DNA from: Chalara sp. BL73
Lineage: Eukaryota > Ascomycota > Leotiomycetes > Helotiales
Assembly: GCA_918026815.1 (NCBI GenBank)
Contig: CAKJVC010000016.1
Span: 110,141-174,140 of the forward strand
DNA length: 64,000 nucleotides
Direction of reading: 5' to 3'
Below are positions 1 through 64,000 of the stretch, piece after piece. The translations under genes and the position numbers were made by a program. Position 1 is the first letter of the stretch, and every line of letters starts with the position of its first letter. The notes beneath the pieces are model-generated. The model did not search any database. It was not told where the DNA came from and saw only the letters and a list, made by a program, of their open reading frames with translations.

Positions 1-659
1 TGATAGCTGAGCAACCAAATGATGAAGCACCTTGCATTGCGAATTTTTATCCTACTGGATAAAGCAACCCGAGCCCTTAAAACCCTCTCTTAACTCAAAA
101 TAAGCATCACACCGACACTTGTAGCGGAAGATGGAGGTACGAGTCGTTGTGAAAGTCAAGTGACCTTGCCGTGGTTCGTATATGGGTAGGTCACGAGAGG
201 CATTCTGACTCAAATACGGAAAATCCCTCTCGAAGCTATGGAAGGCAGATACGAAACCTTAGCCTTCGAGGAAGGCCTGAACGTCATCGTGTTTTCATGG
301 TTTGGAACGAAAAAATTAGTCTGCTGTCGGGGTTGGGATGATGGAAGGCTTTGGTGAGGCCCAATGTTACAGCATTACTGATATACCCTGAAAGGAAACG
401 ACATTGCCCTCAAGAGCATAGTGCAAACTAAAGCATTGTCGGGGCTTTCACTCGTAATATATCTGGCACAGCTATATTTTGAACCACGAGACTGGTCATA
501 CAGAAATGACGCACTGAACTACAGGGCGTAAGATTGGATGAGTTAGAACAACAGACTAAGCAACATACGTAGCACTTCTACTCAAAATTATCTAACAATT
601 AATACAGTGTATCTTAGTATCGAAAAGCCCATCTATCTTACCATCTGACAAAACGTATG
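1..659. other. Intergenic DNA at the left edge
   Basis: No open frame in this stretch resembles a protein family, and stops are frequent in all frames. It lies downstream of the thioesterase gene and probably holds its 3' untranslated region. I see no repeat or RNA gene in it. Confidence 0.5.
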
Positions 660-1824
660 TCAGAGCTTTGGCTTTGCGGGAATGCGCTCCTCTTTCAATC
701 TGACTACGCCCTGTATCTGTAGTTAGTGCGACACGTGTGAAATTATGCAAGGCTAGCCTACCTCTTGAAAGCAAGTAGCTATCAAAGTTCCATCCTTTGT
801 AAAAATATGCTGGGTGACAACACCCCTGCCATCACCACTCCAAGGACTCGACATCTCTGCGAACATCCACTCATCTGCTCTAAACTTTCTGGGTTCGTGG
901 AAGTAGATGCTATGATCCAAACTGACCATCATGCCAACCTCGGGCCTTTTCAAAGCGTTCTCCAAATCATCCCCGTATCCTTCTTGTGTTTTTAATAACT
1001 TCATATATTTTTCGCGTAGCGCAATCTCGTCATCCCCAGTCTCAATGGCTTTTGATTTGGCATTTGTTGGTGCCCCAAATCGCCACAGGTCGTGAATGCG
1101 TGACACCGTACCAATAAAGTAAGAGTCGGACATGTATGCGAGCGCAGAGAGGTGGGCTTCGTGCCCGCCCTCCGGACTGATCCTCCCTCGGGCTCTGATC
1201 CATTGTCTCGTCTTTTTGGCATGTGGCGACTTACTGTCCTTATTCAACATTTCAACCCGCTGGCTCACGAACGGACTGCCACCATTAAACCTCTTCTCCA
1301 ACGGGTCTTGTTCCCTGTCCTCTGCTGGCACTACTATGTTTGTCGGTAATGGCACAGCGTGGCTGACAGTACTTGATCCTCCAGAGTTCTCCCGTACGAA
1401 GGACATCGTGGTTGTAAATATGCACTTCCCACGCTGGCGTGCCTGCACTGTGCGTGTAGCATATGATTTTCCTTCTCGGACATGCTCGACATAATACATA
1501 ACAGGTATTTCGGAGTCGCCTGCGAGAACGAAGTAGCAATGCATGCTATGAACTGTGAAGTTTGAGGGTACGGTACGTTGTGCTGCGGAAAGACATTGAG
1601 CTATGACAGCACCGCCATAAATACCACGAGCTCCAGGCGGGTGCCAGAGCGGGCGTGTATTCGTGAAGATATCCTAATTCTATATTAGATGATTGCTTCA
1701 GAACGAGCAACACGTCGCATACCGGAGCGATTGCACTTAATTCTGTGAGCTCTAGGACATTTTCTATCGCCGATTTTGAGGGATCAATGGGAGGCGGCCG
1801 AACAAGTGTGGGATGGTCAGCCAT
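660..1824 (-). CDS. Acyl-CoA thioesterase II (TesB/ACOT8 type), probably peroxisomal
   Basis: Hydrolyses acyl-CoA to free fatty acid and CoA, by family in peroxisomes. Three exons are predicted: 1824-1723, 1673-762 and 710-660, giving 354 residues. The introns are 49 bp (1674-1722) and 51 bp (711-761), both GT-AG and phase 0. Residues 35-78 carry the first hotdog core, with the motifs RPLWHPPGARGIYGGAVIAQ and HSMHCYFVLAGD. The second hotdog holds the family's expected Asp-Ser/Thr-Gln catalytic set: D217 in AYMSD, S309 in the MSSPW segment, and Q337 in the FQE motif. The small last exon supplies the expected ending VVRLKEERIPAKPKL, whose final PKL resembles a PTS1 peroxisomal signal. Without that exon the frame stops early. 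An in-frame ATG at 1905 could extend the N-terminus by 27 residues, but the shorter start matches the family better. Residues 125-190 look like a lineage-specific insertion. Confidence 0.87.
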
Positions 1825-3315
1825 CTTGAACCAGGCTGGTGATTTGATCTGAGCTGCTGCCTTAGAGTTTGGGAGAAAGGAAGAGGAGGGAATGCTTTTG
1901 AACACTGTAGTCCTATTATCTGGCTAGAGAATAGTTTCCGCCAGGGACAAAGATGTATCTTATGCCATTGAAAAATGACTCTTTGCAATTGATCAGTAAG
2001 GCAACCTAGCTTTACATTACCGAGGCACGGCGTTTTACACCAAACGAGGCCCGATGCTCCACAACCACGTGAAATCCTTGAGCATTGCTTGGCACAAATC
2101 CTAGACATGTTCAGATCCCACTTTATCCTTCAACATCAAGGTATTTGGGTAGGCAGTTGAGCTTCTGTTAGACAGCAGTCTATATAGTAGCTGAATGTTA
2201 CTTTTGCACGTAGCGTAGACGCGACAACGATCAGCAATGAGTGAAATACTCTATCAGTGTTATGTACAGGCTTATGCCATATAATAATTCGGCTGCCGAA
2301 GAACTAGTCCTTATTATGAAGGACCTACTGCCTCGGGCTAACATAGTGTTGAACAATGGTAATGAGGCTTGAGTTATAATTTCAAAGACATTATGCTCGA
2401 CTTCACATTCTCGTTTCCTTACTCAGTCAGAAAAGTAGACCCCCATCAATACAACTAGATCACTATCATTCAGGTAGTTGGCTTGATCGGAAGCCAAGAC
2501 CATGGCGTTAGCAATTTCAAACGACTCGCCGATACGACCAATAGGCATAGTCTTATTGCTCTTCTTGATTTTCCTGTGCCGCTATATTTTCAAAGTATAA
2601 ATGTGTGGCCGTTCAGATTCATTTTGAGTACACCGACCAGAATTAAACACATAACAGCAGCGAATCAGGTACCTCAGCGTAATCATCCATCTAGACGATT
2701 TTCAAAGAACGTTTCTTGACTGAAGTGCTGAAAGTCTTTATTCTATCAATACAGCACTGTGAGATGGTAAGCATCACTTCTTCCAGTATCAAGTTCTCTG
2801 GTTGAATATCTTCTCTTCTATATTCCTGGTGTGAGGCAGAGCTTTCTTGGGACCGGCTTCTCGTTGATGATAAGTCTAAATGTCGGTACCAGCCTCCGAA
2901 TCTAGGTTACCAAGCTGTAGCTATTGCACAGGTTTCGGGCTAACCCTGGCGCTTCACGGAGATGATCGAACAATGTTGTATCTCTCAGCAGCTTCTATTA
3001 CAAGGAGAGATAGTTCTATTAAAGTTTCAGAAACGAGATTTTTCTATTCTGGAAGTTGCAAGAGACACCGTTGTTAGATGAACTGCGCGATATACTTCGC
3101 AAGAGCATCGTTTATCTGATCGGCACGAAGATGTCTGAAAGTGCTAGGGGCAATTAGATCATATAACTTGATCTAATTGGCTTGCTAGGCGAAAAATAGG
3201 CTGCACGAGTGAAGTTCGTTACGGTAGCAATGAACTTGCAAGCAAGGTTCTTCTTTTAATGTGAGTACACAGATTTTGGTTGCTAGCGTATCTATATCTA
3301 TTCGTTTACGGCTGC
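1825..3315. other. Intergenic region between thioesterase and gasdermin-like gene
   Basis: About 1.5 kb with only short frames, none of recognisable family. It should hold the thioesterase promoter at its left end and the 3' flank of the gasdermin-like gene at its right end. I could not identify a transposon in it. Confidence 0.45.
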
Positions 3316-4191
3316 TCAATTAGCGACTACAAGAAACTCTTGCAAACCTTCAGAACTCTCTAGTCCTTGACTCAAATTCCCGAGTTTCCAAGAAATTTCA
3401 TCGTCGTCGTCGTCATCGTCATCGTCATCTTCATCATCTTCTTCTTGCTGTTGATGATTGCCAAAGAACCTACCCCCCCTAACCTTCTCTACCGTCGGTC
3501 CCAAGCCTAATGCCTCTCCACCCCACCTACTCTTACAAACCTTCATATACTCTACACCCCAGATCTCTACTCCGACACTCCGAGACTCACTCCCGGTTCC
3601 GTTTCCTACCATCCTGCCAGCCCCAACTCCAACCCCAAGATCAATGGGCAACGCTCCCGCGATAAGGCCCAGAGGCACACTTGCGTCGGCTCCGAGCTCT
3701 ACAGTCCTCTCACTGTCCCGTCTAATGGCTGCATCCGTCGCAATCACAAGCCCAACAATAAAATATGCCTGTGGCTTCCTCAAGCTACGCGCCACCCTGT
3801 TCGTCATCAATTGCACCAGTTCATCCTTTACTCCTGGTTGCTCTAGAGTTCTCGCAAAAACAGCGGATGGGTTCACAAGCCTTAGTTTTTGGAGCTTGGG
3901 CGAGATGATAGTGTAAGATTCATTTGAACCACGAGATGAAGAGATAGAGAACACCGGCTGCAGGTCGACGTTAAATGAGATTGAGGAGGAGATGCTGAAG
4001 GAAAATATCCCCGGTGCTTCAGTCGTGGTGAGCGTTGAGTCTGGTGTTATGACATCGGCGAGCAAAGATGAGTCGCCAGGGACGGTTGCAGAGCTTAATG
4101 GGGAGAGGGGTGTACTAGTTATCAGGCCCAGGAGATTTTTTGAGGCTGGGATACGGTGTGGCAGTAGTAAGAAAGTTTTTACCTCTGACAT
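3316..4191 (-). CDS. Gasdermin-like pore-forming protein with polyacidic C-terminal linker
   Basis: A single-exon frame of 291 residues. Residues 60-245 show the strand pattern of a gasdermin N-terminal domain. A beta-rich stretch (60-100) is followed by SPKLQKLRLVNPSAVFARTL (98-116) and then LRKPQAYFIVGLVIATDA (137-154). The last segment resembles the strand that reads 'xLYVVTEVxxT' in animal gasdermins and has similar forms in fungal members. A second strand pair ends near EIWGVEYMKV (209-218). Residues 250-265 form an almost pure Asp/Glu run, followed by a 26-residue tail. Fungal gasdermins such as HET-Q1 and RCD-1 are about this size and are held inactive by a short C-terminal segment that a protease removes; here the tail after the acidic run is the natural candidate. 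The gene is divergent from a CHAT-protease NLR, 519 bp away. The family call rests on pattern resemblance and context, without a search. The alternative is an orphan secreted or beta-sandwich protein. Confidence 0.55.
   Translation of the reverse strand: MSEVKTFLLLPHRIPASKNLLGLITSTPLSPLSSATVPGDSSLLADVITPDSTLTTTEAPGIFSFSISSSISFNVDLQPVFSISSSRGSNESYTIISPKLQKLRLVNPSAVFARTLEQPGVKDELVQLMTNRVARSLRKPQAYFIVGLVIATDAAIRRDSERTVELGADASVPLGLIAGALPIDLGVGVGAGRMVGNGTGSESRSVGVEIWGVEYMKVCKSRWGGEALGLGPTVEKVRGGRFFGNHQQQEEDDEDDDDDDDDDDEISWKLGNLSQGLESSEGLQEFLVVAN
3403..3450. repeat. Imperfect trinucleotide repeat encoding the acidic tract
   Basis: A tgc-free run of tcg/tca/tct-type triplets on the + strand, read on the - strand as GAT/GAC/GAA/GAG codons. 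It encodes the 16-residue Asp/Glu tract of the gasdermin-like protein, so its length could vary by slippage. Confidence 0.7.
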
Positions 4192-4710
4192 TGTGAAGCT
4201 TTGTGTTGGTGTTGTTGAGCGGAAACTTTGGAATATTGCTGTTTTACTGTCACGTTTACAGCTTGGCGCTCGTGCATTGTTTCATTGATTGTCCCGAAAT
4301 CAGCCACATCTTTGTGAACTATTGCTTTTTTTCAGCTCTACATCCATGCGATCGCGTCCTGCTTTTGGTGGCGTCCAATGAAAATCAGCTTCACCTAGCA
4401 CCCGATCTTCTTTTGGGCAAATCTAGGCGTTGTCATGTACTATTCGTAACACACAACTACCTGTGGTTCCAGCTCCGTGCAACCAAATTTTGTTAAATTT
4501 TTTTTTTTTGGATATTGGGCTGGAATAAATACACGGTATAAAGCGACTTGGGTAGGTTCCAGGTTAAACCTAATCTTTGAAGTTCACCTTCTGGGACAGC
4601 TCGAAATCCACTCTCTTTCTCTCAATTGAATTAGTGTTCTGAGTATTTCCTTTTTTTCTTTTTTTTTTCTCTTTTTTTTCGTAATTCTTGTTTGAGTTGA
4701 GTATTGGCAA
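4192..4710. promoter_or_regulatory. Shared divergent promoter of the gasdermin-like gene and the CHAT-NLR
   Basis: The 519 bp between the two start codons must hold both promoters. On the + strand a TATAAA lies at 4537-4542, about 170 bp before the NLR start. A long pyrimidine tract (about 4636-4688, mostly T with some C) lies just before the NLR ATG, which is common in fungal promoters. The head-to-head arrangement would allow joint expression. Confidence 0.5.
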
Positions 4711-7700
4711 ATGTCTATCCTCTGTCTCCACATCCGGGAGCTGGAGCCTGCGCCAGGCGAGACCGAAGGATTTGAAATCGAATTATCTAGCGGAGATATA
4801 ACAGATATTATTTCGTTCATAAATCCTTTTGACGATGTAACTGAAAAAGAACTCACCTGGTTCCTTGAAGGATATCCGAAGTCTCCGTTTTCCGTTTCCC
4901 GAGCAGAAAAAATCGCCAGAAGACTAGACAGCTATGCAAGCCAAATCGCGCAGCAGCTGGTAGACAGTAAAGTTGGTCAACAACTATGCAAAGCAGATAG
5001 CGCGACGAACGTTTTAGAGTTATGTATAGAGCCTTTCGTGGATGGTAGCGTGAAGGCGTTGAGCAGTTTTCACCAGGTCCACTGGGAGGCACTTGAAAAC
5101 CGCGATATTTGGGGGATCCCCGGGCTTCCCTTTAGTGCAATTCAGGTCGTGCGACAAGTTCGTAGCAGCGCATGTCGGGTAATATGTCCAGCTCCCATAG
5201 CAGCATTGCATAACGGCAAGATTCGTCTCCTGTTCGTTTGTGCAAGACAATCGCTGGATGAGTCGGTCGATATCTCTTCCCGACTGATCATGCAACCTGT
5301 ATTCGAAGCCATCGAGAAATGTAAAGCCAACGGAAAGGTCGAAAGTGCTGAAGTATTGCGTCCAGCTACGTGGGAGTCGTTACAGCTTAAATTAAGAAGC
5401 AAACCTAGAGGGTGGTTCTCCGAAGTACATTTTGATTGCCATGGAGAGGTGATAGATGGAACAGCTTCTCTTCTTCTAGATTCTTCCTCGAAAAAAGGAA
5501 ATGAGAAAGTAGCAGCCTCTTTGATAGCCGGTGCTTTGATTGACTCGGGTGTCTCGTTGGCCAACTTGAATGCCTGCTCAACCGCTATGGCAGCAGCAAG
5601 GAATCTCGATTCGAATTTAGCCATCACGTTCGCGAAGGCAGGGGTTCCAATCACGATTGCAATGTCATATGATGTCCTTGATTCTGCTTCTTGTAATTTT
5701 GAGAAAGAATTCTATCGTTCTTGGTTGTCGGTTTCTGGTGACCAGCCCGTCAAGAAGTCTGTTCTGCATCGATTGAAGGGGCGATTTCGGTCCGTCGAGC
5801 AGATTCCATACGAGTCTTTGTCTGATTCAGTATGTAGAGCTGCCAGAGAAGGTCGTGCAGCACTTAGAAACGAAGGAGATAGGCTTGGTATGGGCGGGTG
5901 GCAAGTTCGTGTACGAGACGACATTGTCCCGGTCGTCTACATGTCGAAGTTCGAAGAGTATGACATTTCGGAAATTTTGCCGAGTGCCAAGGTTGAACCA
6001 AGAAGCGCAGAGCCACTGGAAGACAATCGGTGGGCGAATGATCTTTTGGAGGCGATGAAAGAGGCTTTCAAAAGTCCTTCACCTGACTCCTCGTCCACGT
6101 CTACGGCGAAGATCCTAAGACCAGATTCGAAGCAGCCTTCCAAGGACCAATTATTCTATTCATCACTTTTGCCGAAAGGCTTCCGTTTCGGATCAATCGA
6201 TCCCCCAATTGAGGGTAGAGATTCTGCTATCAGTCAACTTGAACAACTGATGGAGCAACCAAACAAAAATTTCTGCTTTATACAAGAAAGAGCTGGGAGT
6301 GGCAAAAGTTTGTTTGTGCGGCATATCTGTGACTGGTGGAGATCGACGGGTTTTATCCAAGATATATTCTACATTGACTGTAGGAAAGTTGCCATGCCAG
6401 AAGGCGCCCATGAAGGCTTGCCTTGCACTGCAGCGAAGCCGGACTTCATCGGTCAAGCTCTACTCTTCGTTTTCAAAGCTTTATGGCCAAACAAATTATC
6501 CCAGCCTTGGTACCGTAGTAAAAAGTCATTGACTGCGGAGCAGAAAGTCGAGTTGAAAGACGAATTGCGTGCGGGTCGCTACCTCATTGTGTTTGATAAC
6601 GCAGACTTCCCTTTGTGCATGAAGGAAAATAAGATTACTCCTACCGTGGTTATGACTGCAGGATCTACACTCATGTGTAGAGATTCATTGATTGCATCCT
6701 CTATGGCTATGTATGCACTTGGCGATTTCATTGGCCAGATCTCCAAAGGGAAGAGCAAGATTATGGTAACAAGCCGCTATCGAACTTGGTTTACAGATAC
6801 ATTCCCAGACCAAGAGCCACTCTGGTTTCATCTTCCACGCCTCTCATTATCAACGGCCTTGAAAATTGGGGAACGAAAATTGCATTTAATGAAAGCTGAC
6901 AAAAGGAGGTACGAATATTCTGGGGCAAAAGCAGATCTCTCTGCTCTCATAGACCTTCTTCAATTCAATCCACTGGCCATAGAGGTTTGCTACGGAGCAA
7001 TGGTAAAAGAAGCCCTATCTCCGCCAGATGCTTATCGGAAAACGTGCATTTCAGGATTCGTAATGGATGAGGAAGATTCTTCACTAGCTTTTAGTGGCGG
7101 TGGCAGATTCATTTCGGAACTGCAGAAGTTAGCGAGTTTGGACTGGAATGGAGGTGCTGACGAGAGCAGACGCCCTTTCTCAATGTTTTGGGTGTCGGGC
7201 TGTCTTGGGTATTTACCTGCAACAAATGAATGTAGCTTCTGGTATCAGTTGATCCTTTTACTCTACCAAAAGTGGAACGGCACTTTGACACCATTTGAAC
7301 TGGCTCTCCAGATGGACGAGAGCGAGATATGCAGGATGATGAGCGCACAATTGACCACACAAAATCAATATGATGAACTGGTAGAAGCTCTCAATCTTAG
7401 AAAGCATGTCAGCGACCTTTGTAAAACTATGGAAGAGGCTGGAGTTATCCAAGTCGAGAGGCCAGATCAGGAGCCAAGCTTTGCTAATGTTACGGAAGCT
7501 CTAGAGAGTTCCGACTCAAATCAGTGTTATCAGATACACCCATTGTTTACACTCATTTCGCGCATTTCAAATTGGGGCTATGATGACGAGGAGCATTATA
7601 ACAATATGTGCTCCTTGAGGCGGTGCGTGTCTGCAGTATATAACTTATCAAGATGCACAGCTTTGTTCCTGAAAAAATTTATCGGCGGGCTTAGAGCATC

Positions 7701-9932
7701 AGAGATGTGGGAATCCGGTTTGCTACAAGTACCAACATCTGAAAAGCGATCCGAGGTTATGGGGGTTCTACAAAGAACATTTAAAGATATTCCGTCGCTA
7801 GTTGATGCACTCTCCTGGATGTCAACAGATCAGCCCATGGTGGAAGCGAATGCTAAATTCTGGCAGTTAATGCCACAACTTTTCGGCGGAGCCATCCATC
7901 TAGTTGCTGCTGTCTTTGAAATAAGGAAAGAGGCATTGTATCCGGCTAGTGATGCTCTGAATGGTTTATATCAAAAGTGCCTGCCGTTCACACATGAAAC
8001 TCCGACGCTTCTTGACGCTCCTAGCTTCGTATACATAGTAGTGTTTCAGGCCGCCGCCTTGGCCCGTATGTCATCTCATCGAAAGGGCTTGCCCGATCCT
8101 CTCATTTATCTCAGTGAGGCAAGAGATTTGATCGAGAGGCACCGTGATCGGCTCCGAGAAGGAGTCAAGCTCGAAACAGCTATCGAGAGTATTTTGAGGA
8201 ATATGTATGCTTTTGAAGCGAACTTGCATTTCCTGAGAGGTGATCGAGAGAAGTCGCATGCCATGCAACTGGCTGCTCTCTCTGCACCGCCATCAACACA
8301 CCTCCCCAAGGACGTCCGCCGGTCATTTCTCATCCCAACCCTGTTTCAGTGGCTTACCCAATGCAAAGTGCGCAATAACAGCTTCCCGACGGTTCATCAA
8401 CTCACCCAGATGAAAAAGTCGATCCTTGATATCCTTATAGAATATGATATGTGGGACGGAAGCGAGGCCATGACGTTTAATGAAGACGTGCAGTTCCTGC
8501 TCCGTAACTCGGTCTACGAGCTCACAAAGTCCGCAACATACCTTCCTGTTCCACCTCGCAACAAACAATTCGACTCCAGGTTTCTGCAAGTATATGGCGG
8601 AGCGGGCGGCGAAACATTGGTCACGGGCATGGGTACGGTTGAGCTAACAAAAGACATTAGCGAAGAGACGGAAGCCTCGCTGTTAAAGACATTCCTTATG
8701 CAATCTGACGTCGCAGGGAGCAGCGGTCTAGCCTCAGTGCATATGCGAACCGCGCAGATGCTCATAGGCAGTCGCAAATGGATTGAGGCTTTGCGTCACC
8801 TGAAGGCCTACGCATCGTTGCCCATGCCACAAGAAGACCTACAGAGTCCACCTTTGAGATCTCAGAATTCTCTTCTCGCCTGTCTATGTTTCTCGAAACT
8901 AGAATGCTGGAAAGAGGCACGGCAGCATGCATTCAAGGCAGTTGAAGAAGCCGTAGATGCCCGCGACGACGGTCAATCGCTTACACAAGCTCTTGGAGCC
9001 CTTGCCGGTGTCGAGGCCGGAAGGGTTGGGGCTTACACACTCACTGCAAAATTATTAATTGTGTTAGCAGCCGCAGCCGTATATGCACCCAATCGACCAG
9101 GCCATGATAGTGGAGGACCTTCGGAGTTTCAAAAGAAATACAGGAATGGTTGGCTTTTTAAATTGATGACGACACTAGGAAACCTCATCCCCAAAAATGG
9201 TGGCTCACATCATCCCGTGTTCTTGCCGCTTATGACTGCACAGCGTGCTGAAGAGCGAGAAGAGAAGAGCGAAGTGTCTGTTCCTGGATTCGAGATTTTT
9301 GAAGCTAGTATGGATGCAACGGTACTTATGCTAAGTCTGAGCGTCAATCGGAAAAAGGATGAAGCCAGAGGAGAAAGGATGTTCTGGGTGGACAAGAATT
9401 TGGAAAACGAGCTTTATGCCGAGGTGGAACAAGTCGCCTTTGGCTGCGAGGAACTAGTTTTGAGTCATTTTACTGAGTTCGATTGGGTAGGCATGGTAGG
9501 CATATCTGCAACCGATTTAGGCTCGATCATTAGTTTATTGCGCAATAGTATCAAGAGTGTCGTCTCAATATCCAAGGGCCATGTGTTCTGCTCAAAGACG
9601 AGGATAAACTGCAATTGGACGCTCTTAAAAATATGCTCAACCTCTCTGATGAACCGCTCTCATTTGATGTTCCAGAGAACATTATAAAGAAGGCCAAGGA
9701 AAGGAGCGCGAGGCGAGGGGCCGACTCAGACTCAGATAGCGACTCAGGAAGCGATAGCCCGGACACAGACTTTGATAAGCCAGTGAACGGTTACTTAAAG
9801 TGGAAGATATTTTGCGATGAATTCACTGATCATTTAGTTGCAAAAGAGTTGCGGAAGGCTCCTATATCAAAGGAAGTTTGGGGGGAAGTTGAGAAGATGT
9901 TTGAAAATATGGAAAGAGACCGGCATAATTGA
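4711..9932 (+). CDS. CHAT protease-STAND NTPase-helical repeat receptor (fungal NLR)
   Basis: Two exons, 4711-9486 and 9549-9932, give 1719 residues; the 62 bp phase-0 GT-AG intron (9487-9548) links the long frame to an acidic C-terminal exon. Residues about 100-410 form a CHAT domain, a caspase-clan cysteine protease: the dyad is visible as H244 in HFDCHG and C289 in LNACSTA. Residues about 490-800 form a P-loop NTPase: Walker A ERAGSGKS (526-533), Walker B YLIVFDNAD (624-632, Asp629), and a sensor-like KIMVTSR (683-689). The rest is alpha-helical and TPR-like, without clear WD40 or ankyrin repeats. The C-terminus has a Ser-Asp repeat (DSDSDSDSGSDS). Domain order is effector-NTPase-repeats, as in fungal NLRs, so the repeats probably sense a trigger and the NTPase oligomerises to activate the protease. 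The divergent gasdermin-like gene is the obvious candidate substrate. The exon join is an inference; without it the protein ends at 1658 residues. Confidence 0.85.
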
Positions 9933-10349
9933 ATGTAAGAATCTTTCGAATTCGATGGGCGATTCTTGAAGCATTTCGAAGTATTTCCACATTTCTATTG
10001 ATAGCTCATTCATAAATCAACGGCCTGAAAGAGAATTGCAACTGCTGGTTCTGTAGAATAATGACGATCTGAGAGTGTGATGTTGTACTTGAGACCTACC
10101 AATTTCAAAATTATGATGTTCTCGTGTAGTTTGAAGTTAAAACCCCTAAAGGTTTAGCGATACAACCCCTGAATTTAGCGATGCATTGCCACTGGCACGC
10201 TAACGCAAGTGGGCCGGTACCTAAGAAAACGTTTCGCTTCCATCAACCACCACGACAATATTAGTATCAAAACCAGTTGATCCATTCTATGTTCAAACTC
10301 ATCACAATTTAGGTACATACTCGACAACTCTTATATTATAGCCATCGTC
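9933..10349. other. Intergenic region with an imperfect direct repeat
   Basis: Holds the 3' flank of the NLR gene and the promoter of the MYND gene. At 10141-10182 an imperfect direct repeat is visible: two copies of an 'aacccct...tttagcgat' unit with different spacers. No open frame of interest. Confidence 0.45.
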
Positions 10350-11177
10350 ATGCCTCCCCACTTCCCCAACTTCCAAAATTCCACGACCTTTCCCTCCTTC
10401 GCCGACCTCCCACACAGCACAGAAGCACCCAAAGACCCCAAGTACGCTCGTTTTTAATCTAGTCGATCGTAGAGACATAACCATTTTTCGAGCGTCGCTA
10501 ACAAGCAAACAGGCATTATCTCGTTGCCACAATTCATGAAAACATGACCTTCTCCGACACAGCCACATTTATCTGCAAAGACCGCACTGACACGTCCTTC
10601 GCACTGAAAATCCATATCCCGGGCCCCTCTTCATTCAATGTAAAGAAGCTGAAGAAGGGGGTGACCGTCGTGGTCAAGGGTGCAGAGCGAGATGGGGTCA
10701 AGGACGGGAAGCAAGGGTTCGTCGGTGCTTTAGCTGATGAAATTAACGTATGTCTTCCTTTCTCACTGCAGTATTATGCATGCTTGGACTCCGAGACGAT
10801 CAAGAGATGAACGGCGGCTGATGAAAGTATAGATTATCCCCACCAGCCTAGGAAATCTAATTTTCATGAGTGGAAACCCGCTTATTGTCGCGACGACGAA
10901 GGATGGGGATGAGGAGAAGGGCTTTTGTGATGGTTGTGGGGAGGAGAAGAGCGCCAAAGATTTGGCGAGGTGTAAAGGGTGCGAGAGTGCGAGGTATTGT
11001 GGAAAGGTGTGTTTTGTATATTTGAAAGCGTTATATTGGACGCTGGAACTGGAAGCTAATGATGTGTAGGAATGTCAGAAGAAGGGGTGGGTTGAAGGTG
11101 GTCATAAGGCAGATTGCAAGGTGATGAAGGCCGTTAGCGATCTAGATTTAGGTGACAGAGGTTGGGGGACGGAATAA
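10350..11177 (+). CDS. MYND-type zinc-finger protein
   Basis: Four exons are predicted: 10350-10441, 10513-10747, 10833-11006 and 11070-11177, giving 202 residues. The introns are 71, 85 and 63 bp, all GT-AG. The first two exons encode a compact N-terminal domain (HYLVATIHENMTFSDTATF and KGVTVVVKGAERDGVKDG) of unknown function, which could be an OB- or CS-like beta fold. Exons 3 and 4 together build a complete MYND finger: FCDGCGEE, then LARCKGCESARYCGK, then ECQKKGWVEGGHKADC. This supplies seven Cys and one His in family spacing, for two zinc ions. The finger is split exactly at the third intron, so an unspliced reading loses the last Cys/His ligands. MYND fingers bind proline-rich partners; the partner here is unknown. 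Confidence 0.85.
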
Positions 11178-11347
11178 ATCACAATGCATTATTTTAGACT
11201 CAAAATACTTCTAACAACCAGTATGGAGTGGTAAGCACACTGAGATACGACGCTTAGATATATTGAAAGTAGTCACGTGATAACAAGAACAGATTGAGAA
11301 TATCCATTATACATAACCAAGAAGAAGAGTACTTGACTTCCTCCACA

Positions 11348-12352
11348 CTATTTTACTATGGTATTGCTTGTAGAAACGTCCAACCCATCAACCTCAATGC
11401 CAAACTCACTTACCCTTGTCTTCGTCTTCCCAGCTACCTCACTGATCAAAGCAGCAACAGCCACCAAGCCCGCACCGACAAAGATCCCCCACTGCCCAAC
11501 CTCATACATTTTCTCCTCTTCCAGTATCCCTTTCCCATAATTCCTCAAAAGAAACATCTCATTAATTACCAATGTCGGTACGAACATCAACGGCGTCAGA
11601 GACAAGACAACTTTCCTTAGCTGCACAAATGCATTTTGGACGGATGAGAAGATCGGAAGGCGACCAGTCTGCTCATGTTCAATGCTGGTGATTGGTGGAT
11701 TGGTGTATACAAGTCTGGCTCGTTGAATTTGGCGTGGCTGGGAGGAGTTGATCGCAAAGAGACAGCTAATGGCCCCAAATACCAATGGCATCATAACCAG
11801 CCCAGCGACCCTCTCAACAATCAAGCCATAGAAATACCCAAAGACCGGCTCCGAAGTCGCGATATGCGCGTCTCCCGGATCTCTCAATTTCAGCTTCGGC
11901 GGATCATTGTCTGCCCAACAGCGCTCCGAATGCCAGTCTTCTCCTCCGCTCAGCTTGACGGCTTCCTTTGAACGGAGCAGCAGGACGTATATGCATATCG
12001 TAGCGGCGATGACCAGGGCGCCCCATATCCGGATAATCGGCCTTGCATTGCTACGCAGATTTTTCGTCCATTGAAGGAGAGGCAGTGCCAGGACTGAGGC
12101 AGTTGAGAGAACAGCCCACAGACCGAATATATCGAGGTTGATCACGTGGTTTGTTGGAAGCGCGATGATGAGAATAGCGTATATTGCCGCGGTGGAGGAG
12201 TATGTGAGCGAGAATGCGAATGCGCCTTTCACGAGCGGTGGAGGCGTGGGGTATAGGACGGAGATTATGATGGAGAGGTAGTATAAGTAGCGATGGAACG
12301 GAAGATAGGTGGGTGACAAAGGGTATACGCAGATATGGGTGGGTACGGACAT
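11348..12352 (-). CDS. Predicted multi-pass membrane protein, function unknown
   Basis: A single-exon frame of 334 residues. Five to seven hydrophobic segments are visible: about residues 24-36, 43-64, 72-90, 107-126, 172-200, 244-262 and 285-305. A charged loop (about 127-165) contains two Cys that may face outside. The C-terminal 25 residues are hydrophilic and rich in Thr, Ser and Glu. I do not recognise the family. Neither transporter motifs nor catalytic residues stand out. It converges with the MYND gene, with 170 bp between their ends. Confidence 0.6.
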   Translation of the reverse strand: MSVPTHICVYPLSPTYLPFHRYLYYLSIIISVLYPTPPPLVKGAFAFSLTYSSTAAIYAILIIALPTNHVINLDIFGLWAVLSTASVLALPLLQWTKNLRSNARPIIRIWGALVIAATICIYVLLLRSKEAVKLSGGEDWHSERCWADNDPPKLKLRDPGDAHIATSEPVFGYFYGLIVERVAGLVMMPLVFGAISCLFAINSSQPRQIQRARLVYTNPPITSIEHEQTGRLPIFSSVQNAFVQLRKVVLSLTPLMFVPTLVINEMFLLRNYGKGILEEEKMYEVGQWGIFVGAGLVAVAALISEVAGKTKTRVSEFGIEVDGLDVSTSNTIVK

Positions 12353-14425
12353 CGTTCGGGTGTGTTGCTCTCTTGAATCAATTAATAAGCAGAGACACGA
12401 AAAATACCCAAAATGTTTTGATCGAAGTATTTGATAGCTTTATAAAAACATTGATTGCCTGGCCTGCACCTGTTGTTCAGAAAGTTGCCTCCCGTTGCTG
12501 AGTTCTGCCTTGCTGGTGCCAAGAGGGCTGAATCTGATGGACGGGATGGCAAACCTCGGCAGCGAGTGGGTTGAGACGATCTAAGCATATGAAAGGCTTC
12601 TTAACAATAGTTATGATTGTCAAGGTGATATTTTTGGTGGCCGTAATAGATGGTGCTTCACGAACTTGCTCTCAATTATGCCCAAGAAAGTCACACGTCA
12701 TGATCGACTCTGCAGAATGGGTGTTGTGTGTGGTCTTGGCACATTTACTGGTCCCACTCTAGCCTTATCACAACCACTGGCTCAGCTCAAAATCATGTGC
12801 CTGTCAATGATTCTGAAGGATAAAAGGCGTCCAATGATCATGTCTTGGCTTCTAAAAAGGCTTTAAATCTCCGCGGTTCGAAAGCCACATCCTTTGAGTA
12901 GGGTAGATATAATGGCCCAGTATATGGCAGTCTTGAAAGCTGCGGAGATGCGTCACTCACTCACCGAGAATAGCTCATTTTTAGTGAAAGGTTAGATATT
13001 GTGGGTTCTACCACCTTGACAACCTCACGAGAAGCCCGCCCGTGCTTAGACAGCCTCAAGGTATGCTTATAGTAAAGACCTAGGCGGTAAGGAGCTGAAG
13101 TGGTTTCAATCGATATCACACATTTCGAGCAGAGACGTCCAAGAGAGAAACTTAAAAGTTTAGCCTACGTCCTCGCCCTTAGGTATATCATACATGCAGG
13201 CGTAGTCCTGAAAAAACCTTTCAAATTTGGATTGTACAGCACGTCTTTTCCATGTACTTTTCAGGATTTCCGCCCCTCCATCCCATTGCTCCTCGCCGTC
13301 CTCGCCCTTTGCACCATCGCCGCAGAGAAATCTGTAGATTTCTCTCGAATATAATTTCTTGTACCTGTGCCATCTCTCTATGCCTCGATATCCTTTTCAG
13401 TGTTGTTCATTTCCTGGCGAGACTTGTCATAACGTTTCCTTAGGCATCAGTTCGCTTGTTTTTATGATGGATACCGACACTAAGGCTGGCAAATGCCTCT
13501 TGCAATGCTGCCAAGATAATTTTGGCCTCCAGTTCGGTCTATGGACTCCATGTGGTTCCCCTATTCACCCTTTGTGGATTGAACGCCATCGTTGTCTTTC
13601 ATTGCGATCCACGGCGAAAAATGGAGAGACCTGGAACCAAGAGTTACGTCGCGAGCAGCTAGAACAACCCTGGAGAGGATGGTGATGAACGTTGTAGCAC
13701 ACTTCCTTGAGGACCAAGAATTTACTAACAGACGGGAATTGCAGATCCTGTAAGTTGGCGAGCTTAATTGAATGAAGTCCACTATCATGACGATAATATT
13801 TTTCGTCATAGTCTGCGGTGTGTCAGAGCCGTCATGAATAGACCGTAGTTTTGCAAGCAAGCTGTACCAACGGATATGGCAAGATCCTTTGCTATAACGC
13901 CGCCTCCCTTCAATTCATGAAATGCACTTCAACACCTGCGGTGTTTGATTTAGCTGAAGCTGCTACGCCAAATCTTGCAAACTTCTTCAGATCATCTCTA
14001 ATGATTTCGAGGCACTTTCTGTTACTATGAATCTGTCATCCGGCTTTCCAAATCCACTGGACGCTGCTTGATCCCCTTTTCGAATTCTTCCTGCACATTG
14101 GCTTTGATGCGCTTCATGATGAGTTGCAATTCTGGGCAGCGAAGGTTTCCTGGGCTTCTTGGTCCAAGCATAACATTATTTGAAAGATCTGCCTCACTTG
14201 CCACTGTCTTTCCTACTTAAGCAGCAACTGCACTAAACAGGCTTCGAGCTGTTATGCAAGCCTTCTCCTCTAGACTCAACGAAATCGCTTGTTGACCAAG
14301 GAGTTAACCGTTGCCTAGATACTGCATTTGCTGATATACTCAAGGTTCGGTTCTCAACCCTGATCTACAACAGAATACTGACGAGCTCCAGTTGGTTTCA
14401 ACAAAGGGCTATTGTTTCGTAAATT
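12353..14425. other. Gene-poor stretch of about 2 kb
   Basis: Contains only short overlapping frames on both strands that resemble no known family. It holds the promoter of the membrane-protein gene at the left edge. The rest may be decayed repeat DNA, but no terminal repeats or transposase motifs are visible to me. Confidence 0.4.
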
Positions 14426-15049
14426 TCAAGAGCCGTTTGCTGCCGTGCCATTCATCGACACGCCATTCAGTCCGGTTCCTGCCCTCTTGACCGGCGAAAT
14501 GAAAGGTAAAGGCTGTTCTTTCCCCGTCCTAGCTGGCATGGCAATGACTTTCGCAAAAGCTTCAGAGCTGGCCTCATGGTCCCGCATGCGCCGCTCATGC
14601 GCTTTTAGTCTCTCCTGATGCTTCCGAATTTCTTCCTGGTGCGCTCTCACTTCTTCCGTGTGCCTCAAGGCTTCTGCTCGGTAATACTGCTCCATTTCAT
14701 ATTCTTCCTGCGCAATTCTCTCTGCTTCTCTCTCGATTACAACCATCTCCTCTTGCATTTTGGCTCTTTCTTCGTCCATTCGTTCTTGTTCTTTTGCTCT
14801 TTCCTCGGCTTGCCGTTCGTATTCAAGCATCTGCGGAGTCCTTGTTCCCATGATAAGTCGACGAGGCTGCGACATCGTCGAAGATGTTGGGCTGGGCATT
14901 ATTATCTGCTTGAAATCTTTGCTCTGGTTCTCATACGGCGGGCTTGGTAGGGGTGCCGGCACAGTTGCTACGGAGGGTACTATCTCACGCGGTTTTGATT
15001 TAGAATTCGACCTGAACACTCGATCAAGCGGTATCCGTGACAGTGACAT
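14426..15049 (-). CDS. Coiled-coil protein, function unknown
   Basis: A frame of 207 residues. Residues 1-70 are Ser/Pro-rich and disordered. Residues about 73-162 form one long charged helix dominated by Glu, Arg and Gln, with heptad-like spacing (for example EYERQAEERAKEQERMDEER), so a coiled coil is likely. The C-terminal 35 residues are low-complexity. No catalytic motif is seen. It is isolated between gene-poor stretches, and the reading frame is clean on this strand. It could be a lineage-specific structural or scaffold protein. Confidence 0.45.
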   Translation of the reverse strand: MSLSRIPLDRVFRSNSKSKPREIVPSVATVPAPLPSPPYENQSKDFKQIIMPSPTSSTMSQPRRLIMGTRTPQMLEYERQAEERAKEQERMDEERAKMQEEMVVIEREAERIAQEEYEMEQYYRAEALRHTEEVRAHQEEIRKHQERLKAHERRMRDHEASSEAFAKVIAMPARTGKEQPLPFISPVKRAGTGLNGVSMNGTAANGS

Positions 15050-18020
15050 TGATTGATGGGCTCATACTTCTTATCTGGCAACTGTGGTAACATCGATGTC
15101 TCTGCACTCATTCTCGGAATCTGCGGGTCGTCACATATTAAGGTGCAAAGGACGTCCGTGAGCGACGACTAGTTGACTGAAAATAAAGTTCCTGTATGAA
15201 GTTCACAAGGATGTTTCTCGTTTGGAAGACTATCTTGATTGGTTTCTTGACATTTATTGGTCAGCCGAGGATGTGGGTATGGGGAAGTGAGACAACATGT
15301 GTATCATTTTGGTCTGACCCCACGCCGGAAATATTATTTTCCCGAGAGATTTTCTCTATGTTGAATTGCTTAGGCGAGATCTAGACACTGGGAAAAGGAG
15401 AAACTTTTGTACAATAGGCCATGGCAAAGACTCTCCCTTAGAGGCGTACTCATTGGCCCAACAATTGAGGGTGGTGAATTAAGAGTCTTGATACCTGGGC
15501 AATAAGTTGGTCTTCCTTCCCGCCACTGGCCGTTTCCACACTTTTTCATCCCAAGTCATATGTTGCAGGAGCCAATATTTCTGAGGAGGAATTGAAGGGT
15601 TAAGAAGTCATGATGCGTCTGAGCGCGAAACATGGTGGCGGTAACCCCTGAACAAATTCCAAACAATGGACGACTCGGCTTGTGAAGGAGATTTTATGGG
15701 TTTGATTGGACGGAGAACTGAAAATTCCAGAATGAGATAAGGTAACTTAGAGTTTAGAGAAAGCGTTGACACCTGCAGCTAAAGTGATTAAAAAGTTTAG
15801 TTGTACTTGGGGAAAGAATAGGCTCTGCTGACTAATGGGGCGGATCCCGGCTGACCGGAGGCAGCAAACCTAAATGAGACGGCACTATTCATCCATCTAC
15901 AGTCATTTCAACACTCCAAGAGATAGGGTAGAACCTGTGCTTTATAAAAAAATGGTGCAATAATTTTGTATTATGAGATCGCCAGTATACGTTCGTACAT
16001 TCATAGCATTATTACTGCTTGCTACCTGTTCTATTGCTAAGTTGACAGTGTGGCTAAAGAAGCACTGGGCTGGGCATGCCACGACTTTCAGGATGGTGAA
16101 ACAGTAGGAAAGAGAACATAGAAGCAAGGTTTCAGCCATTCCTATGAACCTCTAATTAATCTATCGAACTTGGACCTTTCTGTTGCTAAGAGATGAATAA
16201 TTCACTGAGGAAGGAACTTTCTCTACTCTACGCCGACTTGTTCAACATAAATGAGACGCCGGACTCTGTATGTCTAACGTTGGCCGATTTATCATGCCGC
16301 TGCACAAGAGAATTAAACATTATTTCCAAACCAAAAACGAGTCCGTCTCTGGGATACTGTTCTGAAGCATGGAGGATTGGATAGCAATGTAGCTGATACA
16401 GGTCTTTCTAGACGACAAAGACAACTCTCCTCTATCGTTCTATCTATCTACATATATATATGTGTGTATGTGTGTGTTTGTACTGTATGTAGAGCATATA
16501 TAAAGGCTAAGGGCTGCGTACACTGGCCAGATAAGCCGACCAGTAGTATATATATAGTGGCAGATGCAGATATGCAACGGAAAAAAAGGAAGGTCATAGA
16601 ATATACAATACTTGTGGCTTATCGCCTTGACGCACTCAAAGAGTTGACTTGGCGATATCAATTTTGGGTGGATGCGTGGTATAGATTCATGGAGGGATTC
16701 ATGAAGTTATCAGTTTTGATATTGTATAAGACCATTCTAAAGTGCACAAACTAGCCATATATTCGATATCACCCTGGCATGGTTAGGTTTATCATTAGAC
16801 ACAAACACCTGTCGTTCCCTTGCGCTCAATGTGGGCTGTTCAGCATACAGTAACGCCAGGTAAAGCCAGAACCGAGTAATGTTTCCTGACTTTCTACTAG
16901 TATCACGCATCACATCTTTTCTTAGTCTCATCAAGCACTCTTTTCGCGCAACCACAGCGAGCCAAAATTCTATATTGATTGTCACGAATCATGACAGCCT
17001 CAATTTCTGGTGGTTGAAAGTCCCTCGGCGTCTTACCCGATGTTTTCTAGAACTTGGCAAGAACCAGACACTATTTCAAAGTTAGAGATATTGTGTTCTA
17101 GGTTATACTGGAACTACTTCAAACAGCCACTCAAATATGGCCCGTTGTCTCAAGCAATGGGATTTCTTACAGACAGTACGAGTGGCCAAGGAATGGAGAA
17201 CCACGCACCGCATACGCCCATTAACTCACTGGTCAATGCTAACTATCTTTCATGCACCTATCTTGAAGGGTGCGCCTACAAAGCAGCACACACGCAATGC
17301 TTCTTAATGGATATAGGTTTAGGCTCTTGACATTCCCAATGACTTTGGAATCTGCAAGCTGTAAAACAGCATTTATTGTGCCAAGTCTTGCCAACGACTT
17401 TACTGTTGCATTTTGGATCTGCATTCCCGTGGTATAAATTTATTTCCATGTCTATGCATATCTCGTTGATCAAAAATCATGGTACACATCCTGCCCTCAG
17501 TTGAGGTATGTCACAGTGGTGTTGCTTCAACTAGAATTTTCTAGATAGAAATGAATGCATATAAAGGGTTTTCTGGTCACTTCCATGCCTATTTGCTTTA
17601 TAGGGCCTCGGGGAAGTTTCCTGAATTTTTGCTACTCGAAACTAGCTAAAAGATAGCTTGTACTGGTATGTTGCAGTGCAGAACTGGGCATCACAGGTCT
17701 TGGCCATCTATAAGGACTGAAAGCATGGAATGATATCAGAATAAGGCCCATTGTGCCTCACACATGTTGCCTAATGGGGAGAACTGCTCGATACTACACG
17801 AATTCTTGTTCCATGAGATAATGCCATCGTGATGTCTGATGTGATTGCAGGACAATTTAGAGACCTGTCTACGGTTATCGATGAGCTTCCAGAATTTGAC
17901 AGCTCATCCTCTGAGGGATATATAAGGCCATGGCCACCCCAAAATTTGTCCGTAAGTACAGAAGTCTCTACAACAGCCATTGGAAAATAACACTTTATTC
18001 AGCTTGTCACCAACGAACAT
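15050..18020. other. Gene-poor, AT-rich stretch
   Basis: Nearly 3 kb without a credible gene. Short frames occur on both strands but match nothing recognisable. A short TA/TG microsatellite lies at about 16450-16482. The composition is compatible with old repeat DNA damaged by RIP, but I could not define an element. Confidence 0.4.
16450..16482. repeat. TA/TG-rich microsatellite
   Basis: A short dinucleotide-rich run, first (at)n and then (gt)n-like, read directly from the sequence. It lies in gene-free DNA. Confidence 0.6.
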
Positions 18021-18021
18021 A

Positions 18022-20175
18022 ATGGATTCATCTTCTGATAGTGGCATAGAAAGATTCCTGAAACTTATGAAAAAGTTGAAGGATGGGGAAATGTAAGGAT
18101 TTACAGACCCAAAAATCGTCCCAAATCCATGAAACAGGCCCAGAGGTTACAAGGATGGATTACTGCCAATGGTAACTAATTATCTAGTTTACCTAATTTA
18201 CTATCACCTTAACATGTAAAGTACTGACCGCAACCATTTTTAGCAATGTAATGATGATCAGGACAGCGGTTATGACAGCATGGATGAGAGAGCAGAAGAC
18301 CTAAAGTTTGTTACACAGGAGAATATTCGGAAGGAGAGACATTTGCTCAAGCCTAGCACGATAAAGTCTGAGAGAAGTAGTGCCTTAGCTGATGAAGATG
18401 CGACGTTGGTCCATAACGTGAAACTCGTCTTTCTAAAGCACAACCCAGGACTCCCTCGCAACGGCCCTGTAGCAAATGTTCTTAGTAAAGATTTGAATAA
18501 CAGCAATTTTTAGAGAATCTCCCTATCTGTGGACAATGGCGATAGCCGAGATGACAGAAGATGATGAAGCTCTTTCACCTGACGTCAAGAGCGAGGACGG
18601 TACTGACGGTACTTGCCAAGAATAACCACGTCCAAAGAAGCCTCGAGGTGATTCGTCGGCTCGGAACCACGAAATAGTATGAAGCCTAGAAAAGGATCAG
18701 CAGCAAGATTGCCCTCAGTCGCGAAGACGGTTGTCACTCCAACTATCTTTCGCCTATCTCAAGCCAATCCTGTCGCCAAGGAGAATCTATTCCGTGGTGA
18801 AGATGTTGCCGCTCTAGATGTTCTTGATTGCTACGGTTTAGGCCAGTGAAGGCGATAGGATTACGGTGTCTAGGCATGTGGTGCCTTGGGGCGCATGGTA
18901 TTGATTTTTCAATACTACGGTGGTATATAGCATATTGTGGTATACTACAGAACACTACAAAGCATATTCACGTGACTTTTGAGGCTATAAACCTAATTAA
19001 ACCTTTGTAAAACCCTTGCAACACCCTTGTTTATCCCTCTGGGTAGCGCTTGGCAGTATGCCTAGTACGGTCGGTGGTATTTAAAACAGGCGCAGTATAC
19101 TGTAGAATACTATCGCCAACACTGGTTTAGGCAAGCCATCACAGAGGAACCGGCAGGTTGTATCCAGGCCCTGGAGGATTTCAAAAGACCAAAGAATCAC
19201 GAGAAGGCACATGAGTTTGAACCGTATATCCACCCCTGTGCCAATAACCTACAGGCGAAATCAACTCAATACAAGGCAGGTGATGACGTGCTTGTCAATG
19301 CTGAGTGAGAAGAGCCTCGACCAAGAAAAGATAGCTATAAATCCTGGACAGTAACGACAACTCCAACACAGAGCAAGTGCATGGCAGCGATTCCTTAATG
19401 TGGTATCTTATGCTTTGGATGCATTATTTATATTTGCGGTACATATGCGCATATATTATCGTTTATTCACGGGTATAATACAGTCTACACGATCACCAAG
19501 CCAATCAGTATCAAGCATGAGGGCAAAAGTATAACGCAGGCAAATCAATACCAACCCAGAGAGATCGATATTGCTGAAGATCGTTGTCACGAGAGGCGTG
19601 ATTTTTTCTACCTACGCTTCAAAAATACTTGGCTGGATCAGGAATACACGGGCAGTTTTGTTGATGTCTCTGATTTAGCTGCTAAAATTGAACATCGGAC
19701 CGACTCTTCCTCTTCAACAAAATCAACGTCTCATCCCTGATGCAACGAGGCCAATGAACAAGAGAAGTTAGAACGGACGATATTTCGAGAAATAAACGGC
19801 GCAATCACCTAAATTCGTCGCCATGGAGTTCATTACCGTCTTCGTGATTTCGTGTGTATCGCGCCTGCCAGCAAGAACGAACAACGATTGCCTCAAATCG
19901 GCCAGATCACTAGTATTAATTATATTCCACAGAACAAGGTGCGAAAATTCAAATTCGAACTCAATATATTGGAGAGATATAATGACAAGCTCCATGCATG
20001 GTCGGAGGAGGCAAGCTAGCTTGGTTAGATTCGCAGCGGATGTTAAAGCTAATTTGGAAAAAAATCCAAGCTAGAAAAGGGGGCCTCACTTGAGGCGCGA
20101 TGCCCAAAGACTTAAGTTCACTGATGAAAGCATTAAGCTTCCTCAAACCAGATTTCACGGGAAATGTACGGTACG
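18022..20175 (+). pseudogene. Decayed gene with a BAH-like segment (possibly a DNA methyltransferase relative)
   Basis: Long stretches look protein-like but are broken by in-frame stops and frame changes. At 18022 a start is followed by a Ser/Asp-rich head (MDSSSDSGIERFLKLMKKL), then charged, disordered segments up to about 18830. At about 19500-19740 a frame reads DRCHERRDFFYLRFKNTWLD and EYTGSFVDVSDLAAKIEHRT. At about 19810-20170 the segments HYRLRDFVCIAPASKN, QIGQITSINYIPQNKVR and ERYNDKLHAWSEEAS, then RRDAQRLKFTDESIKL and RFHGKC, resemble a BAH domain of the kind at the front of fungal cytosine methyltransferases. No catalytic methyltransferase motif is present. A transposase remnant follows at once, so the 3' part may have been lost there. 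The family assignment is tentative. Confidence 0.35.
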
Positions 20176-20284
20176 TGAGCCTACTTAGGCAGCCTTCTTT
20201 TACTTACACATTTTAAGCCTGGGATAGAAGATTGACTGGATGTTTATGTTAGGTCAGTCGATATACTCCCGGCGATGAAATACA

Positions 20285-20600
20285 ATTCAACCAGCGCAAA
20301 AGCTCTGATCCGAAGACATTCTGGGTATATGGCGGTGGTTTGCAGCCGGCATCGACGAATTAGATTTTACAAGCAATAGAATAGCTGTTTTACTCGCCTG
20401 ATTTGAATCCTAGTGAGAATTTCTGGGCTTTACTAAAAGCTGAAATTTGTCGATTGCACCTTGAGCTTGAACACGCTTCGGATGCAGATGCTACGTTACA
20501 AGCTTTAACTAGAGCAGCACAGGAAGCATGGCCTTCTATTAATGCAGGGATTTGGTATCGATTATCACTTGCTATGGAGAATCGCGCAAAAGCTGTATAA
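20285..20600 (+). mobile_element. Tc1/mariner-superfamily transposase remnant
   Basis: The frame ending at 20600 contains YSPDLNPSENFWALLK, the classic C-terminal motif of Tc1/mariner DDE transposases (SPDLNPIE-x-W), with about 50 family-like residues after it. About 60 bp upstream another frame reads a short segment like the transposase core (IWRWFAAGIDELDF). The middle of the enzyme is missing and the frames do not match, so the copy is internally deleted and inactive. I could not identify its terminal inverted repeats. Confidence 0.7.
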
Positions 20601-22532
20601 TCGAGGCAAAACGATAGCACACAAACCATTAATCTATTCTTCTCTTTTTCTTTGTTTGCGTTCAAAGAGCAGCATCGTGCGACTGGCTCAATAGGGTAAG
20701 GTAGATCTTGGCCTACAAGGGGGGCGCAGACTTTTTTGCACCCCACCGACGTTGGAAGCTTCACGATATGGCGCTCATCAGAAACGCACTCAAATGACCT
20801 TGTGGGAAGCTTTCCCAGGTTAGCCGCTACCGTATTTCCCTGAGCCAAGTAGCGGGAAGCAGGCGCATGAGTCAACGATCGGGAACCCTCCTTATCATTG
20901 GTGTCCTTGGCCTTGGCGCAAAAACATACAATCAGCTAGCTTGCACCCTAGAGTGTGCTTTGCAGAAGCAGTGTCAGATCGTCACAGCTTTGACTACCAA
21001 AATCCTCGCCCTAGGCTTGAGGAGGCACGCGGGCGGAACCTGGAGCGCATACAGCGCTCCATCACGATTGGCCAATGCCGCAGTCAATCCAACAAATTTA
21101 TGCTAGGAGGAGCTCTCAGACATATCCTACTCGGCCATTGTCAGATTTCCAAAGATTGCCCCGGACTAAACCCAGTAGTGAGGAATCACGTGGATTATTG
21201 GCTTCGGAAGCAGTTTTACCAAAGGTTGAGTTGATAAAAAGAGATTTTGCAGAGCTTGAAGATTATCATACGTTACATTTTCTGAAAAAAGACAATAGCA
21301 TATCACGGCCGTCGATTCAAATTGGTTGCATATCTAGGAATCAGGCCAAGAATTTGGGGGCCTAATACTAGTAATCGAGCCAGATGCTACACACAACTTG
21401 TCGTAGTTGCGAATGCTGGTAGACTTGGAGTGAAAGAGCAAGGCGGCCAGTGGCAGACTTCCCTTTGTTGGTTGGAATGGTTAGCATGCAGCTAGTGAAC
21501 ATAAGATGATAGTTTACTTGTCATCAATCCTATTTTAGCAGCAAGGCGATGCCATCAATCTTAAGGGACAAGACCTAGTCAAAACTTAAACCAACAACTA
21601 CTTTGTCTCCCCTTTTCCGTCTACGGCACAGTTTTCGCGGAATAACCTTGGAGAGATCTATCCAGCTGAAAGATCAGTGGGCTTTTGGCCTAGCCTACCA
21701 CGTGATACATTTACCGGATCCTTGTTTACTCCACCATGACCACCGCATTATGATGGTAGACCAAAAAGCTCGCTGTGCCTGTGCCTGAAATAGACCCTTA
21801 GCTGAAAAAAATGCCCAAGTCAGTTACCCCGTCTTATGCCGATCCTCAGACCGATTGAAATAAGCTTAAGCTGTTGCCGCCCAAACCGGGTTTACGATTG
21901 GCCGCACTTTGAAAATAAGCGAAGATCCAGAGCATCAACAACCAGGGGTTGTGAACAACAGTTATCCTTCCAAACGCTGCACCCACGTGTCTTTCAGCTG
22001 GAAAGCGACAGCGAACGGGGAGTGTGCAAGTTAATATTAGTGTTAGGTGAAATGAAGGGGTTAGATGCTTCCTACATGCCCAAATATTCCAGCTTTTTTA
22101 TGCTCGTTCATCTCCAGAAAGTTCTGTCGCAACCCCGATTAAAAAGTATATAATGTTATGAACGATATAAAAATTGGCCTTAATAAAAAAAATGATAATA
22201 AATGTACTACAGAGTCCTTAACAAAAAATAGCGCAATACCAAAATATTAAGAAATTGCTTAAAAGCAACGCTGCCAAGAATTTAGAGTAAGGCTACAATA
22301 TTTGGGCATGGACGAAATAATGCAAGGCGTTTTTTGGACCCTTGTTGATTATTTTCCCGGTGGCTTAAAGAAAAGAGCACGCATGAGAAGCTGCATGGAG
22401 GTGGAGATTGTGGATACGAAGGGGAGACAAATATAAGAATCTATGTGACATCCTCTCATACTGGCAGCGTTTGCTCTTGACTTCGTGTTCGTTATCCTGC
22501 TCAAGCTGTTGAACAAGTCACATCCCTTCATT
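20601..22532. other. Gene-poor stretch, AT-rich at its right end
   Basis: Several overlapping short frames at 20867-21365 are not recognisable and are probably chance or decayed DNA. From about 22145 to 22320 the sequence is strongly A/T-rich. The last 200 bp should hold the promoter of the cysteine-rich secreted protein gene. Confidence 0.4.
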
Positions 22533-23519
22533 ATGGTGTCCTCAACCTTTTTCCTCCTCGTTGGGGCACTTTCACCCCTCGCTGCCGCAAGTGATCTCGT
22601 TTTCGGGCGCGTGGCAAAGTCGGCCCTCCTTCCTCGAGACACGCCTTTCACTGCCAGGGCAATGGTAAAACGTACACAAGCTGAAATCGTCTACGCACGT
22701 ATCAACCGCGAGATCTTCCACGGCGTCGCCGAGGACGGCCTCAATAAGAGGCAGCTTTGCGGCTCAGGTTCTACTTGTACAGCTGCTTGTACGAGCTGTG
22801 GATCAGGATATATTTGGTGTGGTACCGAGACCGGCGGATCCTGCGATTGCTCCAATTCCTCGGGGTCTTGCTCGGGCTCAGGTAGTGGTGATAGTGGCAG
22901 TGGAAGCGGGGATATCTGTGGTTCGGGATTGACTTGCACGTCTGCCTGTTCAAACTGTGGTTCGGGATACAAGTGGTGCGGTACCGAGACCAGTGGAACA
23001 TGTGATTGCTCAGATTCCTCTGGTAGCTGCAGCGGAGGCAGTGGAGGAGGCGGAACCGGTGGCGGCAGTGGCGGGGATGACGGAACTATCTGCGGTTCTG
23101 GAAAGACCTGCTCAAGTGCATGCTCCGCCTGTGGTGGAAGTGTTACTTGGTGCGGCACCGAAACTTCTGGTGTCTGCGACTGCTCTGATGAACAAGGGTC
23201 TTGCAGCAGTAGTGGTGGATCAGGTGGTGGATCTGGCACAACTTCTCGTCGCGGTACTTCAACAGCAACTCAGGCACCACCCTCAACATCGAGACGCGCA
23301 ACCTCGCTCACTGCAGCTGGGTTTGATGACAGCACGTCCACATCACAAGATTCAGCGCAAAGCACCACAGCGACGAGGATATCAACCACCCGAACTCCCA
23401 CAACTACAGCAAACGGCTTTGTGGCGACACCCACATTCGGTGGATCTTCAGACGCAAAAGGGAGGGTTGAGGTAGCAGTCGGGGCTGTTATACTGGGTGT
23501 TGTGGCGCTTGGATTGTGA
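22533..23519 (+). CDS. Secreted, GPI-anchored cysteine-rich protein with three tandem repeats
   Basis: From the chosen start (MVSSTFFLLVGALSPLAAAS, a clear signal peptide) the protein has 328 residues. An in-frame ATG at 22485 would add 16 residues, but the inner Met gives the cleaner signal. A Lys-Arg site (LNKRQLCG) directly precedes the first repeat and looks like a Kex2 cleavage point. Three repeats of about 38 residues follow, each with eight Cys in the pattern C-x5-C-x3-C-x2-C-x6-C-x7-C-x-C-x6-C and a core like WCGTETSG-x-CDC. Gly/Ser-rich linkers separate them. A Thr/Ser-rich stalk, likely O-glycosylated, leads to a C-terminal hydrophobic segment (VAVGAVILGVVALGL) typical of GPI attachment. 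The even Cys count suggests four disulfides per repeat. It is a cell-wall or surface protein; an effector role is possible but not shown. Confidence 0.75.
   Translation: MVSSTFFLLVGALSPLAAASDLVFGRVAKSALLPRDTPFTARAMVKRTQAEIVYARINREIFHGVAEDGLNKRQLCGSGSTCTAACTSCGSGYIWCGTETGGSCDCSNSSGSCSGSGSGDSGSGSGDICGSGLTCTSACSNCGSGYKWCGTETSGTCDCSDSSGSCSGGSGGGGTGGGSGGDDGTICGSGKTCSSACSACGGSVTWCGTETSGVCDCSDEQGSCSSSGGSGGGSGTTSRRGTSTATQAPPSTSRRATSLTAAGFDDSTSTSQDSAQSTTATRISTTRTPTTTANGFVATPTFGGSSDAKGRVEVAVGAVILGVVALGL
22758..23204 (+). repeat. Three tandem eight-cysteine coding repeats
   Basis: Repeat units run from first to last Cys codon at about 22758-22871, 22917-23030 and 23091-23204. Each unit is 114 bp, and the units are separated by Gly/Ser-coding linkers of 45 and 60 bp. 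The equal spacing and shared WCGTET core show duplication within the gene. Confidence 0.85.
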
Positions 23520-24950
23520 GGTGGCATAATAATCTTGTGAGGATGGATCCCGGGACGGGATGTAATATTCTGTCGAGATATGATGGTTGACAGTGTTGTG
23601 GCTCGAGGTATTGGAAGGCTTCATCTAGATATTGTTACTTCATATAATTACTAGCGACTTAATCTCAAATGAGATGTCAACTCGGAATTCTCGTCACATG
23701 TCTGACCCCGATAAACCTCCCCACATTGGAAAAATTGATAGCCAAAAAGAAAGCGATAATAAAGTGCAAAGAACTTAGAACGGTAGGTATTCGCTTGATG
23801 GTCGTCACCAATCTGCAGATCAATAGCGTCCACGGATTTCGAGATATCACAGCAATCCGGGCCAGGGCAATCCGGACTCTCACAGGGGTTGGAAAGCCAT
23901 CATCTCTCTAACCAATCAAGTCATGATGCCGCATCTATGCTGGGGGAGGCTGACAGTCAGTCAGGTGGGTTGGTTCGCGAGACGTTACACAATTCTTCCC
24001 TGTCTCAGGGGAGCGTGCGCGCCTTATGCTTCTCCCACATAGCCAAGAAAGCCCACAAAATATGTCACGTGTTATACGTAACATGTATGACATTAACTAA
24101 CACATTAACACTGTATCTAGTATTGCGAAGTGTATAGTGCAATATTAACAACACTACGTTTTTACAAGAATTTTATACCAATAATAGCGTAGTGTTAAAA
24201 TAAAATATCGATACTATACATACCGCGGTGCTATATGCCAAGACGCCACAATACTATCTGATCCTCTTCCTCTTCGTCGCAACTCGTTCTATCCCTAAAA
24301 CGCCCCCTCGCCGCCCGGCATAGAGTTGTCTACATCACACCACCTTCACAACGACAACAACAATAACAACACACCATCCCTTACCCTTCATATCCCACGC
24401 ATATCTCCTGCATTTGCATCTCACGGCCCTCTGGCTTCTAGAACTCTGCATTTGCTTATCTACCATCCCACATCCCACTCGCCACTCACGACCCACGTGG
24501 GCACTTCTACCATGCTTATAATCTATCCAGCGTTAGCATCTCTATCGACATCTGCAAACTTTTTGGGGACCTCGTTCTAGAACTCAATGCCACATTCAAG
24601 AAACTGGGAATTTGTAACCTTTTAACCATCTCTCTTGAATGTCCCGGATCGAGTCACAAGTGTCACATAGGCAACATAGGACGGATTCGGTTCAAGAAGC
24701 CATATCCATAATTAGCAACATAAAATAACCTCCCATTTTCATGAGATAGCAATATGGTAACAGCAACCTAATTAAATCCGTGGTCGTGGCAATAGTAATT
24801 CCGTCCAAGATCGCATCTTGATAATATAAGCCATAGCTATATCCCTTGATATCTCATAATCAACCAAGCGGCAATGCAGTCATACCATATTTCCATAGAG
24901 CACACACAAATCAAACCCCTCCGTCTCCGGTCAGGTGCACAGACTCAAGT
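23520..24950. other. Intergenic region with a small inverted repeat
   Basis: No credible gene. The frame at 24326-24580 is His/Thr/Ser-rich and low-complexity. A perfect 9 bp inverted repeat lies at 24150-24158 and 24188-24196, in AT-rich DNA. The region holds the 3' flanks of two converging genes. Confidence 0.45.
24150..24196. repeat. Inverted repeat, 9 bp arms
   Basis: Arms aacactacg (24150-24158) and cgtagtgtt (24188-24196) are perfectly complementary around a 29 bp AT-rich centre. It could form a hairpin, or mark a short relic of a miniature element. Confidence 0.45.
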
Positions 24951-27354
24951 TTATACCATAGCACCGATTCGAATCTCTCCAAATGGCTCATAACCATCAG
25001 CTTTACCACTAATATCCTGTTCAACCCAAATTTTTCTCTTGGTTGCCAAGCTCAAAACATGGTAAAATGCTTGACTCGCCACAATTCTCGAGTTGTTCGC
25101 TGGATTAAAAAGTTCTTCGAAAGTAACATAATTTGTTCGTTCATCAATACTCAATTCATCGGCTTCAGCTTCTACGCCAAACTTCTCTGTGATCGAGTTG
25201 CGTACGTAGTCAAGGAAGTTGCCTGACTCGCGATCCAATGCCTCTCGAACCCATTGCGAGCTAGCGGCAGTCTGAGTATCAACTTGTGCAGCAGGGCCGT
25301 AAATTTCGAACTCTGCGGTGGCAGCTTGGGAGGACGAAATATCATTGTGGTCTTCATCCTTCGCGCGGAGGATAGCGTCATCGTCGTTGTCAGAGCGTCC
25401 ATACATCACTGGTTCATCTTCCATGTGGGATTGTCCAAGATCGCTGAGAAGTGGTGCGCCGCGGCCCAGAAGTGGAGATGCAGATGTAGGACGGCGACTT
25501 GCCACAGAAGGGAGACGGCCTAGAACGCTTGACGACGCGCCTAGTTGGTGGGAGTGGACTGATTGAGAGACGTTCCAGGGCATCATGACCGATGATGGAT
25601 AGTCTTGAAGTCCTGGTGGGGCATCTCTTCCTACTTCTGTTCCTATGCTGTCTTCCATAATCATGACTCCTTCATCTTCATAGTTGCCACGGCCCATCTC
25701 ATCCTCAGCTTCTGGCTCTTGCTCTCCATCCTGGCGAGAGCGCTTAGGAGATGAACCTCGTTTCTCATCTTCACTCTCTCGAGCTCGCTTTGTTGCCTTC
25801 TTGCCCTTAGCTGGTAGAGGTCCACCAGTGATTTTAGCAAATAGTGATTCGCCTGCGAACATTTCTAGAGGAGAGGTTATATTCGAGGTTCCTATACCAC
25901 GTCCAACAGCACTAAGACCAGCGCCATACACAAATGAAAACGCCGTCTTCTTAGATTGAGAACTCGCTATCTTTTCCTCTTTTTCTCGCTTTGCCTTGTC
26001 CATATTTTCTAGGTATCCATGTTGCCAGCCAAGTAGATCACGGTTGAGTAGTTCGGTGGTACTATCTGCTGTCAAGATCTTTCGAGACTTTGGCTTGTGT
26101 CGCTTTTGTGGTGCTTCAGCAGACAAGGATGATGGTTCTTCGGAATAGACCTGATCTTCAGAATCGTTTTGTTGGCGTGGCTGATCATAACCACCAAGGC
26201 CACCGGCCATCATTGGAAAAGGCTCGCCATCGGGTAACAGTTGTCCATCATCATACAGCATGTCAAAATCTCCCTCAGCATCAAGAATAGGCAGAACATG
26301 ACCAATCACAGCATCCTCATGTTCTTTCCGAACTCGTGCCTTAGCTGCAGAATCACTTCCGATACGACCTGGGGGGGGAACAGTTCCTGGGGGAAAAACA
26401 TCCTGTTCATCAGCAACAACATCTTGCATGTTTCCGTCAGCGTCGAATCCGAATATATCATCTTTGAACAATTCGGCTTCATCATCAAACATATTAGGCC
26501 CGCCTGTGCTGAACCCCTTGTGCGCTGATGATCCTCCGAATATGTCATTGTCTGGCAATTGGTAGGGCCTGCCTTTGCCATCGGATGAAGGAAGCTCAAT
26601 GCCAATCACGGAATGTGCATGAGAGGAATCTACCGAACCACTGCGTCCACGGACTGATAGCATGGACTGAGAAGAATGCTGTGAGTCGCCAGCTTGTAGG
26701 CTTTCGAAGTCGAATTCAAGGGCTGGGAGCGCTACATTAGGGTCGAAGGCCGGATCATCCATGAGCATAAGGTGGCTAGGACTACGATGGTTAGTGTTCG
26801 AATGTTACACGGCCATAAAATATACCGAGATTTTCCAGCATTGATATCGAGGTCATCGCTCTTTGCAAGTTTCAGGAGGGCACGCATTGCATGCTGAGCA
26901 GCTTGTGCATCTGAAAGAACATAACCACATTGCTGATCGTAAACCCGAGACACGCCATACCTTGAAGTGCATCAGCTTTGTTCTTTGGATCTGAAAACGT
27001 ATAGGCTACTTACATGAGATTACTCTGAAGTCTCAATGCCATGGGAGCCTCTGGTTCAATGATCGTTTCGCATGCCCTCTGAACATCGACATCCAAGATA
27101 GCCTTTCGGGTTACCTTTCGTGTGGTTGACTTTTGCCCAAGGGTAGCCACGAGCCTGGAAGAACACATCAGTCAGTGTACCGAGCTATGCTGCATATTGC
27201 CGAACAAAGCATCTGTTTGCCACACTTAAGATGGTACAACTTACCATATTGTCGCAACACCATATTTTCGGCTCGTCAAGACTTGCCAGCATTAGTCATA
27301 ATGAATAGAAGCAGGATGTTTTATGAATACTAACTCTCATGACTGTAGAACATC
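24951..27354 (-). CDS. rec8: Meiotic cohesin subunit Rec8 (kleisin)
   Basis: Five exons are predicted: 27354-27336, 27281-27245, 27154-27014, 26960-26826 and 26781-24951, giving 720 residues. The introns are 54, 90, 53 and 44 bp, all GT-AG, and the phases join correctly. The N-terminus is a Rad21/Rec8 domain beginning MFYSHEILTSRKYGVATIW, with PMALRLQSNLMYGVSRVY further on; the form fits fungal Rec8 better than mitotic Rad21. The middle is long, acidic and disordered, with Ser-rich stretches suitable for kinase and separase control. The last 60 residues (TFEELFNPANNSRIVASQAF to the end) form the winged-helix domain that binds the SMC1 head. The kleisin closes the SMC ring in meiosis. The first exon is only 19 bp, so automated gene models may miss it. 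Confidence 0.88.
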
Positions 27355-28109
27355 TTGGAGGCAGCGCGTTTGCGCGACTATAGGTGATGGTTAGACGTTG
27401 AGGTTGGCTTCCGTGGTACCAGGTAACTGCCCTAGATCCAGAGGGGGACAACAGTAGAGGTCTAACCATAGACATCAACGAGTACGAGGTGTCAAGGCAT
27501 GTCAGTGGTAGATGATTGTAAAAAAAGAGTTTTGAGGTCGCGTGGAGAAGAGATTTGGCTGACCTAGTGTGAAAGCCAGAGAAGGAAAGAACGCACATTG
27601 CCTACCTCAACCTTCCGTTTCGCGTTTTGAGCAGGAGAAACTCGTGGTTGATCTACTTTTCAACCTCGAAAGTGAGGAGCATACGACTGAGAATGTCCTT
27701 TTTGATTAAATCTTGTATATCTTGTATTGCCTGAGCAGCCTGACATCTTGCGAATCTAACTGTGGCTACCTTAACTCTTTAAAAAAAATTGTGTGCGTGA
27801 GCCACTACCTGAACGCCGACCAGGACCCAATGCTATGAGCATTCATGATACCCTGCCCAATGAATGCAATTATACCGACACTCTAATGATCCATATCCCC
27901 AGACATGCGCCAGGATGGATATCCGTAAGACAAAAGAAAACGCCTATGCTGTGCAAGAATTGAAGAACTCCCTGTCTGTATGTGGTGAACTTTCCTTTCC
28001 CACCCTCAAGACCCCAGTCTATTCTTATTCCTACTACCCATCCATTTTATTTCTCATAAGTTCGTAGAATCATATAAAGTCTGGCATGCGGCTTTTATAA
28101 GCAGTTCAA
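27355..28109. other. Rec8 promoter and 3' flank of the TRP-like gene
   Basis: Both neighbours are read on the - strand, so this stretch holds the upstream region of rec8 on its left and the 3' flank of the TRP-like gene on its right. I see no further gene. Confidence 0.5.
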
Positions 28110-30977
28110 TTAGGAAGTGGGGTCTGGAAGAGTGTGCGGAGTGTTTTGTTGTCGAACTGGTGTTGAAAGGGCGATGCTAGTTTGAGATGCACTTGGCCGG
28201 ACCAGTGGCTTATGAGATGTGGAGCTCCATGTCGAGTTGTGACCCAGTGCGCTACCTGCTCGGGATGGACCGACCGGCGAATCAAATCGACCATTGTCTT
28301 CCGCAAAAGTCTGGAAGTCTCGAGAACTCCAACTGGCACGATGAAGCCGAGCACCATAAGGCACATTTGAATAGCGACTAGCCATGCTATTAGATCGGCT
28401 GGCTCGTCCAACTTGAGGAGGCGCTTCTATGTCATACATGTCTGGCACATTATCGACATCCTCATCTTCGATCTTGGGGGCCCTGTAGACACTATTGACG
28501 GTGAAGTAAGGCTCCTTGGGCTCCTCTGGCAAAGGTGGAGGTGTTGGAGGCAGGTCGGTTGCCTTCTTCTCGATGGTCTTGAAGTACTTCATCTTGATAT
28601 TCTCTAAGTGACGTGGCTTGAACTCTTCGCGATTTCGCATGAGTGACATGTAGCTGGATATAACGCTGAGCACAATGAGTATCAAGAGGCCAATTACTAG
28701 AAACCCCTGAATGACGATGATGACTACACCAACTACCGTAGCTGGAATTCTCGGCAGGTTGATCTGGGGAAGGAATGCTATAGAAAGACCTGCGGTTGCG
28801 ACCTTGCTAAATCCCAGTAAATATACAGCAAGCGAAGTGTTCCTAGCACTCTCAAAGGGATTGATGCAGATGATGGTGACGAAGGCGATTATCTCCCACA
28901 CGAACAGGCCGATGACTTGTGCAGTAGGGCTGGCACGTGCGCCACCAACAAAACATGCACGAACGAATTGGTAGACAATCCAGAAGGCGAAGAACCACCA
29001 ACGTGTGCGTCGATATCGGGCAGACAACCAACCAAATCGCTTGGTATAATCTGCATCTTCGTGAACACTCTGTCGTTCGGCATCTGCAGATACAAATTGT
29101 ATACGAGGAAACGGTATGGATCCTGAGGTTGCGGGCTTGTCGTCATTCTCTCCCAAAGAACTCTCACGAGTGGTTCCGACATAGGGAATGAACTTCCATA
29201 TTTTCTTGCGGTGGAAGTAGACCCGATCAGGTTGCGATTCGTACTTTCCGAATTTTGCTCTGTAGAAGCATGCATAGAATGCTATGCCAAGAGCTCCAGC
29301 GAAAAAGATGGCGAAAACAATGACCGCGATTGCAATCGGTCCGGCCTTTCCTCCATTCGAAAATTGGAATAGTGTTAGTGTCATCATCATGAAGAATGCG
29401 ATAAGCATTCCCCGGAGGACGATGGTCCCAAGGAAGCCTAGCCAATGACTTCTGAAAAACGTCAGCCGATCAGCTTTAATCCACTTGATCGAGCTAAGCA
29501 GCTCTAGAGTATATTTGAATGCAATGATAGCCCCGATAAGGATGGCAATCAAAATGAGGAACCAAAGGAAGCCAACCAAGAAAGCATCAGCAACAGGAAT
29601 TCCGAGGTCGACAAGTTCGCCAGCGAAGCCTGACCAATTGCCTGGCAAAGGCAACCCAGGCGATACAGGTACGCCAGCCCATTCGTAGAGCTTTGGGGTC
29701 GTCCCAATTTGATTCTCGGCTCGATTGTATATCCTACGCGCAAATTCTTCGCCCCGTCTAAGCATCTCTGGAGAGCTATATTCCCAAAGGTGCGGTAACG
29801 ATCTTCCGTAAATCTGCTGCTGCAGACCTCCATTGGTATTTAAGAAGGTAGACCCAGCACCGCCAACCTGACTTGAGTTCCCATTAACGCCTGTGAATTT
29901 ATTCACAGAGTTGATGATAGACGAGGTATAGATTTGCCCTGCAGACCAGCCGAAATTGCTCCAGAATGCTGCACAGACGCTGGGCCAGTTGATAGATAGA
30001 GCGCCAGAGAAGAATATAGACTGGAATACTTCAAATATAACCAGTATTGATAGGGAGTGGGCATAGTGTACCCGGATGTTTGGGACGCCAACTCCATAGA
30101 TGGCGGTGAAGAAGGACGATAGAAGAGCTACCACAGTAAAGACGGCCAGCGCGGAGCCGATAGCTTTCGGGTGAGAAAAAGTCGCCCCGTTTGTCATCAC
30201 GGCTTTGAAACAGCCAATTTGTGTTTGTGTAGCATTCGAGAAGATTCGCAAGGTTGTTGAGCCTTCGAAATCAGGAATAGATAATGCAATGTCAGTAATT
30301 GACGAGACATCGCTCTTAGAAACAGGAATGACTGCTCCACCAGAGATTGGAACATCCGCCATCATAGGACATAAGCTGCATCGGTTAGCAGGGAGCTTCA
30401 ATCGGCCTGTTGTTTTAAAGTCTGGCAATCGTAGAGACCCATGTAAAGTATGCCGTGGAAGATAAGACATTGAAAAACATACCTGTCAAAGTTGGCCTCA
30501 CAGGGATTAAAGGTATGGTCATATCGATCTTCTCCATCTAGGAACATCAGTAAACCTCTATCTACCACGTTATGCGTGACCTACAAGCTTCGACCGACAT
30601 GACAACTAGAAGGCACGGGTTAGCCACGTCCAAGTAAGGCCTGCAAAAGGTTTTATAAACATACCCATGAGGCTCTCGTTTCGTAAATTCGTCGTGCCAC
30701 GCATATGAAATAATATCGTAGAATTATCCTTGTAGTAAGCCGCATCAAATGCCGTCAAATTGACCAAGCTCTGCCCGCCCATGCAATCTCCAAAATCTCC
30801 CGTGTATAATGCTGGATATCGTGCCGCCAGCAGGGCAATCGCATTCCCATCCGAGTCATATCCTTTCACCGTCTCCGCCGTCGTCTCCGCCCGTGTAGCC
30901 TGCATCAAGGTCCCGAGCAGAGCCAGCGAGGAAAGCAGGGTGGTAGTCCACGAACCGGAAGACAAAGGAAAAGCCAT
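28110..30977 (-). CDS. TRP-like/Flc-family membrane protein (ML-like domain plus TRP channel region)
   Basis: Three exons are predicted: 30977-30665, 30561-30483 and 30375-28110, giving 885 residues. The second intron (30376-30482, phase 2) is clear. The first (30562-30664) has alternative acceptors within about 20 bp, so the short middle exon is uncertain by a few residues. A signal peptide (residues 1-28, MAFPLSSGSWTTTLLSSLAL and on) leads into a luminal ML-like domain with conserved Cys (CMGGQSLVNLTAFDAAYYKD; TFNPCEANF; SLCPMMADVPISGG). Then come about nine membrane segments, for example GSALAVFTVVALLSSFF, VGFLWFLILIAILIGAII and VVGVVIIVIQGFLVIGLLIL. A Pro/Ser-rich cytoplasmic tail follows. 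Related yeast Flc proteins act in FAD import to the ER, calcium balance and wall maintenance; fission yeast Pkd2 is a related channel. Which activity applies here cannot be told. Confidence 0.82.
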
Positions 30978-31751
30978 GATGGCAGGGGGAGGTGAGAGTT
31001 CTGGCAATGTGTCGAAACCGGGGATATCCAGATCCCAGATACACGGTGGTAGGTTGTGCTGTCCCCCAGGGAGGAGGTTGGAGGAGGGTTTTTGTCGTGA
31101 TGGAAGTGGTGACGTTGGTCAAGCGGTGCTACGACCAGTCCGGCACCCGCCCAGCCTCCGAAGCTTGAGCAAGCGTACTATTTGGATAGAGTTTTTTTTT
31201 GGTCAAAATGCGGCCAGGCGAATTGATTCCAGATTGTATCGGGGTACCAAGTATTGGAGGAGTAATTGGATTTTGCATCAACCAACAAAGATTGAATGTT
31301 GTTCGCGTCGGGGGATTTTCTGGGTGGGGGATATGAGGCGTGTTGGTGTGGTGGACGGATATGCCGGAGGTGAGTGAGTATAATAAAAACCGGTACTTTG
31401 AATCCCAGGTTCGATATCAATGACAACCTCCCTCCTCTGACTTCGATTGGGGTGTGAATGCTATGGAGAGCGAGGGGATACTGCTCAGCAGCAGGTCGAG
31501 GATAAATTGGTTGCGGGTTGGGAAGTGGGACGAAAAGAGGAAGGGAAAGGTGATTGTGGTGGGAGTGACTTTGGATAAGGTAAGTGAGTGGATCGCGGGT
31601 ACTCTGCTGTGTTTGGTGAGTTGTGTTAATGAGTGAGTGAGCGAGTGGGTAAGTGGACAGCGTTGGCTTGGGAGTTGGCAGTTGGCAGTTTTTGGCAGGT
31701 TTGGCTTCAGCAATTGGTCTTTTTGGCGTCTCTCGGTGTTCGGGTACTACT

Positions 31752-31765
31752 GGGGGGGGGGGGGG
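31752..31765. repeat. Poly-G tract (14 G)
   Basis: Fourteen consecutive G, followed by C and seven T. It lies in noncoding DNA upstream of the TRP-like gene. A run of this length is prone to slippage and to base-calling error. Confidence 0.85.
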
Positions 31766-33057
31766 CTTTTTTTAAACGCCCGCCCAACCTCCCCCCTGTC
31801 CGATCGTCACACATTGCCTGAGCTCTTTTGATCTCAGAAGCGACAGCAATCCCTAAAAGCCACTGACGATCAACAACAGCTTGTACTCTTGTCATTTCGC
31901 GATATTAGAATATACATTCTCATCTCGCTTTCGAAAGAACATGGCGCAAAAATGACACGATTCACCATGTTCCGACGTGCCATTCAATTTACACATGTTA
32001 CCACCACGGCAAAATCGCTCGTCAGCCAATATACCAAGCTCGCCCGGTGTTTACCACCAACCAGCCTTGGTACCACACACAATACGAGAAACAAATCTTG
32101 CCGTAAACCCCCCCAAATAGCTTCGAATAATGAGTCCAAACCCTTCAAAACATGTGTACGTGCTTCTCGTATTGTTCATCTCAAACTGCATGAAACCATC
32201 CCCCCCCAAAAAAAAATATTTTTCGAAACCGCGACAACATCATCAACCCCCAAAAAATCCATGAGCTGGCACGATTCCCACAATTTTTTTTTTCCCTCGT
32301 CCAGCCACGATGCGCAAACAAGCAGGTACCCTACCCATGCTTACCGGCACCGTACCGTTCAGATCGCGTACGGTGCCAGCCAGCCAGCCCAGCCAATGAA
32401 CGCCTCCGCTCCCGCTCCCCTCCCGTGCCCCAATCGATAATACCACCTTATCTCGACCGATCGAGCCCAGAACCGCTTTCTGTTTTCCAGTTTATCGCAC
32501 ACTCTCTCACCACCTACCCGAAAAGGGACCATACGCATGAACAATTCGAGGCTATCATCGCCAGCAAGAGAAATGGTGGAGGGGCGGGCGGGTTTCTTCT
32601 ATCCTTCCACGAGCAGGGATACATATAATGCAAACAAGAAAAACATGGAACGGGCCTGCCAAGACCTTCGAGATGCAGCCTCCAAGGCTTGATTCCACCC
32701 ACCGCTCCGGCGCATCCGCAGATGCACCGGTGTGGCGGCGGCAGGGGGGGAGGGGAAGAATCGTGAGCAGAGAGATCTCGAGGGATCACTAAGGTTCTGC
32801 GAGGTCCACGTGCTGCGGGTTCAGGATGGGACGGCGCTCACGTCGATAACCACCCTAATGCATGCGCGTGAATAATAATTACGCATCGTGTCCGGTCAGG
32901 GTTGGTCTCTTTCAAGTTTCTAAAATACTGATACCTGAGTCCTGATCCCGGACTCAACGCACGATATACCACCTAGTAACACCTTTGCGCGGTGTGATTT
33001 TTTAATTTATATATATATTGGTGCTGGATGCTAAGGTCAAGTCCTCAGCTACAGCAC

Positions 33058-33089
33058 TATAACGCTACATATATTATAACGCTACATAT
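33058..33089. repeat. 15 bp tandem direct repeat
   Basis: The unit tataacgctacatat occurs at 33058-33072 and again, identical, at 33075-33089, with two bases between. It may be a small duplication or a pair of binding sites. No motif is known to me. Confidence 0.75.
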
Positions 33090-33734
33090 CTCACCACGCA
33101 GACAAAACATCGCCAATTTCTCCCTCGAAGCCACGACCCATCCAAGAGCTCGCCCCTTTCAACCCACCGCTCCCCTGACGCGATCCCCAACCTCCCTCCA
33201 TACCTCAAGACTAAACCCGCTAGCCCCCCCCCGAACGATATCTTAGGATTCGAAACCGACGCGGTCACCTGACAAACCCCCCATATATATCACCCTTTCG
33301 CCCCGTCGACCCTCTCGGCGGGAATGCCCGGGAAGCACCTGCCCTTAAACCCAGATCTCCGTCCCCCCTACGGTACGCCGACGCCGGGCATACAAAACCC
33401 GCCGTGGGCCACGGGAAAGGGATATAGAGGTGCTCGACTTTCGTCGTGGTCGGGGGCTCTGATTGGTCGAGGCGCGCGATCGACCCAGGCAGAACACAGA
33501 CAGGTGCCTCGAGCCCCACGATATTGTCGTTTTTTCCGCACATGGAGAGAGAGCAGCAGCGAAGCGTGAAGAGGCACTTGGATCTCATTTCTTTATTTTT
33601 ATTTCCCCCGAATAAAAGGGTTGAATGTATCCAAGACACTTTTCAGCGTTCCCTTCCATGAACCCCTGTCCAAAAGCGCCCTGCATCCCAAACTCCAGAC
33701 ATGGCCCCCATTTATAAACCGTCTTCCCATATAA

Positions 33735-36274
33735 TCATTCCATATCTAAACGCCTTCTTTTCCACATCCTAGATTCTACTTGGTCGTCTTCCCAATACTC
33801 ATCGCCCACAAACCAACAGAACTTGCGCCGTCTTTCCAAATGCAAAGTCGTCTGTACCTCTCTGCCCAAAACCCGGTCTAGCCTGTCAGCAAACGCCTGT
33901 TCCTCAGGATAAAGACCCTGCGTGGTATAACACTTCCGCAGCGCCTGCTTCACAAAAGCCGCGCTCTCGGTTCCTGGACTATTTCCCTTCGTGTAAAACA
34001 CATACGCCTCCTCGTACCTGGCCGTGGCTTCCTCCCAGCATCCCAAGTGCTCTAGTGCTACCGCAAACTTCTCGATACCAAATGGCAGCTCGAAGTAACT
34101 CATGCCCATCACTTCAACCTGTACCGGCAAATAAAAATGTGAGAGCGAAACTGTTTGCTCGTACCGGCCCGCACTACATAGGCTTAAGGCGTAGTAGCTC
34201 AGATTGGCCAGCGTGTCCGCGTTCTCGTATCCCGCAGCGCTCCAGCTCCTCACCACAATCTCTCTTAGGATCCTTAGGCTCTCCTCGTGCTCTCCAAGGC
34301 CGCTAAGAAGTTCCGCATAACAGATAAACCGGCCGCTATAAATGGATTCCTTGGAAACCTTGGAAAGCTCGATCTGTAGCGCGGTACCTGAAAGCTCCTT
34401 GCCCGAGCGTAATAGGTCTTTCCCTACCGGTGATACCCTGCTCTTAGAAGAGAGTGTTGTGGCTAGGATATGCATATATTTAATGGTGAGAGGGTGTTTG
34501 AATCCATATTTGTTAAGCGTGATCTGGACTTTCTGCCGGTCATAAGTTTCAGCTTCGTCATATCTTTCAAGGCATCTGTTCAACATCCCCATCAAGGACA
34601 TGGAATTTAGAGCAATGTCACTCTCTGGTCCGAAGGCTCTCACGATTTGGGGGTGGATAACCGCATGTATATCGAGGGCCTCCAATATGCGGCTTTTTTG
34701 CACCTTGACATTCATGATGGCGAAATAGATGGTAGCTAAGTCCTGATAAGCAATCCCTCCCATCTTCTGCTTCGCAGTCAGAACGCGGGAATACAGATCC
34801 TCAGCCTCATCCGACCTCCCTTTCTCGTAGTACAGATCGGCGAGCTGTTGGACTTTGGATAGAACGCCAATATTATGTGAAGGTAGGGTTTTCTCTAATC
34901 TCTCTAGCTGTTTCTCGCACCATTTGATGCGCTGATTGAGCGGGGCTTTGGGGCGTTCAGCAGCAGTCACTGAGAATCATGAGTTAACAAGTGTATTAAT
35001 ACCTAGGCTCGAGAAGCTAGAAGCAAAAGGCAACAGAGAAAGAGAATTTCCTCTTCATCATCGAAGCTACTCACCAAAGCTCATTGTTTTGCCGCTAAAC
35101 TCGACTGGCCAAGGACTTAATAGCGGTGCTAACGGCCACATGTCGCTAACTACCTTGACCAATCCACCACGGCCAAATCTAGTCATCTCATTGTATGAGC
35201 TGTGAGCTCTGTGGGTTCGAGTAACACGAATCTCTTCCTCGGCCTTAGAGGTTTTGGAAGTTTTGTATTCTCTATTCTCTATAGGGCGTTTCGAGATTCC
35301 GGTTAGCTCCTCCATAGAGAGATATTTTCTGGGTGGCCCTGGATCTAAGGTCACCGTTTCGTCAAGCGATAAGAGAGGCATTTCATCATCTATCTTCAGT
35401 GCATTGATCAAAGTTGTGAGCTTTGGCGAATCCATAATTTTGGCCGAATCCCAGAGAGTCTTGGGCCGGAGATCCGATGTAGGCCTAGAGCCGGATGTGG
35501 TTGAGAAAGATGTGTTTCCATCTAGGCTCTGCTCATGTTCTAGGACAGGTATTTCCATTGTTACATCACCAGGAGGGGATATACTGCCCGAGGATGCTTC
35601 CGATAAAGGCGTATGTATGGCAGACGACGAAGCTTTTACATTCGGCATAATAGAAGGCATATTTCTTCCATGTTTTGGGATGTTAGGCGTAAGTGAGCTT
35701 GAGTTGCTTTCCCTTCCTTCTGGCGCAGTTGGGCTATCACCTCTTTCTGCAATGCTTAGAGGGGATATACCTGTAGGACCTGTATCTAGTTGGGTTGGGG
35801 GGCTCGCTTGTAGCTTTCGACTATAGTTCTTCCTAAAACCCCATTTCTCCACTCGTCGAGCAAACTGCTTCTTTCTAGGTTTTGATTAGCACCCGCCTCT
35901 TAAATTCGTGTTAGTTCAAGCATGATCACCTACGTGGGCTCGAAATTATGTTGCTGAAGAAGGATTCTGGCCACTTCCTTGAAGCTCATATCGTTCTCAT
36001 ACCATAGTGAACGTATCGTTGGCTTGAGTACCTCCCATTCCTCAGGGGTTAGTTGCCGTTTGGGATCTGATGAGGATGGCCACTGGGGCGCATTCGTGGG
36101 GAGATGCATCGTGAAAGCATGACCTGTATTGATATTCATCTGAGTTCCAAACGTGGTCTCGATCGTCTGGGGTAGAGTCGATGGCGGTTGGCTCCCCGGA
36201 AAAGGAAACTGGGGCTCGCGGTGTGGATGAGAATAGGGAACATCGGTGGAAGCGGAGGCAGCATTCATTACCAT
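33735..36274 (-). CDS. Clr5-domain protein with C-terminal TPR region
   Basis: Three exons are predicted: 36274-35934, 35874-35075 and 34969-33735, giving 791 residues. The introns are 59 and 105 bp, with GT-AG sites and phases that join. The first exon junction rebuilds a Clr5 domain of about 50 residues: LTPEEWEVLKPTIRSLWYEN, then SFKEVARILLQQHNFEPT joined to KKQFARRVEKWGFRKNYSRK. Fungal Clr5 domains are small helical, probably DNA- or chromatin-binding modules, named from a fission yeast silencing factor. Residues about 130-370 are disordered and Ser/Pro-rich. The last exon (about 380-791) is helical with tetratricopeptide-like repeats, for example VQQLADLYYEKGRSDEAEDL and SLMGMLNRCLERYDEAETYD. 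Many fungi have large families pairing Clr5 with helical repeats; their function is mostly unknown. A nuclear regulatory role is inferred. Confidence 0.8.
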
Positions 36275-38270
36275 TTATCACATGAGTCGGTTTTAGAGGC
36301 TGAAGCCACGAATATCGATGCAAGATCATGAAGGCGAGTAAACAGCTTGAGATTAGATCATCGAACTTCGATGAGGAAGATCGGCATCTACATCTAGGCG
36401 TCGAGGTTTTCGTGTGTTCCAGATCCGTACGTGTGTCGTGATCCCAAGAGGTCCCAGGGTCCCCTGAAGCCACTAATGATATTTGATGTCCAGGGGGTCA
36501 TTGCTTAGCCACCACTCCAGAACTAACTGTACCGTTACAGCTGGGACTAACTGTAACAGTAACAACCCTCCTGGGATTCGCCTTTTTAGGCCCCTCATAT
36601 AGGGCTATCGTTCGTATCCGAGACCCTGGACTCTGGTGGTCGTGCTTGATTTTGACGTCAACCATCGTGTCCACATTACGCAAATATTGGCATTACAGCA
36701 GCGATAGGAATCATTTACGTTGCTTGCATTCACCTTTCGAGGCTGGACCGAGATGGAGATACTTGTACAATCTGGACAAAATCATATGGCATTGCAAAGA
36801 TATTCGAACGCGTGATAATCTGCCACTTCCAGCGCATTTTGAAGTAAATACCTGTCTGTCGCGTTTCACAAGTGGAGGACAACGGGACGAGAAAAGGTCA
36901 GTAGGAAAAGGATGTGTCTTGACCATCAGGGCGAAGAAGACTTAAATGAAGCGCTAGGGAAAGAATAATGCTTCCCGCACTCCTCTTCTTGACAGACAGA
37001 CAGACAGACCTGCCCTAAACGTCTAGCATTCGCTACACATAAGTTCGAGTTTGTTTCTGTACAACTATGATGTACCAGGTCAATAGGGCTTACTCATCTT
37101 GGGTAAAAATGCAAATGCATGCTTCTGTCCTATATTGGCGAACTTCCACGCTCAATGCTCGGAGTGATGGCAATGCCTGATAAATGTCCAATAATGCGAT
37201 ATATGGTGTTCCTCAATCCTTCTGCTAGCTGGGATGTGTCCTCAACTATACAAATACGCATAAATGGTCCCGGGATAGAAGAAGATGTCACAGACAGCGC
37301 TTCTCCCAGAAAACCAATTGCTATGGAAAACCTGGCACTTACACTATCGAGGGTGTATGGTGAGTTATCGATTCTGTCACTAGAGATGAACCTACATTGG
37401 CTTGAACATGACTTCGCGATCGGCGTGCAGGAAGAAATCTGCATTTGAGAGAAGATGGTCCGACCTGGTTTGCAGGACCCCTTTCCTCAGAAGCATACAT
37501 ACTGCGAATGTAGGTGAATGTACCTGAGCACCGAACCATCTGACATTTACACAGGATCTTTATGACGCCCGTAGCTCCCGCTATTCCTCAAGAACAATAT
37601 CATGGCGCGATGACACGACGTGGATCGTCAGCTACGAAATAGTCGGAATCTTACCTGGACAGAGTCCAATACAGCAATGGATCAGTTGGAGCTGGCGGCA
37701 GGTTATATTAGCCCCTAATAGAATTCGGCCACCTACTGCCTATATTTCAGCCGGTGATATATATGCCTGCGAAAAGACTTGGTATACCACAAATGACTAC
37801 TCCAGTGTGACAAGTGATAACGAGTTTGAATAGCGTTGGAAGGTATGCTGGCTGGAATGAATATAGTAGGCTAATAACGTAAATTTATTGGAAGAAAATG
37901 CGATGGAAACGAAATATACTTGGTGATACCATGGCTCTGGTTGGCTAAATAAATTTGACGGAAAGAGCGTTCAATATAGGAATATAAACCCATAATTGCT
38001 GATTGAACACAAAATAGATACAGAAACGTCATCAGCTTCTGCAGTCTCTCTACGTAAAGAATCTTCTGTAGAGAATCCTGTGCATATCTTCCATTTCCGT
38101 GCGTAACTTTCTATAATATCATCGAATTGACCTTTCTGACCTTTTCCAGGCCATTCATAAATCGATCGCAATTTAGATCAAAAAGTCCTAGTACTCATGA
38201 TATCCAAATCTATAAATGCGCTTGCTCCTCTATTGTACAGTCAACCACCCTCCTCATGATTCACAGGACA
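36275..38270. other. Intergenic region; one weak coding candidate inside
   Basis: Holds the Clr5 gene promoter and the 3' flank of GNA1. A short (cagacaga)-type repeat lies at about 36992-37009. Frames at 37119-37448 overlap on both strands and are unremarkable. A weak possible exon at 37555-37833 is listed separately. Confidence 0.45.
37555..37833 (+). CDS. Possible terminal exon of an unrecognised gene
   Basis: A 92-codon open frame begins right after an acceptor-like acaatt-type region ending in cacag and runs to a TAG. It contains TISWRDDTTWIVSYEIVGIL and PPTAYISAGDIYACEKTW, which look like real protein rather than noise. There is no convincing start or upstream exon: a short ATG frame at 37455 could be joined by a small intron, but the phases are uncertain. 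I recognise no family. It may equally be a chance frame. Confidence 0.2.
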   Translation, partial: DLYDARSSRYSSRTISWRDDTTWIVSYEIVGILPGQSPIQQWISWSWRQVILAPNRIRPPTAYISAGDIYACEKTWYTTNDYSSVTSDNEFE

Positions 38271-38920
38271 TCACGAACTTTTCGGGGCTTCGTAATAATG
38301 CGCCATCTCCAGCCCCGCCCTCTTGAACCCGCATTTGACATAGAACCCCTCATTCTTCTCCGAACAATCCAAGATACTCTTATAGCAGCCGACTTTCTCG
38401 GCGATGAAGTCGAGGGCTTGGATAAGTTTAAGGCCAAGCTTCTTGCCTTGCTGATCTGATGCGACCGCGATGTCTTCGATATGTCCTACCAAACCCAATT
38501 CATGGATACTGTATAAATATTAGCTATTGAGCTGTTACATAGCCGACGCTGGTTTGTCGAATCGGACGAAAGGAGAAAGACATACAACTTCCGCTCCACG
38601 ATCAGAGCCCCAGTTCCTACTATCCTGCTGCCATCGTCGATGACGAGGATGTAGTACCCGCCCTTCCCCTGTGTATTCATCCAATTGTACCGCTCATCCC
38701 ATTTCTCCTCTGAGATGTCTCCCACTACGGTTAGCACCTTCAGGCAATCGAGGAACCCTCGTGCGTAGTCGGATTTTCGCAGCGCCCGGATGGTGTATGT
38801 TGAGGGTAATTGGGCGGCGATTATGGGTGAGACGAGGTCGGAGGCGAAGAGGCCTTCTTCGGGTGTGGAGGAGCTAATTGTACCATTAGGGATTGTACCA
38901 TTGGTGAGTGCGTCGGCCAT
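38271..38920 (-). CDS. GNA1: Glucosamine-6-phosphate N-acetyltransferase
   Basis: Transfers acetyl from acetyl-CoA to glucosamine-6-phosphate, a step towards UDP-GlcNAc and hence chitin, GPI anchors and N-glycans. Two exons, 38920-38586 and 38508-38271, give 190 residues; the 77 bp intron (38509-38585) is GT-AG and phase 2. The join produces VERKFIHELGLVGHIEDIAV, the most conserved stretch of the family. The acetyl-CoA binding motif follows as SDQQGKKLGLKLI (the Q/R-x-x-G-x-G/A loop), then the C-terminal core CSEKNEGFYVKCGFKRAGLE. The N-terminus carries about 35 extra residues compared with the yeast enzyme. An upstream in-frame ATG at 38929 is an alternative start; the longer frame to 39010 is less likely. 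Confidence 0.92.
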
Positions 38921-39874
38921 GTTCTTCATGTTGTGTAGACTCGCTGAGGACAGGTAGCCTTCAGTCAGGAGAGATGGTGTGTCGCAGTAGATAGAGCGCT
39001 GAGGAATCAATTGAGCGCAGGTATATGTAGACGGGTGTTGGTGGTGAGGTGGGAAAAGTGTGAAGGGTTATAATGTTCGTATTGACCTCGTAAACAGGTT
39101 GTCTGAAGTTTGATGGTGACGATGTTTTGACCCAGGAACAAGGCCAGTCAAGCCAGGGCTCCCAGCGGGAAGAACCGAAGCAGATCATACTAAAAATAGG
39201 TCCAGGTCATGAAGGGCTGGCTTTCACCGAAAAGAAATACTTCGATCCATAGGTATTCTGATACCTCGACAAGAAAGGCCCACCTGCATTGATATCGCGT
39301 TCTTAACCCATCTCCCGTTGCCAAATCATTCTAATGTTGTCCTGGAATCGCAACTCCAGGTGTTGGTTGGTGTAGGGACATGCGGAGCCTGGTGGTACCT
39401 ACAGCTGCAGGCACTGGCACCCCTGAAACCCTCGCTAAAGAGTGCCGAGACATGAGAAATACGGCATCGACACAGCAAATGTAGCTCACCGCACTTCCAA
39501 TTTTTATTGATGAAGAGAGATGGCATCCTGTAGTTAGTAGTACTATATCCTCCTTTCTTTTGTCCTACAACATGTCGTGCACGAGACAGCAGTCTCAAGT
39601 CTTGTGGGATAAGATTGGCTTATTAATATGTTGTCAGGCGCTTTAAGTCATGCAGACTTTCACATGCCTCGGGCCTCGAACATTTGTGACGCGACCTCCA
39701 ATAGCTGGCGAAATATCAGCATGATAACCATTTTAACGTGCCTTGCCACCATGAATAATGCTTCTAACCGGTGCCCAAATACCATATTCTTCTCAAAGAT
39801 AGAATCTCGAATGGATAGAGCTATAACTAGAGCGAGAACACAGAAAATCGCAAACATCCCACTGTGCAGCGAGT
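38921..39874. other. Divergent intergenic region between GNA1 and the lipase gene
   Basis: About 950 bp with no credible gene. The neighbours are read outwards, so both promoters are here. Short frames on both strands are not recognisable. Confidence 0.5.
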
Positions 39875-42800
39875 ATGGAGCAGGATGAGGAGAACAAGGT
39901 CGCGGCAACTAAAGATACAGCAGCTGGAGCAACGCTTCTGCCCGCACCCATCGCGAATGTTGTAAGCTTGGTTACTCGCAGCTCATCCCTCTATCTGCGA
40001 CTCGGCACATTTATTGGTGGGCTTGCGTTGGACGGAGCCCGAGTTACTACCTTGACAGGTTTGGAACTGAGCAGAGCTGTGATCGAAGCTATACTCTACC
40101 GAGCTGGCAAAGATGTATCTGATAGAAGCATCGGAGAGGTTGGCAGAGCAGAGGCAGAAGGAATGCTGGAAAGAAGTATCGCAACCCTTCACGCGACGAT
40201 CACCAATATATCTTTCGCTGCCAGCACAGGATTCTATCTCTCTACTGTGGCTCTAGAGAGTGCCGGTGACTTAAGCCAACAATTGCTGGGCACATTGGAT
40301 AGTATACTGGGAAGCACGGATTCGTCTCGGGCAATCGCAAGTATCATTACGTTGATCCGGCGAGAATTCCAGAATCCGGCGACGGGACAGGAGGGAGAGA
40401 AAGTCAGCGTGGCAGATTTGCTTATGGGAATTTGTGGCTTAGCATTGCTGCAAAGATGGAGCAGAAAATTGACGGACGCAGAAAATAAAGACCAGAAATG
40501 CGAGGAGATCGTTTGGGATGTCGTGGTCTTGGACAATGGTAGAAGAGCGGATGTCATAGACAAAGAATCGAAGAACGAAGAGAGGCTCCTGACCCCGGGG
40601 AAATTGAGCAAATCCATAATATTCAGAACAGCAAATGGAAGTGAGGTCCTAGAAACACTTGAGAGGGAAGAAGATGGAGAAGACCTAGAAGACGATATGC
40701 CTGAAATTAGTCTCAAGCAGAGAATCATGGAATCTTTGCCTGCTGACGCCTCAGTATCAATAACTACATCCATTACAACTACAAAAACCATCACCGTTGA
40801 AATAACAGGAGCCCACCCACCTCAGTTGACGCCTCCTCCTGGCGTCGAACTCGTCGAAGAAAATGCTCACCATACTGGAGGTTTCGCTCTCGGCGACGGA
40901 GGTTTGGCCAACAATCAGGAAAGTGGGTTACCAGCTCCTCACTATAGAGTGGTGTACCGAACCATGCGGAATAAACTACGCGCCACCAGTATTGACGGCC
41001 AAAACATAGTTCAAAAAGCTGACGGATTTGTTGACCCTATTGAAGTTGAAGACGAACCTCAAACTCCTCCTAATCCTACCTTGGCGAGCGAGCCATCTAC
41101 ATCAAATCCTAGCGATAGCATTTATCACAGAGGTGGCGATCCGACTACAACTACTATCACTGCTGATGCCGTGTGTTCTGCTGAGGAGCCCAACCATAAC
41201 GCCTCCATAATATCTCCTACAGAACAAGCCGCGAATCAAAAACGCTCAAGAAAGCCTTTGAGTGCTGCCTCGTCCGTTAGTGGATCTGAAGCAAAGCTTC
41301 CGCAAAAGGCCTCGAGCGGTAAGGTACCAGTTAGCAAGAAATTGAAATCTGAGAGACCGATGCTAGACAAACCGGCCGAGAAGAAAGGATCGTTCAGGAA
41401 AGCGCTCAGAAAGGGGTCCGGCAATACACTTTCAAACATTTGGAATAAGGACGCTCCTATATCAGAGCTGTCAAAGGGCAAACCCGCCCGTCGACCCTCA
41501 TGGGGAGCACCCACTCCGCCTCCAAAATCACACCTGCCAATACCTCCCAGAAACTCCAGCGTTGTGCCTCTCCGGGATATCCCTCTCCCTCCGCAACGTG
41601 GTAATCCAAACTACTTCTCCTCTCGAGATTTAGGCTCCCCTTCAGAGAATGCTCCTCGAAGCCCTTCTCGAGCTAGTTATTTCTCGATCCATGAACAAAG
41701 GCGCGCTTCTATTGTATCACAAACAGACACATATTCCATCCACTCTGCAGATGGCCGTCCCTCATCGCCTACCGCATATAGGGCACACCTGAGAGCTCAA
41801 AGCAGCCTGATGAGGAGTGTGAGCGACAAAAATATTGCAAACCCTACCCCTTCACCCAAGAGGCACCGGAGAAGTAAATCTTTCGTACCAAGCATATACA
41901 CTCTAAACACAAATAATTCTGCTACATCCCTCATACTTGCAACACAGCGTCCACGTAGTGCGTTTGAGGACACACATGCTCTTGAGGCCCTGATGCGAAC
42001 TGGTCATGTAGATGGCCTATTTCCGCGATATCATCTTGTGAGGAATATTACTAGATTTATTCGATTTGCATCTGCAAGCTATGGCTCATCTTTCCTAAGA
42101 GTTATGGGAATTGCGACATTCCCAGATACTGGAGAGGTAAAGGAATTTGATACCAACCATCATCACGAACATCACTCGTTTTCGAGTCATACTCAGCTGC
42201 CTGCTGATACCATCCTACTTTCATCCTTTGTTGATCCACAAGGAGGAACCGATGCAACTGGAAATACCGGAACCGGTGTGCCGATGGTACACTTTGTTTC
42301 TCTGGACCATGATTCCAAGGCTGTAATATTAACTTGTCGAGGAACACTTGGATTTGAGGATGTGTTGACAGATCTGACGTGTGAGTATGATGAACTCCAG
42401 TATCGCGGGAAGGCGTATATTGTTCACAAAGGAATTCACGCGTCTGCAAGGCGGCTTTTGTCGTCCCGTGTATTGGTAACAATCAAAGCTGCCCTGGAGG
42501 AGTTCCCAGATTATGGACTTGTGTTGTGCGGGCACTCACTTGGCGGCGCGGTTACTGCCCTTCTTGCAGTTATGATCTCAGAACCATTGACCAGTGGAAC
42601 GTCTTTCATCACATCATCTCAGCCTTATAAGCCGGCCCAATTATTACTTCCATCGCCTGGCAATCCCGGAATAGCACCAGCTGAAATGTCTCATCTACCG
42701 CCAGGACGACCAATTCACGTCTATGCGTACGGACCACCATCAACAATCTCACCATCACTACGGCTAGCCACTCGTGGCCTTATCACGACTATTGTACACA

Positions 42801-43306
42801 ACCAAGATCTTGTTCCGTATCTTTCCTTAGGTGTGCTTCACGATCTTCAAGCCGTAGCTTTGGCATTTAAAACGGACGACTCCGGCGCGAAAGGTGAAGT
42901 TCGGAGGAGAGTTTGGGAAGGCCTACAAGGAACATTCAAAGACAAGTGGTATCAGAATGGCGGTGGAACAACGCAGAGAGATGAGGATGATGAATGGGCC
43001 TATTCGGCGTTGAAAACATTGCGAGCAAGTATGTTGAGCGTCAAACTTGTTCCACCTGGTGAGGTCTTTATCGTCGAGTCCATGCCGGTTCTTAGACGGG
43101 ATGCATTCTCGAAAGATGGCGATGCTGGAGCAAATACAGGCGGAGGACTGGGTAGACCAGCTACGAGAAGCATGCTGAGGTATGTGAGAGATGTAGAGAA
43201 ACGATTCGGTGAAGTCAGGTTCGGAGGAAGCATGTTGCTAGATCATAGTCCTGGCCGTTACGAAGCAAGTCTAGGTGCGCTTAAGAAAGGTGTTCTGGAC
43301 TCATGA
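39875..43306 (+). CDS. Diacylglycerol lipase-like enzyme (lipase class 3, alpha/beta hydrolase)
   Basis: A single-exon frame of 1143 residues. The N-terminal third has helical, partly hydrophobic segments (VVSLVTRSSSLYLRLGTFIG; IANISFAAS-like stretches). Residues about 330-690 are disordered and Ser/Pro-rich. The class 3 lipase core lies in residues about 720-1000: AVILTCRGTLGFEDVLTDLT contains the oxyanion region, and LVLCGHSLGGAVTALL carries the nucleophile Ser888. Asp978 in VHNQDLVPYLS fits the catalytic Asp. His1124 in LLDHSPGRYE, near the C-terminus, fits the catalytic His seen in sn-1 diacylglycerol lipases. The long linker and the C-terminal His position both match the DAGL type rather than secreted lipases. 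No signal peptide is seen. It likely acts at internal membranes on diacylglycerol or related lipids. Confidence 0.85.
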   Translation: MEQDEENKVAATKDTAAGATLLPAPIANVVSLVTRSSSLYLRLGTFIGGLALDGARVTTLTGLELSRAVIEAILYRAGKDVSDRSIGEVGRAEAEGMLERSIATLHATITNISFAASTGFYLSTVALESAGDLSQQLLGTLDSILGSTDSSRAIASIITLIRREFQNPATGQEGEKVSVADLLMGICGLALLQRWSRKLTDAENKDQKCEEIVWDVVVLDNGRRADVIDKESKNEERLLTPGKLSKSIIFRTANGSEVLETLEREEDGEDLEDDMPEISLKQRIMESLPADASVSITTSITTTKTITVEITGAHPPQLTPPPGVELVEENAHHTGGFALGDGGLANNQESGLPAPHYRVVYRTMRNKLRATSIDGQNIVQKADGFVDPIEVEDEPQTPPNPTLASEPSTSNPSDSIYHRGGDPTTTTITADAVCSAEEPNHNASIISPTEQAANQKRSRKPLSAASSVSGSEAKLPQKASSGKVPVSKKLKSERPMLDKPAEKKGSFRKALRKGSGNTLSNIWNKDAPISELSKGKPARRPSWGAPTPPPKSHLPIPPRNSSVVPLRDIPLPPQRGNPNYFSSRDLGSPSENAPRSPSRASYFSIHEQRRASIVSQTDTYSIHSADGRPSSPTAYRAHLRAQSSLMRSVSDKNIANPTPSPKRHRRSKSFVPSIYTLNTNNSATSLILATQRPRSAFEDTHALEALMRTGHVDGLFPRYHLVRNITRFIRFASASYGSSFLRVMGIATFPDTGEVKEFDTNHHHEHHSFSSHTQLPADTILLSSFVDPQGGTDATGNTGTGVPMVHFVSLDHDSKAVILTCRGTLGFEDVLTDLTCEYDELQYRGKAYIVHKGIHASARRLLSSRVLVTIKAALEEFPDYGLVLCGHSLGGAVTALLAVMISEPLTSGTSFITSSQPYKPAQLLLPSPGNPGIAPAEMSHLPPGRPIHVYAYGPPSTISPSLRLATRGLITTIVHNQDLVPYLSLGVLHDLQAVALAFKTDDSGAKGEVRRRVWEGLQGTFKDKWYQNGGGTTQRDEDDEWAYSALKTLRASMLSVKLVPPGEVFIVESMPVLRRDAFSKDGDAGANTGGGLGRPATRSMLRYVRDVEKRFGEVRFGGSMLLDHSPGRYEASLGALKKGVLDS

Positions 43307-43522
43307 TGAAGAAAAATGGAGATGGATAATGAGTTATGAATAGAGATATGGTATATGTTGGATATATTCACGCATGAATACTCAGATCAGAAAATGCTTT
43401 GACAGCTCAATGGTACCTAATCTACAGTATATTCTTACAAATTGAAGGGACTCCATGATACATATCTTCATGTTCCAAATGTGCCGATTCTTCCTTCCAC
43501 GAATACCACCCCTCATGCCTAG

Positions 43523-45423
43523 CTAAGATTCTCCCTCCTTCAACAACCCCCCAACCACCGCTCTAGGCCAAATAAACATTCGATCAGGAGCCTTTGCGAG
43601 GATTTTTGGCGCATTAATATCCAGCATGTCAATATCTTGCATGTCCATATGCTCATGCCAATTACTAACATAAACGATAATCTTCCTAAACAGTTTTTTA
43701 ATCAGCCCACCAGATGCATTCTCCAGCAAGGCGCACGAAACATTCGGTTGGCGTGCTTTGGGATCCCCGTTCCAGGACCGGAGCAGCGTGTGCAGGGTTA
43801 TCTTTTGGAGGCGTGGAAAGGCGGCCATGGCGCGGAGGTAGGCGGGGAACTGTGAAGTGTTAGCCGGTCCGTAGGGGTTTGCAAAATGGGGCGGGGGATC
43901 CACGGTGGAGGATGGGATGTCCATGTCACAGACTAGCTCCTCCAAGAGCGGACACCACGTCCTTAGCTTGTCCACTTTCTCAACGTCGAGCGTGACGTCA
44001 ACTTCCTGCCTGCCCTCCAAAACAATCATTTCTCTGATCTCCAACACCCGGAGGTTCTTCATTCCGTTCAGATTCTCGAATAGATCCTTTCTGTGCTGTC
44101 CTGTCCAGTACAATTCCTCTAAATTTAGCTTTTCCAGAAACTCGCCGAGTAGAGCGATCCCTTCTTCCCTCTGCTCCTCTATTGTACTCCATGAAAAATC
44201 GCTAATCTTCAGAACCCTTAGATTCTTGAAGTCTCCAAAGTCCACAGAGCTGAGAAATGCATAGAGTGGTACACCACGGATATCCAATTTCTTCCTACAG
44301 CGGTTATATCGCTATCAGTTTGGTTATTCCAAACATACTGGTACTGGAAATTTTCGGCGTTCCCGTACATATGCACACATTGCTAGAGGTACCAAATGAA
44401 CTATATCAAAGTGCATAGAGAGCCCTGAAACAGTGGGAAATGATTCGAAAAGTGAGGACTCACAGTTCCCTAAAGTCCCAACTGCGTGTAACCACCTCGG
44501 CATCATGACTCCACTGATAAGCCGGAATGCCCAACTCCGTGAACGCGGGATACCGCTCACCTTCCTTCACCTCCGGAAACGCGCCCACGTTGCCAAAACC
44601 CTTCCTCTTGCCCCACTGGACGTCATATTTGAAGACCCTCAGGTTGCCAAGCCCCAGGAGGAGCTTCCAGATCGTCATACGGAGACCGGGGTTCCCGGTG
44701 CCTTGCGACTCGCTCCACTGCCGGAGCCCGAGATCTAGACTCGAGATGCTCAATGCTGGAAGGGGCGGTAGGGGGTAGCTGAAGGACGGCAGTATGCTTA
44801 TCGCGACGCGAACGTCTGGACGCAAGATGCTGGATGGGATGGCGGGGGACCCATAGGCTTCTGACGAGCCTGGGGCGTCCAAGGTCCAGCTATACCTATT
44901 AGCCCGGGTTCTTGGAAGATAATGAGGGGGATCGGTACTCTATCAACTCTAGCTTCGGGAGCACTTCTATGTTGCCAGCCCGCACCGTGCTGTAATTGCT
45001 AGATATAGCTTCCCAATCCATGGCGCCATGAACGCGTATAACCTCTGCGAACCGGCTGACATCCTCTCTTACTTTCCTGCCCGCCTCATCCTCGAGGTCC
45101 CTCATCTTCACCATGAAACGTCGATACCGGATTGGCGTCGTGAGACCATTGAGTTTCCGCGAGACGCTACGAAGGACTGGAAGCGTTTTCCGATTGGGGT
45201 AGAACAGCCCTCCATACATTGGTAGAAGCGGGAATTGGGCATGGGATTGTGGGTTTCTGGAAAAGGCTTGAGCGGGCATCGTGCTATCTGAGGCATCGAG
45301 GAAGGAGAGGATCAGGAGGAGGATGTCATGCCCTAGATCCAGGAGCGCCATTGGGCCGTGGGAAACATCCATATCCATCGTATCTATCTTAGAATTGGGA
45401 TACGAAGTGGATTTACCATTCAA
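43523..45423 (-). CDS. F-box protein with leucine-rich C-terminus
   Basis: Three exons are predicted: 45423-44939, 44895-44464 and 44294-43523, giving 562 residues. The introns are 43 and 169 bp, both GT-AG and phase 2, and the protein reads continuously through both joins. The N-terminal F-box-like segment is LLDLGHDILLLILSFLDASD with TLPVLRSVSRKLNGLTTPIR at about residues 27-85. The rest has irregular leucine-rich stretches such as LRVLKISDFSWSTIEEQ, LNLEELYWTGQHRKDLFENL and LRVLEIREMIVLEG. F-box proteins hand substrates to SCF ubiquitin ligases through Skp1, with the C-terminus recognising the target; the target here is unknown. The first intron is very short but its sites are clear. Confidence 0.72.
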
Positions 45424-45940
45424 CTATGAGAGGCACAGAGTCCATTAGCCGGTCGGCTGGAAAGTGAATAATTGTTGTTGATGACAAAGGCTAGGCACCC
45501 ATGTCAAGAACTACGCCATGCAAATTCTGTGTATCCCGACAATACCGCCGATAGTGAGGCTTACATATCTGCAATCACTCGTGGTGACAGATGTTTTGCC
45601 GACTGCTCTTGCTACACAGTGACACCTGAGTTCCTCCGATAGCCTGATATATATTTGTGCCCACGTGACTTTCCATATTCAGCCACAGCCATAAAAAGAT
45701 AGAAGGAAATGTTTGGGGTTCCTTGTTTTTGCAGAAAAAAAAGCCAAAGGATAATATACCACGAAAGAAAAATTGATGTTTCCTCTCATGTTTCTCTATG
45801 TTATGATCATGCTATGATACATACGTAAAAATCCTGACGCCTTTGCACCACCACCTTACATCGCTCATTGATCCATAAACGCCGCATTCATCTCTCATCA
45901 GTATATAGAACCCATAGTCCCTAATTCCAGTAGCCCCTTC
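45424..45940. other. Short intergenic region, F-box promoter
   Basis: About 500 bp that should hold the F-box gene promoter and the RING gene 3' flank. No coding signal or repeat of note. Confidence 0.5.
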
Positions 45941-47809
45941 TCAATGAGGAGTTGATGATACTGGTGTATGTGTACCCTCTTCGGATGTTGTTGAGACATC
46001 TTCCATATCAACATCTCCTTGCTCATCAGTCCGAGCCTGAATATTACCTCCTCCCTGAGCTTCAGATGCTGATTGGCTATCGTCCCCATGGATTACTATA
46101 GCTTCTACGACAGATGGCTGAATCAACTCGTTGATGAATATCTCCACGGGGATAGGCAAGTTCTCGGCTTCCTCCTGAATTGTTTCGCCGAGTGCTGAAG
46201 CATCAACCATCGCATCCATATCCACATCTCGAACCTCGCTTGCTTCTTCAACAATCACCACGTCCGATCTTGGACCTTCACCTTCACCTGCTTCTGCATC
46301 ATTTTGTGCCGATGGGGGCAGGCTGCTTCGCGCAAATACGGGTATGTCGAGTTGTCCCGCTCCACTCAAGCTTCTCTGATGAACAGACCCATTCTCATCA
46401 GCAATCTCAGTAGTTGGCGCCAAAACTGCTGGTGCAGTCAACTGGACAATCTCAACAACTTCGGAACCTGTGAAAACATGTCCACCTCGAGCTCCGCCAA
46501 CATTTCGTAGTCCTCCTCGGCTGCCACGTCCCCGACCACGGCCTCCTCGCCAGCCGTTGCGAGCATTTCTCTCTCTAGCCCGACGTCTCTCAGAGGCGGC
46601 AGCACCAACCCAGTCTCTATCTCCAGTATGCTCCATCTCCTCCTCGAAATCCTCGATTTCGTCCTGATAATCTTTCCGGCACGTGGGGCACGTGGTCTTT
46701 TCTAGAAGCCAAGTAGTCAAACAAGACCGGCAGAAGTGATGAGGGATGGGAGTGCAGGAAGGAAGCTTTGCTAACTTGAACTCTCCTATCGTGGCGTCTC
46801 GGTAGCAAATAGGGCATTCCCGGTGTTCCTCTGGAACGCTTTCTGGATCGACCATTTGCCGGAGTTGCTGAATCGCGTAGTGGCGACGTGGTCGACCATG
46901 CCCTTGCTCACCTGGGACCTCATCATCTGAGATGCTAGAATCTGACGAGCTTGTGGAAGGGCTGCTATAACGTCGTTCTCTCCTAAGTCCAATCGGTGGT
47001 GGAGGTGGTGGGATGACACTTTCTGGCGATTCCACCTCCCCTATAACTGCAATAGTTAAAGGGCCATTATCCGGGTCACTTTGAGCGCTTGGAGGCACAT
47101 TGACTTGAAAATCTGGGCTATGGGATGGACTCCTCTCAACTGGGATGCGTGAGCGAAACGGCGGTTGTATGAGGTCGACTGGGGGCAAAGTGTCAACGAG
47201 TGGCACCACGACTTCAAGCCCGATTGATTCAGAAGAAGACTCTGTAGAGATATCGCCCGTGGCTTCGTGACCGGGACTAACGGGGTTCATGTTAATGACG
47301 CTTGGCGCAGAGCCCGTTGGCGATTGGGGACTGTAGCTGGGACTGGTAGCACTGTAGGCGGGGCTCCGGGGGCTTTCAGAAGATGCAACCCTTCTTCTTC
47401 TTCTGGACTTGCTTTTGAATTGCTTCTGAAGGAATGAGATTGCCCGTACAAGAGTCGTATTGTGTATGTCTTCAGTTAGCCATTGAATATGTTGCTCAAG
47501 TAGATCTGTCAACTCCGCCCCAGCCTCGCGTCTGAAACTAGCAGAATTTGCTGTCTCTTGGATTCGCGTCTCTTTCAGGGCTCTCCGGCGAGCGAGATCT
47601 ATCCTATCTGATATCTCGGCTTCGGCATCGCTGCAATATCCAGCATGTTCCAGAAGCTCGACGATGATATCGATTCTTCCACACAGGTAGTCTAGTCGTC
47701 GGAATTGCCCCCCAGTGATCTTGTTCGGCGGTAAAGTCGTTAACTCTAGCTCTTCGTCTCTAAACTTTTGATCGACTTCTTGAATTTTCTCCAAATACGG
47801 CTGAGCCAT
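45941..47809 (-). CDS. RING-finger E3 ubiquitin ligase with RGG and CTD-like segments
   Basis: A single-exon frame of 622 residues. The N-terminal 130 residues are helical. The RING finger spans C332-C377: CPIC, then PSCTPIPHHFCRSC, then TTCPTC, which gives the C3HC4 zinc ligands (C332, C335, C352, H357 or H358, C360, C363, C374, C377). Directly before it is a disordered, Pro/Ser-rich stretch. After it, residues about 412-440 are Arg/Gly-rich (GWRGGRGRGRGSRGG), a type of segment that often binds RNA. Residues about 146-164 contain YSATSPSYSPQSP, close to the RNA polymerase II CTD heptad. The tail is acidic. It probably ubiquitinates an unknown substrate; the RGG and CTD-like parts hint at work near RNA or transcription, but this is inference. 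Confidence 0.8.
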   Translation of the reverse strand: MAQPYLEKIQEVDQKFRDEELELTTLPPNKITGGQFRRLDYLCGRIDIIVELLEHAGYCSDAEAEISDRIDLARRRALKETRIQETANSASFRREAGAELTDLLEQHIQWLTEDIHNTTLVRAISFLQKQFKSKSRRRRRVASSESPRSPAYSATSPSYSPQSPTGSAPSVINMNPVSPGHEATGDISTESSSESIGLEVVVPLVDTLPPVDLIQPPFRSRIPVERSPSHSPDFQVNVPPSAQSDPDNGPLTIAVIGEVESPESVIPPPPPPIGLRRERRYSSPSTSSSDSSISDDEVPGEQGHGRPRRHYAIQQLRQMVDPESVPEEHRECPICYRDATIGEFKLAKLPSCTPIPHHFCRSCLTTWLLEKTTCPTCRKDYQDEIEDFEEEMEHTGDRDWVGAAASERRRARERNARNGWRGGRGRGRGSRGGLRNVGGARGGHVFTGSEVVEIVQLTAPAVLAPTTEIADENGSVHQRSLSGAGQLDIPVFARSSLPPSAQNDAEAGEGEGPRSDVVIVEEASEVRDVDMDAMVDASALGETIQEEAENLPIPVEIFINELIQPSVVEAIVIHGDDSQSASEAQGGGNIQARTDEQGDVDMEDVSTTSEEGTHTPVSSTPH

Positions 47810-50321
47810 GCTTGATGGATCTAGTCAAGCGCCTGGATCGCCAAACAACGGAAAGCGCGACGTGCTAAAGATTTCTATGATGTTCTATCACTCGCCGGAA
47901 GATGATATGATGTGGAATAACCAGAGCGGTTGCCACCTGCGGGATATGGAGGTAGATATGTATTCCGTGTAGGCAGCGTTGTGATCGATATGAATCATTC
48001 GGTCTTGGATGAACAATTGAGGTTAGGCACCAAGACGATGAGGCGAACTCGCTTCCCGCAGCCACGTGACGCGGCCAATAGACAGGCTGTATTTGACAAT
48101 TATCCCAACTTATCCCTAAACCTCGATAACAGCCTTGTATTTCTCTCCTCTTTTTGCGAATATAAGCACCGGCGGTATGTTGCCTACCCAAACCAGTTTC
48201 AAAAGTGTGATTCTGACAGAAAAGTCTTCGAATCAACAGCCCACATGCTTGGCTGCAAAATGAGAGCCAGCCAGCCTTAGGGATCAGAGCAAAGAAAGAA
48301 AAATGACTCTGTAAGGAGGTCCATTTTTCTACATTATTGAATCAGAACATGTTTATAGCATGACTGTAGCTTTATTTCGGAACACTTGTGACAAAGAAGT
48401 TGCACATTTTCTATCTCAACGGCATGCAAACCAATGTATAAATTAATTTCTAGGCTACAATGTGCAAATAATTCAAACAATAGGTACTTAAAGACAATAC
48501 TGTAGCCATGACAATCTTGACGCCCCTATTGGATGAATGCGACCATACGAAGGATAAACCTAAAAAGAAATATTATTGAGGGTTGTTCGACCTTTCAATT
48601 TCTAGAATTAACACGAATGCCACATCAAGGGAATTCGCTTTTTGATGGATTTCGAATTTCTATAAACGTATAAGATAATTGCAGCAAAATGCCGGGCAAA
48701 ATTTTGTTTCCACGGCAATTTTCAGCAATGTTTCGTTTACGAGCGTGAACAATGCAAAATTCCCAGACTTGTTCAATACTTTACAAGTTCTAAATTCAAA
48801 GACGTAAATGACAGATAGAGTATCCGATTTAACTTTTCAGGTGTCAAGTTATCCAAATATACATATTCTCTATGTTGTGTGTTTCAGAAGCTATGGACAC
48901 AACCTAGTCAAAGTCACCTAGCGATAGCTCATTTACCTGTTACAACGTAATACAGTCTAAAAATCATATAGGCTACCTGTCACATGAAGTCAATCTACAC
49001 TTTTTTTAATCCATGCATCAGATCTGAGCGGATTCAAACCTTTCAACGTGAAAAGAAAACAAGAAACGAGATTCATTTTAATTAAAACTCTAGTCTCCAC
49101 AAGTTCCCTGCCAGTTATTGTTATCTATACTGGTACAGCAAATACTGGACGGGGATGAATAAAAGCCCATGCGGCAGGCTCCATGCTTCAAACTTTGAAT
49201 TTGGCAGATCCAGACATCTCCATCTATATTGGGAAATTCCCATACCTGTGCCAGAAACGCCAATTTATCTTATCCTGATCTAAGGAGGTATTGTATAACA
49301 GCTTTGTATTAAAGATATGTTTAAGAATAAGTCGACCCGGAACTTGTGTAACATCAGCAGCTTGACAATGAGCAAGAACATGGAAGAGTTTAGAATCCTC
49401 TGCTAAACGGGCGTAGCCCTTCAAAATCTCAAATACGCAGTAAAGGCTAAATAATACACTTTTCTGTTGACTTTTTTAGTAACCAAGAAACATTTATCTC
49501 GCCATTCAGCTCAGTTATCAACGCCAAGCCATGCCCCATACACATGAAAGAAGCTGCAGATCGGCATATCCCGTCTTGGCCTGTCCCCGTTTGATTGTTT
49601 CTGATCATATATGTATGTCTTCAAATTTCCACGTCCAACAAAAACCACGAAAATAAGTCGGAATGGTGTAATGGGTTGGTGTACTCCCTGCTGAAACAAA
49701 CGAATGATGATCTAACAACCCTCCAGTAGCACGTGGGCTTGTGGCTCTTCAAGAATCTACAGGTCGCCTTCAATCTGGGTTCGATTCCCAGTATGTATAT
49801 CCCAAGTTCTCTGATCTTGAATTAAGATGTTAATAAGTGTGATAGGTCCCGACATAATACCTAACAAATACTTTTTGACATTTTTGATTGGTCGGATTGT
49901 GTGCGAGAGCTAAGCGAGATCCTTGTAAAAGCGTGATCTGTGAAAAGGAAGGAAGTAGTTGTTCGTTTATTTCAGGGGGAGCCGTGGATCAAAAGGACTT
50001 TCTTTTAAAAGGAGGAATGAACAAATGGAGGGTGTTTTTTTTTTTTTGCAATTCATTATGCGATGATTAGACCACTTTATCGTTGTGAATCTAAAAAATC
50101 TTGAATTGTCATATGCTACGGAAACCTGTCCGGCAACGTGTTCTTCTTACTATCTGTCTTTAGGACCCATATCATATCAATCATCAAAGGAGAGTAAAAG
50201 CTAAAGGGGGGCAAACAATAAAAGAAGAAATTCAAAATCAACCCGAACTGACCCAAAACCATTCATCACCAACCCATACCCATCCTATACCCAACCAAGA
50301 CTCCTCAAACTCTCCTCATCA
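47810..50321. other. Gene-free, AT-rich stretch
   Basis: About 2.5 kb with no recognisable gene. The frame at 47930-48280 overlaps the RING gene promoter and is not convincing. From about 48300 to 50100 the DNA is A/T-rich with many stops in all frames, like decayed repeat DNA. A tRNA-like T-arm lies at 49775-49791. Confidence 0.45.
49775..49791 (+). other. tRNA-like T-arm (B-box), probable relic
   Basis: A perfect 5 bp stem CTGGG/CCCAG encloses TTCGATT, and the stretch GGTTCGATTCC matches the internal B-box of a pol III promoter. A 5 bp stem with one G-T pair also lies upstream at about 49740-49763, but its loop is too long for an anticodon arm. The seven bases after the T-arm find no partner at the expected 5' distance. 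It is more likely a tRNA or SINE fragment than a working tRNA gene. Confidence 0.25.
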
Positions 50322-52451
50322 TCATCCAGTCTTTTCCGTGATAATCTCCTCCAGCACGCTCCCCTTCCGCCCCACTCTATCACTGACAGCCCTCTGCACA
50401 CTATCATAAACGACATCAACATCCTCCTGTCTCCATCCCTCACCATCCACCAAGTCCCAACCAGCCCTGACGAAACGCTCTTTCACGCTCGCCGACAATC
50501 CCACGATACGGAATTGCACCTCTTTGCCAGCATACAACCGGATATCCTGCTTCAGCTCGCCCAGCGCCAAGATCGCAGTGACATCCACAAAGCTGACCTT
50601 GGTGAAGTCCCAGACCACGATGGAAAGAGGGGTATCTCTGAGGATGACATTGTGTTCCTTTCGCAGACGATCGACCCGCCGTTCTGAAGCGACGGACCAG
50701 GAGCGATCGCGGGGTGAGGAGATCATATGGTCGACGACCTTCTCGTAGATAAGCTGTATCGCCTCCAGCGCTGTCCTCTTGCCCCTGGAGGCATTAGGGT
50801 AGAAGATTGAGTCTGTGAAAGAAATCACGACGCTGTCGTTTGGAATGTTGAACTCCGGGTCCCTGACCTTGATGCTGGTCGGTGTGGTTGGGGAAGAAGG
50901 CTCCTCGGTGGCGTTGGAATGGATCTTCGGCGAAACGAAAGCGGAACGCAGCATTGTCCAGACAACACTGAAGGCTGCGCCTAACCCGATGCCGATCTCA
51001 GCAGAGATGAAGATTGTGATCCAGAAGCAGAGCATGGAGGCGATAAAGTCGGCGAGGGAGATGCGCCAGTAGCGGTAGAAGGCTGAAACGGGACCGAAGA
51101 GGTGGACCACAGCCATGATCTGCATGTTTTAGTACGGCCCGTACGAAAAGAGCTTGAACTTACGATGATTGCAGCAAGAGTAGACTTGGGCAGCCAGTAT
51201 AAAGCAGGGGAGAAAACGTAGATCGTCAGAAGGATGAAAGAAGAGGTAACAAGCCCGTTCAACGGAGTCTTGACACCACATTCCGAGTTGACAGCTGTTC
51301 GACTCATGGCACCACCGACGGGCATCGCTCCGAAGAAACTGTTGACCATGTTCGTTACGCCAAGGTAATTGAGCTCCTGGCTCTGATCGATGGCATAGCC
51401 GTTCCTTCGTCCAAAGGCCTTGCCGACAGCAAGATGCTCCAGGGTACACGCCACAAGAGGCGCAACAGCGCGGGTTGCAACCTTCGAGATCAAGCCAGTG
51501 TCGTGCGCCTTGGGAGGGACAATTCCGTGTGTATTAACCTTGCTGATAGCCCAGAGCACATCGTCGCCCCGATCCTTATTCACGAGGTAGCTTATCAACG
51601 TGAAGATCACCAGCACGATGACGGCTCTACTGCTGGCAATGTACCTGATCAGGAAGTGTTTCTTACCCCATTTCTTGCCTACCTTCTCGAGCGCGAGGAG
51701 GACTGCAATTGTGCCGAATCCGACACCACAGGTCGGTCCGTTCCAGTCTGGAAGACGCTTGAGGACGTTGCCGATGATGTTGAAAACTCCGTCAGGGACG
51801 CCGCTAAGACCGATAAGATTGCCAATCTGGCCAGTCCCGATGATCAGAGCTGTGGCAGAGATGAAGCCGGTGAGCACGGGGACGGAGACGTAGTCGAGAA
51901 GAAAGCCGAGACCTAGAACACCGAGGGCGAGGGAGTAGACTCCAACCATGAAGGCTACGGCATTTGCTATTGCCGCAATTCCATACTCGTCCTTGAGGTC
52001 CCGGACGATTTCGGCAGTGAGAAGTCCCAGAATGGAAGTTGGGCCAGTGGAAAGATCTATAAAGTTGATCAGCTTCCAGAGAAAATCAGAGCTCAGAGCA
52101 GAAAGCCATACCTTTAGAAGTTCCCATAAACACACAGACAGCTGCGGGAATCCAGCTGGAGTACAGGCCGTTCTCGATGGGAATAGTTGCAATCTTAGCA
52201 TATGCAAGTCCCTGGGGGATGAGCATCACCCCGATGGTCAACCCGGCAATGAAGTCCGTCAACAACCATGATGGATGATACCTCGGAAGCCATTGTACTA
52301 TCGGGACTTTGTCCAAAAGATAATACTTCGCAGCGGAAGGAAACTTAGGCGCTCCATTGACGATAAAGCTCTTGGCTCTGTTGGTAGTCGTATCTGTCGC
52401 TACCATTGTTCGGAACGCATCTGCGTTCTTGTTGACTGAGAATTTCCCCAT
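50322..52451 (-). CDS. SulP-family sulfate permease with STAS domain
   Basis: Imports sulfate, or a related anion, across the plasma membrane. Three exons, 52451-52112, 52056-51164 and 51119-50322, give 676 residues; the introns are 55 and 44 bp, GT-AG. The family signatures are present: YHPSWLLTDFIAGLTIGVML and PQGLAYAKIATIPIENGLYS in the first exon, then SVPVLTGFISATALIIGTGQ, and MPVGGAMSRTAVN in the core. About ten to twelve membrane segments are visible. The cytoplasmic C-terminus is a STAS domain of about 120 residues (VVWDFTKVSFVDVTAILALG), which regulates transport. The first intron removes a short in-frame block and rebuilds the conserved DLSTGPTSI junction. The gene is intact, in contrast to all recognisable genes to its right. 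Sulfur limitation usually controls such genes, but no control site was identified. Confidence 0.9.
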
Positions 52452-54471
52452 TGTGGATCTGGAGATAAGTCGTGAATTTTAGGATACCGATGAGTCCGAC
52501 AGAAGAGGGCATTCACGATATCTAAACGATATACAGATACTCCACAACGAGGTGACTTCACCATATAAACAACTTAGCCATCAACTTGAAACTAAGTCAC
52601 TGGATCCTTTGTCGCACTTGCCAAGTTCTGTGACAATAGTCAAGCTTTGCTTTGGCGTTGTGCCAATAGTGGACTATAGCTTTCCTAGCGAAGCTGAGTG
52701 TAGTCTCAACATGGCAGACGAATCCTTCCCCTCCTTCGGCCCTTTCTCGCTTTCTCGCTCATGATCGGCATCTATTATGCCCTCGAAATAGATAGAATAG
52801 ATAGATATCATCCTGCAAGTTGCCATTGTGGAAGGTGGCTCAGGATGGGGACTTGTGTGACTTGGATGACCCGTGTTGGTGTTTGCTAGGGTCATGTGTG
52901 ACGACAACCGCTTTACTGGCCATGCACGATGACTGGAAGTTTACACTTATTGGAATGAGGAACAATACATTACATGATTATCATCTCGGCGCCTAACTCA
53001 TACTAAAAGTAGCATGTTCTACAACTGCTTAATACATTTGGGTTCACAATTTTGCCATGCATGTTTGTCTTTGATGAAATATTTTAAGATCAGTCTGAAT
53101 GGGCATATATAGATCGGACTATTATAGATCAGATATACGAGTGCCAACGGTAGTTGCAATGGATGGATATATCCGAATGGTGGCAAGCCCCTGACCATTA
53201 GCGAGTATCTTGGCACGATCCTGACAGTAACAATTGAAAGAATTGTGGGTATACCAGTGAGCTTTCTTGATTTCTTCAGCTTGGCTTCATGTTTATTAGG
53301 CTTGTACCTTACTTCTGAACAGAAAGAAACGTGCAAGCCTCGAATGCTCACTTGACTCAAAACGTGGAAACCTCCCATTCCGGCATCAAGTTGCTGCACG
53401 GTGAACAAAATGAGCCTTGCTGGCAGGGTAATAGAGTTGCCGCGTTTTAGTTCAGAGATGTCATTCATAGATCTGCATTTTTGACTGGATATTAGAAGTC
53501 TATCGCTCTATCGCTCGGTCAGGGATAGCACCTGATCATCTTTACCAGATACCTGATATGACAGGGACTCATCGTTTCAGCGTCTAGAGCCACCAGGAAT
53601 ACCCTTTTTTCGGGAGTTTTCCGGCTGAGGACCACTGAAAATCAAAGTCAGTGCGCTCGTTTGGATCTGCATCCTCCATGAGTCGTTCACTTTTCCCAAA
53701 AGCTTGACAGCCCATATGCATGCATCTGCATGTCAGATCGTACAGAAACGACCATGCAAGGCAACCCTACAATCAACATTGATTCTTTTGTAAATAAAAT
53801 GACCCAGTATACACCGCATCTATGTATGAAGATTGCAGCACACCTTTTCGAATGACCTTTCGTTGGAGTTGGGAAAGAGTCGTGTGTCGTTGCGAGTGGG
53901 TCAAGATCAGCAACTTACCTAGGCGGAGCCACTCCGCTATACAAGGTTCCCCGCTACTGTGGCTACGGTATATATTCCAGAAGAGAAACGGTGCGGCGGG
54001 AGTATGGCCGTGTTGGGGCAGTGGCCCATTGAATGCGTGGACATGCGGGGTACGGAGGAGCGGGTATTTGTAACCCGTGATGCTCCTCGCTTGTTGTGTT
54101 TCCATGTAGGGGAAAGTCAAATCAGTACCTGGTACGAGATTGCTCCAATCACGGGCACAGTTGCAACTCTGACATTCAAGACTGCATACATGCAGTCCCT
54201 AAGATGTTCTCATAGATGCCTTGATATAGTCACTGTGGTAAGAAACAGATATGTGGAACACTAGAAGAAAAGAGGACGTTTGATATCTGCTACCGATCTC
54301 TGAAACATCCAAATTGCACAGCAAAGTAGGAAGTGCCAGACTGAGTGAGTTGTGGCTATGTCCAGAGCCTTCAATATCCTCGCCAGAAATGACAGGCAGC
54401 CTGAATCTATTTCAAAGAAATCCCAAAAATATGTTTTACAACGGCCACAGAGAGCTGTGGACTTGGTTTGT
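52452..54471. other. Intergenic region between the permease and the oxalate decarboxylase
   Basis: About 2 kb. The left part holds the permease promoter. The 149-codon frame on the - strand at 53019-53468 has no family resemblance and is treated as chance. I see no transposon motif. Confidence 0.45.
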
Positions 54472-56147
54472 TCATAGCTCATCGGTATGGGCTTCCTCAG
54501 CAGTCTCATCCTCGAAGTCAGGCTTGGTCACCTCGTCCTTCTCTGCAGTCTGCACCTTTGCCCAGAATTTCTCTCCATTCTCCGGGTCATCAGCAAATAG
54601 ATGGTCAATCACCATCTTCTTCGGGGTTTCACCCATCCATTGAAACAAGGAAAAGTCTCTGAATTCATCTGCACGGAAAACCTCAAGCATCTCAATCGGC
54701 TCATCGCCAATGTTCTCCACGAAGTGACCCATGTTTCTTGGAACAATGCCGACGTCGCCCGGCACATAGTCGAAGGTCCGCGCCGTACCTTCAGATCCGA
54801 AGATCGTAACACGAGCTCGGCCCTTGATGAAGAAAGACCATTCGTCTGCGTTGGGGTGCCAATGCATTTCCTGCTCAGATTAGCTTCGGTGTAACAATGA
54901 TATATTGGGGTAAGGCATTGCTCCAAGACATATTCATCCTCAAGCGGTCCATGCGCCGTCAGTGTGTTGAGGTCTTGGAAGCGTTGGGAAGTCTTAGAAG
55001 CCTTCGGGGATGGAGAGCCATGGACCGCAAAGCTTGGTACTTACTCGGATAGCCCCTGGTTCAATAATTGCGTGAGCTGCAGCCACAGTCTTGGAGAGGG
55101 GAAAGTTCTTGGAATCAGTGATTCGAACTTCACCACCGCTTGTCTTTTGGGAACCTGGTCCAGCATCTTGTGAGTGAACTTGTATTTCGACCTCTTGACG
55201 CCCTTTCCGCTTGGCTTCTCCTCGTCGATACTTCCTGGCACTGACCCTTGGAAGATATACTTCTCTCCTTCTGGAATATGTGCGAAGACCTCGGGGGCCA
55301 AATTGAAGTTCTTAGCAATTACAGATTTTGGAGTATGGGCTATGGCAAGTCAGCGGTATGCAGGGTAGGAAGAATAATGCAAGTACCTAGCCAGTCAGTC
55401 AAAATAAACGTCGACTCTTCTGAGAAACCGCCGTCATCGAATACCAGAAGGAATTCGGTGCCGTTTTCACCAAGACCCTGCAATGAGTGTGGCACTCCGC
55501 TTGGGAAGTACCATAAGTCGCCCTTTTCAGATCATCGAAAAAGCTGCCCCCTCGTAGTCAATTGCGGTGACGCGGACCTCTCCGTCAAGGACATATGCCC
55601 ATTCTGCCTCCTTATGCCAATGAAGCTCGCGAATGACGCCTTGATCGAGTCGCATGTTGACGCTGGCAAGCTCAACGCTGGAGCCCAGCTCTCGAACAGT
55701 TGTTTGTCTTGTCCAGCCACCTTCCTGTTGTGCATTACATCAGCCCAGCGTTGTGATGGAACTGGGATAATTTCTTACCTCAATCCTGATGTGGGAGTCT
55801 GCGAAGCTCCAGCGCATATTCTTCATGTTGCCGCTATCTGTGCTAGGTGGGCGCACCAGATCGGGGCTCTGCCGTGAGCGCGCCCCATTCCATGGTCCCA
55901 GCACCGAAGCTCCCAAGCCATTCCTGTATGGCAATGGGTCCAATTTGTTTCCCACTGCATCAACTGCATTATCATAGGGGTCATTGTTTCCTGGCGTGTA
56001 TGGAGGAGAATTCTTCGTCTTGCGGAGGTTCGAACGTAGTGGCTTGCCATCGAGGAGTCGTTGACGCGGACTGTCTTGGACAGGAACGCAATGGCCAAGC
56101 TCGCTCAATGCGATGCCAGCGGCAAGTATCGAGGTTAGAAACTGCAT
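54472..56147 (-). pseudogene. Oxalate decarboxylase (secreted bicupin) with three apparent frameshifts
   Basis: The family converts oxalate to formate and CO2, with a Mn-binding cupin in each half. Four exons can be traced: 56147-55779, 55724-55387, 55339-55045 and 54870-54472, with introns of 54, 47 and 174 bp. A signal peptide (MQFLTSILAAGIALSELG) is present. Both metal motifs are recognisable: ELHWHKEAEW in cupin 1 and EMHWHPNADEW in cupin 2, along with GDVGIVPRNMGHFVENIGDE. The frame is broken at three points: near 55545 (T run), near 55535 (A run) and near 55095 (C run). Each break is explained by loss of one base from a homopolymer relative to the family reading. Splice sites and domain order are otherwise intact. 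Either the gene is recently dead or the sequence has base-calling errors. In fungi this enzyme protects against oxalate. Confidence 0.75.
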
Positions 56148-57104
56148 TGTAAGGCCAACTCGATATTGAAGAACAATTGGAACTGTCAATGGTGAAGACA
56201 ATGGAGCAAGTAAAGAAATACAGCGAGCGTGATGGGAAGCTTGAGCGCCTTTTGGAGATGGCATACGGTTGACCACAAGCTTCACCCAAGCCTCTCGGCG
56301 CGACTCTAGCTACCTCCCAAGCATCGACAAGCCTTCCGATGGACCCTCCCCGCCATCTCGTCCATGGGGGTAACGGGTTTCATTGTGAGGTTTGCCGAAT
56401 GATGACCGAGCACTTCCTTGATAAAGATGCCGAAGGATCCCCGCCGCGACACGGCTGACACGGTTGCCACGGCTATGACGGGGTAAGGTATACGCAAGTT
56501 GGTTGACACTCGTGGGTGATGAGTGGTGGGAATGAGATGGCTGGGGGATGATTTGTGGCGAGTTGTAGTGCTAATTGTGTGCTGGTGATTATTGACGACG
56601 ACGCTCGGACGTGGGGCAAGTATAGTCTGAAATGACCAGCCTTGGCCCGGTTTCCTCTGATGCGTCAACTGAGGGGCAAGAGAGGGGGCATTATACTTCA
56701 GGTTAGTATGCACCCCTAAGTGGCACATTTACTGCATAAACACACTGTCCACACACGCTACTGGTTTCCACTTCTAGGGCCCAGCCTCCCCAACCCCCGT
56801 CCGCCATCACATCACCGCCGTTTACCCTGAACCTGGCCCTGAATCTGGACCTCAAGTTTGTTTTATGGCTGCAGACATTGGGGGCTGGCAGGCTGGGTAA
56901 TAGGGTTCTGAGTTAGGGGGCTGGGCAACAGTGTCTCCGAGGTTGCTCCTTTTAGATATTCCATTTGGACATTACATGACATTACATGACATTAACATTA
57001 CACCAGAAAGACAAATCATTGAAACCGCCTGCGAAACCCTCCAAAGTAGGGGATTATATGCTACCCATCACGCACCAACCAACACACCATTCTCACTTGA
57101 TATC
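56148..57104. other. Divergent intergenic region
   Basis: Holds the promoters of the oxalate decarboxylase (left) and the truncated DUF1275 gene (right). A short tandem repeat (tgacattaca twice, plus a partial copy) lies at about 56975-57001. No gene is seen. Confidence 0.45.
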
Positions 57105-57463
57105 ATGGCCCAATCCAATGGCTATGGGACCGTGGGCGATTCCGAGCCGGCAGTCAACAGTGGCTCACGTGAAGGAGGAGGAGGAGGAGCTGATGAGGAC
57201 CAGCCGTTGCTGCCGCGAGCCAACTCGAAGCCTAATCTACGCAAGAAGTTGATGACCAATGTGCATCGAGATTGGGCTGATGTGGTTCTTCTGTTGTGTT
57301 ATGTCATCACCGGACTGCTGGACAGTGCATCGATATCGACTTGGGGGTCATTCGTTTCCATGCAAACGGGTTCGCTCTTCCATTCCTAAAAACTGATGGA
57401 ATCTGGATACTGATGTTTGGTTTAGGAAACACCGTCTACATCGGCCTTGGGTTGGCTGCGCCA
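57105..57463 (+). pseudogene. 5' part of a DUF1275 membrane-protein gene, cut off at a junction
   Basis: Exon 1 (57105-57369) encodes a Gly/Glu-rich head, then NVHRDWADVVLLLCYVITGL and DSASISTWGSFVSMQTG, the opening of the DUF1275 (YoaK-type) membrane family. A 56 bp intron (57370-57425) joins it to a short exon 2 reading GNTVYIGLGLAAP, the expected continuation. Homology stops at about 57463. From there the DNA is the antisense of an FAD oxidoreductase gene. The remaining four to five membrane segments are absent, so this is a truncated, nonfunctional fragment. Confidence 0.72.
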
Positions 57464-57942
57464 AATCCCGAGCCAGTTGCAATGAGCAGGAAGTCGTATG
57501 GAATGGCACCTCCAGATCTGAGTTTGACAGAACCACGTTCAATAGTAGTGACACGGTCTTTAACCCATCGTACAGATGTACCTACAAGGTATGGCCCATA
57601 AGGAATAAACGCCTTGTGTTCCTCTTTCACAACACAGAAGCGCGGCAACACCCAAGTAAAGTGAAAGTGACTGTTCGGTTCGATCACGACGACCCTATAG
57701 GGGCTGTCTTTTGGAAGGGCCGTCGCAATGAGATGTGCTGCAAAGTACCCCGCGTAAGACGCACCAACAATCACGATGGAGCGCGATCCGGGTTCCTCTT
57801 TCAGATCGCCATTGCTCCTGTTTCGGCGAAGGAGGCTGTTGACCTTTCTACTAAACCAACGTCCAAGAAGGTCAGACGAAAAACTCAGGGCAAAGACAAT
57901 GACCTCTCCCACGAGGAGTACTTTTTGGATCCTTGAGCCCAT
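57464..57942 (-). pseudogene. 5' part of an FAD-dependent oxidoreductase (AMID/NDH-2 type), cut off at the same junction
   Basis: Starting at 57942 (or 58002 in frame), the frame has a hydrophobic N-terminal segment (VLLVGEVIVFALSFSSDLLG) and a Rossmann dinucleotide motif, SIVIVGASYAGYFAAHLI. It continues with VVVIEPNSHFHFTWVLPRFC and ends its homology at PYDFLLIATGS, where a full enzyme would go on for about 250 more residues including the NAD(P)H domain. Immediately afterwards the sequence belongs to the DUF1275 gene on the other strand. The two fragments therefore face each other tail to tail at one breakpoint. Confidence 0.72.
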
Positions 57943-58002
57943 GGCTCCCTCCAAAAGATGGGCTTGGCGTTGAAAATTATTGTGTGCACGTGAAGGAAGC
58001 AA

Positions 58003-60064
58003 AATATGCAGAGAAAAAGGTAGGTCGTATGTGAGATGATCTGATAAGATGCACGAGATAAATGAGGCTATTGAACGGCCTATTTAAAGCCGGAGCGGAC
58101 CACTCGGCGAGTTTTGTTCGGCTTTAGTCTCGGTTCTACATGCATGACCCAGGCAATTACCCGAGTCACGGCGGTGAATTCTCGACCTTCAGAGAGTTTC
58201 GAATCTTTTGTTAGGTTCTCAAGTGAACGAACATATATAATTATATTGCACACTAGATTTTGGCCAGCGGCATATCTCAGAAAGGAAGCAACTGACAACT
58301 TTTCATTATTTTCTGGTTTGACGCAGCAAAAGAACAGGTAGAATCCACCGAAATAGCGTAAAAAGCAAGACTTGTGGGTGAACCCAATTCAAATATCATG
58401 GAAATTGATGTCCATTGTCTCGCTGTAGACGAGCAAGCAATTTCAGGTCTGAGCCGAGAGTTATCACCGTACAGCTTATGACCGTAAAAACTATGGCCGC
58501 CCACATCATCGACCAACAGCTTATCTCCGCACCCGCGTTTGATGCTCGCAGGCAGACTCACTTGCACCAGTATAAAGGCAGAGAAGAAAGTCAACCCAAA
58601 TGCACAAACAAGACATTTCTCAGAAACGAAGCCGTCTTCAAAATCTTGTCTGGTTGTCTCATTATATATTGACAACGCCTGGCGATATCCCAAACCGCAG
58701 CTGCGGGTCATTGAACTATTTCGGTTTGCAGTAGGATGCGACTGGTGTTACTTGTTCCTCAACTCTGGGTATGTCTACAGACTGACTGACGGTTAACGGT
58801 GGGGCATCGAAAATGGCGCGAAACGCCTTTTCATCCGATATGGTGTTTGGCTTGGATGGATCGCACACCATTCTACCAGGCAACTCTCCGATATCGATCG
58901 TAAGCTCTATCAAGTTCTGATAGATCTACATCTTGAGCTATTTTTAAAGGCGTGCCCTGCTGTGTTGCGACTGTTAGTTCTTGTTGTGGCGTCTTGGTCT
59001 TTCTTGCGCATGATGATAGCTCAGAGGTAAGCTGGTACAGCCTGTTGGCTCAACATGACAGCTGCGTGCCTCGGTTGGAGCATAGTAGTGTAGCCACTGA
59101 TTTAGCTTCAAAAATAATTGCACTTTCCTCATGTAGCGTGGATTGCGATGTTGCACAGTGGTAACCTATTTATCACATCTATTGAGGCATTTAAAAATGC
59201 AACCTTAAGCGAGTCCGTGCCGTCCACCCAAAAGAGGCTTGGCTTTGCAAGGAATAGATCTGATAACTTCCGGTTCTCGTATTGGAGCTTGGCCCACACT
59301 TGCCGTGATCTGATAAGATAATTGGTTGTTATGCACCGTCGCAATATAAGATAGTTTTCAGAGAACTAGGGGAAACGGCACCGTGGTTGTCATGAAGTTC
59401 TTCATATAGTCGGCTTTCTATTGAGAACTGAGTTCGTAGAGTAACAAAAAGAAGCAAAATCATCTTTACCAACCAAGTCCTCGACGTAGGTTGTCCTACA
59501 AAAACTGCACGCAACCGAACCAAACTAGTCTGGCGGCTAGGTCAGTGCAAGGTGAGTTTTGGCGCGTGGTAAAAGTTTGGTGCGCTATGATACAGTACTA
59601 GGAAGTTAGACACGGGACATTATGAGATGGTGAAGTAATCTAATCCTTTAGGCACCCCGCCCACTTCAAGACTACTTCCTTTGTGCAACTTCGGCATCCC
59701 AGTAGTGGCAACCGACTTGTTTGATTGCATTTTGCTTAGATATCTAGGCTGTACGCCTGAAGTAAATGCTTAGTCGAGCCGTGGCATTATAGACGCCAAG
59801 GAAGAACGCAGCACTCTCTATGGCTGAGGGTAAGCCAATGTCAAAAACACGGGTAGCATCATTCCACCTTCCTCCAACACCTGGTCCGTACTGCCAGCCA
59901 AGTCGGCTGAAATAAGGAATATATCATGGCTAGTTCTGCTCCAGCAATGGTTGCTTATGAAGCTCCCCTCATTCTTCGATATCCCATTTCAACCAAAATC
60001 CAGAGGAGATAAGACGCCTTCGTACGCAAGCCGACATCTGCATTAACATATAGCACTTCGCACC
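58003..60064. other. Gene-poor stretch with weak protein-like frames
   Basis: Frames on the - strand at 58277-58711 and 58716-58913 look somewhat protein-like (for example LTIDIGELPGRMVCDPSKPN) but match no family I recognise. The rest is AT-rich. The region may be the remains of another broken gene. Confidence 0.35.
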
Positions 60065-60822
60065 ATGGGTTTCGTAGTATTACCAGCTCTGATCCCAGAT
60101 ATACCAAAAGTATATGATGTATACTTCAATGCTTTCAAAGGCGAGCCCATGGCCGAGTTGATGCTGGGAGTTCTCTTCCCAGGAGGGATCAGTCCAGAGT
60201 TCCGTGAAGCCCACTCGAAACATACACTAGCATATTGGCATGAGAGCACGCTTCAACACACCATCAAATGTGTTGATACAGACACCGGAGAGATCATTGG
60301 CATGGCATTAGGAGATGCATACCTGAAAGAGCGTAGCGAGGAAGAGCGCAAAAACCAGGAATTACTTGGCTAGAAGGCGAAGAAAGGAACGCGCGGAGAA
60401 GATCCTTAATCCGCTTTGGGACGTGAGAGAAAAGTTATTCGGTGGACGGCGCTATATCTGTATGCTGCCATGATGATAACCCCTGGAGAATTTTTCTGCT
60501 AACTTCTTGTTCAGATGTTCATGTCGCTGCAGTTGAGCCGAAACATCAAGGACGTAAAGCAGGTGCGCTGATTGTCCAGTGGGGTATTGACCTCGGTGAG
60601 AGCGGAGAGCTACCGGTTTATTTCGAGTCGTCTCCATCGACGGTTCGGCTGTATGAGAAGATGGGTTTCGAGAGACTCAAGGAGAGTGTCGTGCACAAAG
60701 CCGAAGTATTGGGAATTAAGGAAGACATTGAAGTGCCTTTGATGGTCAAGATGCCTTCGTGTGCTCGAGGCATGACCTTTGAAGAATGGAGAGAGAAAGG
60801 ATATCCTGCTTGGCAGAAGTAA
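60065..60822 (+). pseudogene. GNAT-family acetyltransferase with two apparent frameshifts
   Basis: Starts at 60065 with MGFVVLPALIPDIPKVYDVY, a common beginning of fungal GNAT proteins. A 55 bp GT-AG intron (60460-60514) joins the second part, which has the acetyl-CoA loop EPKHQGRKAGALIVQW and the core VYFESSPSTVRLYEKMGFER. Between about 60355 and 60395 the frame is broken: the family-like reading resumes in other frames before the intron. One base lost near 60356 (C run) and one near 60394 (A run) would explain it. The C-terminal part looks intact to the stop. Substrate unknown; fungal relatives may act on small toxic amines or proteins. Confidence 0.65.
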
Positions 60823-61988
60823 AGTATGTAATATTTTTAGATGCCTCGTTTGGGAGTATACAAAGCCTATAATTCGAGCAGATGCCTGATGAACTCCTCG
60901 AACTTCGGGGTTTCCTGAGATTGCCTCTATATCAATGTATGCCGGTTTCGACCCTAGAGATTGACAGACGGCACTTCAGCTCCACTTATACTCCTAGGTG
61001 AGTCTCCCCGCAGCGAAATAAGAGATGAAGCGTGTCATAATTTGTTAGATAAGAGGCCTACTTCATGGTTGCGCTTCATGACCTCAATGTGGCATGTCTC
61101 CTCGAGGATTGGCCTTTACAACTTGAATGTCTTCCAATACTAATTGCCTTCCAATATCTGGCTGTATTTTCTTGCCCTTTCTTATATTGCGTACTCCAAA
61201 GCACTTGTAGTGCCCCATTTACAAGGGCTTGTATTTCGGCGGTCGGCCCCAACAGCCGGCGCTCTCCTCTGGTGAACCGACTTGCATTCCTTCAAGATCG
61301 CACCTTGTTCTAGGACTGGTCATCGTGAGGTGAATCAGCAGTCCATAAATATCCTACACACAAGGTTTGAGTTCCCTACAGCCTGACCCAATCCATCCTC
61401 ATATATATTGAGATTCTAACCAGGATCTTAAAGATGAATTTTAGCGGCGGGTCTTTCCACTCGACGCAAAATAGGTTGATAGCTGCGATCTATTGTGGAT
61501 ATTGCTAAGATTACTAATGGTAATGAACCTGAACTTTTGAATTCGAATATTAAGACGGAGGTGCCCATAGCAATGGATAGGCGATGGCGAGCATGGGCTG
61601 GTCAGAGCCGCTAGACAAGCGTAGTGTCTTGAATATGCAACAAGTATATATGGCATGCAGGAGAAGCACCCTCTTTTCCTTGCGAAAGCGACGTAAACAA
61701 TGCTAATATGAACTATGAAAGAGATATATTAGATATTGAAAAAAAATCAGCTGGTAGGCTGTATGTTGGCTTAGAGTATCATCAGGGCACAGACGTGCTT
61801 AACATGCCTGGACAAGATGGGCAAAATCGCACCCCGACTCACTTGAAGTATGAAGAAGAGTAACACGTTGAAATAACCTTCACCCTGTCGTACTGATCTT
61901 GAGGATGTTCTTCGATTCTTTCGCGTTTTGGGAATACAGAAAGCATCGAGATACTTCATAACTCAAAATAACTATACTATTCTCCTAG
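60823..61988. other. Intergenic region
   Basis: About 1.2 kb between two convergent genes. Only short, unrecognisable frames are seen. No repeat or RNA gene noted. Confidence 0.45.
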
Positions 61989-63759
61989 TCAAGTCGTCAC
62001 CTCGTATTTCTTGAATTCTCTCGTTTTCAATCCACGTTCAAACATGATGTCAAGCTCCTCATAGGTTCTGTTCTTGGTTTCGGGAATTCTGAACCATGCC
62101 CATACAAAACATATAGCAGATAGACCGCCTATCCCGGGTAATTAGCAAGATCCACAGTGGTTGCAATTCAAGTGACTAACCAAAAAAGAAGCCCAATTTC
62201 CCCCTCATATCTGCTTGATCCGGATTGATCATGTAAGGGATGGCTACCGTCATAACAATAGCGAAGAGAGCCTGAACAGCAGTTGCAAGGGCTATAGTCT
62301 TGGATCTGACCTTGGTTGCGGAACACTCGCAAAGGATAACAAAGCATACTGGGCCGATGGAGACATCATAGATGCCATTCCATATCACCTAATTTAATAC
62401 ATGTTAGCTGCCTCGCCATTATCGACTGGAATTGGATCACAGCCTACCATTAGTGTTGACTGAGCCCAAATTACACCTGAACGACTTTCATAGTTTGGAA
62501 CACAATCCAAAATTGCTATCAGAAACATCATGATTGAAAGTGTTGCCAAACCGATGTTATAAATTCGTCTTCGGCCGTACTTCGAGATTACTACAAAAGA
62601 TAGTACAGTTCCTAAAAATCCAACGGCAAGGTAGCCTACTCCCATCTGGAAAGCCTTGTTACCAGGAAGCCCAGCAACTATATTTCCTTAGCGGATAGCG
62701 GATAAAAGGGGGAAGGCTGACTTACTCTGGAAGAAGTATGTTGCATATCCCACAAGATAGATTCCGCTGAAAACCTGAATGGTGTACACTCCTACAGAAA
62801 TCTCCGTTCGACGAAGGTTGACCTTCTTAAAGCAGTCTAAATAAGTGGTTCCGGTCTCCATCTCGACTTCAAGACGATCAGTCTCAATGATGATGGCTAA
62901 AGTTGGTTTCACATCCACTCTCGAAGATGCCAATCTCCTCAGTGCTTTCTCGGCATCGTCAAATCTTCCTTTCCGGACCAGCCACCATGGTGATTCCGGG
63001 GCGAAGGGTACGGCAATGAGGATGATCAGAGGCCAGAGCCATTGGATTGCGAATGGAGCGCTATAAGCCCAATGATTGTCGAGCTGAGACGTACCAGCGA
63101 TTACGCCGTTTGCCAGTAGCTGACCCATCACGAAGCAAAGATTGATGTACGCAGTCAGAACACCACGGAGGGCGATGGGACAGACTTCAGACGCATAGGC
63201 GGGGGCGATCGTTGCATAGGTTCCAAGGATGAGCCCTCCAAGCAGCTCACCAACAAGAAGGACCTTTAGCGACCGAGCGAAAAACTGTATGAAGATACAT
63301 CCTGCTGTCATGATTACACAAGCAGCAAAGGTCTATCACTATCAGTCAGCAGAGAAGTTCCTCTCACTGCGTACCAAGTACCTTTTACGACCCCACCATT
63401 CCATCGGGTAAGATGCCCCAATGCTCCTAACACCTGACCAATGGGGTTTCCCATCCCCAGGCCGATCTGCCATGGAGCACTGATGATATAGTCGCCTTCA
63501 AACAAATACCCGAAATCTTTCTGGAACGCTGGTGTGGCATATAAACTTCCCAAAAGCTGTGGATCGAAAGCCGTCATGATGATTCCCATGGAGAAGAATA
63601 TAGACCATCCTACACAACTTGGATACAGCTTCACTGCTTCCCAAAATGTCATTCGGTGCTCGATTTCTGTGGCCAAGCGAGCCTGGCTCTCCCCAGCTCT
63701 TCCTTCAGGGGGACCTCCAACCCCGCTTGCTCAACGACCACCTCATGTTTGTGTTCCAT
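61989..63759 (-). pseudogene. MFS sugar transporter (alpha-glucoside/maltose permease type) with three apparent frameshifts
   Basis: The family imports sugars with protons through twelve membrane segments. Five exons can be traced: 63759-63382, 63332-62726, 62677-62448, 62388-62181 and 62128-61989. The introns are 49, 48, 59 and 52 bp, all GT-AG. Signatures seen are EHRMTFWEAVKLYPSCVGWS, DPQLLGSLYATPAFQKDFGY, YPMEWWGRK, GELLGGLILGTYATIAPAYA and PESPWWLVRKGRF. The C-terminal loop PETKNRTYEELDIMFERG is complete to the stop. The first exon has three breaks, each explained by one lost base: near 63678 (T run), 63418 (G run) and 63389 (A run). Exons 2-5 are clean. The start at 63759 is inferred from the family's N-terminal pattern. 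Either the gene is inactive or the sequence has errors. Confidence 0.75.
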
Positions 63760-64000
63760 TGTGTTATGTCTCACACCGAACCTTTTCTTCTTGAAGTTGA
63801 TGAGGATGAGTCGCCTCGCTCTCCTGTATGGGATGTTGGTAGAAATGCTTGCTTCAAATGATAAAGAATGTCAACTTCAAGAAGACGTCGGCAAACAGGG
63901 GCCGGCAAACACCAATGTTCGCCGGTAGGCATTCTCAAGATCAGGAGTCCATGACCCCAAAGTGACGTTACAACGCTTTGCCAGGCGATCCCAAGGGTGT

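Follow-up and report, generated by a model that had tools for sequence, protein, structure and literature searches.

Two head-to-head genes in the 64,000-nucleotide stretch of DNA analysed here (the window) encode a protein that by sequence profile belongs with the fungal gasdermins and a large receptor that combines a CHAT protease domain with NTPase motifs. We consider it probable that the two constitute a module for regulated cell death, of the gasdermin/protease type described in fungi, in which the receptor would cut the gasdermin and the core so released could form pores. The start codons are separated by 519 bp, as the first-pass annotation had reported, and the pair thus falls within the 10-kb limit used for gasdermin/protease clusters. 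The stretch between them is presumed to act as a promoter region common to both genes.

The gasdermin-family gene

The 291-aa frame on the minus strand runs from end to end without interruption. Its features, together with the divergent intergenic stretch, are as follows.

3316..4191, minus strand: fungal gasdermin-family gene, 291 aa, single exon (ORF; relatives P0001-P0003; RCD-1-1 profile matches)
3460..4191, minus strand: predicted pore-forming core, residues 1-244, net charge +3 (computed charge; the RCD-1-1 match lies inside)
3460..3477, minus strand: GGRFFG, residues 239-244 (relatives alignment)
3397..3444, minus strand: acidic linker EEDDEDDDDDDDDDDE, residues 250-265 (relatives alignment)
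3319..3459, minus strand: C-terminal tail, residues 245-291, 5.4 kDa, net charge -18 (computed from sequence)
4192..4710, no strand: 519-bp divergent intergenic stretch (position between start codons)

The relatives P0001, P0002 and P0003 (54, 49 and 44% identity; 283-291 aa) share the start M...KT.LLLPHRIPA with the window protein. Conservation extends to the other end of the molecule. GGxFF is kept in all seven aligned relatives, the window protein counted among them, and in each it is followed by an acidic C-terminal tail, which measures 38-47 residues and 4.2-5.4 kDa in the six relatives with a full tail; the length of the linker EEDDEDDDDDDDDDDE differs among relatives. The short C-terminal tail noted in the first-pass annotation is therefore a recurring, acidic element, and we predict that it is an inhibitory piece. 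GGRFFG is a candidate cleavage region.

Homology to the core of a characterised fungal gasdermin, RCD-1-1, is present by sequence profile. Profiles of 4, 7 and 8 sequences were built from the window protein and its relatives and searched against 177,635 distinct PDB sequences, with matches taken up to E ≤ 10. RCD-1-1 was the sole match of the 4-sequence profile (E 4.5e-4), over profile positions 114-226, or ~110 residues of the core's second half, and also of the 7-sequence profile, at a poorer E of 3.2e-3. The 8-sequence profile, which includes the second gasdermin of the genome (see below), retrieved RCD-1-1 entries only, with E values of 2.3e-6 and 6.2e-5; the value of 2.3e-6 is not independent of the choice of the second gasdermin, because that protein was added for scoring with the profile. 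Single-sequence searches of the PDB returned no gasdermin for the 291-aa protein or, using phmmer, for the second gasdermin. Pfam gave no gasdermin match in any of the seven relatives scanned, and PADLOC none in the three of the seven that were scanned with it. The gasdermin-like character proposed in the first-pass annotation is accordingly borne out by the profiles and not by single-sequence search, Pfam or PADLOC. Since the profiles match RCD-1-1, we dropped the reading "not a gasdermin", and a place among the fungal gasdermins is supported for the 291-aa protein at the sequence level.

That the protein is instead some other β-rich fungal protein with a spurious match to RCD-1-1 appears extremely improbable to us. 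Such a reading would fit the silence of the family libraries and a match that is confined to part of the core and reaches E values of only 4.5e-4 and 3.2e-3 in the profiles that lack the second gasdermin. However, each of the three profile searches returned RCD-1-1 alone at E ≤ 10, a shuffled-profile control, run on an ORF set rather than on the PDB, argues against it, and the genomic partner is a CHAT gene.

The CHAT-NTPase receptor gene

The receptor gene is encoded on the plus strand.

4711..9486, plus strand: exon 1, 1592 codons (ORF; relatives P0004-P0006)
9487..9548, plus strand: predicted 62-nt GT..AG intron (sequence; exon 2 frame via P0005)
9549..9932, plus strand: exon 2, stop included (P0005 match)
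5308..5739, plus strand: CHAT domain, residues 200-343, E 1.6e-10 (Pfam)
5440..5442, plus strand: His244 of the CHAT dyad (CHAT alignment)
5575..5577, plus strand: Cys289 of the CHAT dyad (CHAT alignment)
6289..6309, plus strand: P-loop (Walker A) RAGSGKS, residues 527-533 (Pfam and relatives alignment)
6583..6606, plus strand: presumed Walker B-like LIVFDNAD, residues 625-632 (relatives alignment)

The frame is open over 4711-9687, and with the predicted intron taken out the product is 1719 aa long and ends at 9932. The gene end at 9932 given previously thus holds once the 62-nt intron is removed, but not for the uninterrupted frame. P0005 backs the frame of exon 2 from its first residue (40% identity over 127 aa, E 6e-26); it has additional residues ahead of the exon 2 start, and the precise splice positions are predicted. 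Searches with the receptor protein yielded three close relatives (P0004-P0006) and one weak match, P0007 (E 1e-4), which has TPR, NACHT and CHAT domains. No relatives of P0004 were found in a scan of viral contigs.

The CHAT match scores 41.4 bits against a Pfam cut-off of 24, and an alignment of 11 CHAT sequences has just two invariant columns, His244 and Cys289, in agreement with the dyad named in the first-pass annotation. To the four receptor-family members this alignment adds seven of the 14 further CHAT matches in the genome; it omits L006, whose sequence contains a stop, and six weaker or partial matches without loci. In PADLOC the window CHAT protein weakly matches SAVED_CHAT (E 1.2e-5).

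The proposed P-loop NTPase was likewise recovered. Residues 527 and 529-533 of the P-loop and 627-632 of the motif that we take to be Walker B-like are invariant in all four family members, each of which matches NACHT at E ≤ 1 (best E 3.7e-7), the window protein by itself staying under the Pfam cut-off (17.2 versus 26.7 bits). A receptor profile searched against the PDB gave 14 sequences at E ≤ 1, with the NACHT of NLRP3 and NLRP1, at a best E of 0.11, which is not significant. A "repeat region" had also been described in the receptor, but no Pfam repeat was found in residues 964-1592 or in exon 2 at E ≤ 10 (the HMMER filters discard most matches above 0.1), nor among the four family members at E ≤ 1. 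Because no Pfam repeat matched, we call the receptor NLR-like rather than a strict NLR; it may carry divergent repeats.

A second gasdermin/CHAT pair and the proposed mechanism

The 7-sequence gasdermin profile was applied to a set of 2573 ORFs, drawn from the window and from flanks of up to 10 kb on either side of 12 further CHAT neighbourhoods. One ORF beyond the window protein matched (E 4.8e-6, the next being 1.3); the best E among 50 column-shuffled control profiles over the same ORFs was 0.029. This second, very divergent gasdermin ORF and a TPR-CHAT gene are arranged head-to-head, with ~490 bp between the starts; pairwise BLASTP aligns the second gasdermin with the window gasdermin at 25% identity over 167 positions (E 1e-6). 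A recognisable gasdermin occurs in just one of the 12 other neighbourhoods, and the pairing at this locus is partly a product of the search, because ORFs were examined near CHAT genes only. In whole-genome single-protein searches, which are too insensitive to link the two gasdermins, the window gasdermin and P0003 each retrieved only the window gene and the second gasdermin only itself. The pairing of a gasdermin with a CHAT-NTPase protein, as first read from the window, is strengthened by the intact dyad and by the recurrence of the head-to-head layout in the genome.

Fungi commonly carry gasdermin genes and CHAT genes, and a divergent pair could arise by chance with no joint function, a reading that we hold to be highly improbable. 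Of the CHAT neighbourhoods of the genome, at least 13 in number, only two have a recognisable gasdermin, neither pair was found independently of pairing (the first was chosen as a pair, the second came from the surroundings of CHAT genes), and unpaired divergent gasdermins in the rest of the genome would have escaped. Yet the second gasdermin is the very ORF that is directly head-to-head with the CHAT gene, at a spacing of ~490 versus 519 bp, and reviews, in their accounts of fungi, give gasdermin/protease adjacency as the rule. The single contig listed for P0001 and the one listed for P0004, moreover, both measure 12,607 bases, and this equal size, the sole basis for the statement, suggests that the pair is probably kept elsewhere. 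Alternatively, the gasdermin could be real and act free of cleavage, as when RCD-1 allelic variants meet, with the CHAT receptor acting elsewhere or merely regulating the gasdermin. RCD-1-1 is indeed the sole solved relative found, and, according to the account of activation in PMC12881547, RCD-1 is switched on when two allelic variants meet, with no cleavage; this contradicts the first-pass statement that RCD-1 is activated by proteolytic removal of a C-terminal segment. We nevertheless regard this alternative as improbable: the window family has a conserved acidic tail, whereas RCD-1 is described in PMC11760362 as lacking an inhibitory C-terminal domain, and a head-to-head CHAT partner appears again at the second locus.

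In the two-gene module that we favour, the receptor, an N-terminal CHAT cysteine protease joined to a STAND/NACHT-type NTPase and a long C-terminal region, would be held inactive until a cue leads its NTPase to oligomerise. Active CHAT would then cut the gasdermin close to the core/tail junction, at about residues 239-265, and loss of the acidic 5-kDa tail would leave the basic core free to attach to acidic lipids of the membrane. The freed core would oligomerise into lytic pores and cause cell death, and the module may serve in defence or heterokaryon incompatibility. A more specific version, in which GGxFF is the cut site, CHAT cuts after Phe, the gasdermin rather than the protease class sets the site and the poly-Asp linker is an electrostatic latch, is speculative and in our view rather unlikely. 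If true, the caspase-related CHAT would use the same kind of place as the unrelated subtilisin HET-Q2 uses on HET-Q1 (F238), and the latch would hold the basic core off acidic membranes.

Comparison with known systems

Gasdermin/CHAT clusters, CHAT-NLRs included, already figure in reviews, and we therefore dropped the notion of a new kind of module. In the survey figures of PMC10197012, CHAT-protease genes cluster with 19% of gasdermins, and these proteases include dozens of CHAT proteins classed as NLRs or NLR-like. About 17% of gasdermin-linked proteases are given as cysteine-type in PMC12881547 and as CHAT in PMC10989679, and NLRs with N-terminal CHAT domains are described as adjoining gasdermin genes (PMC9815663). 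The pair in the window resembles these fungal clusters, which include the P. anserina TPR-CHAT, in both components and in their adjacency, and its CHAT plus STAND-type NTPase falls within the described subset; this comparison is with the general description in reviews, without named individual members.

The overall arrangement is reminiscent of HET-Q1/HET-Q2 of Podospora anserina and of the fungal gasdermin/Q2L-protease clusters, as described in reviews, with a short gasdermin (278 aa in HET-Q1 versus 291 aa), a tail of roughly 5 kDa and a protease partner. HET-Q1 sheds about 5 kDa, or 40 residues, after F238, as stated in PMC10989679. Whereas cleavage is reported for HET-Q1, it is only predicted for the window gasdermin, and whereas HET-Q2 is a 388-aa subtilisin-like serine protease, the partner here is a CHAT cysteine protease of 1719 aa that also carries an NTPase. 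RCD-1 of Neurospora crassa shares profile homology over ~110 core residues, but differs in having no inhibitory C-terminal domain and in its activation by heteroallelic pairing instead of cleavage, as presented in PMC11760362 and PMC12881547. The hetB gene of Aspergillus fumigatus likewise encodes a large CHAT-domain protein (1,327 residues) that is linked to heterokaryon incompatibility; in the description of PMC11138114, however, a gasdermin partner is not shown for hetB, and the other allele encodes a short protein unrelated to it. Bacterial gasdermin defence systems, as outlined in PMC10197012, also encode a gasdermin with a protease, CHAT in some, whereas the window gasdermin has no PADLOC match (three of seven relatives scanned).

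Next to these systems, the window adds a divergent gasdermin sub-family outside Pfam (seven of seven scanned) and PADLOC (three of seven scanned), and the conserved tail and GGxFF junction provide a concrete cleavage prediction. Two gasdermin/CHAT pairs that differ in sensor layout (CHAT-NTPase in one, TPR-CHAT in the other) within one genome allow tests of sensor specificity and cross-activation. In mammals, NLR and caspase are separate proteins, whereas the sensor here is all-in-one, with CHAT protease and NTPase receptor in a single protein.

The gasdermin and the CHAT receptor of the window

The head-to-head gene pair of the first-pass annotation is confirmed, with 519 bp separating the start codons of gasdermin and receptor, and the receptor requires a predicted intron. 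The genome, whose gene content points to a fungus, comprises 58.7 Mb in 199 contigs, and the window corresponds to contig C13, 110141-174140. Its features are as follows.

Features of the window
753-1544 (-): acyl-CoA thioesterase gene (Pfam), neighbour past the gasdermin
3316-4191 (-): window gasdermin, single exon, open frame, 291 aa
4711-9486 + 9549-9932 (+): receptor gene, two exons joined, 1719 aa
between 9486 and 9549 (+): predicted receptor intron, 62 nt, GT..AG
11348-12352 (-): 334-aa protein past the receptor gene, hydrophobic by eye, zero Pfam matches over cut-off
24951-26768 (-): Rad21/Rec8-like match
28110-30470 (-): TRP-like channel match
33735-34970 (-): TPR_12 repeats and sub-threshold nephrocystin-3 TPR match
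35067-35852: ORF next upstream of the TPR region, without Pfam match
39875-43306 (+): class 3 lipase match
50322-52207 (-): sulfate permease/STAS match

The frame of receptor exon 2 is backed by P0005, a relative of the receptor that is 40% identical over 127 aa from the exon's first residue; the splice sites are a prediction, and P0005 carries additional residues directly before the exon 2 start. The pair is real and well formed and probably functional. Leaving aside the TPR region, the matches listed from 24951 to 52207 represent an ordinary gene neighbourhood; the TPR region may belong to a further NLR or TPR gene of fungal type. GC content dips to 0.398 at 48001-50000, compared with 0.51-0.52 in the flanking 2-kb stretches.

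Searching ~5.8 billion proteins with the window gasdermin as a single-sequence query returned three relatives, P0001, P0002 and P0003 (54, 49 and 44% identity), and an alignment query added P0008, P0009 and P0010 among the best 7999 candidates scored. None of the seven family members matches a Pfam gasdermin family, none of the three scanned matches in PADLOC, and phmmer of the window protein against the PDB yielded only weak, unrelated matches. Profiles of four and seven sequences both matched RCD-1-1, a fungal gasdermin of known structure, over ~110 residues of the core's second half (E 4.5e-4 and 3.2e-3), each time as the sole PDB match at E<=10. By profile, the 291-aa protein is a gasdermin, as had been proposed. 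Its short C-terminal tail likewise stands; it is acidic and recurs in relatives. In all seven aligned proteins, the window gasdermin included, GGxFF precedes an acidic stretch. Four of them, the window protein and P0001-P0003, are full-length, with a core of net charge +2 to +6 and a tail of 38-47 residues (4.2-5.4 kDa) of net charge -11 to -18. P0008 terminates within the linker (14 residues, -6), and P0009 and P0010, which lack the N-terminal half, have 38-residue tails (-9 and -10).

The receptor CHAT domain exceeds the Pfam cut-off, and the proposed dyad, His244 and Cys289, forms the sole invariant columns among 11 aligned CHAT sequences. The alignment comprised four receptor-family members plus seven of the genome's 14 further CHAT matches; L006, a CHAT stretch containing a stop, was omitted along with the remaining six, which are weaker or partial. 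The predicted P-loop NTPase was also recovered and is NACHT-like: NACHT is sub-threshold in the window receptor, and all four members match at E<=1 (best E 3.7e-7). Within the P-loop, positions 527 and 529-533 are invariant across the four, as are VFDNAD (627-632), positions 753-755 together with 757-758 in NPLAIE, and all of HPLF (943-946); the latter two may correspond to GLPL- and MHD-like motifs, respectively. The anticipated repeat region was not found, as Pfam detected no known repeat in the C-terminal part, and we therefore consider "NLR-like" the best name.

A second gasdermin/CHAT pair in the genome and a possible pair elsewhere

At least 15 Pfam CHAT matches occur in the genome, spread over the window and a further 12 neighbourhoods. 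One of them, L006 (G000:C130:67855-68649), contains an internal TGA, reflecting either a read-through intron or a decayed gene. Gasdermin profiles were run over 2573 six-frame ORFs of >= 50 aa, including the window and up to ~10 kb on each side of the other neighbourhoods (6 kb on one side for C83, near its contig end). Window protein aside, one ORF scored E 4.8e-6 and the next best 1.3. Across 50 column-shuffled profiles, the lowest E was 0.029 for all ORFs and 6.9 for this one.

Features of the second pair (neighbourhood L014)
L014:5611-6471, contig C2 about 148,413-149,270 (-): second gasdermin (L014:5614-6477 as the ORF of the profile scan)
L014:6960 onward, contig C2 from 149,759 (+): TPR-CHAT gene, opposite the second gasdermin

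The two genes lie head-to-head with ~490 bp between starts (491 from the gasdermin's first ATG, 488 from the preceding GTG), and the TPR-CHAT protein carries TPR repeats followed by the CHAT domain. The second gasdermin is very divergent; it shares 19% identity with the window gasdermin across the alignment (BLASTP: 25% over 167 aligned positions, E 1e-6), no GGxFF was seen in its alignment with the window family, and a whole-genome search with it as query recovered itself alone. Adding it to the profile improved RCD-1-1 to E 2.3e-6 and newly matched a second RCD-1-1 construct (6.2e-5), a dependent gain, since the sequence was chosen by profile score. The 11 remaining CHAT neighbourhoods held no recognisable gasdermin among six-frame ORFs with this narrow profile; gasdermins near other CHAT genes were likely missed, given such a profile and a scan that takes no account of introns.

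Elsewhere, the entries for P0001 (a gasdermin, 54% identical) and P0004 (a receptor, 53%) each name one contig of 12,607 bases from the same source, which suggests that a single contig carries both genes.

Proposed mechanism and comparison with known systems

We favour with good confidence a reading in which receptor-triggered tail cleavage releases gasdermin pores. The NTPase and C-terminal part of the receptor would sense a cue, upon which the receptor would assemble; CHAT would then remove the gasdermin tail, and the basic core would bind acidic lipids and make pores. Every step beyond gene content is drawn by analogy. For RCD-1, binding to acidic membranes and pore formation are described in an excerpt of PMC11760362. 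Again by analogy, the pair could serve in defence or in heterokaryon incompatibility, a process to which a CHAT protein of A. fumigatus has been linked (PMC11138114, excerpt). That the window genes are a coincidental divergent pair we regard as very improbable. Both pairs came to light through their pairing, which slightly lowers the odds of receptor-triggered cleavage and slightly raises those of coincidence. The search itself partly accounts for the pairing of the second gasdermin, as the scan was confined to the surroundings of CHAT genes; it does not account for the direct head-to-head position within that stretch.

According to excerpts of several reviews, ~80% of gasdermin genes in fungi are found in clusters with protease genes. 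The reviews place 19% near CHAT genes (PMC10197012) or class ~17% of gasdermin-linked proteases as cysteine or CHAT type (PMC12881547, PMC10989679). Dozens of gasdermin-linked NLR or NLR-like proteins carry CHAT (PMC10197012), NLRs with N-terminal CHAT adjoin gasdermin genes (PMC9815663), and in P. anserina a TPR-bearing CHAT activates its gasdermin (PMC12881547). Contrary to the earlier statement, activation of RCD-1 does not proceed by cleavage according to the excerpt of PMC12881547. HET-Q1 of P. anserina (278 aa) sheds 40 residues, ~5 kDa, after F238 (PMC10989679, excerpt), and a hypothetical cut in the window gasdermin would take off 49 residues if made after F242 and 48 if made after F243; compared by description rather than by sequence, the two tails are alike in position and size alone. 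Since it matches the review descriptions, the window pair is a documented kind of cluster and a further example of the gasdermin/CHAT type already described, its main interest being the gasdermin cut site and the two sensor layouts within one genome.
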